NCBI RefSeq assembly: GCF_025397915.1
Contig: NZ_JALIDZ010000006.1
Coordinates: 186,001 to 250,000 of the forward strand
DNA from: Microbaculum marinisediminis
GTDB taxonomy: Bacteria; Pseudomonadota; Alphaproteobacteria; Rhizobiales; Tepidamorphaceae
Length of the DNA: 64,000 nt
Reading direction: 5' to 3'
Shown here: one piece after another, positions 1 to 64,000 of the stretch
How the letters are laid out: each line of letters begins with the position of its first letter
Numbering within the stretch: the stretch's first letter is position 1
Notes under the pieces: generated by a model
Database searches by the model: none
What the model was told of the DNA's origin: nothing
Seen by the model: the letters and a program-made list of their open reading frames with translations, nothing else
Position numbers and translations under genes: made by a program

Positions 1-1
1 C

Positions 2-1072
2 GAGTCCCTGGACGACGTTCAGCCGAAGGCGTCGGTCGCCGCCAACGTGAACCAGGGCCCGGACATGGTCTGGGGCCTCTATTCGCTGCCGCACCTGTTC
101 CCGGACAAGCTCGTCGACGTGACCGACCTGGCCGACTATCTGGCCGGAAAATACGGCCCGTGGGTGCCCTCGGCGGTGAAGTATGGCACCAAGGCCGGCA
201 CCAGCGAGTGGATCGACATTCCGATCGCCTACAACGGCAACTACATCAACTATCGCATCTCGGCGGTCGAGAAGGCCGGCTTCAAGGAGCCGCCGAAGAC
301 GACGGCGGAGTTCATGGAGCTGGCGAAGGCGCTGAAGGAGCAGGGCACCCCGCTCGGCATGGCGCTCGGCCACGCGACAGGCGACGGCAACGCCTGGGTG
401 CACTGGGCGCTGTGGTCCTTCGGCGGTTCGTTGGTCAACGAGAACGACGAGGTGATCATCAACTCGCCGGAGACCAAGGCCGCGGTCGAGTACGTCAAGG
501 AACTCTACGGCTATATGGCCCCGGGCGTCGCCGCGTGGAACGACTCCAACAACAACAAGGCGTTCATGTCCGGCGAGGTCAGCATGACCAACAACGGCCC
601 GTCGATCTATCCGGCGGCCAAGAAGGACGCGCCCGACATCGCGGCCGACATGAACCATGCCAAATGGCCGGTCGGCCCGGTCGGCAAGCCGACCGAATTC
701 CACATCGCCTACCCGATGATGATCTTCAAGTATTCGAAGTACCCGAATGCCGCGAAGGGCTTCATCGAATACCTGTTCCAGCCGGCACAGTACGACATGT
801 GGCTGCAGGCCGCCGTCGCCTATCTGACGCCTCCGCTGGAGAAGTATGAGGCGAACTCTGTCTTCACCGACGATCCGAAGCTGACGGTGTTCCGCGACGC
901 GGCCCGGGACACGCTGACGGCCGGCTACGAAGGCTCCGTCGGCGAGAAGGCCGCCTCGGCCCTTGCCGAGTTCATCGTGCTCGACATGTTCGCCAACGCG
1001 GCGACGGGCAACATGAGCGTGGACGACGCCATCGCCCAGGCCGAGCGCCAGGCGAAGCGTATCTACCGCTGA
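2..1072 (+). CDS. Sugar-type ABC transporter substrate-binding protein (5' truncated)
   Basis: This is the C-terminal 356 residues of an extracellular solute-binding protein of family 1; the frame is open to the window edge, so the signal peptide and start lie outside. It would bind a carbohydrate or sugar acid in the periplasm and deliver it to the two permeases that follow. The fold assignment rests on aromatic-rich pocket segments (near nt 400-420 and 520-560), the charged Asn-rich loop at about 540-560, and the typical C-terminal helices. No ATPase gene is seen in the window, so it is probably upstream or shared. The substrate is not determinable from sequence alone; the neighbouring hydroxyacid dehydrogenases suggest a sugar acid. 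Confidence 0.88.
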   Translation, partial: ESLDDVQPKASVAANVNQGPDMVWGLYSLPHLFPDKLVDVTDLADYLAGKYGPWVPSAVKYGTKAGTSEWIDIPIAYNGNYINYRISAVEKAGFKEPPKTTAEFMELAKALKEQGTPLGMALGHATGDGNAWVHWALWSFGGSLVNENDEVIINSPETKAAVEYVKELYGYMAPGVAAWNDSNNNKAFMSGEVSMTNNGPSIYPAAKKDAPDIAADMNHAKWPVGPVGKPTEFHIAYPMMIFKYSKYPNAAKGFIEYLFQPAQYDMWLQAAVAYLTPPLEKYEANSVFTDDPKLTVFRDAARDTLTAGYEGSVGEKAASALAEFIVLDMFANAATGNMSVDDAIAQAERQAKRIYR

Positions 1073-1081
1073 CGAGACCTG

Positions 1082-1109
1082 CGGGCCGGGTACCGGGCCC
1101 GGCCCGTTT
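1082..1109 (+). terminator. Intercistronic hairpin behind the binding-protein gene
   Basis: A 9-bp perfect G/C stem (1082-1090 with 1098-1106) closes a 7-nt loop and is followed by TTTC, ten bases after the binding-protein stop. Hairpins here commonly stabilise the binding-protein mRNA and reduce read-through into the permease genes. The T run is short, so it is more likely an attenuator or processing stabiliser than a full terminator. Confidence 0.55.
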
Positions 1110-1127
1110 CTCACCGGGAGGAACGGC

Positions 1128-2078
1128 ATGGCGGATGCCGCTATAGGAACGAGGACGATACCGGCCGAACCGTCGGCCTGGTCCCGGTTGAAAACCAACC
1201 GCGACTGGCTCGGCGCCTGGTTCATGCTGCCGACCGCCGCCTTCCTGTTCCTGTTTCTCGCCTATCCGCTCGGGCTCGGCGTCTGGCTGTCGATGACGGA
1301 TGCGCGCATCGGCCGCGAGGGGATTTTCGTAGGCTTCGAGAACTTCACCTGGCTCTACGACGATCCGGTGTTCTGGCTGTCGGTGTTCAACACGCTGCTC
1401 TACACGGCGGTCGCAAGCGTCTTCAAGTTCGCGATCGGCCTCTATCTGGCGATCCTTCTGAACCACCACCTGCCGTTCAAGGCGTTCCTGCGGGCGATCG
1501 TGCTTCTGCCGTTCATCGTGCCGACCGTGCTGTCGGCCATCGCCTTCTGGTGGATGTACGACCCGCAGTTCTCGATCATCTCCTGGACGCTCAAGGAGCT
1601 GGGGCTGATCACCACCAACATCAACTTTCTCGGCGATCCGTGGAACGCCCGCTGGTCGGTCATCTTCGCCAACATCTGGCGCGGCGTGCCGTTCGTGGCG
1701 ATCACGCTGCTCGCCGGCCTGCAGACGGTGCCGCCGTCGCTCTACGAGGCGGCGACCATCGACGGGGCTAACCGGTGGCAGATGTTCCGCCACATCACCT
1801 ATCCGATGCTCACCCCGATCATCGCGGTGGTGATGACCTTCTCGGTGCTGTTCACCTTCACCGATTTCCAGCTCATCTGGGCGATCACCCGCGGCGGGCC
1901 CGTCAACGCCACCCACCTGATGGCCACACTCAGCTACCAGCGCGCCATCCTAGGCGGCTATCTCGGCGAGGGCGCGGCGATCTCGACGGCGATGATCCCG
2001 TTCCTGCTCGCCGCGATCATGCTGTCCTGGTTCGGCCTCCAGCGCCGCAAGTGGCAGCAGGGAGAGGCCGATGACTGA
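1128..2078 (+). CDS. Sugar ABC transporter permease (MalF/UgpA type)
   Basis: This 316-residue inner-membrane permease of binding-protein-dependent transport type starts with a cytoplasmic tail and a first hydrophobic helix at about residues 28-52. The EAA loop that contacts the ATPase is clear at about residue 207 (EAATIDGANRW followed by a hydrophobic stretch and a Pro). An SD-like GGGAGG precedes the ATG. It lies 55 bp after the binding protein and overlaps the next permease by 8 bp, so translation is probably coupled. It should form the heterodimeric channel with the following gene product. Confidence 0.93.
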   Translation: MADAAIGTRTIPAEPSAWSRLKTNRDWLGAWFMLPTAAFLFLFLAYPLGLGVWLSMTDARIGREGIFVGFENFTWLYDDPVFWLSVFNTLLYTAVASVFKFAIGLYLAILLNHHLPFKAFLRAIVLLPFIVPTVLSAIAFWWMYDPQFSIISWTLKELGLITTNINFLGDPWNARWSVIFANIWRGVPFVAITLLAGLQTVPPSLYEAATIDGANRWQMFRHITYPMLTPIIAVVMTFSVLFTFTDFQLIWAITRGGPVNATHLMATLSYQRAILGGYLGEGAAISTAMIPFLLAAIMLSWFGLQRRKWQQGEADD

Positions 2079-3033
2079 GACCGCCGTCTCCAAGCGCCCG
2101 ACAGAACCAATGTCCGGGGGCGGCAGCTTTGCCCGCTGGCGCGAACGCCGCCGCCTGCGCAAGGCGGAGGAGATGAGCCAGACCGGCATGGACTACCTGA
2201 TGTCGACCCCGCGACGGGTCGTCACCATCTACGTGCCGCTCGCCATCATCGTGTTCGTGTTGCTGTTCCCGTTCTACTGGATGTTCATCACGTCCATCAA
2301 ACCGAACGAGCAACTCGTAAATCTCGACGTGGTCAACCCGTACTGGGTCGTCGCGCCGACGCTTGAGCACATCTGGGAGCTCCTGTTCGAGACACCGTAT
2401 CTGAGCTGGATGTGGAACACGATGATGATCGCGCTGGTCGCCACCTTCCTGTCGATCGTCGCGAGCGTGCTGGCCGCGTACGCGATCGTGCGGCTGCGCT
2501 ACAAGGGGGCGCAGTGGATCGGCGGGGCGATCTTCCTCGCCTATCTGGTGCCGCCCTCGATCCTGTTCATTCCGCTGTCGCTGATCGTTGTGAAGTACGG
2601 GCTGTGGGATACGCCGTGGGCCCTGATCCTGACCTATCCGACGATCCTGATCCCGTTCTCGACGTGGCTGTTGATGGGCTACTTCAAGTCGATCCCGTTC
2701 GAGCTTGAGGAATGCGCCCTGATCGATGGCGCGAGCCGTTGGCAGATCCTGACCAAGATCGTGCTGCCGCTCGCCGTGCCCGGTCTCATCTCGGCGGGCA
2801 TCTTCGCCTTCACCCTGTGCTGGAACGAGTTCATCTACGCGCTGACCTTCATCTCGACGCCGGAAAAGAAGACCGTGCCGGTCGCGATCATCTCCGAGTT
2901 CGTCGACGGCGACATCTATCGCTGGGGATCGCTGATGGCGGGCGCGCTGCTCGGCTCGGTGCCGGTCGCGATCGTCTACATGTTCTTCGTCAACTACTAC
3001 GTCTCGGCGATGACAGGCGCGGTGAAGGAATAG
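2071..3033 (+). CDS. Sugar ABC transporter permease (MalG/UgpE type)
   Basis: This is the second, 320-residue permease of the same importer. It has a charged N-terminal region (about residues 1-48) before the first membrane helix, and an EAA-loop equivalent at about residue 211 (ELEECALIDGASRW). The ATG lies inside the end of the previous gene, an arrangement typical of paired permeases. The C-terminus carries the expected last helix and ends shortly after. The function is import of a carbohydrate-type solute; the substrate is unknown. Confidence 0.93.
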   Translation: MTETAVSKRPTEPMSGGGSFARWRERRRLRKAEEMSQTGMDYLMSTPRRVVTIYVPLAIIVFVLLFPFYWMFITSIKPNEQLVNLDVVNPYWVVAPTLEHIWELLFETPYLSWMWNTMMIALVATFLSIVASVLAAYAIVRLRYKGAQWIGGAIFLAYLVPPSILFIPLSLIVVKYGLWDTPWALILTYPTILIPFSTWLLMGYFKSIPFELEECALIDGASRWQILTKIVLPLAVPGLISAGIFAFTLCWNEFIYALTFISTPEKKTVPVAIISEFVDGDIYRWGSLMAGALLGSVPVAIVYMFFVNYYVSAMTGAVKE

Positions 3034-3080
3034 CGCGCCGACAGCCGCTCGTACGTCCAGGCAAAACGGGAAAGCACCCA

Positions 3081-3971
3081 ATGAACATCGGTTTCGTCGG
3101 TCTGGGCGCGATGGGCCTGCCGATGGCCAGGAACCTTGTCGCCGCCGGCCACGTGGTCGCCGGATGCGACGTCAGGCGCGAACCGGTCGACGCGTTGGCC
3201 GCAGCCGGCGGCCGCGCGGCGGCGGCCCCAGCGGATGCCGCGCACGACGCCGACGTACTGATCCTCATGGTCGTCAATGCGGACCAGGCGGAGGCCGTCC
3301 TGTTCGGCGAGGGCGGGGCCGCGTCCGGCCTGAAACGGGGCGCCGTTGTCGTCGCCTCCTGCACGCAGCCCGCAGCGCGCGCCAAGTCCCTTGCCGCACG
3401 GCTGGACGAGCTCGGCGTGCTCCTGCTCGACGCGCCGGTATCCGGCGGCGTGGTCGGGGCCGAGCAGGGGACGCTGTCGATCATGGCGTCGGGGCCGGAC
3501 GCCGCCTTCGACAAGGCCGCACCCGTGTTCGATGTCCTCGGCAAGGCCGTCTGGCGAATGGGGGCGGAACCCGGCCTCGGTTCGATGATGAAGACCGTCA
3601 ACCAGCTGATGTGCGGTGCCCATATCGCCGTCGCCGCCGAAGCGATGAGCCTTGCCGCCCGCGCCGGTCTCGATCCCAACCTCGCGCAGGACGTACTGAT
3701 GGCCGGCGCGGCGGCTAGCTGGATGCTCGGGAATCGCGGGCCGCGGATGCTGCAATCCGATCCGCCGGTCACCAGCGCCGTCGACATCTTCGTCAAGGAC
3801 CTAGACATCGTGCTCGATGCCGGCCGCGACCTGAAGGCGGCGTTGCCGCTCGCCGCCGCCGCCCACCAGATGTTTCTCGGCGCATCGGGGATGGGGGCGG
3901 GCTCGGAAGACGATTCCCAGGTTCTTAAGGCCTACGAAAACCTGAGCGGGATAAAGGTGCCTCGGGATTGA
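3081..3971 (+). CDS. L-threonate-dehydrogenase-like beta-hydroxyacid dehydrogenase (LtnD type)
   Basis: This 296-residue NAD-dependent enzyme belongs to the 3-hydroxyisobutyrate dehydrogenase family. The Rossmann motif GLGAMG is at residues 7-12, the substrate loop DAPVSGG at 117-123, and the catalytic Lys is K171 (in MMKTVNQ). The C-terminal GAGSEDDSQV segment resembles LtnD proteins, which oxidise L-threonate at C2; an OtnK-type kinase gene 4 kb away supports that reading. The frame is open further upstream, but the ATG at 3081 gives the Rossmann fold at the very N-terminus. The gene follows the permeases by 47 bp, probably in one operon. 2-Hydroxy-3-oxopropionate reductase is a possible alternative. 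Confidence 0.85.
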   Translation: MNIGFVGLGAMGLPMARNLVAAGHVVAGCDVRREPVDALAAAGGRAAAAPADAAHDADVLILMVVNADQAEAVLFGEGGAASGLKRGAVVVASCTQPAARAKSLAARLDELGVLLLDAPVSGGVVGAEQGTLSIMASGPDAAFDKAAPVFDVLGKAVWRMGAEPGLGSMMKTVNQLMCGAHIAVAAEAMSLAARAGLDPNLAQDVLMAGAAASWMLGNRGPRMLQSDPPVTSAVDIFVKDLDIVLDAGRDLKAALPLAAAAHQMFLGASGMGAGSEDDSQVLKAYENLSGIKVPRD

Positions 3972-4021
3972 TCGCGGGACAGGCCGGTTGTGGCCGGACC
4001 GTCGGGCACACGGAGAGCACC

Positions 4022-5689
4022 ATGAGATCCGGAAAATCGCATCGAGGCACGGACAAGCGCGGCGTCGACCGTATAGAGGATCCGTTCCTCAACAAGGGAA
4101 CGGCCTTCACCGAGGCCGAACGGCGCGAATGGGGCCTCCTCGGGCTGCTTCCGCCGCATATCGAAACGCTTGAGGAGCAGGCCGAGCGTGCCTACGAGGC
4201 GTTCTCCACGAAGGATAGCCCGATCGAGAAGCACATCTTCCTGCGCCAGCTGCAGGACGAGAACGAGACGCTTTTCTATCGACTGCTCCTGGAGCATGTC
4301 GAAGAGATGATGCCGGTCGTCTATACGCCGGTGGTCGGCGAGGCTTGCCAGAAATTCAGCCACATCTACCGGCGTCCGCGCGGTCTGTTCCTGTCCTATC
4401 CGCACCGCGATGTCCTGGGCGACATCCTCGCTGAGATAGACCGCGACATCGACGTCATCGTCGTCACCGACGGCGAGCGCATCCTGGGTCTCGGCGACCA
4501 GGGCGCGGGCGGCATGGGCATACCGATCGGCAAGCTGTCGCTCTACACCCTGTGCGGCGGCGTCCATCCGTCCCGCACGCTGCCGATCCTGCTCGATCTG
4601 GGCACCAACAACCAGGAACGGCTGGAGGACCCGCGCTACATCGGTTGGCGCCACGAGCGCATCAAGGGCGCCGACTATGACGATTTCGTCGACCGCTTCG
4701 TCCAGGCGGTGAAGGCGCGCTTCCCGAACGTGCTGCTGCAATGGGAGGACTTCGCGTCCGTCGACGCCGAGCGCATCCTCGCGCGCTACCGCAACGACCT
4801 GTGCACCTTCAACGACGACATCCAGGGCACGGCCGCCGTCACCACCGGGACGATCCTGGCGGCGATCGCTGCGGCTGGCGGCAAGCTCGAGGACCAGCGG
4901 TTCGGCATGCTGGGTGCAGGCTCGGCCGGCATCGGCATCACCGGGCAATTGATCGGCGCCCTGAAGAAGAAGGGCGTCAGCGAGGAAGACGCGATCTCGC
5001 GCTTCTACATCATGGATATCAACGGCCTGCTGCACGACGCCCGCGAGGACCTCGATGCGGTCCGCAAGCCGCTCGCCCAGAAGGCCGAAGCCGTGAAGGA
5101 ATGGGGCAAGGACCTCACCCAGGCGATCGGCCTTGCCGACGTTGTCCGGCACGCCAGGCCGACCGTACTGGTCGGTGCGACCGGGCAGGCCGGTGCCTTT
5201 ACCGAGGACGTGGTGCGCGAGATGGCCAGCTACGCGGAACGGCCCGTGATCTTTCCGCTGTCCAATCCCACTTCGCGCGCCGAAGCGACGCCGGCCGACT
5301 TGATGACCTGGACAGACGGCAAGGCGGTGGTCGCCACCGGCAGCCCGTTCGCTCCTGTCGTGCACGAGGGTGAGACGCACGTGATCGCCCAGTGCAACAA
5401 CAGCTACGTCTTCCCGGCCATGGGGCTCGGCATCATCGCCGTCGGAGCCCGGCGCGTCACCGACACCATGTTCATGGCGGCCGCCGAGGCCCTGATGGAG
5501 GTGTCGCCGGCGCTGAGCGATCCGCACGGCTCTCTGCTGCCCCCGCTGAAGGACATCCGCACGGTGTCGCGCCACATCGCAGTCGCCGTGGCGAGGCAGG
5601 CGCAGCAGGACGGCGTTGCAGATCCGATGACACCGGAGAAACTCGAACAGGCCATCGACCAAACCATGTGGACGCCTGCCTACGATTGA
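4022..5689 (+). CDS. NAD-dependent malic enzyme, oxaloacetate-decarboxylating
   Basis: This 555-residue malic enzyme converts L-malate to pyruvate and CO2 with reduction of NAD. Visible family signatures include YTPVVGEACQKF from about residue 101, a region with GDQGAGGMGIPIGK, the metal-binding stretch FNDDIQGTAA, and the second nucleotide motif GAGSAGIGI. The length matches the SfcA/MaeA class; there is no C-terminal phosphotransacetylase-like extension. The ATG at 4022 is preferred over an upstream TTG because GGAGAG precedes it and the TTG overlaps the previous stop. Its place in the cluster suggests that the sugar acid is funnelled to C4 acids or that pyruvate/NADH balance is adjusted. 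Confidence 0.94.
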   Translation: MRSGKSHRGTDKRGVDRIEDPFLNKGTAFTEAERREWGLLGLLPPHIETLEEQAERAYEAFSTKDSPIEKHIFLRQLQDENETLFYRLLLEHVEEMMPVVYTPVVGEACQKFSHIYRRPRGLFLSYPHRDVLGDILAEIDRDIDVIVVTDGERILGLGDQGAGGMGIPIGKLSLYTLCGGVHPSRTLPILLDLGTNNQERLEDPRYIGWRHERIKGADYDDFVDRFVQAVKARFPNVLLQWEDFASVDAERILARYRNDLCTFNDDIQGTAAVTTGTILAAIAAAGGKLEDQRFGMLGAGSAGIGITGQLIGALKKKGVSEEDAISRFYIMDINGLLHDAREDLDAVRKPLAQKAEAVKEWGKDLTQAIGLADVVRHARPTVLVGATGQAGAFTEDVVREMASYAERPVIFPLSNPTSRAEATPADLMTWTDGKAVVATGSPFAPVVHEGETHVIAQCNNSYVFPAMGLGIIAVGARRVTDTMFMAAAEALMEVSPALSDPHGSLLPPLKDIRTVSRHIAVAVARQAQQDGVADPMTPEKLEQAIDQTMWTPAYD

Positions 5690-5745
5690 CGGGCGGCCCG
5701 GCCGATGGCGCGCATCTGAACGGAGAACCGACAGGGAGACGAGCT

Positions 5746-6639
5746 ATGGGCGACAAGCGTATCGGTTTCATTGGCGTTGGCCTCATGGGCCACGGCATGG
5801 CCAGCAACATCGTCGAGAAGGGGTGGCCGCTCACCGTGATGGGCCACCGCAACCGCGCGCCGGTCGAGGACCTTGTGAGCCGCGGCGCATTGGAGGCGAA
5901 GACGCCCCGGGAAATGGCCGAGGCGTCCGATATCCTGTTCCTGTGCGTGACCGGCAGCCCGCAGATCGAGGATCTGATGCGCCGCTCCGACGGTATCCTG
6001 GCCGGGGCGCATGACGGCCTCATCGTCGTCGATACCTCCACGGCGATCCCGGATTCCACCATCTCGCTTGCGGCCGAACTGGAAGCCAAGGGCGCGGCCA
6101 TGGCCGACGCGCCGCTCGGCGGCACGCCCGCGCAGGCCGAGGCGGGCGAGCTATCGGCGATGGTCGGTGCGAGCCCGCAGGTGTTCGCCGCGATCGAGCC
6201 TGTGCTCCAGGCCTGGGCGGCCAAGGTCGTCCATCTTGGACCCGTGGGCGACGGCCACAAGATGAAGCTGCTCAACAACTTCCTGTCGCTCGGCTACGGT
6301 GCGCTCTATGCCGAGGCGCTTGCCGTCGCCCGCAAGGTCGGCATCAGTGCCCAGACCTTCGACAGCGTCATCCGCGGCAGCCGCATGGATTGCGGTTTCT
6401 ACCAGACCTTCATCCAGTACTCGCTGACCGGTGACCGCGACGTCCACAAGTTCACGCTCTCGAACGCGCACAAGGACCTGCGCTACCTCGCCGCGATGGC
6501 CAACGAGGCCGTCATAGCCAACCACATCGGCGCGGCGGCGAAGAACACCTATGCTTATGCCGAGGCGATCGGCCGCGGCGGCGACTATGTACCGTTCCTG
6601 GCCGAGATCATCGCCGAGGCGAACGGGGTTAAAACCTAG
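5746..6639 (+). CDS. NAD(P)-dependent beta-hydroxyacid dehydrogenase family protein, atypical substrate loop
   Basis: This 297-residue protein has the dinucleotide motif GVGLMG near residue 10, a DAPLGG loop at about 121-126, and a catalytic-type Lys at about 174 (HKMKLLNN). The residue that is Ser in the usual DAPVSGG loop is Gly here, so it may not act on standard 3-hydroxyisobutyrate or tartronate semialdehyde. An SD-like GGGAGA precedes the ATG at 5746. It is the last plus-strand gene of the first cluster, 56 bp after the malic enzyme. The specific substrate is unknown. Confidence 0.85.
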   Translation: MGDKRIGFIGVGLMGHGMASNIVEKGWPLTVMGHRNRAPVEDLVSRGALEAKTPREMAEASDILFLCVTGSPQIEDLMRRSDGILAGAHDGLIVVDTSTAIPDSTISLAAELEAKGAAMADAPLGGTPAQAEAGELSAMVGASPQVFAAIEPVLQAWAAKVVHLGPVGDGHKMKLLNNFLSLGYGALYAEALAVARKVGISAQTFDSVIRGSRMDCGFYQTFIQYSLTGDRDVHKFTLSNAHKDLRYLAAMANEAVIANHIGAAAKNTYAYAEAIGRGGDYVPFLAEIIAEANGVKT

Positions 6640-6645
6640 CCGGAG

Positions 6646-6698
6646 CCGCGTTCGCCATCCCGCGTCGCGGTCGCCCCCGGTCGCAGCCGCGAACGCGG
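6646..6698. terminator. Possible bidirectional terminator between convergent genes
   Basis: A 9-bp inverted repeat (6646-6654 with 6690-6698) encloses a 35-nt GC-rich loop in the 90-bp gap between two convergent genes. No T run follows on either side, so the assignment rests on position and pairing only. Confidence 0.25.
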
Positions 6699-6729
6699 GA
6701 GCGATCGGGTTGATGCGAGCCGGCTGGCG

Positions 6730-7479
6730 TCAATAGGTCGCCCGGCCGCCGGATATGTCGAGAACCGCGCCGGTCGTGAACGAGCATTCCGCCGACGCGG
6801 CGAAAGCGGCGAGCGCCGCGATCTCGTCGACCATGACGAAGCGGCGGCGCGGGATCTTCGACAGCATGTAGCCGATGTGCTCTTCGCTCATCTGGTCGAA
6901 GATCGGCGTCTTGGCAGCGGCAGGCGTTATGCAGTTGACTGAGATGTCGTATTCGGCGAGCTCCTTGCCGAGCGACTTGGTGAGCGCGATCACGCCCGCC
7001 TTGGACGCCGAGTAGGCCGAGGCGCTCGGGTTGCCCTCCTTACCCGCGACCGACGCGATGTTGACGATGCGCCCGTAGTTGTTGCGGATCATTGCCGGGA
7101 CGATCGCCCGGCAGCAGTGGAATGTGCCGGTCAGGTTGATCGCCATGATCTGGTTCCAGTCCGCGACGGGATAGTCCCAAGTTAGCGCGTTCGGCCCGGC
7201 GATGCCGGCATTGTTCACCAGGATATCGATCTGGCCTTCTGTCTCGAGCACGTTGTCGCGGGCGGCCTCCACCGCGTGGATATCGGTGATCTCGGCGTCC
7301 ATCCCGCGCGCCTGCGCGCCGATGGACTCGGCCGTCTTCTGTGCGCCGATGCCGTCGCGGTCCCAGATTACCACCCTGGCGCCGGACTCGGCGAAGCGCC
7401 GGGCGATTGCTTCGCCGATGCCCTGCCGCCCTCCGGTCACCACCGCGACTTTGCCGTCGAGATCGATCCTGTTGGTCAT
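6730..7479 (-). CDS. SDR family oxidoreductase
   Basis: This 249-residue classical short-chain dehydrogenase has TGGRQGIG at the N-terminal Rossmann fold, an NNAG structural motif and the catalytic YSASK. It ends in SGGRATY, typical of small SDRs. The frame extends 20 codons upstream, but the ATG at 7479 matches the usual start of the family. It follows the OtnK-type kinase gene by 16 bp on the same strand, so it is probably cotranscribed and oxidises or reduces a sugar-acid intermediate. The exact substrate is unknown. Confidence 0.9.
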   Translation of the reverse strand: MTNRIDLDGKVAVVTGGRQGIGEAIARRFAESGARVVIWDRDGIGAQKTAESIGAQARGMDAEITDIHAVEAARDNVLETEGQIDILVNNAGIAGPNALTWDYPVADWNQIMAINLTGTFHCCRAIVPAMIRNNYGRIVNIASVAGKEGNPSASAYSASKAGVIALTKSLGKELAEYDISVNCITPAAAKTPIFDQMSEEHIGYMLSKIPRRRFVMVDEIAALAAFAASAECSFTTGAVLDISGGRATY

Positions 7480-7495
7480 GTGCGTTTCCTTGTTT

Positions 7496-8761
7496 TCAGT
7501 TGAGCCTGTCCCAGGCCTTGATGAAGAAGTCTTCGGCACCGAAGTTACCCGACTTCAGCGCCAGGACCATGTCGTCGGTCCCGATCGCGCGAGTCCAGGG
7601 AACGCCGGGGGCGATCTGCGGGCCGATTTCGAGCATGGCCACGCCGAGCCCACCGACGACGGCGCCCGATGTCTCGCCGCCGGCAACGATCAGCCTGGTG
7701 AACCCGTTCGCGCGAAGCCCCCTGGCGACATCCGCCAGCGTTCGTTCGATGATGTCCCCGGAAGCCTCCCGGCCGAGCGTCTCCTGCGCCGTGCGGACGG
7801 CGTCGGGCTCGTCGCTCGAGTAAACCAGGACAGGGGCCTCGGCGGGCTGCCGAAGAGCCCAGGACAGGATCGTCGCGGCGCTCTGGCGGCTTTCGGCGAG
7901 GTCCTGCGGCGCGATGCGCAGCGCCGGAATGCCGGCCCCTATTGCAGCGCGAACCTGGCCGCGTGTCGCCTGCGAGCAGCTTCCGGCAAGGATCGCGGCG
8001 CGGCCGATCGGCGCGGCCATTCGTGCGGGCGTTTCGGCCGGCGAAAACGCGCCCGTGGCGACGAAGTTCCGTGGCAGGCCGATGGCGACACCGGATCCGC
8101 CGGTGATCAGCGCGAAGTCCCTGGCCGCTGCGCCGATCTCGATGAGATGCCGGTCCGTGATGGCGTCGACGACGAGGATCTTCTCGCCGCGCTTCCTAGC
8201 CTCGGCGAAAGCCGAAGCAATCGCCTCTCGCCCTGCGTCGACGGCGGGGTAGGGTACGAGCCCGACCTTCAAAGTCGTCTGCCGTTGCAGGACGCGCACG
8301 AGATTGGAATCGCGCATCGGCGTTAGCGGATGGTCGCGCATCGAGCTTTCGGCGAGCGGAACGTCGCCGACGAACAGGTTGCCCATATAGATGGTGCGGG
8401 CATTGGTCGGGAAGGCCGGACAGGCGAGCGTCAGGTCTGCGCCCGTCAGCGCCATCAGGGCTTCGCTGACCGGTCCGATATTGCCCTGGTCGGTGGAGTC
8501 GAACGTCGAGCAGTACTTGAAGAACAGCTGGCGGCAGCCCGCCGCTCGAAGCGCTTTGGCACTGGCGAGCGACATCGCGATCGCCTCGGCAGCGGGAATG
8601 GTGCGCGACTTCAGCGCGACGACCACGGCGTCATAATCTGCGAGCGACGCCGGGTCGTCCGGAACGTCGATGACCTGGATCGTGCGCATTCCGCCGGCCG
8701 TCAGCGTCAAAGCGAGATCCGTCGCGCCGGTCAGGTCGTCGGCGACAGCGCCAATGAGCAT
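7496..8761 (-). CDS. otnK: 3-oxo-tetronate kinase (OtnK type, DUF1537 family)
   Basis: This 421-residue four-carbon acid sugar kinase begins with the family hallmark ADDLTGATD. It also carries the OtnK-like stretch YCSTFDSTDQGNIG near residue 90 and the C-terminal glycine-rich GGETSGAVVGGLG region of the nucleotide site. OtnK proteins phosphorylate 3-oxo-tetronate at C4 in L-threonate or D-erythronate degradation. The start at 8761 is chosen because the family begins with this exact motif; the open upstream extension is not conserved in character. It is divergent from the isopropylmalate-dehydrogenase-like gene. The partner enzymes OtnC and OtnI are not seen in this window. Confidence 0.88.
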   Translation of the reverse strand: MLIGAVADDLTGATDLALTLTAGGMRTIQVIDVPDDPASLADYDAVVVALKSRTIPAAEAIAMSLASAKALRAAGCRQLFFKYCSTFDSTDQGNIGPVSEALMALTGADLTLACPAFPTNARTIYMGNLFVGDVPLAESSMRDHPLTPMRDSNLVRVLQRQTTLKVGLVPYPAVDAGREAIASAFAEARKRGEKILVVDAITDRHLIEIGAAARDFALITGGSGVAIGLPRNFVATGAFSPAETPARMAAPIGRAAILAGSCSQATRGQVRAAIGAGIPALRIAPQDLAESRQSAATILSWALRQPAEAPVLVYSSDEPDAVRTAQETLGREASGDIIERTLADVARGLRANGFTRLIVAGGETSGAVVGGLGVAMLEIGPQIAPGVPWTRAIGTDDMVLALKSGNFGAEDFFIKAWDRLN

Positions 8762-8824
8762 CGTTCCCCCCGTTTGCGTTTCGGGCCTTGCTCGGGGCCC
8801 CGCGATTGCCCGACCATCGCAATG

Positions 8825-8832
8825 TGTATACA
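8825..8832. promoter_or_regulatory. Small palindrome in the divergent otnK / dehydrogenase promoter region
   Basis: TGTATACA is a perfect 8-bp palindrome within the 201-bp gap between two divergent genes. GntR-type regulators often bind sites with a GTATAC-like core, so this may be an operator; the motif is short and chance occurrence is likely enough that confidence is low. Confidence 0.25.
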
Positions 8833-8962
8833 TCAGTGAATACGTTGCGTGCGACGTCCAAGAGCAGTCACGTTCCGGATATAGCACGCCTTGAGTTCAT
8901 CCGAAGACCGGACCCGGCGCGGGAGTCGCAATAGGGGGCGGCACGAAGGCAAGGCATTGGTC

Positions 8963-10066
8963 ATGAGTCCGACGCGCGAGTTCCGCATAGCCGTGTTTCC
9001 CGGAGACGGGATCGGTCTCGAGATCACCGAGCCGTGTATGGCCGTCGTCGATGCCGCCGCCAGCCGTGTCGGTGGATTGCGACTGGCCTACGAGACCCTG
9101 CCGGCCGGGGCCGGCACCTATCAGCAGGTCGGCACGGCCTTGCCGGATGCATCGATTGATGCGGCCCGCGCCGCCGATGCGATCCTTCTCGCCGCGGCGG
9201 GCCTGCCCGATATCCGCTATCCCGACGGCACCGAGATCGCGCCCCAGATCGAGCTTCGGTCGATCCTCGATCTCTATGCGGGGGTCAGGCCGGTTCGCTC
9301 GATCCCCGGCGTGCCGTCGCCGCTTGCCGATCCACGCGGCTCGCGGCTCGATTTCGTCGTCGTCCGCGAGTCGACCGAAGGCCTGTTCGTCTCCCACCGC
9401 AAGGGAACCGTCCGGGAGGACAACGAGGCGGAAGACCGATTGCTCGTCACACGGAGGGGGACGGAACGGGTCGTCGACGCGGCGATGCGCATTGCAGCGA
9501 CGCGGATGACGCGAGGCGGCAAGGGTCATGTGACCTGCGTCGACAAGGCCAATGTGTTTGCCTCCTACGCCTTCTTCCGAAAGATCTTCGACGAGCGCGC
9601 TGCGCTGCATCCGCGGCTGACCGTCGACCACGTCTACATCGATGCCTCGACCCTCGATTTCGTCGGCCGGCCGTGGCGCTTCGACGTCATCGTCACCGAG
9701 AACATGTTCGGCGACATCCTGTCGGATCTCGGCGCCGGCCTGATCGGCGGAATGGGCTTTGCGCCCTCGGCGGATATCGGCGACCGCTCTGCCGTGTTCC
9801 AGCCCTGCCACGGCACGGCACCCGACATAGCGGGGCAGGGCAGGGCCAACCCGACGGCGATGTTCCTGTCGGGTGCGATGATGCTCGAATGGCTTGCCGA
9901 GCAACACGACGAACCGAAAGCCGAAACCGCCGCCGCGACCATCCGCGCGGCGGTCGACGATACGTTTGCGAACGGTATGAGGACCTGGGAGATCGGCGGA
10001 CAATCGGGGGTGCGCGAGGTGACGGATGCCGTCCTGTCGCGCATCAAGGAGGTGGCGCCGGCGTAG
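8963..10066 (+). CDS. Isocitrate/isopropylmalate dehydrogenase family enzyme (tartrate/D-malate dehydrogenase-like)
   Basis: This 367-residue beta-decarboxylating dehydrogenase has the N-terminal PGDGIG motif, the substrate-binding Arg/Tyr region with ESTEGLF near residue 140, the Lys of CVDKANVF, and the signature with ENMFGDILSDLGAGLIGGMGF. LeuB normally belongs to a leucine operon; here the enzyme sits in a sugar-acid locus, so oxidation and decarboxylation of tartrate, D-malate or a related 3-hydroxyacid is more likely. The ATG at 8963 is preferred over an upstream start because GAAGGCAAGG precedes it and the core domain begins at once. Confidence 0.87.
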   Translation: MSPTREFRIAVFPGDGIGLEITEPCMAVVDAAASRVGGLRLAYETLPAGAGTYQQVGTALPDASIDAARAADAILLAAAGLPDIRYPDGTEIAPQIELRSILDLYAGVRPVRSIPGVPSPLADPRGSRLDFVVVRESTEGLFVSHRKGTVREDNEAEDRLLVTRRGTERVVDAAMRIAATRMTRGGKGHVTCVDKANVFASYAFFRKIFDERAALHPRLTVDHVYIDASTLDFVGRPWRFDVIVTENMFGDILSDLGAGLIGGMGFAPSADIGDRSAVFQPCHGTAPDIAGQGRANPTAMFLSGAMMLEWLAEQHDEPKAETAAATIRAAVDDTFANGMRTWEIGGQSGVREVTDAVLSRIKEVAPA

Positions 10067-10085
10067 GCCGGACACGCGAGGCCAG

Positions 10086-10982
10086 TCAGTCCCTAATCGC
10101 CTTCGAGGCCCAGTACGGCGCCGCGCGGGTGTGGTCCGCGTTCGGGCCTACGCCGTCGCGGGCCTCTGCCCAGCGGTCGCGGACGAGACGGCTCACCGGC
10201 GCGTCGATCCCGATCTGCTCGCCGAGATCCGAGGCGATCCCAACATCCTTCGCCAACAGCCCGGCGGCGAAGCCGGACCCGTAGCGGCCGCTCAGGATCT
10301 CCTGCTTCAACAGGTTCTCCGTGCAGAAGCTCTTGCCGGTCGAGACGTTGAAGATGTCGGCCATCACCTCCGGGTCGAGCCCGAAACGCTCGCCGATCAG
10401 GACCGCCTCGCTCATCGCGGCAAACGAGGTCGCGGCGAGGTAGTTGTTGAGCGCCTTCATGGCGTGGCCGCATCCGAGCGGTCCGACGTCGAAGAGGCGA
10501 TCGCCCATCGCCGAAAGGACCGGTCTGGCCGCGGCCACCGCGTCGGCTTCTCCGCCGATCATGATCGCCAGCGTGCCGTTCTCCGCGCGGACGACGCCGC
10601 CGGATACCGGCGCGTCGACGAGACGGATCCCGAGTTCGGCGAGGTCGTTGCCGAGCCTGCGGGTGCCGACCGGCTCCGCCGAGCTCATGTCGATGACGAT
10701 CGCGCCGGACTTGAGATGAGCTGCCGCACCGCCTTCCTCGGCTTCCAGCAGCGAATGACGGACCTCTTTGCCGGTGGGGAGCATCGTGACGACAAACGCG
10801 CAGCCCGCGAAATCTCCCAGCGAACCGGCGGCAGTCGCGCCGAACTCGGCCGCGAACCTTTGGGCCCGTTGCGGATCGAGGTCGTAAGCGGTCACCACAT
10901 GACCCGCGCGAACGAGATTGGCGGCCATCGGCCAACCCATGTTGCCGATGCCGACGAATCCGACGTGTGCCTTGCCTGTCAT
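10086..10982 (-). CDS. 3-hydroxyisobutyrate dehydrogenase family oxidoreductase
   Basis: This 298-residue enzyme has the Rossmann motif GIGNMGWPMA near the N-terminus, a canonical DAPVSGG loop and a Lys in GHAMKALNNY. These are all residues expected of an active NAD-dependent beta-hydroxyacid dehydrogenase (3-hydroxyisobutyrate dehydrogenase or tartronate semialdehyde reductase type). It begins 4 bp after the stop of the carboxymuconolactone-decarboxylase-like gene, so the two are cotranscribed. It is the third family member within 8 kb, which suggests different sugar-acid substrates rather than redundancy. Confidence 0.88.
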   Translation of the reverse strand: MTGKAHVGFVGIGNMGWPMAANLVRAGHVVTAYDLDPQRAQRFAAEFGATAAGSLGDFAGCAFVVTMLPTGKEVRHSLLEAEEGGAAAHLKSGAIVIDMSSAEPVGTRRLGNDLAELGIRLVDAPVSGGVVRAENGTLAIMIGGEADAVAAARPVLSAMGDRLFDVGPLGCGHAMKALNNYLAATSFAAMSEAVLIGERFGLDPEVMADIFNVSTGKSFCTENLLKQEILSGRYGSGFAAGLLAKDVGIASDLGEQIGIDAPVSRLVRDRWAEARDGVGPNADHTRAAPYWASKAIRD

Positions 10983-10986
10983 GGCG

Positions 10987-11431
10987 TCAATCCAGCCCGA
11001 GTTCCTTCAGCACTTCCGAAGCGGAGCGAAAGGCTTCGACCCCGCGCGGAATACCGCAGTACACCATGGCATGACGAAGCACTTCGCCGATCTCTTCCTT
11101 GGAGACGCCATTGGCGAGTGCGCCTCGGACGTGGACCTTCAATTCGTGTGGGCGGCCCTGGGCGACCAGGATGCCGAGTGTCACCATGCTGCGGGCCTTG
11201 CGCGACAGTCCTTCGCGGGTCCATGTCTCGCCGAAGCAATAGCGGGTGACGACCTCCTGCATCGGCCAGACGAAGTCGCTGGCCGCATTGATCTGGTCTT
11301 CACCGCCCTCGGATCCCCACATGGCATGGCGAACCTCAAGCCCGGCGGCAAATACCGGATCTGCCGCCGAGACCGCGTCTGCCCGCGACTTCTTCGAACG
11401 GACCTTTGGGGAAGCCGTCCGTTTCAGCGCG
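10987..11431 (-). CDS. Carboxymuconolactone-decarboxylase-like domain, apparently lacking its own start
   Basis: The C-terminal part is a clear CMD/AhpD-fold domain: FAAGLEVRHAMWG, then VTRYCFGETWTREGLSRKARS, RPHELKVHVRGALANG and YCGIPRGVEAF. The frame has no ATG, GTG or TTG between the upstream histone-like gene's start and an internal ATG at 11322, which would cut off the conserved first helix. The codons just after the histone-like stop (KVRSKKSRAD) continue its Lys/Arg character in this frame. The likeliest reading is a product fused to the histone-like protein through a +1 shift or loss of one A at 11435-11443. A CTG start at 11427 is a weaker alternative. Coordinates mark the domain-coding stretch. 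Confidence 0.75.
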
Positions 11432-11995
11432 TCATTTTTTTTTGGCGGCCGGCTTCCTGGCTGCCGGCTTCCTGGCGACTGTCTTCTTGGCAGTCGTCGC
11501 CTTGGTCGTTGTTGCCTTGGCGGCTGTCTTTGCGGCCGGCTTTTTCGCGGCGGCTGCCTTCTTGACCGCGGGCTTCTTGGCGGCGGTGGCCTTGGCGGCC
11601 GGCTTCTTCGCAGCGGTGGTCTTCTTGGCCGCCGGCGCCTTAGCAGCGGCTGTCTTTGCGGCCGGCTTCTTCGTGGTTGTGGTCTTCTTGGCGGCCGCGG
11701 TCTTCGTTGCCGTCGTCTTCTTCGCCGCTGCGGTCTTAGTCGCCGCCGGCTTCTTCGCGGTCGTGGTTTTCTTCGCCGCCGCGGCCTTGGTCGCCGCTGG
11801 CTTCTTTGCAGCCGCAGTCGTCTTCGCGGCGGTGGTCTTCTTGGCTGCGGTCTTCTTTGCCGGTGCCGCTTTCTTCGCCGCGCTGGCGACAGCCTTCTTC
11901 GCCGGAGCAGCCCGCTTGGCGGCGGTGGTAGTCTTGCGTGCCGGGGTCTTCGGAGTCGTCGAAGCGGTCTTCTTCGTCCTTGGTTTCGTGGCCAT
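11432..11995 (-). CDS. Histone H1-like Lys/Ala/Pro-rich DNA-binding protein
   Basis: This 187-residue protein is built almost wholly of AAAKK, TAAKKP and KKTTA type repeats, with Thr and Pro but no acidic or aromatic residues. That composition is typical of bacterial histone-H1-like proteins, which bind DNA nonspecifically and compact the nucleoid. The ATG at 11995 gives the usual MATKPRTKK start. The frame ends at TGA directly after nine A. The next frame continues into a CMD domain, so the protein may in reality be the N-terminal part of a 335-residue fusion. Repeat-rich DNA is also prone to assembly error. Confidence 0.8.
   Translation of the reverse strand: MATKPRTKKTASTTPKTPARKTTTAAKRAAPAKKAVASAAKKAAPAKKTAAKKTTAAKTTAAAKKPAATKAAAAKKTTTAKKPAATKTAAAKKTTATKTAAAKKTTTTKKPAAKTAAAKAPAAKKTTAAKKPAAKATAAKKPAVKKAAAAKKPAAKTAAKATTTKATTAKKTVARKPAARKPAAKKK
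11435..11443 (-). other. A9 homopolymer at the histone-like / CMD junction
   Basis: Nine consecutive A on the minus strand directly precede the TGA of the histone-like gene. With eight A the reading frame would run without interruption into the carboxymuconolactone-decarboxylase-like domain. Runs of this length favour polymerase slippage, phase variation or sequencing error. Confidence 0.9.
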
Positions 11996-12598
11996 GTTCC
12001 TCGCCCTTTCAAGATCAGCGAATTGTTAGCCGTAGTCTATTCGGCTAATCAACTGATTCGCTGGATAATGCGAGGAATTATGGCGAATTAAATGAACACA
12101 ACGTAACCTTCGGAACCGGAAAATGTCGCCGATTTTGCGCGTTTCGAGAGCGATGACATGCCGCGTTGATGATTGCCGCGAGGTGTCGGCAGCGGCATGG
12201 GCGCTCTCGTCTGGAAGCCATGTCCGGCGGCCTCGACGTGCGCCGGAGAAGCCGGCGGACGTCATGCCGGTCGGCCCGTTAGTCTTTGGAACAACTTGCA
12301 AAAACGGGAAAATCTGCGGTGCTCGTTTTGAGCCGAGATCTCCTCATTCCTGATTGAAGTTGCGCCAAAGTTTCCGCAGTCGATTGGCGTCGAACCGATG
12401 TCGTCGCCTCGTATTGGATTTCGGTTCACCTCGCTGTTCCGATGATGTCGGGGGCGTGGTGTCCTACCAAATGATTAGTTGATGGCCGAAAGGGTGCGGC
12501 GGTCCGGATCGGTCGCCTTCGAACAATTCCGCACCCTCTGCGGCGAGTGCCATCTTGCTACGCTGAATGGCGTCGGGTGACGCCGTGCCGGGTGCGGG
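11996..12598. other. Intergenic region with two tandem inverted repeats, no gene seen
   Basis: No convincing coding sequence is present in these 603 bases; open frames here have no family resemblance and poor starts. The part next to the histone-like gene is AT-richer and holds two inverted repeats: TTAGCCG/CGGCTAA at 12026-12048 with a 9-nt spacer, and ATTCGC/GCGAAT at 12056-12088 with an inner ATAAT/ATTAT pair. They may be operator or leader structures of the histone-like gene. The remainder, to 12598, lies downstream of the cupin gene and shows no clear T-tailed terminator. Confidence 0.5.
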
Positions 12599-13126
12599 TC
12601 AGCGGATGAACTGGTCGACGTAGTCCGCGCCGAGACCGACTTCGCTGTAGTGCTTCCGGCACATCTCGATCTTGGTGAAGACATCCTCGTATCCCATCGT
12701 CTTGCCATAGGGGTCGACGTAGAGCATGACGCCGTTCACCTGGAAGTACGTGATCATCTCCTCGACATCGTCGGGCACGACGAGCGTGTGCGTCTCCCCG
12801 GGGGGCTCGAAGACGTAGCCGCCCTCTCGCGCTTCCCAATCGTGTTCGAGGTAATACCAGCGGCCCTTGAGGACAAATCCGTGAACGGGCTGCGGATGCC
12901 GATGTCGCGACAGGACGCCGGACTTGCGCACGCGCAGCAGGTTCATCCAGTAGCCTTGCGAGCGGTTCAGGCAGAGCGGTCGGAAGGACACGTTCTCGGC
13001 CTGTGGAACCCAGATCCGCTCGTCCTCCGCGATCGCGTCGGGAATGACGATCTCGTCCTGCGCATCCTGGGGGAAGGGCAGTTGGTAGGGCGTTCGGGGA
13101 TCGGTGTCAGACGTTTCGACGGGCAT
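12599..13126 (-). CDS. Cupin protein of the 2,4'-dihydroxyacetophenone dioxygenase-like family
   Basis: This 175-residue single-domain cupin carries metal-ligand motif 1 with RHRHPQPVHGF (HxH plus a third His where the usual cupin has Glu) and motif 2 with PPGETHT. This resembles the all-His iron site of the 2,4'-dihydroxyacetophenone dioxygenase family. It is the last gene of the TRAP/KDG operon, 10 bp after a KduD-like SDR, so an isomerase or ring-opening role on a deoxy-uronate (by analogy to KduI/KdgF) is more plausible than aromatic cleavage; that is inference. GAGGAG precedes the ATG at 13126. Confidence 0.8.
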   Translation of the reverse strand: MPVETSDTDPRTPYQLPFPQDAQDEIVIPDAIAEDERIWVPQAENVSFRPLCLNRSQGYWMNLLRVRKSGVLSRHRHPQPVHGFVLKGRWYYLEHDWEAREGGYVFEPPGETHTLVVPDDVEEMITYFQVNGVMLYVDPYGKTMGYEDVFTKIEMCRKHYSEVGLGADYVDQFIR

Positions 13127-13136
13127 GGTGTTCTCC

Positions 13137-13841
13137 TCAGATCGCGGAATAGCCGCCGTCGACGGGGTACACGGCGCCGGTGACGAACGAAGCGTCGTTC
13201 GACACGAGCCACGCGACCAAAGCTCCGACCTCGGCCGGCCGTCCCCAGCGGTCCATGGGTGTTCGTTCAAGTATCGGTTTGTTGCGTGCCGGATCGGCGC
13301 GCAACGCCTCCGTCATCTCGGTCTCGATCCAGCCCGGTGCGACCGCATTCACGCGAATGCCGTCGCTCGCCCACTTTCCGGCAAGTGCCTTCGTGAGCTG
13401 CGCGACACCGCCCTTGGAGGCGGAATACGCCGGGACGAGCGGTCCCCCGAAATAGCTCAGCATGGACGCCGTATTGACGATCGCGCCTTTGGAAGCCGAA
13501 AGCAGTGGCTGCGCCGCGAGGCAGGTCCTCATGGTTCCGGTCAGGTTGATGTCGATCACGGTCTCGAACACGTCGATCTCGTATTCGGCACCGCGCGCCA
13601 GGATGCCGGCACAGTTGACGAGGGCGTCGAGCCGGTCGAGGCCGGCAAAGAAACGGTTCACCGCATCCGTGTCGCGAACATCCAGCACGGCGCAGCGCGT
13701 TCCGGGGTGATCGGCCGCGTAGGTCTCCACCTCCTCGCGTCCGACGCCTGTCGCCGTGATCGACCAGTCCTTGCCGGCCAGAACGTCGGCGATCCCGGCA
13801 CCGATGCCGCGTGTGCCGCCTATGATGACTGCGTGTTTCAC
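13137..13841 (-). CDS. SDR oxidoreductase, KduD-like (2-dehydro-3-deoxy-D-gluconate 5-dehydrogenase type)
   Basis: This 234-residue short-chain dehydrogenase has GGTRGIG and catalytic YSASK. Segments ASMLSYFGGPLVPAYSASK and LRADPARNKPILERTPMDRWG closely resemble the ASMLS-FGG-P-Y-ASK and LRAD-R-IL-R-P-RWG pattern of KduD, which converts 2,5-diketo-3-deoxygluconate to KDG. The following KDG kinase and KDPG aldolase genes fit such a step. Only 3 bp separate it from the kinase gene upstream and 10 bp from the cupin gene downstream. Gluconate 5-dehydrogenase is a possible alternative. Confidence 0.84.
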   Translation of the reverse strand: MKHAVIIGGTRGIGAGIADVLAGKDWSITATGVGREEVETYAADHPGTRCAVLDVRDTDAVNRFFAGLDRLDALVNCAGILARGAEYEIDVFETVIDINLTGTMRTCLAAQPLLSASKGAIVNTASMLSYFGGPLVPAYSASKGGVAQLTKALAGKWASDGIRVNAVAPGWIETEMTEALRADPARNKPILERTPMDRWGRPAEVGALVAWLVSNDASFVTGAVYPVDGGYSAI

Positions 13842-13844
13842 TGG

Positions 13845-14762
13845 CTAGTCCTGTTCCTGCAGAAAGGCATCGACGGCGACCTTGCGGGGCATCGGTGCCA
13901 CGGCGCCGTAGCCGAGGGTGGACAACGCGGCCGCGGCGTTCGCGAAGCGGGCGGCGGTGAACGGATCGTCCCCCGCGACGACGCGGGACAGGAAGGCGCC
14001 GTCAAAGGCATCGCCCGCCGCGGTGGCGTCGACGGCCACGACCTGTCGGCCGCCGATCCGCCGGCGTTCGTCGGCGGTTGCGATCAGCGTGCCCTCCGGC
14101 CCCAGAGTCAGGGCGACAATTCCGCAGCCCAACCCGAGATAGAAGTCGGCGATGGCGTCGGGATCCTCCAGCCCGGTGAGCTGTCGGGCGTCCTCCAGGC
14201 CGGGCAGGGCGATGTCGGCGCGGGCCATGGCCGCATGCGTCACCGCGCGGGCCCGTTCGATCGGCCATAGCTTGAGGCGCAGGTTGGTGTCGTAGGAAAT
14301 GCTGCCGCCTGCCGCCTTGACGATCTCGATCGCCGAGAACACCGCGTCGGCCGCCGTCGTCGAGATCGCCTGGCTGATGCCCGAGACGTGCAGGATCCTG
14401 GCGGCCTTGAGAGCGTCGACCGGAAGGTCGTCGGGACCCATGCGGCTGGATGCCGAGCCGGCGCGGAAGTAGCTGAACTCGTGCCCGTCGGGTCCGTGCG
14501 TGACGAAGTAGATGCCGGTGTGGGCATCAGACACCTGCCTGACGGTCGTGGTGTCCACGCCCTCCGTCCGCCACAGAGCCATGAACGAGTTGCCGAAGGT
14601 GTCGGCGCCGACATGGGTGATGTAGCCGACACGCGCACCCAGCCGCGCGGCGGCGATCGCACAGTTGGACGTATCGCCGCCGTGTCCGGGCAGATAGTTC
14701 CCGTCCGGCTGCTGGTTGAATTCCAGCATTGGTTCGCCGAGGCAGAGAATGTCGGGTGTCAT
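13845..14762 (-). CDS. kdgK: 2-dehydro-3-deoxygluconokinase (PfkB family)
   Basis: This 305-residue sugar kinase phosphorylates KDG to KDPG with ATP. The N-terminal part has LGEPMLEFNQ and the first PfkB signature around GGDTSNCAIAAARLG; the C-terminal signature is DATAAGDAFDGAF, with the catalytic Asp in GD. One Gly of the common GAGD box is Ala, which occurs in this family. It sits between the RraA-like and KduD-like genes, consistent with the KDG to KDPG to pyruvate plus glyceraldehyde-3-phosphate route completed by the aldolase gene 0.7 kb upstream. Confidence 0.92.
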   Translation of the reverse strand: MTPDILCLGEPMLEFNQQPDGNYLPGHGGDTSNCAIAAARLGARVGYITHVGADTFGNSFMALWRTEGVDTTTVRQVSDAHTGIYFVTHGPDGHEFSYFRAGSASSRMGPDDLPVDALKAARILHVSGISQAISTTAADAVFSAIEIVKAAGGSISYDTNLRLKLWPIERARAVTHAAMARADIALPGLEDARQLTGLEDPDAIADFYLGLGCGIVALTLGPEGTLIATADERRRIGGRQVVAVDATAAGDAFDGAFLSRVVAGDDPFTAARFANAAAALSTLGYGAVAPMPRKVAVDAFLQEQD

Positions 14763-14808
14763 AGGACGTTTCCCCTCGTTACTGGATGCGCGGACGGCAA
14801 CGGCATTC

Positions 14809-15459
14809 CTAGATCCGGCCGTACCGGGCCAGACCGTCGCGCAGCGACTTGCTTTCGATGATCAGTTTGGCCTGCTCGGCTTCGCGCATGTCGATTTCCT
14901 GCGCCATCTCGAGAACGGCCTCGGCGTGCTGGCGCGGAACGACGACGACGCCGTCGATGTCACCAACGATGAGATCGCCGGGATGGACGATCACGCCGCC
15001 CATGTCGACTTCGATGTTCGAAGCGAGTGTCTTGGCGCGACCCAGCGTCGTACCGGGGCACACGGTCCGCGAGTAGATCGGGAAATCGTAGTCGCGCCGG
15101 ATCTCGACGATGTCGCGGATCCCGCCGTCGAGCACGGCAGCCTCGTGTTTGTTGGCGACTGCGCCGGCGGCCATCAGGCCACCCCAGATCGCCACGTCGA
15201 CCTTGCCGTTGGTCGAGATCACGATAACGGACCCCGCGTCCGCCTCGTCGATCGCGTCCAGTGCGTGCTGTGGCGGCACGAACTCGTCGGTCGGGCCTTC
15301 CAGAACCGTAACCGCCGGGCCGACGATCTTGTTCTCGTTGATGCGCGGGCGGATCTCGTGACTGAGGAGTCCGGATTTTCCGGCCACCTTGTCGACGGCG
15401 TCGGCAACCGAAGCGGTCGCGACCTTGCGGAATCCGGCGACGAGTTCGTCTAGGGTCAT
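14809..15459 (-). CDS. RraA family aldolase/decarboxylase
   Basis: This 216-residue RraA-like protein has the conserved substrate and metal segment WGGLMAAGA and the catalytic DGGIRD (Arg and Asp). RraA-fold enzymes act as 4-hydroxy-4-methyl-2-oxoglutarate aldolases and oxaloacetate decarboxylases; members lacking these residues inhibit RNase E. The catalytic residues and the sugar-acid operon both favour an aldolase or decarboxylase role here. The gene is spaced 18 bp from the KDPG aldolase gene and 46 bp from kdgK. Confidence 0.9.
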   Translation of the reverse strand: MTLDELVAGFRKVATASVADAVDKVAGKSGLLSHEIRPRINENKIVGPAVTVLEGPTDEFVPPQHALDAIDEADAGSVIVISTNGKVDVAIWGGLMAAGAVANKHEAAVLDGGIRDIVEIRRDYDFPIYSRTVCPGTTLGRAKTLASNIEVDMGGVIVHPGDLIVGDIDGVVVVPRQHAEAVLEMAQEIDMREAEQAKLIIESKSLRDGLARYGRI

Positions 15460-15477
15460 GTCAGTGTCCTCGTTCTT

Positions 15478-16119
15478 TCAGGCTTGGGAAAATTGAATGG
15501 CGGACAAGGCGGCTCGGATCTGATCACGAGCCTCGTCGGTTCGTCCTGCTTCGAGTGCCTTCGCCGGCAGAAGATTCCCGCCTATCCCCACGCAGATGGC
15601 GCCGGCGTCCAGGTAGGCCTGCGCGGTCTCGGGCGAGACGCCGCCGGTCGGCATGATCGGGATATGCGGAAAGACCGCGCGAATCGCCTTCAGGAATCCT
15701 GGCCCGCCCGCGGCATCGGCCGGAAACACCTTGACCACCGCTGCGCCGGCTTCGGCGTGATGCAGGATCTCGCCGGGCGTCATGGCGCCCGGAAGATAGG
15801 GGATGCCGCCCTTCAGGGCGGTTCTGGCAGCGCCGTCGTTCCAGCACGGCGAAACCAGGAACTCGGCGCCTGCGCCGATGGCGGCGTCCGCGTCGTCCGC
15901 CGAAAGCACGGTGCCGGCGCCGATGCAGGCATTCGGGAACCGATCGCGCAGGGTGGCGATCAGCGCGATCGCGCCGGGCACGGTCATTGTTATCTCGAGT
16001 ATGGAGACGCCTTCCGCCGCCAGCAGCCCGCACGCCTGTTCGGCAATTCCAGGGTCGTCATGGCGGATCACGGGCACGACGCGCGCGGCGCGCAATCTGT
16101 CGATGAAACGATCTACCAT
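15478..16119 (-). CDS. eda: KDPG / 4-hydroxy-2-oxoglutarate aldolase
   Basis: This 213-residue class I aldolase cleaves 2-keto-3-deoxy-6-phosphogluconate to pyruvate and glyceraldehyde 3-phosphate. Visible motifs are the Glu of [18 protein letters not shown], the VSPCWND segment, the Schiff-base Lys in VKVFPAD, and the GGVSPETAQAYLDAGA phosphate loop. It overlaps the end of the upstream dehydrogenase gene by 7 bp, so expression is coupled. It acts directly after the operon's KDG kinase. Confidence 0.93.
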   Translation of the reverse strand: MVDRFIDRLRAARVVPVIRHDDPGIAEQACGLLAAEGVSILEITMTVPGAIALIATLRDRFPNACIGAGTVLSADDADAAIGAGAEFLVSPCWNDGAARTALKGGIPYLPGAMTPGEILHHAEAGAAVVKVFPADAAGGPGFLKAIRAVFPHIPIMPTGGVSPETAQAYLDAGAICVGIGGNLLPAKALEAGRTDEARDQIRAALSAIQFSQA

Positions 16120-17081
16120 CGGTTCACCCAGCTCATCGGCGGCTCTCCGGTCAACACGCGCTTCACTTCACTGGCGGCGTTCGTCTGGAGCACCGCGACG
16201 GACCGTTCCGAGTACCAGGCGGTGTGATCGGTAATCACCGTGTTGGGCGCGGACAGCAGCGGGTTGTCCGGCGAGACGGGTTCGGATTCGAACACGTCTA
16301 TGCCGGCACCGAAAATCCTGCCTTCGTGCAATGCGGCGGCGAGGGCGGCTTCGTCGACCAGTCCGCCGCGGGATACGTTGACGACGATGGACTGGGGCTT
16401 CATCAGCGCGATCTTTCCCCCGTCCAGGATATGGCGGGTGTCTTCGGTCAAAGGCGCGTGGAGGCTGACGACGTCGGCCAGTCTGCACAGCGTATCGAGG
16501 TCGACGAGGTCGACGTCGGCGGATGCCGCGCGCTCCGCGCTCAGATACGGGTCGAACGCCAGCACGCGCCCGAAGCCGAGGGCCCGGAACTTCCCGGCCG
16601 TGGCCAGGCCGATGCGGCCGCAGCCGATGAGGCCGAGCGTCGCATTCTCCCGGCTCGGAATCGTCTCGCTCTGTCCGATGCCCCACTTGCCGAGGCGCAC
16701 GTCCCGGTCACGGCCGGGAATGCGGCGCTGGACCGACAGATACAGCGCCAGGGCATGTTCGCTGACCTCGTTGTCCGCGCCGTAGTCGGGGATGTTGGCC
16801 ACATAGATGCCCCGGCGCGACGCGCAGTCCAGATCGATATTGTCGACGCCCACTCCATAGCGGACGACGACCTTGAGGCTCGGGCAGCTGCCGAACTCGG
16901 CGGCGGTCACGGGGCGCTCGCGCACCATGACCGCCACCGGATCGAGCTCGCGCAGGGCGGAGACCGCGTCGCTGCCGACACCCACCGGGACGACCCGGAC
17001 ATCCTGTTCGGACAGGATGGTCCGTTCGGTATCATAGGTGGCGTAGCCCGGTTCCAGAACGGCAACCGTTCGTGTCGGCAT
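16113..17081 (-). CDS. D-2-hydroxyacid dehydrogenase (phosphoglycerate dehydrogenase-like)
   Basis: This 322-residue NAD(P)-dependent enzyme belongs to the D-isomer-specific 2-hydroxyacid dehydrogenase family. It has the Rossmann motif GLIGCGRIG, the Arg region VNVSRGGLVDEAAL, the Glu-containing DVFESEP, and a His near the C-terminus (ITDHTAWYS). It probably reduces glyoxylate, hydroxypyruvate or a 2-oxo sugar acid. The frame stays open upstream, but the ATG at 17081 fits the family N-terminus. It is the first enzyme gene after the TRAP genes, with a 22-bp gap. Confidence 0.89.
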   Translation of the reverse strand: MPTRTVAVLEPGYATYDTERTILSEQDVRVVPVGVGSDAVSALRELDPVAVMVRERPVTAAEFGSCPSLKVVVRYGVGVDNIDLDCASRRGIYVANIPDYGADNEVSEHALALYLSVQRRIPGRDRDVRLGKWGIGQSETIPSRENATLGLIGCGRIGLATAGKFRALGFGRVLAFDPYLSAERAASADVDLVDLDTLCRLADVVSLHAPLTEDTRHILDGGKIALMKPQSIVVNVSRGGLVDEAALAAALHEGRIFGAGIDVFESEPVSPDNPLLSAPNTVITDHTAWYSERSVAVLQTNAASEVKRVLTGEPPMSWVNRW

Positions 17082-17103
17082 GACGTGGACTCGCTGCACT
17101 TGC

Positions 17104-18117
17104 TTACTGGTTCCGGTAGGCCTCGACGGCCGCATCCAGGCGATCGGGCCATTCGGCGCCGATTTCGCTGACGACGAATTCACGCACCTTCGGCTGGGCC
17201 GCGGCACGGAACTTGGCCTTCTGGTCGGGGCTGACCGGAACGACCTCCATGCCCTTTTCGGACAGGATCGCCGTGGCGTTGGCATCCTGTGCCGCGGTCA
17301 TGCCACGGTGGATCGTCTTGGCGATCTCGACGCACTGGGTGACGGCCGTCTTCTCGGCGTCGCTGAGGCCCTGAAAGAAATCCTCGGACATCAGATACGC
17401 GTGCCAGCTGAACACGTGGCCATCGAGCGAGACGTATTTCTGGTGCTGGTACAGGGACGCGTTGACGATGTTGGTCACGCCGTTCTCCTGGCCGTCGACA
17501 ACGCCCTGCTGCAGGGCGCCGGGCAGTTCTGGCCACGGCACCGGGGTGGCCGACGCGCCGAGGCTTTCGACGAGCGTCACCCAGACCGGGGCCGTCATGA
17601 CGCGCATCTTCAGGCCTTCCATGTCCTTGGGCTCGGCCACGGGGCGCACGTTGTTGGTGAAGTTGCGGACCCCGTTGTCGGCCACGCCGAACATGCGGAT
17701 TCCGGTCTTGGCCAGCATGTCTTCGGCCATGGCATCACCGAACTCACCGTCCATGACCGACCAAGCCATCGCCTGATCGTCGAAGATGTAGGGAATGGCG
17801 AGGACCGAGAACGGCTTGTAGACCGCCGAGATCGGCCCGTCGTGGACCGCGGCCATCTGGACGGTTCCAAGTTGCAGGCCTTCCATGATCTCCGAACCGC
17901 CACCGAGTTGGGAGGCGGGGAAGATCTGGACATCGATCGAACCCGACGTCTTGCCCTCGACGCAGCTCTCGAAGGCCAGCGCGGCGGCGTGCTTCGGCGA
18001 GCTCAGGTCCGCGGACTGGAAATGCGCGTACTTGAGGTCTTTCGAGAAGGCCGCCGATGTGCCCGCGATCAGGCCGATCGCGGCGGTTGCCATTAGGATT
18101 TTTGATGTGTGTTTCAT
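17104..18117 (-). CDS. dctP: TRAP transporter substrate-binding protein (DctP)
   Basis: This 337-residue periplasmic receptor of a TRAP transporter has a cleavable signal peptide at about residues 1-25 ending near AAFSKD. Family features include the long helix around LPGALQQGVVDGQENG and the Arg of LKMRVM that usually holds the substrate carboxylate. It delivers an organic or sugar acid to the DctQM membrane part. It follows dctM by 19 bp. The downstream KDG enzymes suggest a uronate or aldonate ligand. Confidence 0.93.
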   Translation of the reverse strand: MKHTSKILMATAAIGLIAGTSAAFSKDLKYAHFQSADLSSPKHAAALAFESCVEGKTSGSIDVQIFPASQLGGGSEIMEGLQLGTVQMAAVHDGPISAVYKPFSVLAIPYIFDDQAMAWSVMDGEFGDAMAEDMLAKTGIRMFGVADNGVRNFTNNVRPVAEPKDMEGLKMRVMTAPVWVTLVESLGASATPVPWPELPGALQQGVVDGQENGVTNIVNASLYQHQKYVSLDGHVFSWHAYLMSEDFFQGLSDAEKTAVTQCVEIAKTIHRGMTAAQDANATAILSEKGMEVVPVSPDQKAKFRAAAQPKVREFVVSEIGAEWPDRLDAAVEAYRNQ

Positions 18118-18136
18118 AACAATCCTCCCTTTCAGT

Positions 18137-19423
18137 TCAGTTGGCGAAGCCGAACAGGTTCGGCACGAAGGTGGTGATGCCGGGCACGAGGATGACCAGC
18201 ATCAGCACGATGAGCTCGGCGAAAAGCAGCGGCAGGACGGCCTTTGACAGCGCCTCGATCCGGAGCTTGCCGACCGCAGCGATGACGAAGAGAACCGGCC
18301 CGACGGGCGGCGTGATCATGCCGATGGTGAGGTTCAGGACGAGCATCATCCCGAACTGCAACGGATCGATCCCGGCGGAATAGGCGATGGGGCCGAGGAC
18401 CGGCGTCAGGATGATCAGTGCGGGCAGGGTGTCGATGAAAAAGCCGCAGACGAGAGCGAAGCCGGCCAGAATGAGCAGGATGCCGATCTTCGAGTCGGTG
18501 AGGCCGGCAACCGCCTTTGCCAGATCCTGAGGAATCTGCAGATAGGTCAACAGCCAGGCGAAGATCGATGCCATAGCGACGATCAGGAAGACCGATGCGG
18601 TGACGATCGCCGCGCGAGTGAAGGCGTCGTACAGCCCCCTCAGGGTGAAGGCGCGCGCAACGAAGCCGAGCAGGAGCGCGTAGGCCGATGCGACCGCGCC
18701 GGCTTCGGTCGGCGTGAAGATACCGAGCAGGATGCCGCCCAGGATGATCGCGGGCATGATGATCGCGGGCAGGGCGGCCAGCGTGGCATTGCGCAGTTCG
18801 GTGAAGTCGGCGCGGCTGTCTCGGCCGCGATAGCCATTGCGGGTCGATACGATGTGGTTGGCGATGGCCAGGCCGATCCCAAGAAGAACGCCCGGAACGA
18901 TTCCCGCCAGGAACAGACCCGCGACCGTCACGCCGTTCGTGGAAATGGCGAAGATCACGGCCAGGATCGAAGGCGGGATGATGGGGCCGATGGTTGCGGT
19001 GGCCGCGGACAACGCTCCGGCATAGTTCTTGTCGTAGCCCGCCTGGCGCATCATCCGCATCACGATGGCCGACGGTCCCGCAGCGTCGGCCAGGGCCGAT
19101 CCGCTTATGCCGGCAAACAGCATCGAGACCAGGATGTTGACGTGCCCGAGCCCGCCGCGCAGATGGCCGACCAGGGCGTTGGCGAACCGCAGCAGCGCGT
19201 TGGTGAGTCCGCATGCCGTCATCAGTTCCGATGCGAGGATGAAGAACGGTACCGCCATGAGCGGAAAGCTGTCGATGCCGGCGAACATGCGCTGTGTCGC
19301 GATCAGCGGGTTCAAAGACCCGTCGATCAGGACCGCAGTAATGCCGGCAATCCCCATCGTGAACGCGACCGGGACCCCCAGGAACAGGGTCGCGAAGAAC
19401 AGGAGGATGAGGGTATTGGCCAC
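18137..19423 (-). CDS. dctM: TRAP transporter large permease (DctM)
   Basis: This 428-residue polytopic membrane protein has the DctM look throughout: an N-terminal helix with FLGVPVAFTMG, then IPFF(I)LASELM-type and ISGSALADAAGPSAI segments, and the C-terminal MITPPVGPVLF motif. It forms the Na+-coupled channel of the TRAP importer together with DctQ. The gene starts 12 bp after dctQ and is followed by dctP 19 bp later. Confidence 0.94.
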   Translation of the reverse strand: MANTLILLFFATLFLGVPVAFTMGIAGITAVLIDGSLNPLIATQRMFAGIDSFPLMAVPFFILASELMTACGLTNALLRFANALVGHLRGGLGHVNILVSMLFAGISGSALADAAGPSAIVMRMMRQAGYDKNYAGALSAATATIGPIIPPSILAVIFAISTNGVTVAGLFLAGIVPGVLLGIGLAIANHIVSTRNGYRGRDSRADFTELRNATLAALPAIIMPAIILGGILLGIFTPTEAGAVASAYALLLGFVARAFTLRGLYDAFTRAAIVTASVFLIVAMASIFAWLLTYLQIPQDLAKAVAGLTDSKIGILLILAGFALVCGFFIDTLPALIILTPVLGPIAYSAGIDPLQFGMMLVLNLTIGMITPPVGPVLFVIAAVGKLRIEALSKAVLPLLFAELIVLMLVILVPGITTFVPNLFGFAN

Positions 19424-19435
19424 GGCTCAGGACAC

Positions 19436-19939
19436 CTATTCGACCGACGCGCCACCGGCCTGAATTTCGAAGTCCTGCGCGACGAAGCGTTTGGCGAAGA
19501 ACGCGAGTTGGACGAGGAAGAGCGCGCACCCGATCGGGATCGCGAGATAGGGGATCCCGCGCGAGATGCCCGTCGACATCGTCTCCTTGTTCCAGCCGAA
19601 TTCGACGAACCGGATCCCGAGCCAGCCCATCACGGCCATGAAGACGAACATCACCGCGACGATCGCCCAGCGCAACGCGAGCTCGTATCTGCGCGGAAGC
19701 ATGATGGGCAGGGCGTCGATGGCCACCAGACGGCCTTCGCGCAGCGCCAGCCCCGCGCCGGCGAAGGCGCCGAGGATCATCAGGTGCCGGGCGACTTCCT
19801 CCGCCCACGCAAAGGACGTGTTGAAGCCGTAGCGGCCGACCACATTGATGAAAACGATCGCGAAGACGATCGCCAGGACGATCGCCACCAGGGCCCGATT
19901 CAGCGCGACGATCCAGCACTCCAGCGCGCGCAACGCCAT
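19436..19939 (-). CDS. dctQ: TRAP transporter small permease (DctQ)
   Basis: This protein of about 167 residues has four hydrophobic segments and the DctQ-type sequences INVVGRYGF, WAEEVARHLMI and ALREGRLVAIDAL. It is the small membrane subunit of the TRAP importer. A TTG at 19972 and a GTG at 19948 are also in frame. The ATG at 19939 is preferred because the protein then begins at the first family-like helix and because the probable operator at 19977-19993 would leave almost no leader for the TTG. GGGAGG directly abuts the ATG, which is unusually close. Confidence 0.88.
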   Translation of the reverse strand: MALRALECWIVALNRALVAIVLAIVFAIVFINVVGRYGFNTSFAWAEEVARHLMILGAFAGAGLALREGRLVAIDALPIMLPRRYELALRWAIVAVMFVFMAVMGWLGIRFVEFGWNKETMSTGISRGIPYLAIPIGCALFLVQLAFFAKRFVAQDFEIQAGGASVE

Positions 19940-19976
19940 ACCTCCCACAGCGCATTCTTGTTCGTTGAGCAAAGGC

Positions 19977-19993
19977 TGGCATACAGTATGCCA
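19977..19993. promoter_or_regulatory. Perfect 17-bp inverted repeat, probable GntR-family operator
   Basis: TGGCATACAGTATGCCA is two perfect 8-bp arms around a central A. It lies 37 bp before the chosen dctQ start and 83 bp before the divergent GntR/FCD regulator gene. Regulators of that family bind short dyads with ATAC/GTAT-type cores, so this is the best candidate for control of the TRAP/KDG operon and for autoregulation. Confidence 0.7.
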
Positions 19994-20076
19994 CCTGTCA
20001 ACGCGAACCTATATGTGCTAGGCGTCGCCCTGCGCGCTGGCCTAAGGCGCTCGCGCGCCGGCGCAAGGAACGAGCC

Positions 20077-20757
20077 ATGAAATCGTTAGATCGCCCGAAA
20101 TCACTGACGGAACTGGTAACCGAGACCCTGCGGGACTGGATCGTCAAAGGTGAACTGGATCTCGGCAGTCACCTGTCCGAGGTGCGTATTGCCAATGATC
20201 TCAATGTCAGCCGCACTCCGGTACGCGAGGCAATCAACCGCCTCGAGATCGAGGGGCTCCTGACCGTCAGGCCGCAGCGCGGCACCTTCGTCTTTTGTCT
20301 CGAGCCGGAGGAGCTGGCCAAGCTATGCGACGCACGCGTCTGTCTCGAGACCACGGCGATGGCCGCCGCGATTCGGGCGAACCCGGACCGGCTCTACGCA
20401 AGTCTTTCGGATTGCGTGACGCGAATGACGGACGCGCGCCAGCGTGATGATGTCTCGCTGTACCTGGCGCTGGACACGGAATTCCATCAGCACCTGTTGG
20501 ATTGCTCGGGCAACCGGTTCCTGAACGACGCCTACCAGACCGTTGCGCCGAAAATGGCAGCCCTGCGAAACCGGTTGGGGCGGCACCCGGACCACCTGGC
20601 GAAATCCTATCGCGAGCACCTGGATCTGGTGGAGGCCGTGAAGGATCGGGACACGGACCGGGCTCTGGAGATTTTGAAGGCGCACATCGACCGGAAAGAA
20701 GGTTCCTACTGGAACGACGCGACCAGGATTCCGGAACTGCATTCCGCCGACGACTGA
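20077..20757 (+). CDS. GntR family transcriptional regulator, FCD (FadR) subfamily
   Basis: This 226-residue regulator has an N-terminal winged helix (about residues 8-72) with SEVRIANDLNVSRTPVREAINRLEIEGLL. The C-terminal FCD domain carries Asp/His metal-type ligands in LDTEFHQHLL and in a later YREHLDLVEAV. It probably represses the divergent TRAP operon until a sugar-acid intermediate binds the FCD pocket. The gap of about 140 bp to dctQ contains a perfect 17-bp dyad. The ATG follows AAGGAACG. Confidence 0.93.
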   Translation: MKSLDRPKSLTELVTETLRDWIVKGELDLGSHLSEVRIANDLNVSRTPVREAINRLEIEGLLTVRPQRGTFVFCLEPEELAKLCDARVCLETTAMAAAIRANPDRLYASLSDCVTRMTDARQRDDVSLYLALDTEFHQHLLDCSGNRFLNDAYQTVAPKMAALRNRLGRHPDHLAKSYREHLDLVEAVKDRDTDRALEILKAHIDRKEGSYWNDATRIPELHSADD

Positions 20758-20864
20758 CCGTCTTGGCCGCGCTGACGCCGTAGGCTGCGGGGCAGGGCAG
20801 CGAAGGTCGGGCCCGCGTCCGTTCTGCGACGAGGCTGAGGCTCAATAAGTCTGACGGGAGAAAG

Positions 20865-20939
20865 TGGCGCTCCCTAGGGGAGTCGAACCCCTCTTTCCAG
20901 ATTGAAAATCTGGCGTCCTAACCGATAGACGAAGGGAGC
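20865..20939 (-). tRNA. tRNA-Glu (anticodon UUC)
   Basis: The minus strand folds as a tRNA with a 7-bp acceptor stem (GCTCCCT with AGGGAGC), an anticodon stem CCAGA/TCTGG around loop TTTTCAA with anticodon TTC, a T arm GAGGGGTTCGACTCCCC, and an encoded CCA (20865-20867). All stems pair well. Confidence 0.97.
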
Positions 20940-21006
20940 AGCGCCGGCACGGATATAGAAGGGATTTGCGCCGTCTGCAACAGGGTGTCGGCTTATAGGG
21001 AAAAGT

Positions 21007-21447
21007 TCACCACTTGCCGGTGTTCGGCATCGACGCCCAGGGCTCTGCTTTCGGCAATGCCTCGCCTTTTTGCAGCAGCTCGATAGAGATATTGTCCGGC
21101 GAGCGCACGAACGCCATCCGGCCGTCGCGCGGCGGACGGTTGATGGTGACGCCGGCGGCCATAAGCTTCTCGCAGGTCGCATAGATATCGTCGACGACGA
21201 AGGCGAGGTGCCCGAAGTTGCGCCCCTCGTCGTAGGACTCGGGATCCCAGTTGAAGGTGAGCTCCAGCATCGGCGCGCGTTCGTCCCGCGCCCGGTCCGC
21301 GTCCTCGGGAGCGGCCAGGAAGATCAGAGTGAAGCGACCCTCGGGATAGTCGTTGCGGGTCACCTCGACCATGCCGAGCTTGTTGCAATAGAAGTCGAGC
21401 GAGTCGTCGACGCTGGTGACGCGGACCATGGTGTGAAGGAATTTCAC
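21007..21447 (-). CDS. gloA: Lactoylglutathione lyase (glyoxalase I, VOC family)
   Basis: This 146-residue VOC-fold protein converts the hemithioacetal of methylglyoxal and glutathione to lactoylglutathione. Two beta-alpha-beta-beta-beta modules are visible. The metal ligands are likely the His of LHTMVRV near residue 5, a Glu in LELTFNW, the His of FGHLAF and the Glu of SIELLQK. The length and ligand order agree with bacterial GloA. It is a monocistronic gene between tRNA-Glu and a divergent sirtuin gene. Confidence 0.92.
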
Positions 21448-21572
21448 GGTGAGCCTCCGTGGGCGTTAGGGCAGGGCACGGGCATCTTTCGTCCCGAGCG
21501 TTCGACGGGCAAACTAAGGCGGGGCGCGCCCGGAGCCAAGACCCGCGGCGGCATACCAGCTGGACGGAAGCG

Positions 21573-22343
21573 ATGGGACTGATGGACGATCTCGAACCGC
21601 CGGCCAGGGCGCTCATCCGCATGGTGCGCGACGCCGAACGCGTCGTCGTGTTCACGGGGGCCGGCATCTCCACCGAATGCGGTATTCCGGATTTCCGCAG
21701 CCCCGGCGGCCTGTGGACGAAATACCGCCCGATCGAATTCCAGGACTACATGTCGTCGGCGCAGATGCGCGCCGAAGCATGGCGGCGCAAGTTCGCCATG
21801 GAGCCGGCCTTCCGCGCCGCGCGTCCGGGCCGCGGCCACAACGCGATCGCGCATCTGGTGCGGATTGGAAAAGTCCGGAACGTCATCACGCAGAACATCG
21901 ACAACCTGCATCAGATGTCCGGCGTGCCGGAGAACCGCGTCATCGAACTGCACGGCAACGCGACATACGCCCATTGCCTCGACTGTGGCCTGCGTCACGA
22001 GATCGACGACATCCGCATGGCGTTCGAGGCGACGGGCGAAGCGCCCGGATGCCGCGCCTGCGGCGGCATCGTCAAGACGGCGACCGTCTCCTTCGGTCAG
22101 GCGATGCCGCAGGAGGAGATGCTGCGCGCCGAAGCCGCGACGGAGGACTGCGATCTTTTCCTGGCGATCGGGTCGTCGCTCGTCGTCTATCCGGCGGCGG
22201 GTTTTCCACTGATGGCGAAACGAAACGGCGCTCGGCTTGTTATCCTAAATCGCGAAGCAACCGACCTGGACCCTTATGCGGATCTCGTCGTCAGCGACGA
22301 TATCGGGTCGGTCCTGGAGCCGTTATCCACACTCAACAACTGA
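21573..22343 (+). CDS. Sir2 family NAD-dependent protein deacylase
   Basis: This 256-residue sirtuin has the NAD motif FTGAGISTECGIPDFRS, the catalytic and NAD region TQNIDNLHQ and HGN, four zinc-type Cys (HCLDC and CRAC), and GSSLVVYPAAGFP. The protein removes acyl groups from lysines using NAD. The ATG at 21573 is chosen because GGAAG precedes it and upstream codons lack family character. No partner gene is obvious nearby. Confidence 0.93.
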   Translation: MGLMDDLEPPARALIRMVRDAERVVVFTGAGISTECGIPDFRSPGGLWTKYRPIEFQDYMSSAQMRAEAWRRKFAMEPAFRAARPGRGHNAIAHLVRIGKVRNVITQNIDNLHQMSGVPENRVIELHGNATYAHCLDCGLRHEIDDIRMAFEATGEAPGCRACGGIVKTATVSFGQAMPQEEMLRAEAATEDCDLFLAIGSSLVVYPAAGFPLMAKRNGARLVILNREATDLDPYADLVVSDDIGSVLEPLSTLNN

Positions 22344-22480
22344 ACTGGTCATGATCGCAATGCTTCGTCGATTTGGTCTTCCACGAAGATGATGCGATGA
22401 TATTCTTCTATCGAATCGGGGGCGATCAGAGGGCGGCGGCTGACGTCGTCAAACGTCGCGTAAAGACGTTGGAGTCTGGA

Positions 22481-23053
22481 ATGGGGGCCAAGCACACGCC
22501 AGAAATAGGCGTGGCCATAGAGCCAAGCGAGGAAGGGTCGGTCGACGTCATCGAAATCGTCGGCACGATCAAATGGTTTGATGCGGGCAAGGGGTACGGT
22601 TTCATCGTTCCCGACAATGGCCTGCCCGACGTGCTTCTGCATGTCACCTGCTTACGGCGCGATGGCTACCAGACAGCATATGAGGGCGCGCGCATCGTGT
22701 GCGAGGCCCTCGACCGTCCGAAGGGGCTGCAGGCCTTCCGCATCGTTTCGATCGACGAGTCCACCGCGGTCCATCCCGCCCAGGTTCCGCCGCGCACCCA
22801 TGTCAACGTCACACCGACAAGCGAATTCGAGCGCGTCGAGGTGAAATGGTTCAACCGGGTTCGCGGCTATGGCTTCCTCTCGCGCGGCGAGGGGACGCCG
22901 GACATCTTCGTCCACATGGAGACGCTGCGTCGCTTCGGCTTCACCGAACTGCGTCCCGGACAGACGCTGCTGGTGCGTTTCGGGAACGGCCCGAAGGGCC
23001 TGATGGCCGCGGAGATCCGTCCCGACGGCGGCGGCGGTCCGCCCTCCCATTGA
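22481..23053 (+). CDS. Double cold-shock-domain protein
   Basis: This 190-residue protein has two cold-shock domains, an arrangement common in alphaproteobacteria. The first has [16 protein letters not shown] with RNP1-like KGYGFI and a DVLLHV segment; the second has [16 protein letters not shown] with a DIFVHM segment. Such proteins bind single-stranded RNA or DNA and affect translation. An ATG at 22481 after GGAGTCTGGA is preferred over an upstream in-frame start. The DUF192 gene follows by 8 bp. Confidence 0.92.
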
Positions 23054-23061
23054 CCTCGACC

Positions 23062-23532
23062 ATGCAGACCAATCGACAATGGGGCGCGGCGTTTGCCGCG
23101 CTTCTTGCGTTCTGGGTTGTGCTCGCGAGCCTGCCCGCGGCCGCGTTCGAAACGTCGAGGATCGTCATCGAGACCGAAAGCGGCACGCATCCCTTCACCG
23201 TCGAAATGGCGGTGACGGCGCAGGAGCGCGGGCGTGGCCTGATGTACCGTCAGTCGATGGCCGACGACGCGGGCATGCTGTTCGACTTCGGTGTCGACGA
23301 AGAATCGTCCATGTGGATGAAGAACACCTACATTTCGCTGGACATGGTGTTCATCAAGGCCGACGGCACCGTGCATCGCATCGCGCGCAGCACGACACCG
23401 TTTTCGCTCGATATCGTTTCCTCGAAGGGACCGGTGCGGTCCGTGCTGGAACTGAATGCCGGCATTGCCGACAGGATCGGGCTGAAGCGCGGCGATATCG
23501 TCCGCCACGAGATGTTCGGCAACGCCGAATAG
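23062..23532 (+). CDS. DUF192 family secreted protein
   Basis: This 156-residue protein has an N-terminal signal peptide (about residues 1-27, ending near LPAAAFE). The DUF192 core includes ERGRGLMYRQSM, GMLFDF, MWMKNTYISLDMVFI and the C-terminal LELNAGIADRIGLKRGD. The biochemical role of the family is not established. It starts 8 bp after the cold-shock gene and is probably cotranscribed with it. Confidence 0.92.
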   Translation: MQTNRQWGAAFAALLAFWVVLASLPAAAFETSRIVIETESGTHPFTVEMAVTAQERGRGLMYRQSMADDAGMLFDFGVDEESSMWMKNTYISLDMVFIKADGTVHRIARSTTPFSLDIVSSKGPVRSVLELNAGIADRIGLKRGDIVRHEMFGNAE

Positions 23533-23675
23533 GTGTCGCCCAGGATACGCTGCGACAGGCGCGGTGGCCGGTCCCGGTCGCGATCCAATATGCAGAAGTG
23601 GATCGCAGTGGACGTGGCTGCTTGCGGCCGGGCCCTTGAATCGCTAGATACCCGGATACCTTTTCGGGGGCGGCT

Positions 23676-23752
23676 CGGGGTATAGCTCAGCCTGGTAGAG
23701 CACCTGCTTTGGGAGCAGGGGGTCGCAAGTTCGAATCTTGCTGCCCCGACCA
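23676..23752 (+). tRNA. tRNA-Pro (anticodon UGG)
   Basis: The 77-nt sequence folds with acceptor CGGGGTA/TGCCCCG (one G-U pair), anticodon stem CCTGC/GCAGG around TTTGGGA with anticodon TGG, a T arm with GTTCGAATC, and an encoded CCA. Confidence 0.97.
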
Positions 23753-23797
23753 ATCGACCCCCGATCACGAGCGGGCCGGAGCTTGGGAGTTCGAAAC

Positions 23798-24103
23798 ATG
23801 TCGGCGCGGATCTTCAAGCCTGCCAAGACGGCGATGCAATCCGGCAGGGCCAGGACCCAGGCGTGGGTGCTGCAGTTCGAGCAGGAGGTTCCCCGTTCGC
23901 TCGAGCCGCTGATGGGCTACACCAGCTCGGCCGACATGAAGCAGCAGCTGCGGCTGACCTTCCCGACAAAGGAAGCGGCCATCGAATACGCCGAGCGAAA
24001 TCGGATTCCCTATACCGTATCCGAACCGCACGAACCCAAGCGCCGCAGCGTCGCCTATTCCGATAATTTCCGGTACAACCGGATCGGTCAGTGGACACAC
24101 TGA
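23798..24103 (+). CDS. NADH dehydrogenase (complex I) accessory subunit, NDUFS4-like
   Basis: This 101-residue protein of the ETC complex I subunit family is related to the mitochondrial 18-kDa subunit. Visible marks are MSARIFKPAKTAMQSG at the N-terminus, WVLQFEQE, and the C-terminal FRYNRIGQWTH. It would bind the hydrophilic arm of complex I. Accessory subunits of this type are typical of alphaproteobacteria and lie outside the nuo operon. It is packed between tRNA-Pro (45 bp upstream) and tRNA-Arg. Confidence 0.92.
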   Translation: MSARIFKPAKTAMQSGRARTQAWVLQFEQEVPRSLEPLMGYTSSADMKQQLRLTFPTKEAAIEYAERNRIPYTVSEPHEPKRRSVAYSDNFRYNRIGQWTH

Positions 24104-24142
24104 CCCAGCGGTTGTTCCCTCGAAGGGCAAGCCCCGAACGAC

Positions 24143-24219
24143 GGCCCCGTAGCTCAGCTGGATAGAGCGGCAGCCTTCTAAGCTGCATGTCGCAGGTTCG
24201 AGTCCTGCCGGGGTCGCCA
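24143..24219 (+). tRNA. tRNA-Arg (anticodon UCU)
   Basis: The 77-nt sequence pairs as a tRNA: acceptor GGCCCCG/CGGGGTC (one G-U), anticodon stem GCAGC/GCTGC with loop CTTCTAA and anticodon TCT, a T arm with GGTTCGAGTCC, and an encoded CCA. No integrase or duplicated 3' end is seen nearby. Confidence 0.97.
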
Positions 24220-24408
24220 TTTATTTTCAGCGTCTTATGCGTGTTTTGTGAATCGCCGTGCGAGCATCGTGGCGAGAGTGACCCTAAGTCGACGTGCGAT
24301 CGTCACCGGCCTGACATCATACGGCCATGACGATCGGCGATAGTGCGTACAGGTAGCGCGGCACCGGCATAGGCCGGTCCCGAAAGGCGCTGCCAGGGAG
24401 GCACTACG

Positions 24409-24774
24409 ATGACTGGATACATCGCGTTGATTCATTATCCGCTCGACGGCCTCGAATGGCGCGTGAGCTTTCCTGATCTTCCCGCTTGCCGCTCGTCGGG
24501 GCGCAGCCTCGACGAGGCGACGGCCAATGCACAACGTGCGCTGACCGAACATCTTTCCGAATGGCTCGTATCCGACGACCTGCCGCCGCCGGCGCGAACG
24601 CCGGGCGAGATGCTTCTGGCGGCGAACGACGACCCGCAGCTTGCCCGTCGGATGGTCGGGGCCGTGCTCAGGGCGATCGACCCGTACCAGGGCACGACGT
24701 TGCGCCATGCCGCAGCCGGGATGGCCGCCCAGTATGGCTTCTACGGAGAGGAAAGGCCGCGCCGGCGCGCGTGA
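24409..24774 (+). CDS. HicB-like protein (orphan antitoxin-type)
   Basis: This 121-residue protein begins with a HicB-type fold: YIALIHYPLDGLEWRVSFPDLPACRSSGRSLDEATANAQRAL, the partial RNase H-like domain of HicB antitoxins. The C-terminal half is helical and may bind DNA. No HicA-like gene of about 60 codons is found in the 189 bp upstream or directly downstream, so it is an orphan and may regulate transcription instead of neutralising a toxin. GGGAGG precedes the ATG. Confidence 0.78.
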   Translation: MTGYIALIHYPLDGLEWRVSFPDLPACRSSGRSLDEATANAQRALTEHLSEWLVSDDLPPPARTPGEMLLAANDDPQLARRMVGAVLRAIDPYQGTTLRHAAAGMAAQYGFYGEERPRRRA

Positions 24775-24796
24775 TGCGCCGGTCGCGGTACGGCAA

Positions 24797-25327
24797 TCAG
24801 GTGTGCAACTCGGTCACGACTTCGACCGGGCGTCCGAGGATCGCCCCGACGGGCGACGTCGCCTTCACCGCTTCGTGCAACTCGGCAATCTGCTCGGGTG
24901 TTGCGTCCGGTGCCTTCAGTGTCACCTTGGCGCGGACATTGGTGTAGCCCGGGCAGCACTGCTGCGGTGTCTGCAATCCCAGGAACGCGTTTAGGTCGAG
25001 ATCGCCTTCGAGGTCGATCTGGATGTCTTCCAAATCGATACCGCGCAACGCGGCATTGGCCGCGTAGCCCGTCGTCAGGCAGCAGCCGTACGCACCGAGC
25101 ACGACCTCGACCATGTTGGGGCCGGTATCCGAGCCTCCGAGTCCGGTGGGCTCGTCCATTCCGATAGTGAAGTCGCGGATCTGCGCCTGACTGCGGAATC
25201 CGCCGAGCCATTTGGTGCTCGCCTTCCAGACGGTCTTTCCGACCTCGGGGTCCTCCTTGATAGCGTTGATCAGCCCCATGAGGGCGGCCTGATCGAAGCT
25301 TTTTTCGTTGGCAGAAGGTGTCGTCAT
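24797..25327 (-). CDS. OsmC family protein
   Basis: This 176-residue OsmC/Ohr-fold protein has GGFRSQAQI, a conserved Glu region, the buried Cys pair typical of OsmC-like thiol peroxidases (GAYGCCLTTGYAANA and QCCPGYTNV), and a C-terminal helix. The role may be detoxification of organic hydroperoxides or sulfur handling; sequence alone does not separate these. GAAGAGG precedes the ATG at 25327. Confidence 0.85.
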   Translation of the reverse strand: MTTPSANEKSFDQAALMGLINAIKEDPEVGKTVWKASTKWLGGFRSQAQIRDFTIGMDEPTGLGGSDTGPNMVEVVLGAYGCCLTTGYAANAALRGIDLEDIQIDLEGDLDLNAFLGLQTPQQCCPGYTNVRAKVTLKAPDATPEQIAELHEAVKATSPVGAILGRPVEVVTELHT

Positions 25328-25513
25328 TGATCCTCTTCCCCTGGAGCGCCCCATTGTCGCTTGCCCGCCGCGCTCCGTTTGGCGAGTGCCATATGTCGGG
25401 TGCGCTTTTGTTGTTGTCTCAAATACTGCGCCCGAACCCGGGCGACGGCAATAGCGCCCGGTACCAGGACCGTCCGGCGGCGCCGCCTCCAGGCGCCGAC
25501 CGGGGCCTGGCGG

Positions 25514-26482
25514 TTACCGGGGCGGCGACAGGTACAGGATTTCGATGTCCCCGTCCGGCACGTAGTCCGTCGCCGTGAATTCGAACTGTGCCGGGGCGAT
25601 CTTCTTCAGGCCGTCGAGGCACAGGGAGACGAGCCAGGACGGATCCGACTTGTCGATGATCAGCCGGAACCGTCCGATCTTCCCCTGCCAGTTGCGCGCC
25701 GTCGTCAGGATGTAGGACAGACGGTGCTCGATCAGGTAGTCGCCGCCGGATTGCTGCAGGCGCTTGCGGATGGCCGATTGCGTCGACGCGTCGATGCAGT
25801 AATCGCCGACATAGCCGGACGGGTCGCCGGGATCGAAGACGTAGTCGCCGAAGAATCCCTGGCCGACCACCGGGCGGTAGCGATGTTCGATGACGGTCTC
25901 TGCCTGTGGCGGAAACTCCTGCTCCCAGTAGAACACCGTCTCAAGTGTCCAGAACGGCTGGAGCGGGTCGTGCGGTTCATAGGAATGCCCGACACCGAGA
26001 CGCCGCAGGTCCGCGGACGTCGACGGATCGATCGCCGCGAGCGCGGCGTAGGTCTTCTCGGAAAACGGATTGAGCGGGATCGCCAGGCTTTCCAGCAGCG
26101 CGGTCCGGTCGATGCCCTGCGCGATCGCGCGCCTGTCGATCTGGATGTCGACGGGCGCTCCGTTCGCGATCACCTGGAAGTCGACGAAGTTGTCGCTTTC
26201 GGGCGACGGGATGTCGACGGGCGCCTCGAACAGGTCCGCCATGTCGACATCCGGCAGGGGGAAGGCGACGAGAAGCCGGATCGGCTCTTCCGTCGTGTTG
26301 CGGAACACGTAGCGCACCGCCACCTGGTTCGGCGAAAGATAGAGATCTTCCTGGTCGAGCACGATGTCCCAATTGGGCACCAGCCGAATGCCGCCCGCCC
26401 CGAGCACGGCGGAGGAGTCGTTCGCCCAGGCCGGTGCGACCAGGCCCGCGGCTAGTATAAACGCGGCAATCGGCGTGCGCAT
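25514..26482 (-). CDS. DUF4424 family secreted protein
   Basis: This 322-residue protein has a signal peptide (about residues 1-20, ending PAWAND) followed by the DUF4424-typical DSSAVLGAGGIRL and a central region with IPLNPFSEKTYAAL. The domain function is unknown. Its C-terminus ends with a short hydrophobic IEILYLSPPR. It is followed downstream by a 186-bp gap before the osmC-like gene and has no obvious operon partner. Confidence 0.88.
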   Translation of the reverse strand: MRTPIAAFILAAGLVAPAWANDSSAVLGAGGIRLVPNWDIVLDQEDLYLSPNQVAVRYVFRNTTEEPIRLLVAFPLPDVDMADLFEAPVDIPSPESDNFVDFQVIANGAPVDIQIDRRAIAQGIDRTALLESLAIPLNPFSEKTYAALAAIDPSTSADLRRLGVGHSYEPHDPLQPFWTLETVFYWEQEFPPQAETVIEHRYRPVVGQGFFGDYVFDPGDPSGYVGDYCIDASTQSAIRKRLQQSGGDYLIEHRLSYILTTARNWQGKIGRFRLIIDKSDPSWLVSLCLDGLKKIAPAQFEFTATDYVPDGDIEILYLSPPR

Positions 26483-26535
26483 GGAAGAGCTCCCGGACAG
26501 ATCCTGCCGATCCTAGCGCGGTTGCGGTTTCGCTC

Positions 26536-27729
26536 CTATCCGGCTCCGCCACCGGCCTTGCGCCAGCGCTCCAGGCCGGCCTTGAGGTCTTCGATGATGT
26601 CGCCGGTGTCCTCGAGGCCGATATGGAACCGCACGGCCGGGCCGTCCGCGTGCCATGTCGTGGCCGTCCGTACCGCCCGTGGATCGAACGGCAAACACAG
26701 GCTCTCGTATCCGCCCCAAGAGGCGCCGATACCGAACAGCTCGAGACCGTCGAGGAAAGCGGCGAACGCTTCCTTCGGTCCGGGATTCATCACGACGGAA
26801 AACAACGATGTCGCGCCCTTGAAGTCACGCTTCCAGAGCGCGTGGTCGGGATGGCTCTCCAGGGCTGGATGCAGCACGCGCGCGACCTCCGGTTGGGTTT
26901 CCAGCCAGCCGGCGACCTCGATCCCCGCCGCCATCTGTCGCTTCAGGCGGGCCGAAAGCGTCCGCAGCCCGCGCTGTCCCAGCCACACCACGTCCGGGCC
27001 CGCGCATTCGCCGACCATGTGCCAGGTTGCCTTGAGCGCCGGCCAGGTCTTCTCGTTGGCGGTGACCGTGCCGAGCATTACGTCCGAGTGGCCGCCGATA
27101 TATTTCGTCGCCGCATGGATTGCGATATCGACCCCGACGTCGAGCGGGCGGAAGAACAACGGCGTTGCCCAGGTGTTGTCGATGATGGTCGCGATATCGT
27201 GTTTCTTCGCGATCGCGACAATTGCAGGGATGTCTTGGACTTCAAAGGTATGCGAGCCGGGAGACTCGAGAAAGATCACCGCGGTCTCGGGCCGGATCAG
27301 ATCTGCGATGCCGGCGCCAATCCGCGGGTCGTAGTACTCGACGGACACGCCGAACCGCGTCATGACCCCATTGCAGAAACCGCGCGTCGGCGCATAGCAG
27401 GAGTCTGTCACCAGCAGATGGTCGCCGGCCTTGAGCTGCGACTGCAGCGCGATGGCGATCGCGGCGAGGCCGGACGAGGCCAGGACGGTGCCGGCGCCGC
27501 CTTCGAGCAGGGTCATCGCGGCTTCGAGAGAATCCGTCGTCGGGCTGCCGTACCGCCCGTAGGGATAACGGGCATCGCGCCGTTCGAAATGCGCCGTGTC
27601 GGGATAGAGGACAGTCGAGCCGCGATAAACCGGTGGATTGACGTATCCGAATTGTTCCTCCGGGGTGCGCCCGACAGTAACAATGTCCGTATCGACGTGG
27701 TGCGTGCGCCTGTAGTTTGTCTTTCCCAT
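26536..27729 (-). CDS. metC: Cystathionine beta-lyase
   Basis: This 397-residue Cys/Met-metabolism PLP enzyme converts cystathionine to homocysteine, ammonia and pyruvate. The PLP Lys is in AATKYIGGHSD; other signatures are YGRYGSPTTDSLE, GAGTVLASSGLAAI and IDNTWATPLFFRPLD. The C-terminal GIGASWGGYESL is typical of MetC rather than of MetB. The ATG at 27729 is preferred over upstream in-frame starts, which lack family sequence. It is divergent from the aap operon. Confidence 0.9.
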   Translation of the reverse strand: MGKTNYRRTHHVDTDIVTVGRTPEEQFGYVNPPVYRGSTVLYPDTAHFERRDARYPYGRYGSPTTDSLEAAMTLLEGGAGTVLASSGLAAIAIALQSQLKAGDHLLVTDSCYAPTRGFCNGVMTRFGVSVEYYDPRIGAGIADLIRPETAVIFLESPGSHTFEVQDIPAIVAIAKKHDIATIIDNTWATPLFFRPLDVGVDIAIHAATKYIGGHSDVMLGTVTANEKTWPALKATWHMVGECAGPDVVWLGQRGLRTLSARLKRQMAAGIEVAGWLETQPEVARVLHPALESHPDHALWKRDFKGATSLFSVVMNPGPKEAFAAFLDGLELFGIGASWGGYESLCLPFDPRAVRTATTWHADGPAVRFHIGLEDTGDIIEDLKAGLERWRKAGGGAG

Positions 27730-27974
27730 AGTACTTAATTCTTCTCTCGTCTTTGCGGTTACTGACGCTCTCGGTCGTGATGCGACATGTCCGAAAGTCT
27801 TGACCAGACGGTCATAATCGCCTGTGATGCGTAGGTCTGGCCCGACCGTGGTTCCTCCGGGGCCTGCGCGGGCCACTCACCAGTGGGGGTGTGACAAGGA
27901 CGGAACCCGGCGCACGATCGGGACCGATCTACACGGAAACCTCATGTGATCCAACGGGTAACAGAGAAGGCTGC

Positions 27975-28997
27975 ATGATGAGAAACAAACTTATGCCGGT
28001 ATTCCTCGGCGCAGCGTTCGGGCTGGTCGCGGCTACGGCGGCATCTGCCGCGACGCTCGACGACGTCAAGGGGAAGGGCTTCGTTCAATGCGGCGTGAGC
28101 CAGGGGCTGCCCGGGTTTTCCAATCCCGACGATAAGGGCAACTGGACCGGCCTCGACGTCGATTATTGCCGTGCGGTCGCCGCGGCGATCTTCGGCGACG
28201 GCGACGCCGTGAAGTTCACGCCGTTGTCCGCCAAGGAGCGGTTCACCGCCCTGCAGTCGGGTGAAATCGATATCCTGTCGCGCAACACCACGTGGACGAT
28301 GGGGCGTGATACCTCGCTCGGCCTGAACTTCGCCGGCGTCGACTACTACGACGGCCAGGGCTTCATGGTCCGCAAGTCGCTCGGCGTGTCTTCGGCCCTC
28401 GAGCTGTCCGGCGCCTCGGTATGCACCAACACCGGGACCACCACCGAGCTGAACGTCGCCGACTACTTCCGCGCCAACAACATGGAGTACGAGATCGTCG
28501 CCTTCGAGAAGGCCGACGAGGTCGTCGCCGCTTACGACGCGGGCCGTTGCGATGTCTACACGACGGACGCCTCGGGCCTCTATGCCCAGCGCCTCAAGCT
28601 GACCAATCCGGACGAGCACATGGTGCTGCCGGAGATCATCTCGAAGGAGCCGCTCGGGCCGGTCGTCCGCCAGGGCGATGATCAGTGGTTCAACGTCGCC
28701 AAGTGGGTGCTGTTCGCGCTGATCAATGCCGAAGAGCTCGGTGTCACCCAGGCCAACGTCGAGGAAATGAAGAACTCCGACAATCCGGAGATCAAGCGTA
28801 TGCTCGGCACCGAAGGCGCCTTCGGGGAAGGCATCGGCCTCGAAAACGATTGGGCGGCCAAAGCCATTGCGGCGGTCGGCAATTACGGCGAAGTCTTCGA
28901 CCGCAATGTCGGTCCGAACACCCCGCTTGGGATCGCGCGCGGCTTGAACGCGCTGTGGTCGAAGGGCGGGATCCTGTACGCTCCGCCGATCCGCTGA
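27975..28997 (+). CDS. aapJ: General L-amino acid ABC transporter binding protein (AapJ)
   Basis: This 340-residue periplasmic protein has a signal peptide ending near ASAAT, then TLDDVKGKGFVQCGVSQGLPGFS and the binding-protein family 3 pattern with AAIFGDGDAVKFTPL. The amino-acid transporter type is confirmed by the aapQ, aapM and aapP genes that follow. AGAAGG precedes the ATG pair (27975/27978). A strong hairpin after the stop can keep its expression above that of the membrane genes. Confidence 0.94.
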   Translation: MMRNKLMPVFLGAAFGLVAATAASAATLDDVKGKGFVQCGVSQGLPGFSNPDDKGNWTGLDVDYCRAVAAAIFGDGDAVKFTPLSAKERFTALQSGEIDILSRNTTWTMGRDTSLGLNFAGVDYYDGQGFMVRKSLGVSSALELSGASVCTNTGTTTELNVADYFRANNMEYEIVAFEKADEVVAAYDAGRCDVYTTDASGLYAQRLKLTNPDEHMVLPEIISKEPLGPVVRQGDDQWFNVAKWVLFALINAEELGVTQANVEEMKNSDNPEIKRMLGTEGAFGEGIGLENDWAAKAIAAVGNYGEVFDRNVGPNTPLGIARGLNALWSKGGILYAPPIR

Positions 28998-29007
28998 TTG
29001 GTTCCCA

Positions 29008-29039
29008 CCCCCGGCCGCGAAACGGCCGGGGGTTTTTTT
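29008..29039 (+). terminator. Rho-independent terminator/attenuator between aapJ and aapQ
   Basis: A 10-bp perfect G/C stem (29008-29017 with 29023-29032), loop CGAAA, is followed by seven T (29033-29039), 10 bp after the aapJ stop. It is an intrinsic terminator; since aapQMP lack a clear separate promoter, partial read-through is likely. Confidence 0.9.
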
Positions 29040-29168
29040 AGGGGCGGCACCGGATCCACCAAGAACGACTCGGCACCAGCGCCGGCACTTCGGTTCTCCG
29101 CTCCTGCTTGATGTTCAGAGTTTTTGGCGACGGCTGATTTCCGAGCCGGTTGCCAGTGGAGGGGGACT

Positions 29169-30356
29169 ATGGCCGTACAGCACACAGCGCCGGCGGAATC
29201 CGCGCGCGCCTCGCTGTTTTACGACCCGAAGATCCGCGGCATCTTCTTTCAGCTTCTGCTGATCGCGGCGCTGATCTTCTTCGGGTACCAGATCGTCACG
29301 AACACCGTCGCCAATCTCGAGCGCCAGAACATCGCCTCGGGTTTCGCGTTCCTGGATACGACGGCCGGCTTCGGCATCATCCAGTCGCTGATCGAGTACA
29401 GCGAGGAATCCAGCTACGGCCGTGGTCTCGTCGTCGGTTTTCTCAATACGCTGCTGGTCGCCTTCATCGGCATCATCCTGGCGACAGTCCTTGGGTTCGT
29501 CATCGGGATCGCGCGGCTGTCGCAGAACTGGGTGATCTCCCGCATCGCCTACGTCTATATCGAGATCATCCGCAACATCCCGCTCCTGCTGCAGATTTTC
29601 TTCTGGTATTTCGCCGTCCTTCGCGCGGTGCCTAACCCGCGCGATTCAATCGAGTTGCCGGGCAGCATCTTCGTCAACAATCGCGGGGTGTTCGCGCCAC
29701 GGCCGGTTTTTGAATCCGGGTCCGGGCTCGCCGGCATCGCGCTTCTCGTCGCCATCGCTGCGGTCTTCTTCATCAAGAACTGGGCGCATAGGCGCCAGGA
29801 GACGACCGGCCAGCAGTTCCCGGTTTTCTGGACGGCCGTCGGCCTCATCGTCGGTCTGCCTCTTATCGGACTGATCGTCACCGGCTTCCCCGTCGGCGTC
29901 GACTATCCGGCGCTCAAGGGCTTCAATTTCGTCGGCGGCGTGAAGGTGACGCCGGAGTTCATGGCGCTTCTGCTGGCGTTGTCGATTTACACGGCCTCCT
30001 TCATCGCCGAGATCGTCCGTGCCGGTATACTCGCGGTCAGCCATGGCCAGACCGAAGCCGCCCATGCGCTCGGCATTCGCAACGGTCCGACCTTGAGGCT
30101 GGTGATCATTCCGCAGGCCATGCGGGTCATCATCCCGCCGCTGACCAGCCAGTATCTCAACCTGACCAAGAACTCGTCGCTGGCGGTCGCCATCGCCTAT
30201 CCCGACCTCGTTTCGGTCGGTGGGACGATCCTCAATCAGACCGGGCAGGCCATCGAGATCATCGGAATCTGGATGGTGGTCTACCTGTCGCTGAGCCTGC
30301 TCACCTCGGCGTTCATGAATTGGTACAACCAGCGCATGGCGCTCGTGGAACGATAG
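29169..30356 (+). CDS. aapQ: General L-amino acid ABC transporter permease (AapQ)
   Basis: This 395-residue inner-membrane permease of the polar amino acid type has a long N-terminal segment, a helix near residues 27-50, and the ATPase-contact loop with AHALGIRNGPTLRLVIIPQAMRV in its C-terminal third. It pairs with AapM. GGAGGGGG precedes the ATG at 29169. The length fits AapQ (about 400 residues) rather than the small GlnP-type permeases. Confidence 0.93.
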   Translation: MAVQHTAPAESARASLFYDPKIRGIFFQLLLIAALIFFGYQIVTNTVANLERQNIASGFAFLDTTAGFGIIQSLIEYSEESSYGRGLVVGFLNTLLVAFIGIILATVLGFVIGIARLSQNWVISRIAYVYIEIIRNIPLLLQIFFWYFAVLRAVPNPRDSIELPGSIFVNNRGVFAPRPVFESGSGLAGIALLVAIAAVFFIKNWAHRRQETTGQQFPVFWTAVGLIVGLPLIGLIVTGFPVGVDYPALKGFNFVGGVKVTPEFMALLLALSIYTASFIAEIVRAGILAVSHGQTEAAHALGIRNGPTLRLVIIPQAMRVIIPPLTSQYLNLTKNSSLAVAIAYPDLVSVGGTILNQTGQAIEIIGIWMVVYLSLSLLTSAFMNWYNQRMALVER

Positions 30357-30367
30357 GGGGCGCTGCG

Positions 30368-31708
30368 ATGTCTACGACGGATTACGCATATGTGCGCACC
30401 GAGATGGCGGACGAGGTTCCGCCACCCGCCTCCGAGGTCGGCGTACTCGGCTGGCTGCACAAGAACCTGTTCTCGAGCTGGTCCAACACGCTGCTGACGC
30501 TGATCGGCATCTACATCGTCTGGCTGCTCGTTCCGCCCGTGATCGAATTCGCTTTCGTGAACGCGGTGTGGACGGGAGAGAACCGGGAGGCCTGCCTGGC
30601 GCCGCCTGACAGCAATGTCCACATGGGCGCCTGCTGGGCCTACGTTAAGGCCTACCTGCCGCAGTTCATCTACGGGCGCTATCCCGATGCCGAACGCTGG
30701 CGGGTCAATCTGGTGTTCTTCCTTTTCGCCATTGGCCTGGTGCCGATGTTGATGCCGCGCGTGCCGTTCAAGCGCGCGAACATCATCTACATGCTCGGCG
30801 CATTCCCGGTTGTCGGCTTCATCCTGCTGACGGGCGGCGACTTCGATCTAAGCGGCTTCGTATTCTCCGAATCCACGGCATCCTTCTGGATCGAATACCT
30901 GATCCTGACGGTCGTTCTCGCCGGCGTCGCGTTTGGTATCGCAAAGGCGGGGGCCACCGACCCCAAGCCAATGGTCATCAGCGTTCTCGCCGGGATGGCC
31001 GTCATTGCCGCAGTGCTGTTCCTGGTGTCGGTCGATTTCGGCCTGGCCGTGGTGGAGACCGAGGTCTGGGGCGGCCTCCTCGTGACACTGGTCATCGCCA
31101 TCACCGGCATCGTCGCGTCATTGCCGCTCGGCATCGCATTCGCGCTCGGCCGCAGGTCCAAGCTGCCGATCATCCGGCTGGTGTCGATTATCTTCATCGA
31201 GTTCTGGCGCGGCGTACCGCTGATTACGGTGCTGTTCATGTCCAGCGTGATGCTGCCGCTGTTCCTGCCGGAGGGCGTGACCTTCGACAAGCTGCTGCGC
31301 GCGCTGATCGGTGTCGCGCTGTTCGCCGCGGCCTACATGGCGGAGGTCGTGCGCGGCGGCCTGCAGGCGATCCCGAAGGGCCAGTACGAGGGTGCCCAGG
31401 CGCTGGGCCTCGGCTACTGGAAGATGATGGGGCTGATCGTGCTGCCGCAGGCCCTGAAGCTGGTCATCCCCGGCATCGTCAATACGTTCATCGGGCTGTT
31501 CAAGGACACCACGCTGGTGCTGATCATCGGTCTGTTCGATCTTCTGGGACAGGTTCAGTCGTCCTACACCGATCCGACCTGGTCGACGCCGACCCAAAGC
31601 CATACCGGATATATGTTCGCCGCTTTGGTCTTCTGGGTGTTCTGCTTCAGCATGTCCCGCTATTCGATATACATGGAAAAACGGCTCCACACGGGCCACC
31701 GACGTTGA
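30368..31708 (+). CDS. aapM: General L-amino acid ABC transporter permease (AapM), long form
   Basis: This 446-residue permease has the ATPase-contact loop [24 protein letters not shown] near its C-terminus and the permease-core segment [20 protein letters not shown]. The N-terminal half contains additional hydrophobic helices (about residues 115-235) compared with the roughly 385-residue AapM proteins I recall. It begins 11 bp after aapQ and is followed by aapP 11 bp later. Confidence 0.92.
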
Positions 31709-31719
31709 GGAGTAAACAG

Positions 31720-32517
31720 ATGTCAGAGGCTGCCACCGAAAGCTCGGTCCCGCAGGTTGATCGTTCGAAGATGAAGGTGGGCGAGGAAGTCGCCATCGAA
31801 ATGGTCGACGTCCATAAATGGTACGGCGATTTCCATGTCCTCAAGGACATCAATCTGAAGGTGATGAAGGGCGAGCGCATCGTCATCTGCGGACCGTCCG
31901 GCTCTGGCAAGTCGACGCTGATCCGCTGCATCAACCGGCTCGAGGAGCATCAGCAGGGCACGATTACCGTCGATGGGATCGAGCTGACCAACGACCTCAA
32001 GAAGATCGACGAGATCCGCCGCGAGGTCGGCATGGTGTTCCAGCACTTCAACCTGTTCCCCCATCTGACGATCCTGGAAAACTGCACGTTGGCGCCGATC
32101 TGGGTGCGCAAGATGCCGAAGAAGGAGGCGGAGGAGGTCGCGATGGAGTACCTCACGCGCGTCAAGATTCCCGAGCAGGCCAACAAGTATCCGGGTCAGC
32201 TTTCCGGTGGTCAGCAGCAGCGTGTGGCGATCGCCCGCAGCTTGTGCATGAGCCCGCGCATCATGCTGTTCGACGAGCCGACCTCGGCTCTCGACCCCGA
32301 GATGATCAAGGAAGTGCTCGACGTGATGGTCGATCTCGCCCAGTCCGGCATGACGATGTTGTGCGTGACCCACGAGATGGGCTTTGCCCGTCAGGTCGCC
32401 AACCGGGTGATCTTCATGGATGCCGGCCAGATCATCGAGCAGAACGAGCCGACGGCGTTCTTCGAGAACCCGCAGCACGATCGCACCAAGCTGTTCCTCA
32501 GCCAGATCCTGCACTGA
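31720..32517 (+). CDS. aapP: General L-amino acid ABC transporter ATP-binding protein (AapP)
   Basis: This 265-residue ATPase has Walker [10 protein letters not shown] near residue 58, Q-loop [11 protein letters not shown], signature [15 protein letters not shown], Walker [13 protein letters not shown], and the H-loop His in CVTHEMGFA. All residues needed for ATP hydrolysis are present. It energises amino-acid import through AapQM. GAGGAG precedes the ATG. It is the last gene of the operon and is followed by a hairpin with a T run. Confidence 0.96.
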
Positions 32518-32540
32518 GGATCACGCACCGGCTTGAATAC

Positions 32541-32578
32541 CGGCCCATGCGCCTCACATCAGGGGCATGGGCCGTTTT
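32541..32578 (+). terminator. Terminator of the aap operon, overlapping the next start
   Basis: CGGCCCATGC (32541-32550) pairs perfectly with GCATGGGCCG (32565-32574), a 10-bp stem followed by TTTT, 23 bp after the aapP stop. The ATG of the DUF2905 gene (32567) lies inside the right arm. Confidence 0.7.
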
Positions 32579-32767
32579 CTCGTCATGCTCGGATTGGTGC
32601 TGGTCGTCGTCGGGCTGCTGTGGCCGTATCTGGCAAGGCTCGGCCTCGGCCGTCTGCCTGGCGACATCGTCATCGAACGCGAAGGCGTCCGCCTTTACGT
32701 TCCGATCGTGACGTCGCTGCTGATCAGCGCCGTCCTCAGCCTGTTACTGTGGCTGTTCGGCCGGTGA
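32567..32767 (+). CDS. DUF2905 family small membrane protein
   Basis: This 66-residue protein has two hydrophobic helices (about residues 4-24 and 45-63) separated by the DUF2905 signature LGRLPGDIVIEREGVRLYVP. Function is unknown; it is presumably an inner-membrane protein. Its ATG is embedded in the aap operon hairpin, so translation would depend on read-through transcripts or on an internal promoter. Confidence 0.85.
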   Translation: MGRFLVMLGLVLVVVGLLWPYLARLGLGRLPGDIVIEREGVRLYVPIVTSLLISAVLSLLLWLFGR

Positions 32768-32806
32768 TGGGGGTTTGAGCAGGGACCTTCACTCCATGGC
32801 CCACTT

Positions 32807-33664
32807 TCACTCCATGCCCGTCGCCACGGGCAGGTCGGCGCGGCCGCCCCATTCGCACCAAGAGCCGTCGTAAACCGCCGTTTGGCGGTGGCCGATGACC
32901 TGCAGCGCCAGCACCAGGATCGCCGCCGTCACGCCGGATCCGCAACTGGTGATCACCGGTATGCGCCGGCTGACGCCGACCGCGTCGAAGGTCGCCTTCA
33001 AATCCTCGTTGCTCTTCAGGACGCCCTCGGGCGTGACCAGGGAGTCCCAGGGCAGGTTGACGCTGCCGGGCATGTGCCCGCCGCGCACGCCCTCACGCGG
33101 TTCCGGCTCGGTGCCGGCGAAGCGGCCCGGCGAACGGGCGTCCAGAACCGTCTCGTAGCCGTTGCCGAGCGAACGCAGGACGTCTGCGGCATCGCGGACC
33201 GCGCCATGGTCCAGGCGCGCGGTGAAATGGCGTTCCTGCTTCGTCACCGGGCCCGGCTCCACCGGCCTGTTCTCGGCGAGCCATTTCGGCAGCCCGCCGT
33301 CGAGCACGGCCACGTCCGCCACGCCCATGATCCGGAACATCCACCAGACCCGCGCCGCAGAATACAGGCCCGCCCCGTCGTACACGACGATGCGTTGACC
33401 GTCGCCGATGCCGAGCTTGCGCATCCGCGAGGAGAATTTCTCCGGCCGCGGCAGCATGTGGGGCAGGTCGGTGTCGGTGTCGGCGATGTCGTCGATATCG
33501 AAGAACACGGCGCCGGGGATGTGGTTTTCCCGATATTCCGCCTTCGGGTCGCGTTCCATGTGCGGCAGGTACCAGGATCCGTCGACCACCACGAGATCCG
33601 GCGCCGACAAATGTTCGGCGAGCCATTCGGTGGAAACGAGGAATTGCGCGCGTTCGCCGGCCAT
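32807..33664 (-). CDS. sseA: 3-mercaptopyruvate sulfurtransferase
   Basis: This 285-residue protein with two rhodanese domains has the catalytic Cys in the second domain loop CGSGVTA (about residue 238). The N-terminal domain begins with LVSTEWLAEHL and has DGSWYLP. CGSG(V)T is the mercaptopyruvate-type loop, unlike the CRKGVT form of thiosulfate-specific enzymes. It lies 22 bp after the GFA gene, the last of a four-gene minus-strand operon that includes cysteine synthase, so cysteine and sulfur turnover is the likely theme. Confidence 0.92.
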   Translation of the reverse strand: MAGERAQFLVSTEWLAEHLSAPDLVVVDGSWYLPHMERDPKAEYRENHIPGAVFFDIDDIADTDTDLPHMLPRPEKFSSRMRKLGIGDGQRIVVYDGAGLYSAARVWWMFRIMGVADVAVLDGGLPKWLAENRPVEPGPVTKQERHFTARLDHGAVRDAADVLRSLGNGYETVLDARSPGRFAGTEPEPREGVRGGHMPGSVNLPWDSLVTPEGVLKSNEDLKATFDAVGVSRRIPVITSCGSGVTAAILVLALQVIGHRQTAVYDGSWCEWGGRADLPVATGME

Positions 33665-33686
33665 GGTGTTCCTTTGGTCCTTTCGT

Positions 33687-34163
33687 TCAGTCTTTGCTCG
33701 TCAGGCCGCGTTTCTCGTGCCAGCCGGCAAGCGATTCAAGCGGATACTCGTCGAATTTGTCGTCATTCTCGCGGATGTCGGGCTGCACCCAATCCGGTGC
33801 GTAGGCCAGCATCAGATGAACTCGCTCCGGTGGAACGGGCAGTTCGGTATCGATCGCCGATGCGAAGGGATGGACGAGTTCTGGCCAGCGCGGATCCCAG
33901 ACCCATAGCGCGCTGCCGCACTTCTTGCAGAAGCGCCGCTCGCCCGGGCTCTCCTCGCCGTCGACTTGTGCGTGGAATACGGTGATGTCCTTCTCGCCCT
34001 GAACCTTCAGCGTCGAGGCGTCGCCGCCGAGATTGATGGCATAGCCGCCGCCGCCCGCCGTCTTGCGGCAGATAGAGCAATAGCAGCGCATGTAAGGGTA
34101 GGGCGTCGAGGATTGCAGCGAGAAGGTAACCGCGCCGCAATGGCAGGAGCCCTTAAGAAGCAT
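33687..34163 (-). CDS. GFA family zinc-binding protein
   Basis: This 158-residue protein of the glutathione-dependent formaldehyde-activating (Gfa/CENP-V) fold has zinc Cys clusters GSCHCGA, CYCSICRKT and FCKKCGS. Its substrate is unknown; many family members are not formaldehyde enzymes. An ATG at 34163 is chosen since it follows the upstream stop by 4 bp; an ATG at 34178 would overlap the alaX-type gene. It lies within the cysK-alaX-GFA-sseA operon. Confidence 0.88.
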   Translation of the reverse strand: MLLKGSCHCGAVTFSLQSSTPYPYMRCYCSICRKTAGGGGYAINLGGDASTLKVQGEKDITVFHAQVDGEESPGERRFCKKCGSALWVWDPRWPELVHPFASAIDTELPVPPERVHLMLAYAPDWVQPDIRENDDKFDEYPLESLAGWHEKRGLTSKD

Positions 34164-34167
34164 TGCT

Positions 34168-34896
34168 TCACGCCCCATCTGCGAAGGCGATGCGCACCCG
34201 GCGGTTCTGCGCGCCCTTCGATTCCATCTTGGTGACGACCATCGCGCCGATTTCGCCGGTGCGCGCCACGTGCGTGCCGCCACACGGCTGCAGGTCGACA
34301 TCCTGGCCGATCCGCACCAGCCGCACCTTGCCGGCGCCCATCGGTGGCTTCACGCTCATCGTCTTGACCAAGTCCGGGTTGGCCTCGAGCTCCGCGTCGG
34401 TGATCCATTCTGTCGTCACGAGGTGGTCGCCGGAAAGCAGCGCGTTGAGCTGTTCCGTGAGCTCCTCCTTCTGCGGTACCGTTCCCTCGATCGCGAAGTC
34501 CAGGCGGCCGTAATCATCGGAAATCTGCCCGCCGGTCACCGGATGCGGCATGGCGACCGATAACAGATGCAGCGCCGTGTGAACGCGCATCCGCTTGTAG
34601 CGCGTGTCCCAGTCTATCTCCGCCTTGACCGTCTGGCCGGGCTCAGGGAGGGCGCCGGGCTCGGCGGGGACGTGCACGATCTCACCGGGCGCGTCGCCCT
34701 TGACCGCGGTGGCGATCTGGATCTCGGTCCCGTCCTGAAGCCGCAGAACGCCCTTGTCGCCTGGCTGCCCGCCACCGGTCGGGTAGAACACCGTCCGGTC
34801 GAGCACGATGCCGCCGCGATCGTTGACGCCGAGGACGGTCGCCTCGCAGGATTTGAGATAGGCGTCGTCGCGGAACAGCGGTTCGGTCTCTGGCAC
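34168..34896 (-). CDS. Alanyl-tRNA editing protein (AlaX type)
   Basis: This 242-residue free-standing editing domain related to AlaRS deacylates mischarged tRNA-Ala. Zinc-site motifs HTALH (about residue 105) and CGGTHV near the C-terminus are intact. The N-terminal domain contains FYPTGGGQPGD, typical of AlaX-M. It starts 12 bp after cysK, so it is cotranscribed; editing of Ser-tRNA-Ala next to a serine-derived cysteine pathway is an interesting but unproven link. Confidence 0.92.
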   Translation of the reverse strand: MPETEPLFRDDAYLKSCEATVLGVNDRGGIVLDRTVFYPTGGGQPGDKGVLRLQDGTEIQIATAVKGDAPGEIVHVPAEPGALPEPGQTVKAEIDWDTRYKRMRVHTALHLLSVAMPHPVTGGQISDDYGRLDFAIEGTVPQKEELTEQLNALLSGDHLVTTEWITDAELEANPDLVKTMSVKPPMGAGKVRLVRIGQDVDLQPCGGTHVARTGEIGAMVVTKMESKGAQNRRVRIAFADGA

Positions 34897-34908
34897 CTTG
34901 GTCTCCGC

Positions 34909-35943
34909 CTACTCGAAGGGAATTTCGATATCGATGGCGCGTTCGAGCCAGCCTGGAACGGGCAGGTTCTTCGAACGCAGGAAGTCCGGATTGAACAGCT
35001 TCGACTGATAACGGGTGCCGGGATCGCACAGGATCGTGACGATCGTATGCCCCGGACCCATCTCCCTGGCGAGCCGGATGGCGCCGGCGACGTTGACGCC
35101 GGTAGACCCCCCAAGGCACAGCCCCTCGTGTTCCAGCAGGTCGAACACCACCGGAACCGCCTCGCTGTCCTCGATCAGATAGGCCTTGTCGACATGGATG
35201 TCTTCGATGATCGGCGTCACGCGACCAAGCCCGATGCCCTCGGTGATCGAGCCGCCTTCGGTCGACTTGGCTTCGCCATGGGCGAACAGCTCGTACATCG
35301 CCGCGCCGCGCGGATCGGCGCAACCGATCACGATGTCGGCGTTCCGGTCGCGCAGGAACGTCGAGGTTCCCGCGAGTGTTCCGCCGGTGCCGACGGAGCA
35401 GATGAACCCGTCGACCTTGCCCGCGGTCTGCGCCCAGATCTCCGGCCCGGTCGAGTCATAGTGGGCCCCGCGGTTGTCGAGGTTGTTCCACTGATCGGCG
35501 AACAGGACGCCGTTCGGTTCGGTCTTGCGCAGGTTGTCGGCCATCCGCCGCGCGACATGCTGGTAGTTGTTGGGATTGGCGTATGGCAGGGCCGGGACCT
35601 CGACTAGCGTGGCGCCGGCCAGCCGCAGCATGTCCTTCTTTTCCTGGCTCTGCGTCTCGGGAATGACGATCACGGTGCGATATCCGCGCGCGTCCGCCAC
35701 CAGGGCCAGTCCGATGCCCGTATTGCCGGCTGTGCCCTCGACCACGAGCCCGCCGGGCTTCAAGTCGCCGCGCTTCTCGGCTTCGAGGATCATCTGCCGA
35801 GCTGGCCGGTCCTTGACCGACTGGCCCGGATTCAGGAATTCGGCCTTGCCGAGAATGGTGCAGCCTGTCGCCTCCGAGGCGTGGCGCAACTTGATTAGTG
35901 GCGTATTGCCGATCGCCTCGACGAGGCCGTCACGATAGTCCAT
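34909..35943 (-). CDS. cysK: Cysteine synthase A
   Basis: This 344-residue PLP enzyme forms cysteine from O-acetylserine and sulfide. IGNTPLIKL is at the N-terminus, the PLP Lys is in GQSVKDRPA, the substrate loop is EGTAGNTGIGLA, and the phosphate loop is in GTGGTLAGT. The length and motif GQSVKDR agree with the alphaproteobacterial CysK form. It is the first gene of a four-gene operon. Confidence 0.92.
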   Translation of the reverse strand: MDYRDGLVEAIGNTPLIKLRHASEATGCTILGKAEFLNPGQSVKDRPARQMILEAEKRGDLKPGGLVVEGTAGNTGIGLALVADARGYRTVIVIPETQSQEKKDMLRLAGATLVEVPALPYANPNNYQHVARRMADNLRKTEPNGVLFADQWNNLDNRGAHYDSTGPEIWAQTAGKVDGFICSVGTGGTLAGTSTFLRDRNADIVIGCADPRGAAMYELFAHGEAKSTEGGSITEGIGLGRVTPIIEDIHVDKAYLIEDSEAVPVVFDLLEHEGLCLGGSTGVNVAGAIRLAREMGPGHTIVTILCDPGTRYQSKLFNPDFLRSKNLPVPGWLERAIDIEIPFE

Positions 35944-36144
35944 GTCGGACGCTGGTCCTCCCTTTCCTGAACCCTGAAGTCTCTGCTATCGGTCGAACTT
36001 AGAGGCCGCGCGGGGGGCGTTCAAGCGGACCGTCGACAAACCCGCCATAGCCCGAGTTCGCCGATTCCGATATTGCCAACATTGCATGGCGTGGCTGGTT
36101 CCGGGTATGAGCGGGGCGACAAACGAGAAGAGGAACATCCGATA

Positions 36145-36540
36145 ATGCTTCGTAACGCGATATTCGCCGCCTTGGCGACGGTAGCCGTCGCATTCGGCGC
36201 CGCCGGCGCTTCCGCGCAGGAGCAGACCGAGGCCGACGATACGATGACACTGGTCGCCGGCACCGTGGATTGTCGCTACCAGCTTCGCCCCGTCGAGACC
36301 GCAATCTGCTCGACCCCCGTCCTGGCGGCGATGGATCTGCAGATGATCACGCTCTACAACGTGCTCAATGCGCTGGTCAAACCGGAGACGGGCATGGAGA
36401 TGGCCGCGTCCCAGCAGGCTTTCCTGAAGGCGCGCGAGGCCTGCACCGGCGATCCGGAATGTATCGGCCAGACGATCGCCCAGCGTATCGGCGCACTCGA
36501 TACCATTCTCAAGGACATCGCGTCGCGCGGGCCGTACTGA
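36145..36540 (+). CDS. Secreted Cys-rich small protein, LprI/DUF1311-like
   Basis: This 131-residue protein has a signal peptide (about residues 1-23, ending GASAQE). The mature part has four Cys: DCRYQLRPVETAICS, then KAREACTGDPEC, with Q-AFLKAR before them. This resembles the LprI/DUF1311 pattern of small secreted lysozyme-inhibitor-like proteins. The match is by motif only. It is divergent from cysK and is followed by a hairpin. Confidence 0.7.
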   Translation: MLRNAIFAALATVAVAFGAAGASAQEQTEADDTMTLVAGTVDCRYQLRPVETAICSTPVLAAMDLQMITLYNVLNALVKPETGMEMAASQQAFLKAREACTGDPECIGQTIAQRIGALDTILKDIASRGPY

Positions 36541-36564
36541 CCAGCTTGAGCTGCGCAAAACAAA

Positions 36565-36590
36565 AGGGCGGCTAAAGGCCGCCCTAGTTT
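36565..36590 (+). terminator. Hairpin after the LprI-like gene
   Basis: An 8-bp stem AGGGCGGC/GCCGCCCT (36565-36572 with 36578-36585), loop TAAAG, is followed by AGTTTGAT, 24 bp after the stop. It is a probable intrinsic terminator with a weak T run. The rest of the 249-bp gap to the next gene holds a second C-rich imperfect hairpin at about 36625-36656 and nothing coding. Confidence 0.6.
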
Positions 36591-36789
36591 GATACGCACC
36601 AACGGAGGGAGGTTTCGCTGATGTCTCGCCCCCGCGACCCCTCCGTCGCGGGCGAGGGGCTAACCCCTCATCAATGAAAAACAGTTTGACTGATTCGCCG
36701 GCTTAATGCGCGTCGTGCCGGCAGAATATCGGAAATCCATTCGGTCTGTTGCTGTTCGGGCACAGTATTATTACGCTGCGTAATCACGC

Positions 36790-38298
36790 TTATTGAAACG
36801 CGACTTCGGCGAAACTTCGCAGTTTTCGCGAATGCAATCGCTCACGCTCCTGGGATTTCAGCTTTTCGAGGGCCTTCAGTCCGATTTCCAGGTGCTGTCC
36901 GACCCGCTGGCGATAGAACTCGCCGGCCATACCGGCGAGCTTGATTTCCCCGTGCAAAGGCTTGTCCGAGATACATAGGAGCGTGCCGTACGGCACGCGG
37001 AACCGGAAGCCGTTGGCCGCGATGGCCGCCGATTCCATGTCGAGGGCCACCGCGCGCGATTGCGACAGCCGTCGCAGGATCGCGCCGTGGTCCGATAGCT
37101 CCCAATTCCGGTTGTCGACGCTCGCCACCGTACCGGTGCGCATCACGCGCTTGAGCTCGTAGCCGTTCAGCCCGGTGACTTCGCCGACAGCCTGCTCGAT
37201 GGCGACCTGCACCTCGGCGAGCGCCGGAATCGGCACCCAAAGCGGCAGCTCCTCGTCGAGCACATGGTCTTCGCGCACATAGCCGTGGGCCAGCACGTAG
37301 TCTCCAAGTTTCTGGGTATTCCTCAGTCCCGCGCAATGCCCGAGCATCAGCCAGGCATGCGGCCGCAGCACGGCCACATGGTCGGTGATGGTGCGGGCGT
37401 TGGACGGCCCGACGCCGATGTTGATCATGGTGATACCGGAATCGTCCGGCTGTACCAGATGATAGGCCGGCATCTGCGGCATCCGGGCCGGGGGCTGTCC
37501 GGACGATCCGGACTTCAGTCGGGCATTGTGGGTGATCAGATTGCCCGGTTCCACGAACGCTGTCGCGACCGGATCGCCGTCGGCCATGCGCTGATGGCCG
37601 ATACGCGAGAAATCGTCGACATAGAACTGGTAGTTCGTGAAAATCACGAAGTTCTGGAAATGCTCCGGCGCGGTCCCCGTGTAATGCGACAGGCGGTGCA
37701 GTGAATAGTCGATGCGGGCCGCCCGGAACATCGCGAGCTGCGCCGCTGCGCCGGGACTCGGCAGAATTGTCCCGTTTACGATGGCGTCGTCCATCGCCGC
37801 CAGATTTGGTGTATCGAACAGGTCGCGCAACGGCGGGCTTTCGACAGCCAGGTGGCCGGCTTCCGTCTCGATATTGATGTCGCGGCGATAGGCGAAATGG
37901 ATCGGAATCGGCTCGTCCGATTCGCCGATCTCGACGGGAACCCGGTGGTTCTCGATCAGCAGGCCGATCTGCTCGACCAGATAGCGACGAAAGAGATCCG
38001 GTCGCGTCACCGTGGTCTCGTGGACCCCGGGGCCTGAGACGAACCCGTAGGACAGCCGCGAATCGACACGGGCGTGAGTAGCCGTCGTTATCCGGACGAA
38101 CGGGTAGGTCGCACGCACCGGGGCGGAGGGAATATCGCCTCCCACGAAACCCTGGAAGTGATCGCGCAGGAAGGCCGTGTTGCGCTCGTAGATCTCGGAG
38201 AGCCGAATGACGGCTTGCTCGGCGGACTGAAACGACTCGGTGGCGATTCGAGGAGGCGTGATAAAGCCGGATGTAGCGCTCATGGTTTCAGCTTTCAT
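36790..38298 (-). CDS. amn: AMP nucleosidase
   Basis: This 502-residue protein hydrolyses AMP to adenine and ribose 5-phosphate. The C-terminal nucleoside-phosphorylase-like domain is clear: NIGVGPSNARTITDHVAVLRPHAWLMLGHCAG, GTVASVDNRNWEL, the catalytic-type Glu in ALDMESAAIAANGFRFRVPYGTLLCISDKPLHGE. The N-terminal domain with RFT-like charged regions is specific to Amn. It has a single large gene unit, divergent from the patatin gene. Confidence 0.93.
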   Translation of the reverse strand: MKAETMSATSGFITPPRIATESFQSAEQAVIRLSEIYERNTAFLRDHFQGFVGGDIPSAPVRATYPFVRITTATHARVDSRLSYGFVSGPGVHETTVTRPDLFRRYLVEQIGLLIENHRVPVEIGESDEPIPIHFAYRRDINIETEAGHLAVESPPLRDLFDTPNLAAMDDAIVNGTILPSPGAAAQLAMFRAARIDYSLHRLSHYTGTAPEHFQNFVIFTNYQFYVDDFSRIGHQRMADGDPVATAFVEPGNLITHNARLKSGSSGQPPARMPQMPAYHLVQPDDSGITMINIGVGPSNARTITDHVAVLRPHAWLMLGHCAGLRNTQKLGDYVLAHGYVREDHVLDEELPLWVPIPALAEVQVAIEQAVGEVTGLNGYELKRVMRTGTVASVDNRNWELSDHGAILRRLSQSRAVALDMESAAIAANGFRFRVPYGTLLCISDKPLHGEIKLAGMAGEFYRQRVGQHLEIGLKALEKLKSQERERLHSRKLRSFAEVAFQ

Positions 38299-38523
38299 CG
38301 GGGCCGGGTGAAGTCAAGCGCGGTTTCGGCGGCTGCTTTAGGTGCGCCTCGGCGAAACCGGATTGAAACAAACGGATCGAAAACGCGCCGGCGGGAGAAA
38401 AACTCCTGAAACGCGGCCGTGATTACTATTGGTCCCATGCATGGGATTCCTCGCGACCAGGCCCGCGACGACTACGGGCACAGGCTTCGTGCAGGTCCAG
38501 CGCTACCGGAAGGAGCGACTTCG

Positions 38524-40422
38524 ATGGGGACCGTTTCGACGTTGAATGTCCGCGGATCGGACAGTGTCGGTGCCCGGCGCGACGGTGACCGGAGCTATCC
38601 GCGGCTGGCACGCGCGTTGCGGTGCCTCGAACCGTTCCGCAGCCTGTCGCGGCGGTCGTTCGCAGATGTCGCCAGAATGGTCGAGCTGCGCTGCATCGCG
38701 CGTGGCCAGGTTCTGTTCGAGCGCGGAGACCCCTCGGACACATTGTATCTGGTCGCAAGCGGACGATTCTTCGTGTTTATCGATGCCGATCAGGACCCCG
38801 TCGCCGAGATCGGTGTCGGCGAGCCGGTTGGTGATCTCGCCTTTCTGACCGGCCAGCCCCGTACAGCCACCGTCGTTGCGGCACGTGACAGCGAGGTTAT
38901 CGCGGTGTCTCGCACGACCTATCAGCAGCTCTTCGAGCGCGTGCCGCTGCTGCAGGAGGGACTTCTGGTGCGCCTTGCCGAACGCATGCAGACGATCGCG
39001 GCGACAGCGCGTCCGCCCGCCCGCTCGCCCGGCAGGACCATCGCGCTGTGTCCGGTGGGCCTAGCGCCGATCCCGCATATCCTGGTGAAGCGGCTCGAGG
39101 CGGCGCTGGCGCAGTACGGCCCGACACAGGTCCTCCGTCCTGATCCGGTTCCCGATCCGGCCGCGGATCATGGCGCCGCTGCGATCGACATTAGGCTCTC
39201 CAACCTTGAACGGGATTGCAGGTTCGTTCTCTGTCCGCTGCCGGTTCCCGAAGCCGATGGGGCCGAACGCGCCGAGTTGCTGCTGCGCCAGTGCGATTCC
39301 GTCGTCCTCGTCGGCCGCCTCGGCGATGCCGCCGTGCCCGGGCGCGACCGGTTGGAGCGCACCTGTGCCGATCTGTTCCTCACGCGCAACCGCAGTCTCA
39401 TCCTGTGGCGTGAGACCTCCACGACGCCGATCGCAGGCACGCCGGCCTGGCTCGCCAGGCATAAGGTCGCGTTGCACCACCATGTCGCGCTCGATGCCCC
39501 GGGCGATGCCGAGCGGGTCGCCCGGTTTCTCGCCGGCCGCGCGGTCGGAGCGGTGTTCGGCGGCGGTGGCGCGCTCGGCTGCGGTCATCTCGGTCTCGCC
39601 CGCGCCTTCCGCGACGCCGGGATGGCGTTCGACATCTTCGGCGGAACCAGCGCCGGTGCCGCGATGGCCCTGACGCTTGCCGCCGGCAAGCGTCCCGAGG
39701 ACGTGATGGATCGCATCGACGAGATCTTCGTCAGGAAGCGGGCGCTGCGTCGCTTCACGCTGCCGGTGTTCAGCTTCCTCGACCATACCGTCTTCGAGCG
39801 CGAGCTGGTTGCCAGCTACGGAAACGCGGACATCGCCGACCTGCCGCTCAACGCCTTCGCTGTCTCGACCAACCTGTCGCGCGACAGCCTGCATGTGCAC
39901 CGCACCGGACCGATCTGGCAGGCGATCCGCTCGTCCGGTGCGGTCCCCGGCGCGCTGCCGCCGTTTACGACGGAGGAGGGCGACTTGCTGGTCGATGGCG
40001 CCTTGGTCGATAACCTGCCGGTCTCGGTGATGCGCGACTTGAAGATCGGGCCCAACGTGCTTGCTGGTTTCTTCCGCGAGGATCGCCGCCCGCGCGGCCG
40101 CCGCTACGATCCGGTGCCGGGCCGCGAGCGGCTCATCGCCGACATCGTGCTGCAGCGCCGGCGGTCTTTCCCGAGCCTGTTCGACGTGCTGTCGCGCGCG
40201 ATGCTGGTGACCAGCCGCCGGTCCCTGCGGGAGACCGAGATCGGCTCTGATCTGCTGGTCAGCCTGCCAGTGCCGGACCGGATGGGCCTGCTCGACTGGA
40301 AGTCGGGCCGCGCCCAGGAAGAGCGCTGCTATCGGTATGTCTCCCGCCTCATCGAGGAGGCCGGCGGCCCGATGGCGCTGATCGAGCAGGCGCAGAGGGA
40401 TCGATCCGCTGTCCGGCCCTGA
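38524..40422 (+). CDS. Patatin-like phospholipase with N-terminal cyclic-nucleotide-binding domain (NTE type)
   Basis: This 632-residue protein has a cNMP-binding domain at about residues 25-140 (GQVLFERGDPSDTLYLVASG, GEPVGDLAFLTGQPRTATVVA), a middle Rossmann-like region, and a patatin domain from about 340. In the patatin domain the oxyanion motif is GGGGALGCGH, the nucleophile Ser is in GTSAGAA, and the catalytic Asp is in DGALVDNLP. It probably acts as a membrane-associated lysophospholipase controlled by a ligand. The ATG at 38524 is preceded by GGAAGGAG, which decides against upstream starts. Confidence 0.92.
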   Translation: MGTVSTLNVRGSDSVGARRDGDRSYPRLARALRCLEPFRSLSRRSFADVARMVELRCIARGQVLFERGDPSDTLYLVASGRFFVFIDADQDPVAEIGVGEPVGDLAFLTGQPRTATVVAARDSEVIAVSRTTYQQLFERVPLLQEGLLVRLAERMQTIAATARPPARSPGRTIALCPVGLAPIPHILVKRLEAALAQYGPTQVLRPDPVPDPAADHGAAAIDIRLSNLERDCRFVLCPLPVPEADGAERAELLLRQCDSVVLVGRLGDAAVPGRDRLERTCADLFLTRNRSLILWRETSTTPIAGTPAWLARHKVALHHHVALDAPGDAERVARFLAGRAVGAVFGGGGALGCGHLGLARAFRDAGMAFDIFGGTSAGAAMALTLAAGKRPEDVMDRIDEIFVRKRALRRFTLPVFSFLDHTVFERELVASYGNADIADLPLNAFAVSTNLSRDSLHVHRTGPIWQAIRSSGAVPGALPPFTTEEGDLLVDGALVDNLPVSVMRDLKIGPNVLAGFFREDRRPRGRRYDPVPGRERLIADIVLQRRRSFPSLFDVLSRAMLVTSRRSLRETEIGSDLLVSLPVPDRMGLLDWKSGRAQEERCYRYVSRLIEEAGGPMALIEQAQRDRSAVRP

Positions 40423-40463
40423 AACGAGACGATCGGATAATAGAAACGGTCGGCGAATCGAAA

Positions 40464-40485
40464 CGGGCGGCCATGAGGCCGCCCG
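40464..40485 (-). terminator. Terminator hairpin between convergent patatin and nrdJ genes
   Basis: CGGGCGGCC and GGCCGCCCG pair over 9 bp around ATGA. On the minus strand the stem is followed by TTTCGATT, 25 bp after the nrdJ stop, so it most likely ends nrdJ transcription; it could also act on the plus strand. Confidence 0.65.
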
Positions 40486-40510
40486 CGATGATCTTCGGTA
40501 ATGCGGAGGC

Positions 40511-43500
40511 TTAGCTGCAGCCGCTGGTGGAACCGCACGTGTCGCACTTCAGGCAGGTGCCGTTGCGCACCATCGTGAAGTTGCCGCACTCGCCACAGCT
40601 CTCGCCGACATAGCCCTTCAGGCGGGCCTGGGCGCGCTGCTCCTCGACGCTCGGCGTCGCCACCACCTCGGTCTCGGTCTCCACTTCGACGTCGATCTCG
40701 ATCTCGTGCTTTAGCGCGGTCGCCTGACCGCCGCCCGACCCGGTGCCCGCAAAGGTCTTGGCGCGGGCCTGAAGCTGTCCGATGGCTCCGGTGGACGAAT
40801 CCGCCGTCCGGCCGCCGGGTTCCGAGCCGTGCACCACCACCAGCTTCTCGTTGACGCGGCCGCGCACGAGGCCGGTCGACACGAACTTGGCGGCGGGCAC
40901 CGCCGGCTCCGGCTTGCCCTCGCTGACGCCGGCCCCCATCGCGGTCGAGCCGATGTCGGCCGAATCGACGTGGCCGAGATCGTGGCGGCCGATGTAGGAG
41001 ATCGCCAGCTCGCGGAAGATGTAGTCGAGGATCGACGTGGCGTTCTTGATCGAATCGTTGCCCTGCACGAAGCCGGCCGGCTCGAAGCGGGTGAAGGTGA
41101 AGGCCTCCACGAATTCCTCGAGCGGCACGCCGTACTGCAGGCCAAGCGATATGGCGATGGCGAAGTTGTTCATCAGACTGCGGAAGGCGGCGCCTTCCTT
41201 GTGCATGTCGACGAAGATTTCGCCGAGCCGGCCGTCCTCGTACTCGCCAGTCCTGATGTAGACCTTGTGGCCCCCGACGATGGCCTTCTGGGTATAGCCC
41301 TTGCGCCGATGCGGCAGCTTCTCGCGCTCGCGCACCGCCTTCTCTACGACGCGTTCGACGATCCGCTCGGCCATCGCCGCGGCCTTCGCCTGGGCGGGCT
41401 GCGACACCATCTGCTCGACGACGTCGTCCTCATCCTCGCTGTCGTCGGCGAGAAGCTGCGCCGACAGCGGCTGGGACAGTTTGGAGCCGTCGCGATAGAG
41501 CGCGTTCGCTTTGATGCCGAGACGCCAGGACAGCATGTAGGCGCTCGTGCAATCCTCGACGCTCGCCTCGTTTGGCATGTTGATCGTCTTGGAGATGGCG
41601 CCCGAGATGAACGGCTGCGCCGCGGCCATCATGCGGATGTGGCTTTCCACCGACAGGAAGCGCTTGCCATTGCGCCCGCAGGGGCTGGCGCAATCGAAGA
41701 CGGCAAGGTGCTCGTCCTTCAGATGCGGCGCGCCTTCCAGGGTCATCGCGCCGCAGACATGGGTGTTGGCCGCTTCGATGTCGCGCCGGCTGAACCCGAG
41801 CTCCGACAACAGGTCGAAGCTCGGGTCCGCCAGTTTGTCCGCCGCGACCCCCAGGGCCCCCTGGACAAAATCTTCGCCCAACGTCCACTTGTTGAACGCG
41901 AACTTGATATCGAATGCGGATTTCAGCGCCTGCTCGATCGCCTCGAGCTTCTCCTCGGTGAAGCCCTTGGCCCTGAGCGTGTCGTGGTTGATCGCCGGTG
42001 CGCCGTTCAGGCTGCCGTGGCCCACCGCGTACCCGATGATTTCGTCGATCTGCGACGGCTCGTAGCCGAGCTTCGACAGGGCGGCGGGAACGGCCCGGTT
42101 GATGATCTTGAAATAGCCGCCGCCGGCGAGCTTCTTGAACTTCACCAGGGCGAAATCGGGCTCGATGCCGGTCGTGTCGCAGTCCATGACCAGGCCGATG
42201 GTGCCAGTCGGCGCGATGACCGAGACCTGGGCGTTGCGGTAGCCGTGCTCCTCGCCGATTTCCAGCGCCTTGTCCCAGGCAGCGCGCGCCGCCGTAGTGA
42301 TCTCGCTTTCCGGGCAGGAGGCGATATCGAGCGGGACGGGCAGGGTGTTGAGCGCCTCGTAGCCCTCGGCCTCGCCATGGGCTGCCCGGCGATGGTTGCG
42401 GATCACCCGCAGCATGTGCTCGCGGTTCGGTTCATAGCTGGGGAAGGCGCCGAGCGCCGATGCCATCTCCGCCGACGTGGCGTAGGCGACACCGGTCATC
42501 AGCGCCGTGATGGCGCCGCACAGGGCGCGGCCTTCCGTGGAGTCGTAGGGAATGCCCGAGGTCATCAGCAGGCCGCCGATATTGGCGTAGCCGAGACCCA
42601 GCGTGCGGTACTCGTAGGAGAGTTCGGCGATGCGCTTGGAGGGGAACTGCGCCATCAGCACCGAGATCTCGAGCACGATCGTCCATAGACGCGTGGCATG
42701 CTCGAAGGCGGCGACATCGAACTTGCCGTCCTCGTCGCGGAACTGCAGCAGGTTCAGCGAGGCGAGGTTGCAGGCCGTGTCGTCGAGGAACATGTACTCG
42801 GAGCACGGGTTGGAGGCGCGGATCTCGCCGCCGGCCGGGCAGGTGTGCCAGTCGTTGATGGTGGTGTGGAACTGGATGCCGGGATCGGCACAGGCCCACG
42901 CGGCATGGCCGATGTCGTCCCACAGGTCGCGGGCGTTCAATGTCTTGGCGACCCCGCCGTCGAGCCGGCGTATCAGGTTCCACTCATCGTCGTCCTCGAC
43001 CGCGCGCAGGAATTCGTCGGTGACGCGCACGGAGTTGTTCGAGTTCTGGCCGGAGACCGTGAGATAGGCCTCGGAATCCCAGTCGGTGTCGTAGACCGGG
43101 AATTCGATCGACGTGTAGCCGTGCTTGGCGAACTGGATCACGCGGCGGATGTAGTTCTCCGGCACGTGCGCCTTCTTGGCGGCGCGCACCTCGCGCTTCA
43201 GCGCGGGGTTCTTGGTGGGATCGAAGCAGTCCTCGCCCGGGCCCTGGCAGTTCACGCACGCCTTCATGATGGCGGTCAGGTGCTTCTGGCAGGTCTTGGA
43301 GCCGGTGACGAGGGCGGCGACCTTCTGCTCCTCCTTCACCTTCCAGTTGACGTAGTCCTGGACGTCCGGGTGATCGACGTCGACGACGACCATCTTGGCG
43401 GCGCGGCGCGTGGTCCCGCCCGACTTGATGGCGCCGGCGGCGCGGTCGCCGATCTTCAGGAAGCTCATCAGGCCAGACGACTTGCCGCCGCCCGACAGCT

Positions 43501-44239
43501 TTTCGCCGTCGCCGCGCACCATCGAGAAATTGGAGCCGGTGCCGGAACCGTACTTGAACAGGCGCGCCTCGCGCGTCCACAGGTCCATGATGCCGCCGTC
43601 GTTGACGAGATCGTCCTCGACCGACTGGATGAAGCAGGCGTGCGGCTGCGGGTGCTCATAGGCCGAGGCCGACGCGGTCAGCACGCCGGTCTGGAAATCG
43701 ACATAGTGATGGCCCTGGCCGGGACCGTCGATGCCGTAGGCCCAGTGCAGGCCGGTGTTGAACCATTGCGGGCTGTTCGGCGCGCACTTCTGCGTCGCCA
43801 GCATGAAGGCCAGCTCGTCGAAGAAGGCGCGGGCGTCGGCTTCCGAGTCGAAATAGCCGCCCTTCCAGCCCCAGTAGGTCCAGGTGCCGGCGAGGCGGTC
43901 GAAGACCTGGCAGGAATCGGTTTCAGGGCCGTAGCGCTCGTCCTCGGGCAGCTCGGCGAGGGCTTCTTCGTCGGCCACGGATCGCCACAGCCAGGAGGGA
44001 ACCGTGTTCTCCTCGACCGGCTTCAGCCGCGCGGGGACGCCAGCCTTGCGGAAATACTTCTGGGCGAGGATGTCGCTCGCCACCTGCGACCAGCCGGCCG
44101 GGACCTGGATGTCTGCGAGCCGGAACACGATCGAACCGTCGGGGTTGCGAATCTCGCTGGTGGTGGTCCGGAAATCGATCCCCTCATAGGGTGATTTCCC
44201 TTCGACGGTGTAACGCCGCTCTATCCGCATCTTGCTCAT
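40511..44239 (-). CDS. nrdJ: Vitamin B12-dependent ribonucleotide reductase (class II)
   Basis: This 1242-residue adenosylcobalamin-dependent enzyme reduces ribonucleotides without oxygen requirement. Finger-loop residues appear in [12 protein letters not shown] (Asn, Cys and Glu), and [19 protein letters not shown] is a family stretch. The C-terminus has a Cys-rich tail with CGECG and CLKCDTCG, typical of large alphaproteobacterial NrdJ and used in re-reduction or metal binding. The ATG at 44239 follows GGGGA. No B12 riboswitch is recognised upstream, but a tandem pair of NrdR-like boxes lies about 320-370 bp upstream. Confidence 0.95.
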
Positions 44240-44560
44240 TCCCCGTTCGCGCTGTTCGGCGCGCACTTGCCCCGCGCCGGACCTGACTGACCCGGCTCCT
44301 GTCCGATTTATGACGGCGATTGCCCCGTCATTCGCGTCTCGCGACGCCGCAACGCCTCACGCTGCCGCCCACGGATCGATCCCCGAGCCATGGGCGCATT
44401 TTATCGTTACCCTCGGGTGACCCGAAAGGCGTAACTCATTGATACTTATATGGAATTTCCGCCGACCGGCGAAAGCTGTGCCGTAGGCGACAACATGAGT
44501 AACGCTAAAAGACTCGCACGGATTGCGTCAAGGACATTCACGTCTGCTGACGTCAATTTT

Positions 44561-44576
44561 TCACAATCCCTTGTGG
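44561..44576. promoter_or_regulatory. NrdR-like box 1
   Basis: TCACAATCCCTTGTGG matches 12 of 16 positions of the NrdR box ACACWATATMTTGTGT. Its partner starts exactly 32 bp further on, the spacing characteristic of tandem NrdR sites, which places both dimers on the same face of the helix. Confidence 0.65.
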
Positions 44577-44592
44577 CCCGCGGGTTTTGTGT

Positions 44593-44608
44593 CAACAAGA
44601 TATGGTGT
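44593..44608. promoter_or_regulatory. NrdR-like box 2
   Basis: CAACAAGATATGGTGT matches 13 of 16 positions of the reverse-complement NrdR box. Together with box 1 (16 bp between them) it forms the usual tandem pair. NrdR represses ribonucleotide reductase genes, and nrdJ is the only such gene in the window. Confidence 0.7.
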
Positions 44609-44826
44609 CGGAAATTAACAGCCGGTGAATCCTGGGGACAACCCGCCCGGCGCCTTGCGAAGGGGATCCGCAGGCCGTTTCTGAGGGCGCTGTCCGGTCC
44701 GCCGGACCCGCCGAAAATCGAAGTGAAAATCATTGAGGACGATTCGTCTCGAATTGTCCCTATCGATTTCAACGCGGCTTAAGTCGGTCTGGCTACCGTG
44801 CCCCACGACAGACGGAGCCGATATCG

Positions 44827-45495
44827 ATGCCAACTAGTCTCGCCTATGGAAAAACTCTCGCGTCTCTGGACGTCGTGCTCGTGCACGACAACAGGGGGGC
44901 GCAGGCGATACTGCGATCGATGGTGTCCTCCATGCACATCGCCCGGCTGCGCGCCTACGACCACGCGGAGCAGGCGCTCAGCGACATGATGGTCGATCCC
45001 CCGACCGTGCTGATCGCCGAGTGGGACATGAAGCCGATGAGCGGCTATCGGCTGGTGCGGACGATTCGCCAGAAGGACATGGAGCCGCTGTCGTTCATGC
45101 CGATTCTCGCGATTACGCCGATGCCGACCCTGTCGATGGTCGACCGGGCCTTCTCGATCGGCGTGAACAACATTGTCGTCATGCCGGTGTCTCCCATCGC
45201 GCTGCGCCACAGATTCGAATGGCTGCTCCGCGACGACCGCGAGTTCGTTCTGCAGGACAATCACTATGTCCTCGGCGGCATGGAGGAGGTGCTCGAGGAA
45301 CGCATTCGCCGTGCCGACGTGGGCAATCTGCTGCGCAAGCAGAAGGCCATGCAGGACGCGATCGCCAAGCGCGCCGAGAACGCTCAGGACGTGGTCGACA
45401 GGATCGTCAACGGCGAGCTCGGCGAACACGATCCGTCCCAGGGCGGACAGGCCGATCAATCGAAGGTCACCTGGAACAGCTGGAACGTCACGTAG
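44827..45495 (+). CDS. Response-regulator-like protein with a degenerate receiver domain
   Basis: This 222-residue protein has a CheY-like receiver domain at about residues 12-135. The phosphorylation-site pattern IAEWDMKPMSG has Glu at residue 65 where Asp is normal; the conserved Lys before Pro is Met (M119, VVMPVSP), and the acidic pair is HD (20-21). T97 is retained. The C-terminal 80 residues are charged, probably helical (EEVLEERIRRADVGNLLRK). It is therefore likely phosphorylation-independent; a partner and output are unknown. Confidence 0.85.
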   Translation: MPTSLAYGKTLASLDVVLVHDNRGAQAILRSMVSSMHIARLRAYDHAEQALSDMMVDPPTVLIAEWDMKPMSGYRLVRTIRQKDMEPLSFMPILAITPMPTLSMVDRAFSIGVNNIVVMPVSPIALRHRFEWLLRDDREFVLQDNHYVLGGMEEVLEERIRRADVGNLLRKQKAMQDAIAKRAENAQDVVDRIVNGELGEHDPSQGGQADQSKVTWNSWNVT

Positions 45496-45654
45496 CGGCG
45501 CGATGCCGCAGCCACCTCGGTCACGGCCGCCATGTCCGGGCGGTGTCGGCAGGCCGGGCCGCAAAGGCGGTGGAATCCGGATTTCGTCTATCCGACAAGG
45601 CTGGACACGCGGGCCCGTTCCCGCCATAGTCCGCCGGCATTTCAAGGGCGGACG

Positions 45655-46065
45655 ATGCGCGACTTCATCATTCAGATCTTCGCCTGGTGGCACAAGGCCA
45701 CGCTCGGCACGCGGTTCAACACGTGGCTGAGGGGCGAATTCGTCGGCGAGGACGAATTCGGAAACCGGTACTACCGCACGCGCGGTGGTGCGGTGGATCG
45801 TGACCTGGGCTTCCAGCGGCGTTGGGTCCTTTTCAACGGGCCTGCCGAGGCGAGCATGATTCCGCCCGGCTGGTGGGGATGGATGCACCACAAAGTGGAC
45901 ACGCCGCCCACCGAGACCGACTACCAGCCGCGCGAGTGGCAGAAGCCGCATCAGCCGAACATGACCGGCACGGCGGCGGCCTATCGGCCGCCCGGAAGCA
46001 CGCTGACGCCGGAGCGGCGCCCGCGGGTGACGGGCGACTACGAGGCCTGGTCGCCGGACGCATGA
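45655..46065 (+). CDS. NADH dehydrogenase (complex I) accessory subunit, NDUFA12-like
   Basis: This 136-residue protein of the NDUFA12 family has WWHKATLGTRFNTWLRGEFVGEDEFGNRYY, the RRWVLFNG segment and PPGWWGWMHH, followed by TPPTETDYQPREWQKPH. The C-terminal tail is Pro-rich. It should sit at the junction of the peripheral and membrane arms of complex I. Order with the DUF2155 gene is common in alphaproteobacteria. The ATG at 45655 is chosen since family sequence starts there. Confidence 0.94.
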   Translation: MRDFIIQIFAWWHKATLGTRFNTWLRGEFVGEDEFGNRYYRTRGGAVDRDLGFQRRWVLFNGPAEASMIPPGWWGWMHHKVDTPPTETDYQPREWQKPHQPNMTGTAAAYRPPGSTLTPERRPRVTGDYEAWSPDA

Positions 46066-46195
46066 TCCGGGCGGATTTCATGATCCTTTCGCCTGTCCCA
46101 TTCGTTCCCGCATGTCGTGACGCGCGTCGATCGGACCCGAGATGACCACATTTCGAGGCGATCGGATAAAGACGGGTGCCGGATCGGGGCCGGGG

Positions 46196-46639
46196 ATGGA
46201 ACAGCGAGTGTCGAAACACCGGACGGGGCTGGTCGGACGAAGCGGGGTACTGGCGGCGCTCGTGATCGCGGGCTTGGCTATCACCGCCGCCACGGGCGTG
46301 CGCGCCGAGAAGATCTCCAACCCGGTTGCCGAGTTCACCGGTCTCGACAAGATTACGGGTCAGATCCGCACCTTCGACGTCCTGGTGGACGAGACCGTCC
46401 AGTTCGGCGCGTTGCAGCTCACTCCGCGCGTGTGCTACTCGCGCCCGCCGACCGAACCGCCGCGCACCACCGCTTTCGTCGAAGTCGACGAGGTGACGCT
46501 GGACCGCAAGATTCAGCGGATCTTCAGTGGATGGATGTTCGCCGACAGTCCTGGCCTCAACGCCATAGATCACCCGATCTATGACGTCTGGCTCACCAAC
46601 TGCAAGACAAGCTCCGAAGAGCTCGGGATCGGCAACTGA
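46196..46639 (+). CDS. DUF2155 family secreted protein
   Basis: This 147-residue protein has a signal peptide with [19 protein letters not shown]. The mature part carries the DUF2155 signature with [53 protein letters not shown] and Cys in TNCK. Function is unknown, probably periplasmic. An upstream ATG at 46142 would add an 18-residue tail before the signal peptide, so 46196 is preferred. Its 3' end overlaps the convergent aat gene by 61 bp. Confidence 0.87.
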
Positions 46640-47250
46640 CCGAAATCGGCTTGCTGGGCGATCGCCCGCTCCAGCATTTGTTGGTAGCCCTTGCGCGGCA
46701 CCTCGATCGCACCGAATCGTTTGAGATGGTCGGTCACGAACTGGGTGTCCAGCAGCGTGAAGCCGCCGTAGATGAGCCGCGACACCAGATGGACGAGGGC
46801 GATCTTGCTGGCGTCGCGTTCACGGTGAAACATGCTCTCGCCGAAGAACGCGGCCCCGAGGCTGACCCCGTAAAGCCCGCCGATAAGCTGGTCCTGCCGC
46901 CACACCTCGACCGTGTGGACATGGCCGATCCGGAATAGCTCCCGGTAGAGGCGGCGGATCTCGGAATTGATCCAGGTCTTGCGGCGCCCCCGTGCCGGCT
47001 CGGCGCAGGCCTCGATGACGGCGTCGAAATCACTGTCGATGCGGATCTCGTAGTCGTCACGGCGCACCGTGCGGGCGAGGCTGCGGGAAATATGGAACCC
47101 GTCGAGCGGCAGAATTCCCCGCTCGCGCGGTTCGATCCAGTAAAGGCTCGGGTCTTCCGCGCTCTCGGCCATCGGGAAGATGCCGCAGGCATACGCCTTC
47201 AGCACAACCTGCGGGGTGATCGAAAGCGACAGATCGTCGGGCGTGGTCAT
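46579..47250 (-). CDS. aat: Leucyl/phenylalanyl-tRNA-protein transferase
   Basis: This 223-residue enzyme attaches Leu or Phe to the N-terminal Lys or Arg of substrates of the ClpS/ClpAP N-end rule. The family motifs [59 protein letters not shown] and the [12 protein letters not shown] segment are all visible. It lies 58 bp after accC on the same strand and overlaps the convergent DUF2155 gene at its end. Confidence 0.95.
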
Positions 47251-47308
47251 AGCGGAAACTTAGGGGCTGGCGGCTGCCCGTCCAATACCGGACGGGGCCC
47301 GGCCTGAC

Positions 47309-48661
47309 TCAGTCTTCCTGCTGGTTGGCCGCCAGGAAGCGTTCCAGCCAATGGATGTCGTAGTTGCCGTCGACGATATCGGTCTGGTCCAGCAGCCGCT
47401 GGAACAGGGGGATCGTCGTGGAAATGCCGTCGACGACGAACTCGCCGAGCGCGCGGTGCAGCCGCATCAGGCATTCGTTGCGGGTCTTGCCGTGCACGAT
47501 CAGCTTGCCGATCAGGCTGTCGTAGTAGGGCGGGATCGAATAGCCCTGATAGACGGCCGAATCGACGCGCACGCCCAGGCCGCCGGGGGGATAGTAGTAG
47601 TTGATCTTGCCCGGCGAGGGCCGGAACGTCGCCGGGTCCTCGGCGTTGATGCGACATTCGATGGCGTGGCCGCCGAAGGTGATGTCGGATTGCTTGACCG
47701 ACAGCGTTCCGCCCGAGGCGACGCGGATCTGCTCGTTGACCAGGTCGATGCCGGTGATCATCTCGGTGACCGGATGCTCGACCTGCAGGCGGGTATTCAT
47801 CTCGATGAAGTAGAATTCTCCGTTCTCGTACAGGAATTCCACGGTCCCCGCGCCGGAATAGCCCAGTTCGGCGATGGCGCTGGCGACCCGCTGGCCGATC
47901 TCCGCCCGCTCCTTTGCGTTGATTCCCGGGGAGGGGGCCTCTTCCCAGACCTTCTGGTGGCGGCGCTGCAGCGAGCAGTCGCGCTCGCCCAGATGAATGC
48001 CGCCGCCCTGTCCGTCGCCGAAGACCTGGATCTCGATATGGCGCGGCCGTTCGAGGTACTTCTCGATATAGAGCGCGTCGTCGCCGAACGCCGCCTTCGC
48101 TTCCGAGCGCGCCGTGCTCACGGCTTCGGAGATATCGTCGGCCGAGCGCGCGACCTTCATGCCGCGTCCACCGCCGCCGGCGGCAGCCTTGACGAGGACG
48201 GGGTAGCCGATCTCGGCTGCGATCCGCGCGGCTTCCTTGTCGTCTTTCACCGCACCGTCGGAACCGGGCACGACGGGAATGCCGAGCCGCTTCGCGGTGC
48301 GCTTGGCCTCGATCTTGTCGCCCATGATGCGGATGTGCTCGGGCGAGGGGCCGATGAAGGCGATGTCGTGGGCGCGCAGGATTTCGGCGAAGCGGGCGTT
48401 CTCGGAGAGGAACCCGTAGCCGGGATGCACCGCGTCGGCGCCGGTGATCTCGCAAGCCGAGAGCAGCGCCGGGATGTTGAGATAGCTGTCGCGCGCGGGA
48501 GGCGGGCCGATGCACACGCTTTCGTCGGCTAGGCGCACATGCATGGCATTCGCGTCGGCGGTCGAATGGACGGCGACGGTCGAAATGCCGAGCTCCTTGC
48601 AGGCGCGAAGCACCCGGAGGGCGATTTCACCCCGATTGGCGATGAGGACCTTGTCGAACAC
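47309..48661 (-). CDS. accC: Acetyl-CoA carboxylase, biotin carboxylase subunit
   Basis: This 450-residue enzyme carboxylates biotin on BCCP with ATP and bicarbonate. The start is [15 protein letters not shown]; the ATP-grasp region has [32 protein letters not shown]-like sequence (here [16 protein letters not shown]), and catalytic [16 protein letters not shown] are intact. It follows accB by 33 bp, the standard operon. Confidence 0.97.
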
Positions 48662-48694
48662 GCGCGAGCGCCCGTTGGATGTGTCGAGTGCGGA

Positions 48695-49159
48695 CTATTC
48701 GATCACGACGAGAGGTTCGCCGTATTCGACCGGCTGACCGTCCTCGACGAGGATCGCTGTAACGGTGCCGGCTTTCGGCGCCGGGATCTGGTTCATCGTC
48801 TTCATGGCTTCGACGATGACCAGCGTCTGGCCCTCGCGAACGCTGGCCCCGACTTCAATGAAAGGCGCAGCTCCGGGCTCGGGCGCGCGATAGGCGGTTC
48901 CCACCATCGGCGACGTGACCGTGCCGGGCTTCAGACCGGTCTCGGCGCTGGCTCCCGCGCTCGGTGCCTGTCCGGCGGAAGCGGCCGGCAGGGCGGCTGC
49001 GATAGCCGGTGCCGCGCCGGCGACCACGGAGACGGTGCGTGCCACGCGGACCCGCAGCCCTTGCTGCTCGATCTCGATCTCGCTCAGATCGGTCTCGCTC
49101 AGCAGCGCCGCCAGTTCGCGAATGAGGGTCTGGTCTATATCCCGGTCGGATTTTGCCAT
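48695..49159 (-). CDS. accB: Acetyl-CoA carboxylase, biotin carboxyl carrier protein
   Basis: This 154-residue BCCP has an N-terminal helical region ([25 protein letters not shown]), an Ala/Pro/Ser-rich linker (about residues 55-85) and a biotinyl domain with the biotin Lys in EAMKTMNQI. The domain contains SPMVGT and the [10 protein letters not shown] end. The ATG at 49159 matches the usual MAKSD-type start; longer in-frame starts have no family sequence. It lies upstream of accC. Confidence 0.95.
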
Positions 49160-49335
49160 CTTGATATCCTGCCGACCGCCGCTCGGCAGCCCGATCGTGT
49201 CATTGCTTCCGCTTTGGAGACGGAAGACCATACATAGCCGTTCGAACGCAATCCGCAAATCGCGTCCGAACGGACTGGTGCGTGTTTTTGGGGAAATCCC
49301 CGGATTCTAGGTTTCGCCAGCGCAAACCGTCGCGG

Positions 49336-50220
49336 TCAGCAGGTCTGGCAGGCCTCCTTTCGGGCCTTGGCGATTTTACTCTCTAGCTCCTCGAAGCTGA
49401 CGGCGCCGGGGATCACGTCGTCGCCGATCACATAGGAAGGCGTTCCGCGCAAGCCGAGCGCTTCGGCGATCTTGTAGTTCTCCGAGATCTGTTCGTCCAC
49501 CGCGGGGTCCTTGGAGGCAGCGATGACAGCATCCTTGTCCAGGCCGAGCTTTTCGACCACCGCGAGCGCTTCCTTCTGGCCGATCCCGTCGCCCCCGCCG
49601 GGCTGCGCCATCAAATCCACGTGGAAATCAAGATACTTCTCCGGTGCGACCTTGAGAACGCCGAGCGCGATACGGGCGGCTTCGCCCGACCCCTCGGACA
49701 GCACCGGCCACTCCTTGAAGACAACCCGCAGGTTCGGGTCGGTCTTCATGAGGTCCATCATGGCGGGAAGCATCCGCTTGCAATAGCCGCAGTTGTAATC
49801 GAAGAACTCGACCAGCGTCACGTCGCCCGTCGGATTGTTGACGACCGGCGAGTTGGGCGAATTGAAGATCGCGTCCCGATTCGCCGTCAGTGCCTCCGAC
49901 CGGGCCGAGACCTCGTCCTCCTGCCGCTTCGTCTCGAGCGCGGCAAGCATCTCCTCGAGGATGTCCGGGTTCGCGATCATGTAGTCACGAACCACCGGGC
50001 CGATCGTTTCGGCGTCGAGCGTCGACGTTTGCTCAGCGGGCGTTTGCGCGGCGTCGTCGCCCGCCGTCTCCTTCTCGAGACCGGCGACTTTCTCGTCGAT
50101 CATCGCGGCGACGGCGGCTGCGTCGAGGCCCGGCGCCGGTTTGTCCTGGAAGGCTCCGACCGCCGCAACCACGGCCACGATCAGGGCGAGGGCGGAAAGA
50201 ACGATGGGCGTTCTCGTCAT
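49336..50220 (-). CDS. DsbA family thiol-disulfide oxidoreductase
   Basis: This 294-residue secreted thioredoxin-fold protein has an N-terminal hydrophobic signal or anchor (IVLSALALIVAVVAAVG, about residues 6-23), a low-complexity region to about 80, then the DsbA-type catalytic motif YNCGYCKRM at about residue 147 and the cis-Pro loop RGTPSYVIGD. It probably oxidises or isomerises disulfides in exported proteins. It lies 45 bp after the M48 protease gene. Confidence 0.92.
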   Translation of the reverse strand: MTRTPIVLSALALIVAVVAAVGAFQDKPAPGLDAAAVAAMIDEKVAGLEKETAGDDAAQTPAEQTSTLDAETIGPVVRDYMIANPDILEEMLAALETKRQEDEVSARSEALTANRDAIFNSPNSPVVNNPTGDVTLVEFFDYNCGYCKRMLPAMMDLMKTDPNLRVVFKEWPVLSEGSGEAARIALGVLKVAPEKYLDFHVDLMAQPGGGDGIGQKEALAVVEKLGLDKDAVIAASKDPAVDEQISENYKIAEALGLRGTPSYVIGDDVIPGAVSFEELESKIAKARKEACQTC

Positions 50221-50265
50221 GTTGCGTGTCCCGTAGCTTAAAGTCGCGTTGTCACGGTCCGCTTA

Positions 50266-51690
50266 TCACGACCGCGGCGGCTTGTATGTCAAAATATCGT
50301 CAGCACGCAGCCAAGCAGGCGACCCGGTTTTCAGACCCTGCTTGGCGCGCTGCGCGAACCGCTGTGCCATCTCGTAGTCGCCGCGCTTGAAATGTTCCTG
50401 TGCCGTGGCGAGTTCCGCCTCGGGCACGCGCCCTGCGCGGCCGTAGGCGATGGCGAGATGGCGGTAGCCGGTAACGAAGTCCGGTTCTTCCTGCAGGCCG
50501 CCGTTCAGGTACTTGATTCCCTCGTTCAGCAGCGCCGGATCGTTCGCCGCGACCAGCGCACCGCCCAGCGAGACCTTGATGAGACCGGGATTGGGGGCCA
50601 GCGCCACGGCTTTCTGATACGGCGCGATCGCCTCGCGCGGCTTGCCCGACTTCACCAGGAGATCGCCCTTGAGCTCCCAGAAATACGGATTGTTCGGCAT
50701 TGCCTTGATCAGGCCGTCGGCGCTTGCAAGCGCGGCGCGGTAGTCTCCGGTCCGCATCTGCGAAACGGTCCGCGCATAGTTGGCGGCCAGGCTTTTGTCC
50801 GACTTCGGATAGCGCCGCGCCACTGTGCCCGGATGTTCGAGGTAGCCTGACAGCTTGGCGCGCACCAGATCGTGGCGCCTTTGCAGTTCCGGCGGATCAT
50901 TTCGGTCGAAATAGGGGCTTTCGCGCGCGACCCGCTCGAGCGCCGAGACGCGTTCGCGCGGCATCGGATGGCTGACCGCGTAGGGATCGGCGTACTTGGC
51001 CGACAGCATCGACTGGTCGGCGAGGCCCGCAAAGGTCGTCAGCATGCCCTTGGCCGATTGGCCGGTGGCATTCAGATAATTGATCGCGGATCGGTCCGCA
51101 GCGGCCTCCTCGGACCTCTGGTAGGAGAGCAGGGAGCGTTTCGCGATCTGCGCGCCGCCGAGCATCAGGGCATTGCCCGCCTGCGCCCCCGAACCGAAGT
51201 CGCCGGACGCCGCGCCCGCGCCCATAGCGGCCGCGCCGAGCAGCGTGGCCAGAATTGAAATCGCCTGCGCGTTTTGCAACTGCTGGCGCATGCGGGCCAG
51301 ATGCCCGCCGGCGATGTGGCCTGTCTCATGCGCGAGCACGCCGATGACTTCGTTCGGTGTCTTTGCCTGCATCAACACGCCCGAATTGACGAAGATGCGC
51401 CGTCCATCGGCAACGAAGGCGTTGAAGGCTGTCGAGCCGACCAGGTAGATGTGCACCGCCGACGCGCCCACCCCCGCGGCTTTCAGGATCGGGGTCGTGT
51501 AGTCGCGGAGCAGGTCTTCGATTTCCGCGTCGCGAATGAACCCGATCGACTGTGCCGAGGCGGGCATAACCGACATCGAAGCGACCGATACGGCGGTTGC
51601 CAGCGCAACCACCGCGTTGGCGCACCGTCGACCCGTACCCCGACCGTCGCGCCGTGCTGGCGCCACAGATTTCGCCGTCTTTTCAGCCAT
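50266..51690 (-). CDS. M48 family metalloprotease with TPR-like C-terminal region
   Basis: This 474-residue periplasmic protease resembles BepA/YfgC. A signal peptide ends near PASAQS; zinc motif HETGH lies in GVLAHETGHIAGGHLARM and the third ligand Glu in SEEAAADRSAI. The C-terminal half (about residue 270 on) is TPR-like with repeats such as YFWELKGDLLVKSGKPREAIAPYQKAVALAPN. It may degrade misfolded outer-membrane proteins. In-frame starts at 51708 and 51741 exist; 51690 gives the usual signal peptide. Confidence 0.88.
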   Translation of the reverse strand: MAEKTAKSVAPARRDGRGTGRRCANAVVALATAVSVASMSVMPASAQSIGFIRDAEIEDLLRDYTTPILKAAGVGASAVHIYLVGSTAFNAFVADGRRIFVNSGVLMQAKTPNEVIGVLAHETGHIAGGHLARMRQQLQNAQAISILATLLGAAAMGAGAASGDFGSGAQAGNALMLGGAQIAKRSLLSYQRSEEAAADRSAINYLNATGQSAKGMLTTFAGLADQSMLSAKYADPYAVSHPMPRERVSALERVARESPYFDRNDPPELQRRHDLVRAKLSGYLEHPGTVARRYPKSDKSLAANYARTVSQMRTGDYRAALASADGLIKAMPNNPYFWELKGDLLVKSGKPREAIAPYQKAVALAPNPGLIKVSLGGALVAANDPALLNEGIKYLNGGLQEEPDFVTGYRHLAIAYGRAGRVPEAELATAQEHFKRGDYEMAQRFAQRAKQGLKTGSPAWLRADDILTYKPPRS

Positions 51691-51890
51691 GGTTGAACGG
51701 AACTCCATGAAAGCAGCGAGGGTAGGGTGGTCGTTGGCCATGGTCAAACCCTGGGCACGTCGCTCCGGGTCAAATTGCCGCGAATGTGGACCCACCGATG
51801 TCTCTCCGCTACGAAAGCGCGGCAATTGAGGCGACAGGGTGGCGGAGACGCATGCCCGCCTGCCGGGCGCAACGCGGAGAGATGGAGACG

Positions 51891-53090
51891 ATGAGCGAGA
51901 AGATCGAGAACGAGCGACCTGGTTCTACGCAACGCCGGCCGGCACCGTCCCGGCGATCCGAGGTCGCGCCGTTCATCGCCATGGACGTTCTGCGGGACGC
52001 GAAGGCGCTGGAAACGGGTGGACAGCGGATTCTGCATCTGGAAGTCGGCCAGCCCGGGGCACCGACGCCCGAAGGCGTGCGGGTCGCGGTCGACGCTGCG
52101 CTTTCCGAGGGGCGCATCGGCTATACCGAGGCGCTGGGCACGACGCCGTTGCGCGAGCGCATCGCCAGGCACTACCGCGACGCCTATGGCATCGACGTGC
52201 CGCCGTCGCGGATCGTCGTGACGACCGGGTCGTCGGCCGCCTTCGTGCTGTCATTCCTGGCGGCTTTCGATGTCGGAGGCCGGATCGCGCTGCCAGCCCC
52301 CGGCTACCCCGCCTATCGCAATATCATTTCCGCGATGGGGCTGGAAACCGTCTGGCTCGAGACGGACGAGAGGTCGCGCTGGGCGCCGACGGCGGAAATG
52401 CTGGATGAAGCCGCGGCGCGCGGTCGACTGGATGGCATCTTGGTCGCCAGCCCGGCCAATCCGAGCGGCACGGTCGTCGCGCCCGATCAGATGGAAGCCC
52501 TGATGACGCGGGCCCGCGAGCTGGGCATGTGGTTCATCTCCGACGAGATCTATCACGGCCTGACCTACGGCGCGCCGTGCGACACGGCGCTGCAGCACGA
52601 TGAAAACGCCATCGTGATCAACAGCTTCTCAAAGTACTACTGCATGACCGGCTGGCGGATCGGCTGGATGGTGGTGCCGGAGGCGCTGGTGCGGCCGATC
52701 GAAAGGCTCGCCCAGAATATCTACATCTCGCCGCCCGCGCTGTCCCAGGTCGCCGCGCTCGCCGCGTTCGATTGCACCGACGAACTGGAGCGCAACAAGG
52801 CAGTCTACGCGAAGAACCGCGAGATCCTGATGGACGCCCTGCCGAAGCTCGGCTTCGACAAGGTGTTGCCCATGGATGGCGCCTTCTACGCCTATGTCGA
52901 TGTCGGGCGGTTCACCAACGATTCGGGCGAGTTCGCCGACCGGATGCTGCGGGAAGCCGGTGTCGCCACGACGCCCGGGCTCGACTTCGATCCGGTTCGT
53001 GGCAATCGATATCTAAGGATATCCTTTGCCGGCCCGACCGCAGAGATAGAGGAGGCGGTCGCCAGCCTCGACAGGTGGCTGAAGCGCTAG
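51891..53090 (+). CDS. Pyridoxal phosphate-dependent class I/II aminotransferase
   Basis: This 399-residue fold-type I aminotransferase has the PLP Lys in NSFSKYYCMTGWRIGWMVVP, the Asn/Pro region SPANPSGTVV, the Asp/Tyr of ISDEIYHGLTYG, and a substrate Arg near the end (NRYLRISFAG). It resembles aspartate/aromatic aminotransferases; the specific amino donor is not certain. Starts at 51882 and 51891 are both possible, with GGAGA upstream. It is convergent with rne. Confidence 0.89.
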   Translation: MSEKIENERPGSTQRRPAPSRRSEVAPFIAMDVLRDAKALETGGQRILHLEVGQPGAPTPEGVRVAVDAALSEGRIGYTEALGTTPLRERIARHYRDAYGIDVPPSRIVVTTGSSAAFVLSFLAAFDVGGRIALPAPGYPAYRNIISAMGLETVWLETDERSRWAPTAEMLDEAAARGRLDGILVASPANPSGTVVAPDQMEALMTRARELGMWFISDEIYHGLTYGAPCDTALQHDENAIVINSFSKYYCMTGWRIGWMVVPEALVRPIERLAQNIYISPPALSQVAALAAFDCTDELERNKAVYAKNREILMDALPKLGFDKVLPMDGAFYAYVDVGRFTNDSGEFADRMLREAGVATTPGLDFDPVRGNRYLRISFAGPTAEIEEAVASLDRWLKR

Positions 53091-53121
53091 CGGCAGCCCG
53101 CGCTTCAGCCAATCCTCTCGA

Positions 53122-55869
53122 TCAGTCGCCGAACAGGCTGCGGCGCTGCCACCAGCCCTTGCGCGGCTCGCTCGGCACGGCGCCTTCCGACACCGGCTCC
53201 TTGGGCGGCTCGGGCTTTGCCGCCGGTTCGGGCGCGGCCATCGGAACAGGCTCCGGCTCCGCTTCGGCGGCGGGCTCTTCCGGCTGCGTCGGGGGGACGT
53301 CCTCGATGGGCTGTTCAGTCCCCTCGGTACTTTCCGCAGCGGCTTCCGCCTCGCCGGACATTTCCGGCTCAGGGGCCGATGCCGGCTCTGCGGCCGATTC
53401 GGGCGCCTCGGCAGGTGCCTCGGCTGCCTCGACGACCTCCACCGGCGCGGCTGCCTTTCGGCGGGACCGGCGCGGCTTCTTCGGCTTTTCTTCGGCGGCG
53501 GGTTCTTCGGTCGATTCCGGCGCGGCTTCAGCGGCCTTGCCGGCTTCCTGAGGCGCAACGTCCTCCTGAGCCGAGGTTTCCGGAGCCGCGGTTTCTTGGG
53601 GCTGGGTTTCCTGGGGCTCGATGTCCCGCGATACGGCTTCCGGTGCAGGGGCTTCAAGCTGCGGCGTCTCGCCGGTCGCGGTTACCCCGCCGTCTTCCGT
53701 TGCCTCACTGTCTTCCGCTATCCCCGAGCTTTCCGCGGTCTCGGTGGCTTCTCCGCTCTCGGCGGCTTCCGCCTCGGCCGTGGCCTCTACGGTCTCGCCG
53801 CGATGTCGCCTGCCGCCGCGACGGCCGCGCCGCCGCCGCCGTCCACCGGACGACGCCGCTTCACCGTCCGCCATCTCGACATCTGGCTGCTCGCCGGTGC
53901 CCGGCACGGCTTCCGTCTCCTCGGACGTTTCGCCGGCGCTGGTATCGGCCTCCGCCGACGTGTCGCCACCGCCGCGCCGCCGGCGGCGTCTGCGCCTGCG
54001 CCGACCACCATCCTCGTCGCGCGCCTCACGAGCCTCACGGGATTCCTCGGTGTCCGCCTCAGCGGCGCTTTCCTCTTCCTCGGGTTCCACCGAGACCGGC
54101 CTGACGACCGCTTCCCGTTCGGTGGGACGCGCCGGCTCGCCCTTCTCAAGTTCGAAGGACGAGGCGCCGACGGTTTCGTCGGACCCGATCGTAATGATGA
54201 CGCCGAACCGCTCTTCGAGCTCTCGCAGGTGAGCGCGCTTGTTGTTGAGCACGTAGAGGGCGACTTCCGAGCGGGTGCGCAGAGTGAGGTCGGTCGGCTT
54301 GCCCTTGAGCAGTTCCGTCTCGATCCCGCGCAGCAGGTTCAGGGCCACCGATTCCACGGAGCGGATGTAGCCCGTGCCCTCGCAGTGCGGGCAGTGCTGC
54401 ATGGTGGATTCGAGCACCCCGGCGCGGATGCGCTGCCGCGACATCTCAAGAAGGCCGAAATGGCTGATCCTGCCGACCTGGATGCGGGCGCGATCGTGGC
54501 GCAGCGCGTCCTTGAGACGCCGTTCCACCGACCGGTTGTTGCGCTTCTCCTCCATGTCGATGAAGTCGATGACGATGAGGCCGGCGAGATCGCGTAGCCG
54601 CAGCTGGCGTGCCACCTCGTCGGCGGCTTCCAGGTTCGTCTTCAGCGCAGTGTCCTCGATATTGTGCTCGCGGGTCGACCGCCCCGAGTTCACGTCGATG
54701 GAGACCAGCGCCTCGGTCTGGTTGAGGATGATGTAGCCGCCGGACTTGAGCGTCACGCGCGGGCTGATCATCGCATCGAGCTGTGCTTCGATCCTGTTCT
54801 TGGTGAAGATCGGCTCGGGGTCGCGATAGGGCTGGATGTTCTTGGCATGGCTCGGCATGAGCATGCGCATGAAATCCTTGGCCTCGCGATAGGCCTCGTC
54901 GCCGGCGACCAGAACCTGGTCGATGTCCTTGGTGTAGAGATCGCGAATCGCCCGCTTCACCAGGCTGCCTTCCTCGTAAACGAGGGTCGGCGCCACGGAT
55001 TTCAGCGTCAGCTCGCGAACGTTCTCCCAGAGCCTGAGCAGATACTCGAAGTCGCGCTTGATCTCCGCCTTGGTGCGCGATGCGCCGGCGGTGCGCAGGA
55101 TGACGCCCATCCCCTCCGGCACGTCGAGCTCGCCGACGATGCCCTTGAGCCGCTTGCGGTCCGAGGCGTTGACAATCTTGCGGGAAATGCCGCCGCCGCG
55201 CGCCGTATTCGGCATCAGCACCGAATAGCGGCCGGCCAGCGACAGATAGGTGGTCAGTGCGGCGCCCTTGTTGCCACGCTCTTCCTTGACGACTTGAACG
55301 AGCAGGATCTGCCGCTTCTTGATGACTTCCTGAATCTTATAGGAGCGCCGCGGCCTGGACTTGCGGGCAGGCACTTCCTCGAGGGCGTCATCACCGCCGA
55401 CCGATTCGACGGAGTCGTCGCCCGAGCCGGAGACGTCCTCGACAGTGTCGCCGGGCCGATCCTCGCCGGAGTCCGCATCGCCGTCGGCCTCGGCTTCCGG
55501 GGCGGAATCCGACACGGCGGCGTCCGAATCTGCGGACGACTGTTCGTCTGTGTCGTCGTCGGACTCGCCGAGGGTCTTTTCGTCCTCCTCTTCCGCCGCG
55601 AGCAGGGCCTGCCGGTCGGCAAAGGGGATCTGGTAGTAATCCGGATGGATTTCGCTGAAGGCGAGGAAGCCGTGCCGGTTGCCGCCGTAATCGACAAAGG
55701 CGGCCTGGAGCGATGGCTCTACGCGGGTGACTTTCGCCAGGTAGATGTTTCCGCGAAGCTGGCGCCGCGCAGCGGCCTCGAAGTCGAACTCCTCGACCTT
55801 TCCTTCGCGTAGAACGACGACCCGGGTTTCCTCCGGATGCGCCGCATCGATAAGCATCTTGGTGGGCAT
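53122..55869 (-). CDS. rne: Ribonuclease E
   Basis: This 915-residue endoribonuclease is the degradosome core. It has an S1-type RNA-binding region with a long acidic insertion (about 85-170), catalytic Asp residues in VSIDVNSGR and VIDFIDMEE, and the Zn-link Cys pair CPHCEGTGYIRS near residue 490. The C-terminal part (about 590 on) is a low-complexity scaffold rich in E, A and P with two Arg-rich patches (RRRRRRRR-type) that can bind RNA. The ATG at 55869 begins MPTKMLIDAAHPEE, the standard alphaproteobacterial start. Confidence 0.95.
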   Translation of the reverse strand: MPTKMLIDAAHPEETRVVVLREGKVEEFDFEAAARRQLRGNIYLAKVTRVEPSLQAAFVDYGGNRHGFLAFSEIHPDYYQIPFADRQALLAAEEEDEKTLGESDDDTDEQSSADSDAAVSDSAPEAEADGDADSGEDRPGDTVEDVSGSGDDSVESVGGDDALEEVPARKSRPRRSYKIQEVIKKRQILLVQVVKEERGNKGAALTTYLSLAGRYSVLMPNTARGGGISRKIVNASDRKRLKGIVGELDVPEGMGVILRTAGASRTKAEIKRDFEYLLRLWENVRELTLKSVAPTLVYEEGSLVKRAIRDLYTKDIDQVLVAGDEAYREAKDFMRMLMPSHAKNIQPYRDPEPIFTKNRIEAQLDAMISPRVTLKSGGYIILNQTEALVSIDVNSGRSTREHNIEDTALKTNLEAADEVARQLRLRDLAGLIVIDFIDMEEKRNNRSVERRLKDALRHDRARIQVGRISHFGLLEMSRQRIRAGVLESTMQHCPHCEGTGYIRSVESVALNLLRGIETELLKGKPTDLTLRTRSEVALYVLNNKRAHLRELEERFGVIITIGSDETVGASSFELEKGEPARPTEREAVVRPVSVEPEEEESAAEADTEESREAREARDEDGGRRRRRRRRRRGGGDTSAEADTSAGETSEETEAVPGTGEQPDVEMADGEAASSGGRRRRRGRRGGRRHRGETVEATAEAEAAESGEATETAESSGIAEDSEATEDGGVTATGETPQLEAPAPEAVSRDIEPQETQPQETAAPETSAQEDVAPQEAGKAAEAAPESTEEPAAEEKPKKPRRSRRKAAAPVEVVEAAEAPAEAPESAAEPASAPEPEMSGEAEAAAESTEGTEQPIEDVPPTQPEEPAAEAEPEPVPMAAPEPAAKPEPPKEPVSEGAVPSEPRKGWWQRRSLFGD

Positions 55870-56475
55870 GTTCTCAACTCTGAATCGCAAGATTCCACGC
55901 GCGTCATCGCCGCCAACCTTGCTGGGGCAGGCGGGCGCGCCGGATCTGCTGGGTGTGTTCCCGGCCCGAAGGCCTGAAGGGAATCTGGGAAGAGGATGAT
56001 GGGGTTTCGGGCCTTACCGGCCGGCTCAAAATGCAGTGCGCCCTGAGACGCATTGCTGGCCGGTGGCTCTCCAAAACCATACATCCGTAACACTCACTTT
56101 CCTGCCGGCAAGGCCGGCGGAGGGTCAGAAATCGGGCGAAACGAACTGTTCGATGCCGCCCTTTGCTGCCGCGAATTGGGTGCGCGGCGGTTGATTCGAC
56201 CTCTGGCTTATGTCGGAGCGCGGCTTCAACGGGACGTCCCTGATTCGGCGAAATGCCCGGGTTGTCCGGCGGAACCTTCGGTCCTCTGCGGCCTGTCTCA
56301 GGGGGCCGCCTTGCGCTCAAGGCCAGAGACGCGAATTCGAAACCTGCCCGTTATTAATGTGTCGGCGTCCATCTTTGCAAGAGTTGTGTTGTGGAGGCCA
56401 CAACCGCGGATTATTCGAGTCCACCCGTCAATATCCGATTAACCCTGCGCCTATAATCCTGAAAACGAGTCATCC
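55870..56475. other. Intergenic region with structured rne leader, no gene seen
   Basis: This 606-bp gap separates divergent rne and amidase genes. Open frames present have no family character. On the rne side there are several G/C hairpins, including one with a 10-bp stem at 56016-56064 and GCCGGC-AAG-GCCGGC at 56104-56118. A 7+7 inverted repeat GTTGTGGAGGCCACAAC is at 56388-56404, near the amidase gene. RNase E leaders in other bacteria are long and autoregulatory, so the structures likely belong to that control. Confidence 0.6.
56016..56064 (-). promoter_or_regulatory. Long hairpin in the rne leader
   Basis: Arms 56016-56025 and 56055-56064 pair over 10 contiguous bp (one G-U). After a 4-nt bulge a further 5 bp (56030-56034 with 56050-56054) close a 15-nt loop. 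It would lie 147-195 nt before the rne start in the transcript. Confidence 0.5.
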
Positions 56476-57801
56476 ATGGTGACACCACCGTTGGGCAGGT
56501 GCTGGGGTCGCTGGCCGGTGTTCAAGACCGTTGCAACAAAAGGGTTTTTCCTTGGCCTCGCGCTCTCGTTCGGGGCTGCATCGGCGTGCGTTGCCGTGGC
56601 GGAAGAAGCGGCCGGCGTTATTGACGCAACGGCTGCCGCGGATTCCGACATCGAAATGCCGGTCACCGCAATGAGCTCGCGACTAGCCGGGGACGAGAAG
56701 CGGACACGTTTCGTGGTCGATGTCGATCGCAACGTCGATTTTGGCGTTTTCGCGTTGGCCGATCCCTATCGGATTGTCATCGATCTGCCGGAGACGGCGT
56801 TCCAGTTCGCAAGCGGCGAAGGTGCGAAGGGGCGCGGCCTCGTCAGCGCCTATCGCTACGGCCTGATCGGCCCGGGCAAGTCGCGAATCGTGCTCGACGC
56901 GAAGGGGCCGGTGAAGGTCGACAAGGCCTTCGTCGTCGACGCGGTCGACGATCAGCCGGTTCGTCTCGTCGTCGACCTGCTGTCGACTTCGCGCGAGGAC
57001 TTCATGGCGGCGCTGGCGCTTCAGGAACCCAGGAACGCGGCTGCCCTCAAGACGCCGGCCGTATCGGGGCACGAGGCGGTCAGGCCTGGCGCCGGGCATG
57101 AGGGGCGCGATATCGTTGTCGTCATCGATCCGGGGCACGGCGGGATCGACCCGGGCGCCAAGAGTCGGAAGGGGACTCTCGAGAAGGACGTGGTCCTTGA
57201 ATTCTCCAGGCGCCTTCGGACCGCGTTGGAGAAATCCGGTCGTTTCACCGTCAAGCTCACCCGTGACGACGACGTATTCATTCCGTTAGGGAATCGGGTC
57301 AATTTCGCCCGCGAAGAAAAGGCCTCGCTCCTGATTTCGGTTCACGCCGATTCCGTTCGCGTCGGCAATGTCAGCGGTGCGACGGTCTACACCCTCTCCG
57401 AACGCGCATCCGACAGCGTCGCCGCCGCGCTCGCGGAGCAGGAGAATCGTTCCGACGTCATCGCCGGCGTCGATCTCACGGGCGAGTCCGACGCCGTCGC
57501 CGACATCCTGATCGATCTCGTGCAGCGGGAGACGAAGAACTACGCGGTTTTCTTCGCCCGCACGCTGGTCGGCGAACTGAAACGCAACACGAGCGTGGTG
57601 AAGAATCCGCACCGGTCCGCGGGCTTCCGGGTTCTGAAGGCGCATGACGTGCCGTCGGTTCTGCTGGAACTGGGATATCTGACCAATCCGAACGACGAGA
57701 AACATCTGGTCGACGCGGAATGGCAGGAAACGATCGCCGATACTGTGTCCAAGGCGGTTTCGGAATATTTCGGTGAACGGCACGCGCGCGCCCCGTTCTG
57801 A
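56476..57801 (+). CDS. N-acetylmuramoyl-L-alanine amidase (AmiC type)
   Basis: This 441-residue periplasmic cell-wall amidase has a signal peptide at about residues 20-42, an AMIN domain (about 75-175, RFVVDVDRNVDFGVFALADPYRIVIDLPE), and an Amidase_3 domain from about 210 with zinc His in VIDPGHGGIDPGA, the Glu of LEKDVVLEFS, and a later His in LISVHADS. It cleaves septal peptidoglycan. The gene order rne-amidase-mrcA-prfB is a conserved alphaproteobacterial block. Confidence 0.93.
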   Translation: MVTPPLGRCWGRWPVFKTVATKGFFLGLALSFGAASACVAVAEEAAGVIDATAAADSDIEMPVTAMSSRLAGDEKRTRFVVDVDRNVDFGVFALADPYRIVIDLPETAFQFASGEGAKGRGLVSAYRYGLIGPGKSRIVLDAKGPVKVDKAFVVDAVDDQPVRLVVDLLSTSREDFMAALALQEPRNAAALKTPAVSGHEAVRPGAGHEGRDIVVVIDPGHGGIDPGAKSRKGTLEKDVVLEFSRRLRTALEKSGRFTVKLTRDDDVFIPLGNRVNFAREEKASLLISVHADSVRVGNVSGATVYTLSERASDSVAAALAEQENRSDVIAGVDLTGESDAVADILIDLVQRETKNYAVFFARTLVGELKRNTSVVKNPHRSAGFRVLKAHDVPSVLLELGYLTNPNDEKHLVDAEWQETIADTVSKAVSEYFGERHARAPF

Positions 57802-58038
57802 CGCCCGTTCTGGCGTCCAACCTGACGATTGGCGGACGGTCGGATCACAATTTCGTCATTTCCGTCCCGTTCAACGGTCAAAAGGCGATTTGATCGTTCG
57901 AACGGTTCGGGGTATGAGCATGGCGAGGATTGCCGCGCATGCGGGGGCGACGCGGAAAACCCTGGTTGGGACACCCTCGGCTGACGGCCCGTGTCGCGGG
58001 AGCCGTCCGGACGCAAGCGATACTCGGCGGTAGCCTCG

Positions 58039-60486
58039 ATGCTTTGGAGATTCATCGGTTTTCTGTTCACCGCGGGCGTGATCCTGTTCGTGGTCGGCGC
58101 AGCGGGCGCCGCGTATCTGCTCTGGAAGGTCTCGGGTGACCTGCCGGACTATGCGAGCCTGCGCGAGTACGAACCCCCGGTCATGACCCGTGTCCACGCC
58201 GCGGACGGCGAGCTTGTCGCCGAGTACGCGGTCGAGCGCCGGCTTTTCATGCCGATCCAGGGTGTGCCGCGTCAGGTGATCGAGGCGTTCCTGTCGGCCG
58301 AGGACAAGAACTTCTATTCGCATTTCGGCATCGATCCGGTCGGCATCTTCCGCGCCGCGGTCGAGAACGCGCAGAATTTGATGAGAGGTGGCGGCCGCAG
58401 CCTTGTCGGCGGCTCGTCGATCACGCAGCAGGTCGCCAAGAACTTCCTGCTCACCAGCGAGAAGTCCTACGAGCGCAAGCTCAAGGAGGCGCTGCTGGCG
58501 CTGCGGATCGAGAACGCCTTCACGAAGGACCAGATTCTCGAGCTCTATCTGAACGAGATTTATCTCGGTCTCGGTGCCTACGGCATCGCCGCCGCGGCGC
58601 TCATCTATTTCGACAAGTCCGTCGACACGCTGACCATCGCCGAGGCCGCCTATCTCGCCGCCTTGCCGAAGGCACCGAACAACTACCATCCCTTCCGCCA
58701 GCCCGAGCGCGCGATCGAGCGTCGCAACTGGGTCATCGACCGGATGGAGGAGAACGGCTTCATCACGCCGGACGAGGCCGACGCGGCGCGCAACAGCCCG
58801 CTGGAAGTGAAGCTGCGCCCGACTGGCGCGCGTCTGCAAGCCGCCGACTATTTCGCCGAGGAGGTCCGCCGCAAGCTCTACGAGCTCTACGGTGAGGATG
58901 GCCTGTACAAGGGGGGCCTGTCGGTACGCTCGACGCTCGATCCGAAACTGCAGGTCCTCGCCCGCAGTGCGCTGGTCAAGGGGCTTATCGGCTACGACCG
59001 CACCAGGGGCTGGCGCGGTCCGGTCGCCAATGTCGATATCGCCGGCGACTGGGGCCCGGCGGTCGGCAAGGTCGATGAACTGAGCGACGTCGAGCCCTGG
59101 CACCTTGCGGTTGCGCTGAAGGTCGACGACGAGGGCGCGGTGATCGGCTTGCGTCCCGACAAGCTGCCGTCTGGCCAGTTCAGCGAGCGCCGCGATGTCG
59201 GACGCATTCCGTTCGAGCAGATGAAGTGGGCCGGCAAGAAAGCCGCCGATATCCTAAAGCCCGGCGACGTCTTCTATGTCTCTCCCGTGGTCAACGAGGA
59301 GACCGGCGACGAGGAAGAGGGCGTCTTCGAGCTGCAGCAGGTTCCGAAGGTGTCCGGCGCGCTGGTGGCGATGGACCCGCATACCGGCCGCGTGCTGGCG
59401 CTGGTCGGCGGCTTCAGCTACGCCGAAAGCGAGTTCAATCGCGCGACCCAGGCGATGCGCCAGCCCGGTTCCTCGTTCAAGCCGTTCGTCTACGCGGCCG
59501 CGCTGGACAACGGATACACGCCCTCGAGCGTCGTCATCGACGCACCGATCGAGATCGTCTCGGGTGGCAAGATCTGGCGACCGCAGAACTATGGCGGAAA
59601 GTTCGCCGGCCCCTCGACGCTGCGCCGCGGTATCGAGAAGTCGCGTAATGTTATGACCGTCCGCCTGGCCCAGGACATGGGCATGCCGATCATCCGCGAA
59701 TACTCCAAGCGGTTCGGCATCTACGACGATCTGGCGCCGTATCTGCCGATGGCGCTGGGGGCCGGCGAGACGACGGTGCTGCGCATGGCGGGTGCCTATT
59801 CGACGCTTGCCAATGGCGGGCGCAAGATCACCCCGACGCTCATCGACCGCGTCCAGGATCGCTACGGCCGCACCATCTACAAGCACGACGAGCGCGTCTG
59901 CGAGACCTGCAACGCTCCGCAGTGGCAGGGCCAGGACGAGCCCGAACTGATCGACAATCGCGAACAGGTCCTCGATCCCTACACCGACTACCAGGTCATC
60001 TCGATGCTGGAAGGCGTGGTGCAGCGCGGCACCGCGACGATTCTGAAGTCCGTCGAGAAGCCGATCGCCGGCAAGACGGGCACGACGAACGACGAGAAGG
60101 ACGCCTGGTTCATGGGCTTTTCGCCGGACCTCACCGTGGGCGTCTATATCGGCTACGATCAGCCCAAGCCGCTCGGCCGGGGCATGACCGGCGGCCGTCT
60201 CGCCGCACCGGTGGTTCGTGACTTCTTCGTCGGCGCGCTGAAGGACAAGCCGGCCATTCCTTTCCGCGTGCCGCCGGGCATCCAGCTCGTGCGTATCAAC
60301 GCGACGACGGGTCTGCGGGCGGGCCCGAACAGCGACCAGAATGTCATCCTGGAGGCCTTCAAGCCGGGCCAGGCCCCGCCGGAGAGTTACTCGGTGATCG
60401 GCTATCAGGACCAGTTCGGCAAGCCGCTGACGGTCAGTCCGGAAGCCGACAGGGCCGTCAGGTCTGGAACCGGCGGCCTGTATTGA
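58039..60486 (+). CDS. mrcA: Penicillin-binding protein 1A (bifunctional)
   Basis: This 815-residue class A PBP has an N-terminal membrane anchor (about residues 5-30), a transglycosylase domain with EDKNFYSHFGID, GGSSITQQVAKN and KLKEALLALRIE, and a transpeptidase domain with catalytic Ser in QPGSSFKPFVY and the KTG box in GKTGTTNDEKDAWF. It polymerises and cross-links peptidoglycan. An insertion typical of the OB-like domain lies between about 310 and 430. The ATG at 58039 places the anchor at the N-terminus. Confidence 0.95.
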   Translation: MLWRFIGFLFTAGVILFVVGAAGAAYLLWKVSGDLPDYASLREYEPPVMTRVHAADGELVAEYAVERRLFMPIQGVPRQVIEAFLSAEDKNFYSHFGIDPVGIFRAAVENAQNLMRGGGRSLVGGSSITQQVAKNFLLTSEKSYERKLKEALLALRIENAFTKDQILELYLNEIYLGLGAYGIAAAALIYFDKSVDTLTIAEAAYLAALPKAPNNYHPFRQPERAIERRNWVIDRMEENGFITPDEADAARNSPLEVKLRPTGARLQAADYFAEEVRRKLYELYGEDGLYKGGLSVRSTLDPKLQVLARSALVKGLIGYDRTRGWRGPVANVDIAGDWGPAVGKVDELSDVEPWHLAVALKVDDEGAVIGLRPDKLPSGQFSERRDVGRIPFEQMKWAGKKAADILKPGDVFYVSPVVNEETGDEEEGVFELQQVPKVSGALVAMDPHTGRVLALVGGFSYAESEFNRATQAMRQPGSSFKPFVYAAALDNGYTPSSVVIDAPIEIVSGGKIWRPQNYGGKFAGPSTLRRGIEKSRNVMTVRLAQDMGMPIIREYSKRFGIYDDLAPYLPMALGAGETTVLRMAGAYSTLANGGRKITPTLIDRVQDRYGRTIYKHDERVCETCNAPQWQGQDEPELIDNREQVLDPYTDYQVISMLEGVVQRGTATILKSVEKPIAGKTGTTNDEKDAWFMGFSPDLTVGVYIGYDQPKPLGRGMTGGRLAAPVVRDFFVGALKDKPAIPFRVPPGIQLVRINATTGLRAGPNSDQNVILEAFKPGQAPPESYSVIGYQDQFGKPLTVSPEADRAVRSGTGGLY

Positions 60487-60542
60487 CCAGATAGCGTTTC
60501 GAGAACCCTTTCTAGCAACACCAAGACAGCAACGAGACCGCC

Positions 60543-61674
60543 ATGCGCGCCGAACATTTGCAGCTGGTCGACGAAATTCGTCAGTCGATCTCCCTGCTAA
60601 GGAGGCATCTTTGACTGGGACAACGCGCTTGCCCGTCTGGATGACCTGAACCACTACGCCGAAGATCCGAATTTCTGGAACGACGCCGAGAAGGCGCAAA
60701 CGCAGATGCGCGAGCGCCAGCAACTCGAGGATTCCGTCGAGGCCGTCAGGCGACTGGAGACCGGACTTTCCGATACGATCGAGCTGATCGAGCTTGCCGA
60801 GGAGGAGGACGATGCCGGTGTCCTCGCCGACGCGGAGGAGACGCTGCGCGAGCTCCACGCGGACGCGATGAAACGTCAGGTGGGTACGCTCCTGTCGGGT
60901 GAAGCGGACGCGAACGACACCTATGTCGAAATCCATGCGGGCGCCGGCGGCACCGAAAGCCAGGACTGGGCTGAAATGCTCCTGCGCATGTACTCGCGCT
61001 GGGCGAACGCGCACGGCTACAAGGTCGAGGAGATCGGCTACAACGCGGGCGACGAGGCCGGCATCCGTAGCGCTACGCTGGTGATCAAGGGGCCGAACGC
61101 CTACGGCTGGCTCAAGACCGAATCCGGCGTCCACCGGCTGGTGCGCATCTCGCCCTACGATTCGAGCGCGCGGCGCCACACGAGCTTTGCCTCGGTCTGG
61201 ATCTTTCCCGTCGTCGACGACTCCATCCAGATCGATATCAACGAGTCCGACGTGCGCGTCGATACCTACCGCTCCAGCGGCGCCGGGGGCCAGCACGTCA
61301 ACACCACGGATTCGGCCGTCCGTCTGACGCACGTTCCCACCGGTATCGTCGTGGCGTGCCAGAACGAGCGCTCGCAGCACAAGAACCGTGCGACCGCCTG
61401 GGCGATGCTGCGGTCGCGCCTCTATGAGGCCGAACTGCAGAAGCGCGAGGAGAAGGCGATGGCCGACGCCGCCTCGAAGACCGAGATCGGCTGGGGGCAC
61501 CAGATCCGCTCCTACGTCCTGCAGCCCTATCAGCTGGTCAAGGATTTGCGGACCGGCGTCGAAAGCACCAACCCGCAGGCCGTACTGGATGGTGATCTGG
61601 ACACGTTCATGGAGGCGTCACTCGCTCACCGCGTCAACGCGGAAGCCGAGGAGAAGGCGGCTGCGAACGCCTGA
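60543..61674 (+). CDS. prfB: Peptide chain release factor 2 with programmed +1 frameshift
   Basis: RF2 terminates translation at UGA and UAA. Codons 1-23 read from ATG 60543 to CTT 60609-60611, then an in-frame TGA at 60612; skipping T60612 continues as GAC TGG GAC through to 61674. The result is about 376 residues. The catalytic GGQ is in [14 protein letters not shown] and the stop-codon recognition loop reads SPY in [16 protein letters not shown] (SPF in E. coli). The join is 60543-60611 and 60613-61674. It lies 56 bp after mrcA. Confidence 0.96.
60600..60615 (+). promoter_or_regulatory. RF2 programmed frameshift signal
   Basis: AGGAGG, then CAT, then CTT TGA C has the same spacing as the E. 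coli RF2 site (SD-like hexamer, 3 nt, CTT, TGA C). Low RF2 favours slipping of the CTT-bound tRNA and so autoregulates the protein. Confidence 0.95.
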
Positions 61675-61683
61675 CGTTCGGAT

Positions 61684-62952
61684 CTAGTAGCCTTCGGGAA
61701 GCAGTTCGGCCGCGCGGACGAACGGCAACGGGTTCTTGGCTTGGCCATGGACCCGCGTCTCGTAGTGCAGGTGCGGTCCCGTGCTGCGCCCGCTGCTGCC
61801 GGCACGTCCGACGACGGCGCCCGGCTGGATCACATCGCCGACTACGACCTCGACCCGGCTCATATGGGCGTACCGGGTCGTATAGCCGTCTCCGTGATCG
61901 ATCTCGACCATCCGACCGTACCCGCCCGAATAGCCGGCAACGGTTACCCGACCGCCGGCCGTCGCAAGGACCGGCGTTCCGGTCGAAGCCCGGAAATCGA
62001 GGCCGGTATGCAAGGCCGGGCGTTTGAGGAAGGGATCGAGCCGGGTTCCGAAGCTGCTGGAGTATTCGATCGGACCCGCGAGCGGCGCGCGAACCGGGAG
62101 GCGGCCGATATGGGTCCGCAGGACGTCGAGCCGCTCGAGCTTACCGTTGATTCGCTCGATCTGGCGATCGGGGACCGACGGGGTGCTCATGCGGCGCAAC
62201 TCGATGAGTGGCCCTCCCACGCCGCCTTCGGCGACATCGTTTGGCAGATCCGCGCCGACCGCGCCGCTGACTTCGATCAGTCGTTCCGAAAGGCCCCCGA
62301 CCGTGGCTTCCAGGCTATCGAGCACCGACGTCTGCATCGTCTCTACGCGCGTAAGCGATGCCTGAACCCGGTCGATCGGCGCCAGGTCGGCGTCCTGTGC
62401 CAGGGGCTGGGAGGAAATCATTTTGGGCTTGTCCAGCGGGGCAGGGCGTGACGGATCGAAGGACGCCGCTTTTGCCGGGCTGGTCAATAGGCCGTAACCG
62501 CGGCTATCCGTAACCTGCCGTTCGGCGTCCGGCTGGAAATCGAGCGTTACCTTGCGGGCCCTGGCCGCGTCGATCAGTCCGGCGATGTCGTGTTGCCGTT
62601 CTTCCAGGGCGGTCTGCTTGCGCAGGAGCGTTTCGAGGCGCCCCTCGAAGGCCTGCTGATCCAGGAACTGGCGGGTGTTGATATCGTCGATCTTGCGCCG
62701 GAGCGAGGCGATGCGATCCTCATAGGCGCGCTCGACCGAAATACGATGCACCTTCGCCGCGGCGTTGATGTCGTCCTGAAACGCGATATAGGCGGTCGAA
62801 CCGATCAGCCAGGTGATGGCGGCGGCTGCGGTCGCACCGCCCACCCAGACAGCCCATGTCGGCAATGTCACCGACCGAACCTTGTCCCCGCGGGCGACGA
62901 TGAAGTGATGCGGCTGTGAGCGACGGCCGAAAAATCGGTGAGAAATAGGCAT
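61684..62952 (-). CDS. M23 family membrane-anchored metallopeptidase
   Basis: This 422-residue protein has one membrane helix near residues 33-55, a long coiled coil (about 62-135, rich in charged heptads), and a C-terminal LytM-like domain. The domain has HTGLDFRASTGTPVLATAGG (zinc His and Asp) and GPHLHYETRV (HxH). It cleaves peptidoglycan cross-links or activates amidases. It is convergent with prfB, with only 9 bp between the stops. Confidence 0.93.
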   Translation of the reverse strand: MPISHRFFGRRSQPHHFIVARGDKVRSVTLPTWAVWVGGATAAAAITWLIGSTAYIAFQDDINAAAKVHRISVERAYEDRIASLRRKIDDINTRQFLDQQAFEGRLETLLRKQTALEERQHDIAGLIDAARARKVTLDFQPDAERQVTDSRGYGLLTSPAKAASFDPSRPAPLDKPKMISSQPLAQDADLAPIDRVQASLTRVETMQTSVLDSLEATVGGLSERLIEVSGAVGADLPNDVAEGGVGGPLIELRRMSTPSVPDRQIERINGKLERLDVLRTHIGRLPVRAPLAGPIEYSSSFGTRLDPFLKRPALHTGLDFRASTGTPVLATAGGRVTVAGYSGGYGRMVEIDHGDGYTTRYAHMSRVEVVVGDVIQPGAVVGRAGSSGRSTGPHLHYETRVHGQAKNPLPFVRAAELLPEGY

Positions 62953-63094
62953 GAATTCGACAACGCGACTCTGTTTGAACCCAGCGCCGCGATTATCGAT
63001 CCATTAAGGTTAAGAAAGTCCGAAACGGGCCGGCAATTACCCTGAAAACGCGTGTTGAATCATGGTGCAAACGGGCGCTCGGCTGCGATCGCGC

Positions 63095-63565
63095 CTAGAG
63101 CGTGCGGGCGGCCTCAAGGACTTCCTCGGCGTGGCCTGCGACCTTTACCTTGCGCCACACCCTGCGGATGGTTCCGCTCTTGTCGATCAGGAAGGTGGAG
63201 CGCTCGACGCCCATGAACTTGCGCCCGTACATGCTCTTTTCCTTCCACACACCGTAGGCTTCGAGCGTGGTTTTCGATTCGTCCGAAACCAGGTCGATCG
63301 CCAGGTCGTGCTTGGCCTTGAATTTGTCGTGCTTCGACGCGGGGTCGGGGGACATGCCGACGACAACGGCGCCGGCCTTCTCGAAGTCCGCGACGAGGCC
63401 GGAAAAGTCGATGGCCTCCCGGGTGCAGCCGCTCGTATCGTCCTTGGGATAGAAGTACAGGACGACGGCATTGCCGCGCAGATCAGAGAGCCGAATCTGC
63501 CCGCCGCCATCCGCCGGCAGTGTGAAATCCGGTGCCTGCGAGCCTTCAACAGCGTCCGAGCTCAT
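63095..63565 (-). CDS. bcp: Bcp-type peroxiredoxin (thioredoxin-dependent thiol peroxidase)
   Basis: This 156-residue AhpC/TSA-like protein has the peroxidatic Cys C47 in YPKDDTSGCTREA and the conserved Arg in GVERSTFLID. The second Cys often found five residues later is Ile (position 52), so it should work as a one-Cys enzyme. It reduces hydroperoxides. The ATG at 63565 gives the usual family start; a longer in-frame extension has no family sequence. Confidence 0.93.
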   Translation of the reverse strand: MSSDAVEGSQAPDFTLPADGGGQIRLSDLRGNAVVLYFYPKDDTSGCTREAIDFSGLVADFEKAGAVVVGMSPDPASKHDKFKAKHDLAIDLVSDESKTTLEAYGVWKEKSMYGRKFMGVERSTFLIDKSGTIRRVWRKVKVAGHAEEVLEAARTL

Positions 63566-63756
63566 AGCTTGCCTTCCTTTTGTCTTGTTTTCAGTAGCAA
63601 AAACGGCGGGCACACTGGAAACCGCACCGGCGCCGCGCGATAGTGTACGCGATCGGCACGCTGCTGGATGGATATCTCTTTGCACGTGTATCGTCACGGT
63701 TATGTAACCGGCCGGCAGCGGCACTGTCAGCCGCTGATTGAGGTGATGCGCAGCCG

Positions 63757-64000
63757 ATGACTTCTGAAGCCAATCCTGGCCCCAACCGCAGGCGCGCCGT
63801 GCGGCGCGCTGCGGCGTCGAGCCTGAAGCGGCTGCGCAATCTTCGCGCGCGCCGCAGGATGTGGCTGCGCGTGGCTCAGGTGCTCGCGGTAATCGCTGTC
63901 GTCGCCGGCGGATTGCTTGGTGGCGCGGTCTTCCGACTGTCGCAGGGGCCGGTTTCCGTCGGCTTCCTGACTCCGCGGATCGTCGAGGCGGTCCAGAAAC
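63757..64000 (+). CDS. N-terminal part of a membrane-anchored AsmA/DUF3971-like protein (3' truncated)
   Basis: The first 81 residues are visible: an Arg-rich cytoplasmic tail (about 1-37), one hydrophobic helix (VAQVLAVIAVVAGGLLGGAVF), then RLSQGPVSVGFLTPRIVEAVQK. This N-terminus resembles the large DUF3971/AsmA-C proteins of alphaproteobacteria, which bridge the periplasm in lipid transport, but the diagnostic body is beyond the window. It is divergent from bcp. Confidence 0.55.
   Translation, partial: MTSEANPGPNRRRAVRRAAASSLKRLRNLRARRRMWLRVAQVLAVIAVVAGGLLGGAVFRLSQGPVSVGFLTPRIVEAVQK

Follow-up and report, generated by a model that had tools for sequence, protein, structure and literature searches.

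A PF00180 dehydrogenase lacking the catalytic tyrosine beside otnK in Microbaculum marinisediminis: a candidate enzyme of tetronate oxidation

Gene organisation of the locus

The window considered here is the whole stretch of DNA analysed, that is 64,000 nt corresponding to positions 186,001-250,000 of the forward strand of contig NZ_JALIDZ010000006.1 from M. marinisediminis (GCF_025397915.1). The locus belongs to an island of C4 sugar-acid catabolism whose last steps are OtnK and OtnC, and has the following features (window positions unless stated otherwise):

L002:18611-19687, left of the window: ATPase of the ABC transporter, UgpC type (NF008653, 518 bits)
47-1072, + strand: solute-binding protein of an ABC sugar transporter (PF13416 match)
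1128-2078 and 2071-3033, + strand: two putative permeases of the ABC sugar transporter, named from position and operon
3081-3971, + strand: LtnD-like (L-threonate dehydrogenase-type) beta-hydroxyacid dehydrogenase (NF043037, 340.4 bits)
3968-5689, start uncertain, + strand: malic enzyme, in the operon of the LtnD-like gene (NF010052, 822.9 bits vs. a cut-off of 326)
5749-6639, + strand: second HIBADH-family dehydrogenase (PF03446/PF14833), below all NCBIfam equivalog cut-offs
6730-7479, - strand: SDR (PF00106)
7496-8764, - strand: otnK, 3-oxo-tetronate kinase (NF043035, 581.4 bits vs. a cut-off of 350)
8825-8844, no strand assigned: operator-like imperfect palindrome TGTATACATCAGTGAATACG in the promoter region shared by otnK and IsoDH
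8963-10066, + strand: IsoDH, a PF00180 dehydrogenase of the Phe-type clade (286.6 bits vs. a gathering score of 27)
9386-9388, + strand: codon of the Phe replacing the catalytic Tyr (F141 in alignment numbering, F142 counted from the ATG at 8963)
10086-10982, - strand: third HIBADH-family dehydrogenase (TIGR01692, 195.7 bits vs. a cut-off of 291.6)

The otnK gene is the sole PF07005 gene of the genome and starts at a conserved ATG at 8764, the listed open reading frame (7496-8887) beginning at an upstream GTG; the best start of IsoDH is the ATG at 8963 and the two divergent genes are separated by 198 bp (8765-8962). The sequence-only reading had placed in the window an LtnD-like gene (3081) and otnK (7496), a beta-decarboxylating dehydrogenase divergent from otnK with a common promoter region, and a following SDR. 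All of this agrees with the profile scores, which back OtnK, put the LtnD-like protein nearest to LtnD and assign the dehydrogenase to PF00180 (E 3.8e-85), as well as with the position of the SDR (start at 7479), downstream of otnK on the same strand after a gap of 16 bp. An SDR homologue also comes after OtnK or OtnC in the relatives L013, L014, G001 and G007 and, given the LtnD-like gene and the SDR in the window genome, entry into the pathway there need not go through IsoDH. The third HIBADH-family gene is convergent with IsoDH, adjoins it in G005 as well and is found at 77% in L141, while the gene order of the ABC transporter recurs in G007.

Regarding the shared promoter region, 19 of 61 loci, among them the window locus, carry a site related to the operator-like palindrome upstream of IsoDH, with a consensus derived partly from those same loci. 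An inverted-repeat search of four promoter regions gave weak pairs only.

Known-pathway genes beyond the window

Neither OtnC nor OtnI is encoded in the window, as the sequence-only reading had stated: the best tblastn match to OtnC covers 42 aa (E 0.58), and the genome-wide matches to PF00596 and PF01261 all lie outside. That reading had offered two explanations, an alternative dehydrogenase-based route or missing genes lying outside the window, and had pointed to the left of position 1 and elsewhere as places to look. The latter explanation holds for otnC. This gene belongs to the same catabolic island and is found 7.1 kb beyond the left edge of the window (G000:C6:178291-178926; NF043034, 335.2 bits vs. 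a cut-off of 250) and also matches PF00596, i.e. the Aldolase_II type, whereas the OtnI-type gene is not directly upstream but on another contig (C1; NF043033, 353.3 bits vs. a cut-off of 325), where it comes close to hydroxypyruvate isomerase, Hyi, by score (TIGR03234, 330.5 bits vs. a cut-off of 353.45). The absence of OtnC and OtnI is thus a window-edge effect and nothing essential is missing, so that the known route of four enzymes is probably encoded in this genome. Its LtnD-like protein scores 340.4-342.1 bits against a NF043037 cut-off of 350, that is 8-10 bits short, the next-best family being at 229.6 bits.

IsoDH in a PF00180 branch without the catalytic tyrosine

IsoDH matches PF00180 only and falls below every NCBIfam cut-off tried, including LEU3_arch, TTC and leuB. 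Neither specific enzyme of the earlier label "tartrate/isopropylmalate-type" fits by score. Against the LeuB model TIGR00169, IsoDH reaches 242.9 bits, 110 bits below the cut-off of 353.2, and a genuine LeuB (459.3 bits) is encoded on contig C13, which dismisses a housekeeping role. Against the tartrate dehydrogenase model TIGR02089 (TTC), it reaches 258.8 bits vs. a cut-off of 470.4, too low for this assignment, the true enzyme (541.3 bits) being on contig C3. A PdxA-type D-threonate route was rejected likewise, since IsoDH does not match the PdxA2 domain PF04166 and the single PF04166 gene of the genome is at C6:326468, with no second PdxA.

The role of the Lys-Tyr pair in beta-decarboxylating dehydrogenases is treated in passages of PMC6505628 and in a title found in reference lists. 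In IsoDH, the Lys of this acid-base pair is kept and the Tyr is replaced by Phe. The replacement is found in 63 of 63 rows of the IsoDH clade (tree support 96/95), with Tyr in the 6 other rows retained in the alignment; ICD_G000, a badly aligned isocitrate dehydrogenase of eukaryote type, was left out of both this count and the tree. The equivalents of Lys185 and Asp241 are kept in all rows shown, Asp245 is changed to Glu in L211 alone, and all three substrate-binding (carboxylate-binding) Arg are retained in IsoDH, which would suit a dicarboxylate equally. By sequence comparison, IsoDH thus belongs to a widespread and uncharacterised branch of PF00180 devoid of the catalytic Tyr. A literature search of open-licence PMC papers returned no direct report on the effect of a Tyr-to-Phe change in these dehydrogenases, and nothing on an IsoDH-type dehydrogenase with OtnK or DUF1537.

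Linkage of IsoDH to OtnK across genomes

IsoDH-OtnK(-OtnC) neighbourhoods recur in Alphaproteobacteria, Gammaproteobacteria and Rhodothermota. At the genome level, OtnK is encoded in 24/32 class-sample genomes with IsoDH vs. 24/353 without. At the operon level, the OtnK equivalog was found in 10/10 and the OtnC equivalog in 8/10 IsoDH loci scanned, this OtnC being of the Aldolase_II kind, which acts on the 3-oxo form according to PMC12540250. Complete operons combining a transporter, IsoDH, OtnK and OtnC are present in L084, L206 and L207, and tripartite tricarboxylate transporters in several IsoDH loci. In the Rhizobium operon L206, DenD was sought and rejected, both NAD(P)-dependent oxidoreductases being of the PF01370 epimerase type and matching none of the NCBIfam models at E 1e-20.

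The enzymes acting upstream of OtnK in the known route tend to be missing where IsoDH adjoins OtnK. LtnD or OtnI accompany OtnK in 0/6 loci with IsoDH, and at least one of them does in 39/74 other OtnK loci (p 0.026); OtnI is present in 21/27 LtnD loci vs. 0/6 IsoDH-OtnK loci (p 0.0008); and LtnD exceeds its cut-off in 0/6 genomes with IsoDH adjacent to OtnK vs. 28/42 other OtnK genomes (p 0.003), these tests being uncorrected for shared ancestry and L019 and L052 being close kin. Tallies at 80 and 60 bits differ by one (OtnC 69 and 70, OtnI 32 and 33, LtnD 26 and 27). Of the 6 genomes with IsoDH adjacent to OtnK, 5 have an OtnI over its cut-off at a distance from OtnK, so it may still be used. 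Genomes with non-adjacent IsoDH have LtnD as often as others (13/18 vs. 15/24).

The association is not a strict one. Among the 50 IsoDH neighbourhoods of the genome survey, 39 have no OtnK within 8 kb, and in G004 and G005, of the same genus, IsoDH and the SDR stand together with no OtnK between them, OtnK being elsewhere. In L058, a PF00180 gene that keeps Tyr (37-38% identical, hence left out of the IsoDH locus counts) is also divergent from OtnK-OtnC, and in L075 a tartrate dehydrogenase lies near OtnK; Phe is therefore not required for association with OtnK, and an exclusive tie between the two was discarded.

Proposed role and alternatives

Our tentative preference, which falls somewhat short of an even chance and draws on sequence comparison, is that IsoDH uses NAD to oxidise a C4 sugar acid to 3-oxo-tetronate without decarboxylation, supplying OtnK and OtnC. 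IsoDH would bind a Mg2+-chelated C4 hydroxy acid (tetronate) and transfer hydride from the hydroxyl to NAD+; in the absence of the catalytic Tyr, it would free the oxo acid before decarboxylation is completed. If C3 is the position oxidised, the product would be 3-oxo-tetronate, to be phosphorylated by OtnK, and OtnC would then decarboxylate the OtnK product to dihydroxyacetone phosphate, LtnD and OtnI being bypassed. Comparison lends partial support to the dehydrogenase-based route put forward in the sequence-only reading, IsoDH being neither LeuB nor tartrate dehydrogenase and its relatives sharing OtnK-OtnC operons without LtnD and OtnI; for M. marinisediminis itself the route is a hypothesis. 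The further idea that the dehydrogenase both oxidises and decarboxylates is unlikely, given the loss of the catalytic Tyr and the usual presence alongside IsoDH of OtnC, a dedicated decarboxylase. That the whole Phe-type clade would be a tetronate 3-dehydrogenase halting at the beta-keto acid, with IsoDH, OtnK and OtnC replacing LtnD, OtnI, OtnK and OtnC, appears fairly unlikely. On this reading, mapping the geometry of (2R,3S)-isopropylmalate on a tetronate points to L-erythronate, a C4 sugar acid with no known assigned bacterial route, or to L-threonate as the substrate.

Oxidation could instead take place at C2 of L-threonate or D-erythronate, as with LtnD or DenD, IsoDH being then a non-orthologous LtnD yielding 2-oxo-tetronate, which a distant OtnI would convert into the 3-oxo form used by OtnK and then OtnC, with no bypass. 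The distant OtnI-type genes mentioned above would fit, as would the malate-like orientation of the superfamily, in which the metal would be met by the C1 carboxylate, so that a 2R acid would be oxidised at C2. Yet OtnI is found in 0/50 IsoDH neighbourhoods and is missing from the IsoDH-OtnK loci when it is so frequent beside LtnD, and the proximity of the NF043033 and TIGR03234 scores in the window genome means that the distant copies may be Hyi; this version is judged unlikely. An equally low probability is given to IsoDH acting on a C4 dicarboxylate of the tartrate or malate type, in a separate branch with malic enzyme and HIBADH, proximity to OtnK reflecting shared acid-sugar regulation only. 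The three Arg, the malic enzyme in the adjoining operon, the tripartite tricarboxylate transporters, the tartrate dehydrogenase 3flk as closest solved structure by sequence, and a G004 cluster of DHAD, malic enzyme, HIBADH, SDR and IsoDH without OtnK all speak for it; they are set against a true tartrate dehydrogenase elsewhere in the genome, an island without malic enzyme in G007 and the strong co-occurrence with OtnK even where the genes are not adjacent.

Least probable, and judged quite unlikely, is that the known LtnD-OtnI-OtnK-OtnC pathway operates alone from scattered genes with IsoDH as an unrelated neighbour. OtnC and an OtnI-type gene are indeed present, the LtnD-like gene is in the adjoining operon, and G004 has a full LtnD-OtnK-OtnC-OtnI set, with a different OtnK, away from IsoDH; however, the IsoDH-OtnK pairing recurs across distant taxa, and both the divergent gene order and the operator-like site are common to distant loci.

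Significance and comparison with known systems

Were oxidation to 3-oxo-tetronate the role of IsoDH, a function would be provided for a widespread group whose sole current annotation is 'isocitrate/isopropylmalate dehydrogenase family protein', together with a new and possibly shorter way into the acid-sugar pathways that OtnK and OtnC complete, and a natural test of the role of the catalytic Tyr in beta-decarboxylating dehydrogenases. Were it wrong, the locus would still serve as a warning, the 'missing' OtnC having been a window-edge effect.

Some known systems provide points of comparison. Tartrate dehydrogenase (TTC) oxidises some substrates without decarboxylation and is the closest solved relative of IsoDH by sequence (3flk, TIGR02089), from which IsoDH differs by its score and by the replacement of Tyr by Phe. 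The D-threonate pathway DtnK-PdxA2 combines a DUF1537-family kinase with a dehydrogenase whose substrate is a beta-hydroxy acid, PdxA2 (model NF002891) being a PF04166 protein that acts after the kinase and decarboxylates. Such a pairing of a DUF1537-family kinase with a dehydrogenase is also seen here, but IsoDH belongs to PF00180 and the one PdxA of the genome is of the vitamin B6 type. The LtnD-OtnI-OtnK-OtnC pathway serves L-threonate and D-erythronate (Zhang et al., 2016, cited after PMC12540250); the M. marinisediminis genome resembles it in encoding the equivalogs of OtnK and OtnC together with an LtnD-like enzyme and an isomerase of the OtnI type, and departs from it in that these genes are scattered, the LtnD-like protein is under its cut-off and otnK has an additional, divergently oriented PF00180 dehydrogenase gene next to it. 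The same source describes a three-step LtnD/2-OtnK/2-OtnC bypass using LtnD and an F_bP_aldolase-type OtnC (Guo et al., 2024). This bypass was rejected for the island, whose OtnC matches PF00596 and NF043034 and is not of the F_bP_aldolase type; the proposed IsoDH route would likewise omit OtnI, but with an Aldolase_II OtnC and a dehydrogenase of the PF00180 family.

The otnK locus and its seemingly missing partners

The genes concerned are as follows (window positions):

3081-3971, LtnD-like gene, 340 bits against an LtnD cut-off of 350
6730-7479, minus strand like otnK, SDR gene, 16 bp beyond otnK
7496-8764, minus strand, otnK, 581 bits on the 3-oxo-tetronate kinase model against a cut-off of 350
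8963-10066, PF00180 dehydrogenase (hereafter IsoDH), divergent from otnK with 198 bp between them

The divergent arrangement noted in the sequence-only reading was borne out. The same reading described a locus devoid of OtnC and OtnI, which holds for the window but not for the genome (5.1 Mb, 55 contigs; the window is C6:186001-250000), and it rightly allowed that the missing genes lie beyond. Indeed, otnC, the sole class II aldolase-domain gene of the genome, lies 7.1 kb beyond the left edge of the window, at C6:178291-178926 (335.2 bits; OtnC equivalog cut-off 250), and an OtnI equivalog is encoded among unrelated neighbours on contig C1 (353.3 bits; cut-off 325), so the claimed absence is a window-edge effect. 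As the contig C1 protein also scores 330.5 with the hydroxypyruvate isomerase model (cut-off 353.45), it may instead be a hydroxypyruvate isomerase. The genome has no PF07005 gene other than otnK.

The otnC region and the window are parts of a single island, comprising otnC, a split transketolase, an SDR, an IlvD/Edd-type dehydratase, an ABC transporter and the LtnD-like gene, followed by malic enzyme, HIBADH, SDR, otnK and IsoDH; the LtnD-like gene shares an operon-like run with the ABC transporter, the malic enzyme and the second HIBADH-family gene. The genome G007, from another genus of the family, keeps dehydratase-ABC-LtnD-HIBADH, SDR-OtnK and IsoDH; the malic enzyme (3968-5689), part of this sugar-acid operon in the window's genus, is missing from that island (L199). 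Next to otnC, at L002:12932-15510 to the left of the window, the two-gene transketolase and its accompanying SDR may serve a different branched- or short-sugar pathway.

Elsewhere in the window, a second cluster on the minus strand (12599-18117 and 18137-19972; GntR-type gene at 20077) encodes a cupin protein, an SDR, a 2-keto-3-deoxy-sugar kinase-like PfkB protein, an RraA-like protein, an Eda-like aldolase, a D-2-hydroxyacid dehydrogenase-like protein and a TRAP transporter, and appears to serve the breakdown of uronates or deoxy-sugar acids. A 187-aa Ala/Lys/Pro-repeat protein similar to histone H1-like proteins is encoded at 11432-11995 (minus).

A dehydrogenase clade linked to OtnK

Although the window edge accounts for most of the finding as first put forward, the IsoDH clade remains. 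IsoDH scores under every NCBIfam cut-off (LEU3_arch 281 vs. 410), which rules out both LeuB (243 vs. 353) and tartrate dehydrogenase (TTC; 259 vs. 470), each represented over its cut-off elsewhere in the genome. The nearest solved structure by sequence is the tartrate dehydrogenase 3flk (E 1e-62).

Relatives were gathered from 80 OtnK loci, a family search (8 genomes), class (385) and phylum (398) samples, and plasmids (8 of 492 records). In the alignment, with residues numbered as in Thermus isopropylmalate dehydrogenase, Phe replaces the Lys-Tyr pair's Tyr in 63/63 clade rows, whereas Tyr is retained in the LeuB and TTC of the source genome, in loci L075 and L058, and in the plasmid relatives L209 and L210 (44-46% identity). 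The equivalents of three Arg, Lys and three Asp are conserved in the rows shown, except for one Asp changed to Glu in L211 (Rhodococcus). In the tree, whose bootstrap is incompletely settled and where some outer rows are long, the 63 Phe rows are split from the rest by a branch supported at 96/95.

OtnK is present in 24/32 IsoDH genomes of the class sample vs. 24/353 genomes devoid of IsoDH (Fisher p 2e-18, ignoring ancestry and genome size). Within 8 kb of 50 surveyed IsoDH genes, OtnK was found 11 times, OtnC 8, LtnD once and OtnI never. Gene clustering at 57 IsoDH loci recovered OtnK and Gfo/Idh/MocA oxidoreductases (17 each), GntR (14), OtnC (13) and SMP-30 lactonase (9), as well as TRAP or tripartite carboxylate transporters, though it overlooked L188, placed within 8 kb by tblastn. 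Among 10 scanned loci, the equivalog cut-off was passed by OtnK in all and by OtnC in 8 (failures L085 and L169). The order is transporter, IsoDH, OtnK, OtnC in Sedimenticola (L084); aldolase (OtnC equivalog), otnK, lactonase-like protein, TRAP, IsoDH, Gfo/Idh, GntR in Sulfitobacter; and, as annotated, ABC transporter, oxidoreductase, GntR, IsoDH, quinol monooxygenase, haloacid dehalogenase, aldehyde dehydrogenase, otnK, otnC on Rhizobium and Agrobacterium plasmids, where the IsoDH-otnK-otnC run of L206 and L207 encloses genes for a small protein with an ABM domain and for a haloacid dehalogenase of type II (L206:9107-10143). The clade is a real group of conserved, unstudied dehydrogenases linked to OtnK.

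An operator-like palindrome lies at 8825-8844, in the promoter shared by otnK and IsoDH (0.25 matches with at most 3 mismatches expected by chance in the window alone). Similar sites precede IsoDH in 19/61 loci, random windows of the same loci matching none; since the consensus was derived from five of these (the window, L143, L019, L028 and L052), 14 are independent. This suggests a putative operator and co-regulation by an FCD-type GntR protein.

A possible bypass of LtnD and OtnI

A bypass of LtnD and OtnI through IsoDH is plausible. Among 80 OtnK loci, both are absent from 6/6 with Phe-type IsoDH, at least one being present in 39/74 others (p 0.026); OtnI accompanies LtnD in 21/27 loci vs. 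0/6 of the Phe-type IsoDH loci (p 0.0008); and genome-wide, LtnD passes its cut-off in 0/6 genomes with IsoDH adjacent to OtnK vs. 28/42 other OtnK genomes (p 0.003). IsoDH would oxidise C3 directly, ahead of OtnK and OtnC, which would account for their grouping without LtnD and OtnI, the acid being possibly supplied by the adjoining lactonase, Gfo/Idh or aldehyde dehydrogenase genes. By the title of Aktas and Cook (2009), a Lys-Tyr pair performs the acid-base chemistry in these enzymes, and PMC6505628 terms Tyr139 of IDH1 crucial. We infer the effect of Phe in the IsoDH clade: Tyr loss fits oxidation lacking a decarboxylation step, as the reaction would halt ahead of decarboxylation and leave the latter to OtnC.

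Against such a bypass, OtnI-type genes pass the cut-off elsewhere in 5/6 genomes with IsoDH adjacent to OtnK, and LtnD is equally common in genomes whose IsoDH lies apart from OtnK (13/18) and in other OtnK genomes (15/24). Moreover, OtnK is absent from most IsoDH neighbourhoods, and two relatives in the window's genus retain SDR-IsoDH with no OtnK between. A Bordetella MAG also carries a PF00180 gene of the Tyr type (L058:8905-9963; 37% identity to IsoDH) in divergent orientation to OtnK-OtnC, and the PF00180-OtnK association may accordingly have more than one origin. The SDR, which has homologues of 64-75% identity next to either OtnK or OtnC in each of four relatives, is an equal candidate to IsoDH as entry enzyme in the window locus.

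PMC12540250 describes the four-step route together with a three-step bypass; the latter requires an F_bP_aldolase-type OtnC, while the Aldolase_II kind acts on the 3-oxo form. The locus described here differs from that three-step bypass in that its OtnC is of the Aldolase_II kind.
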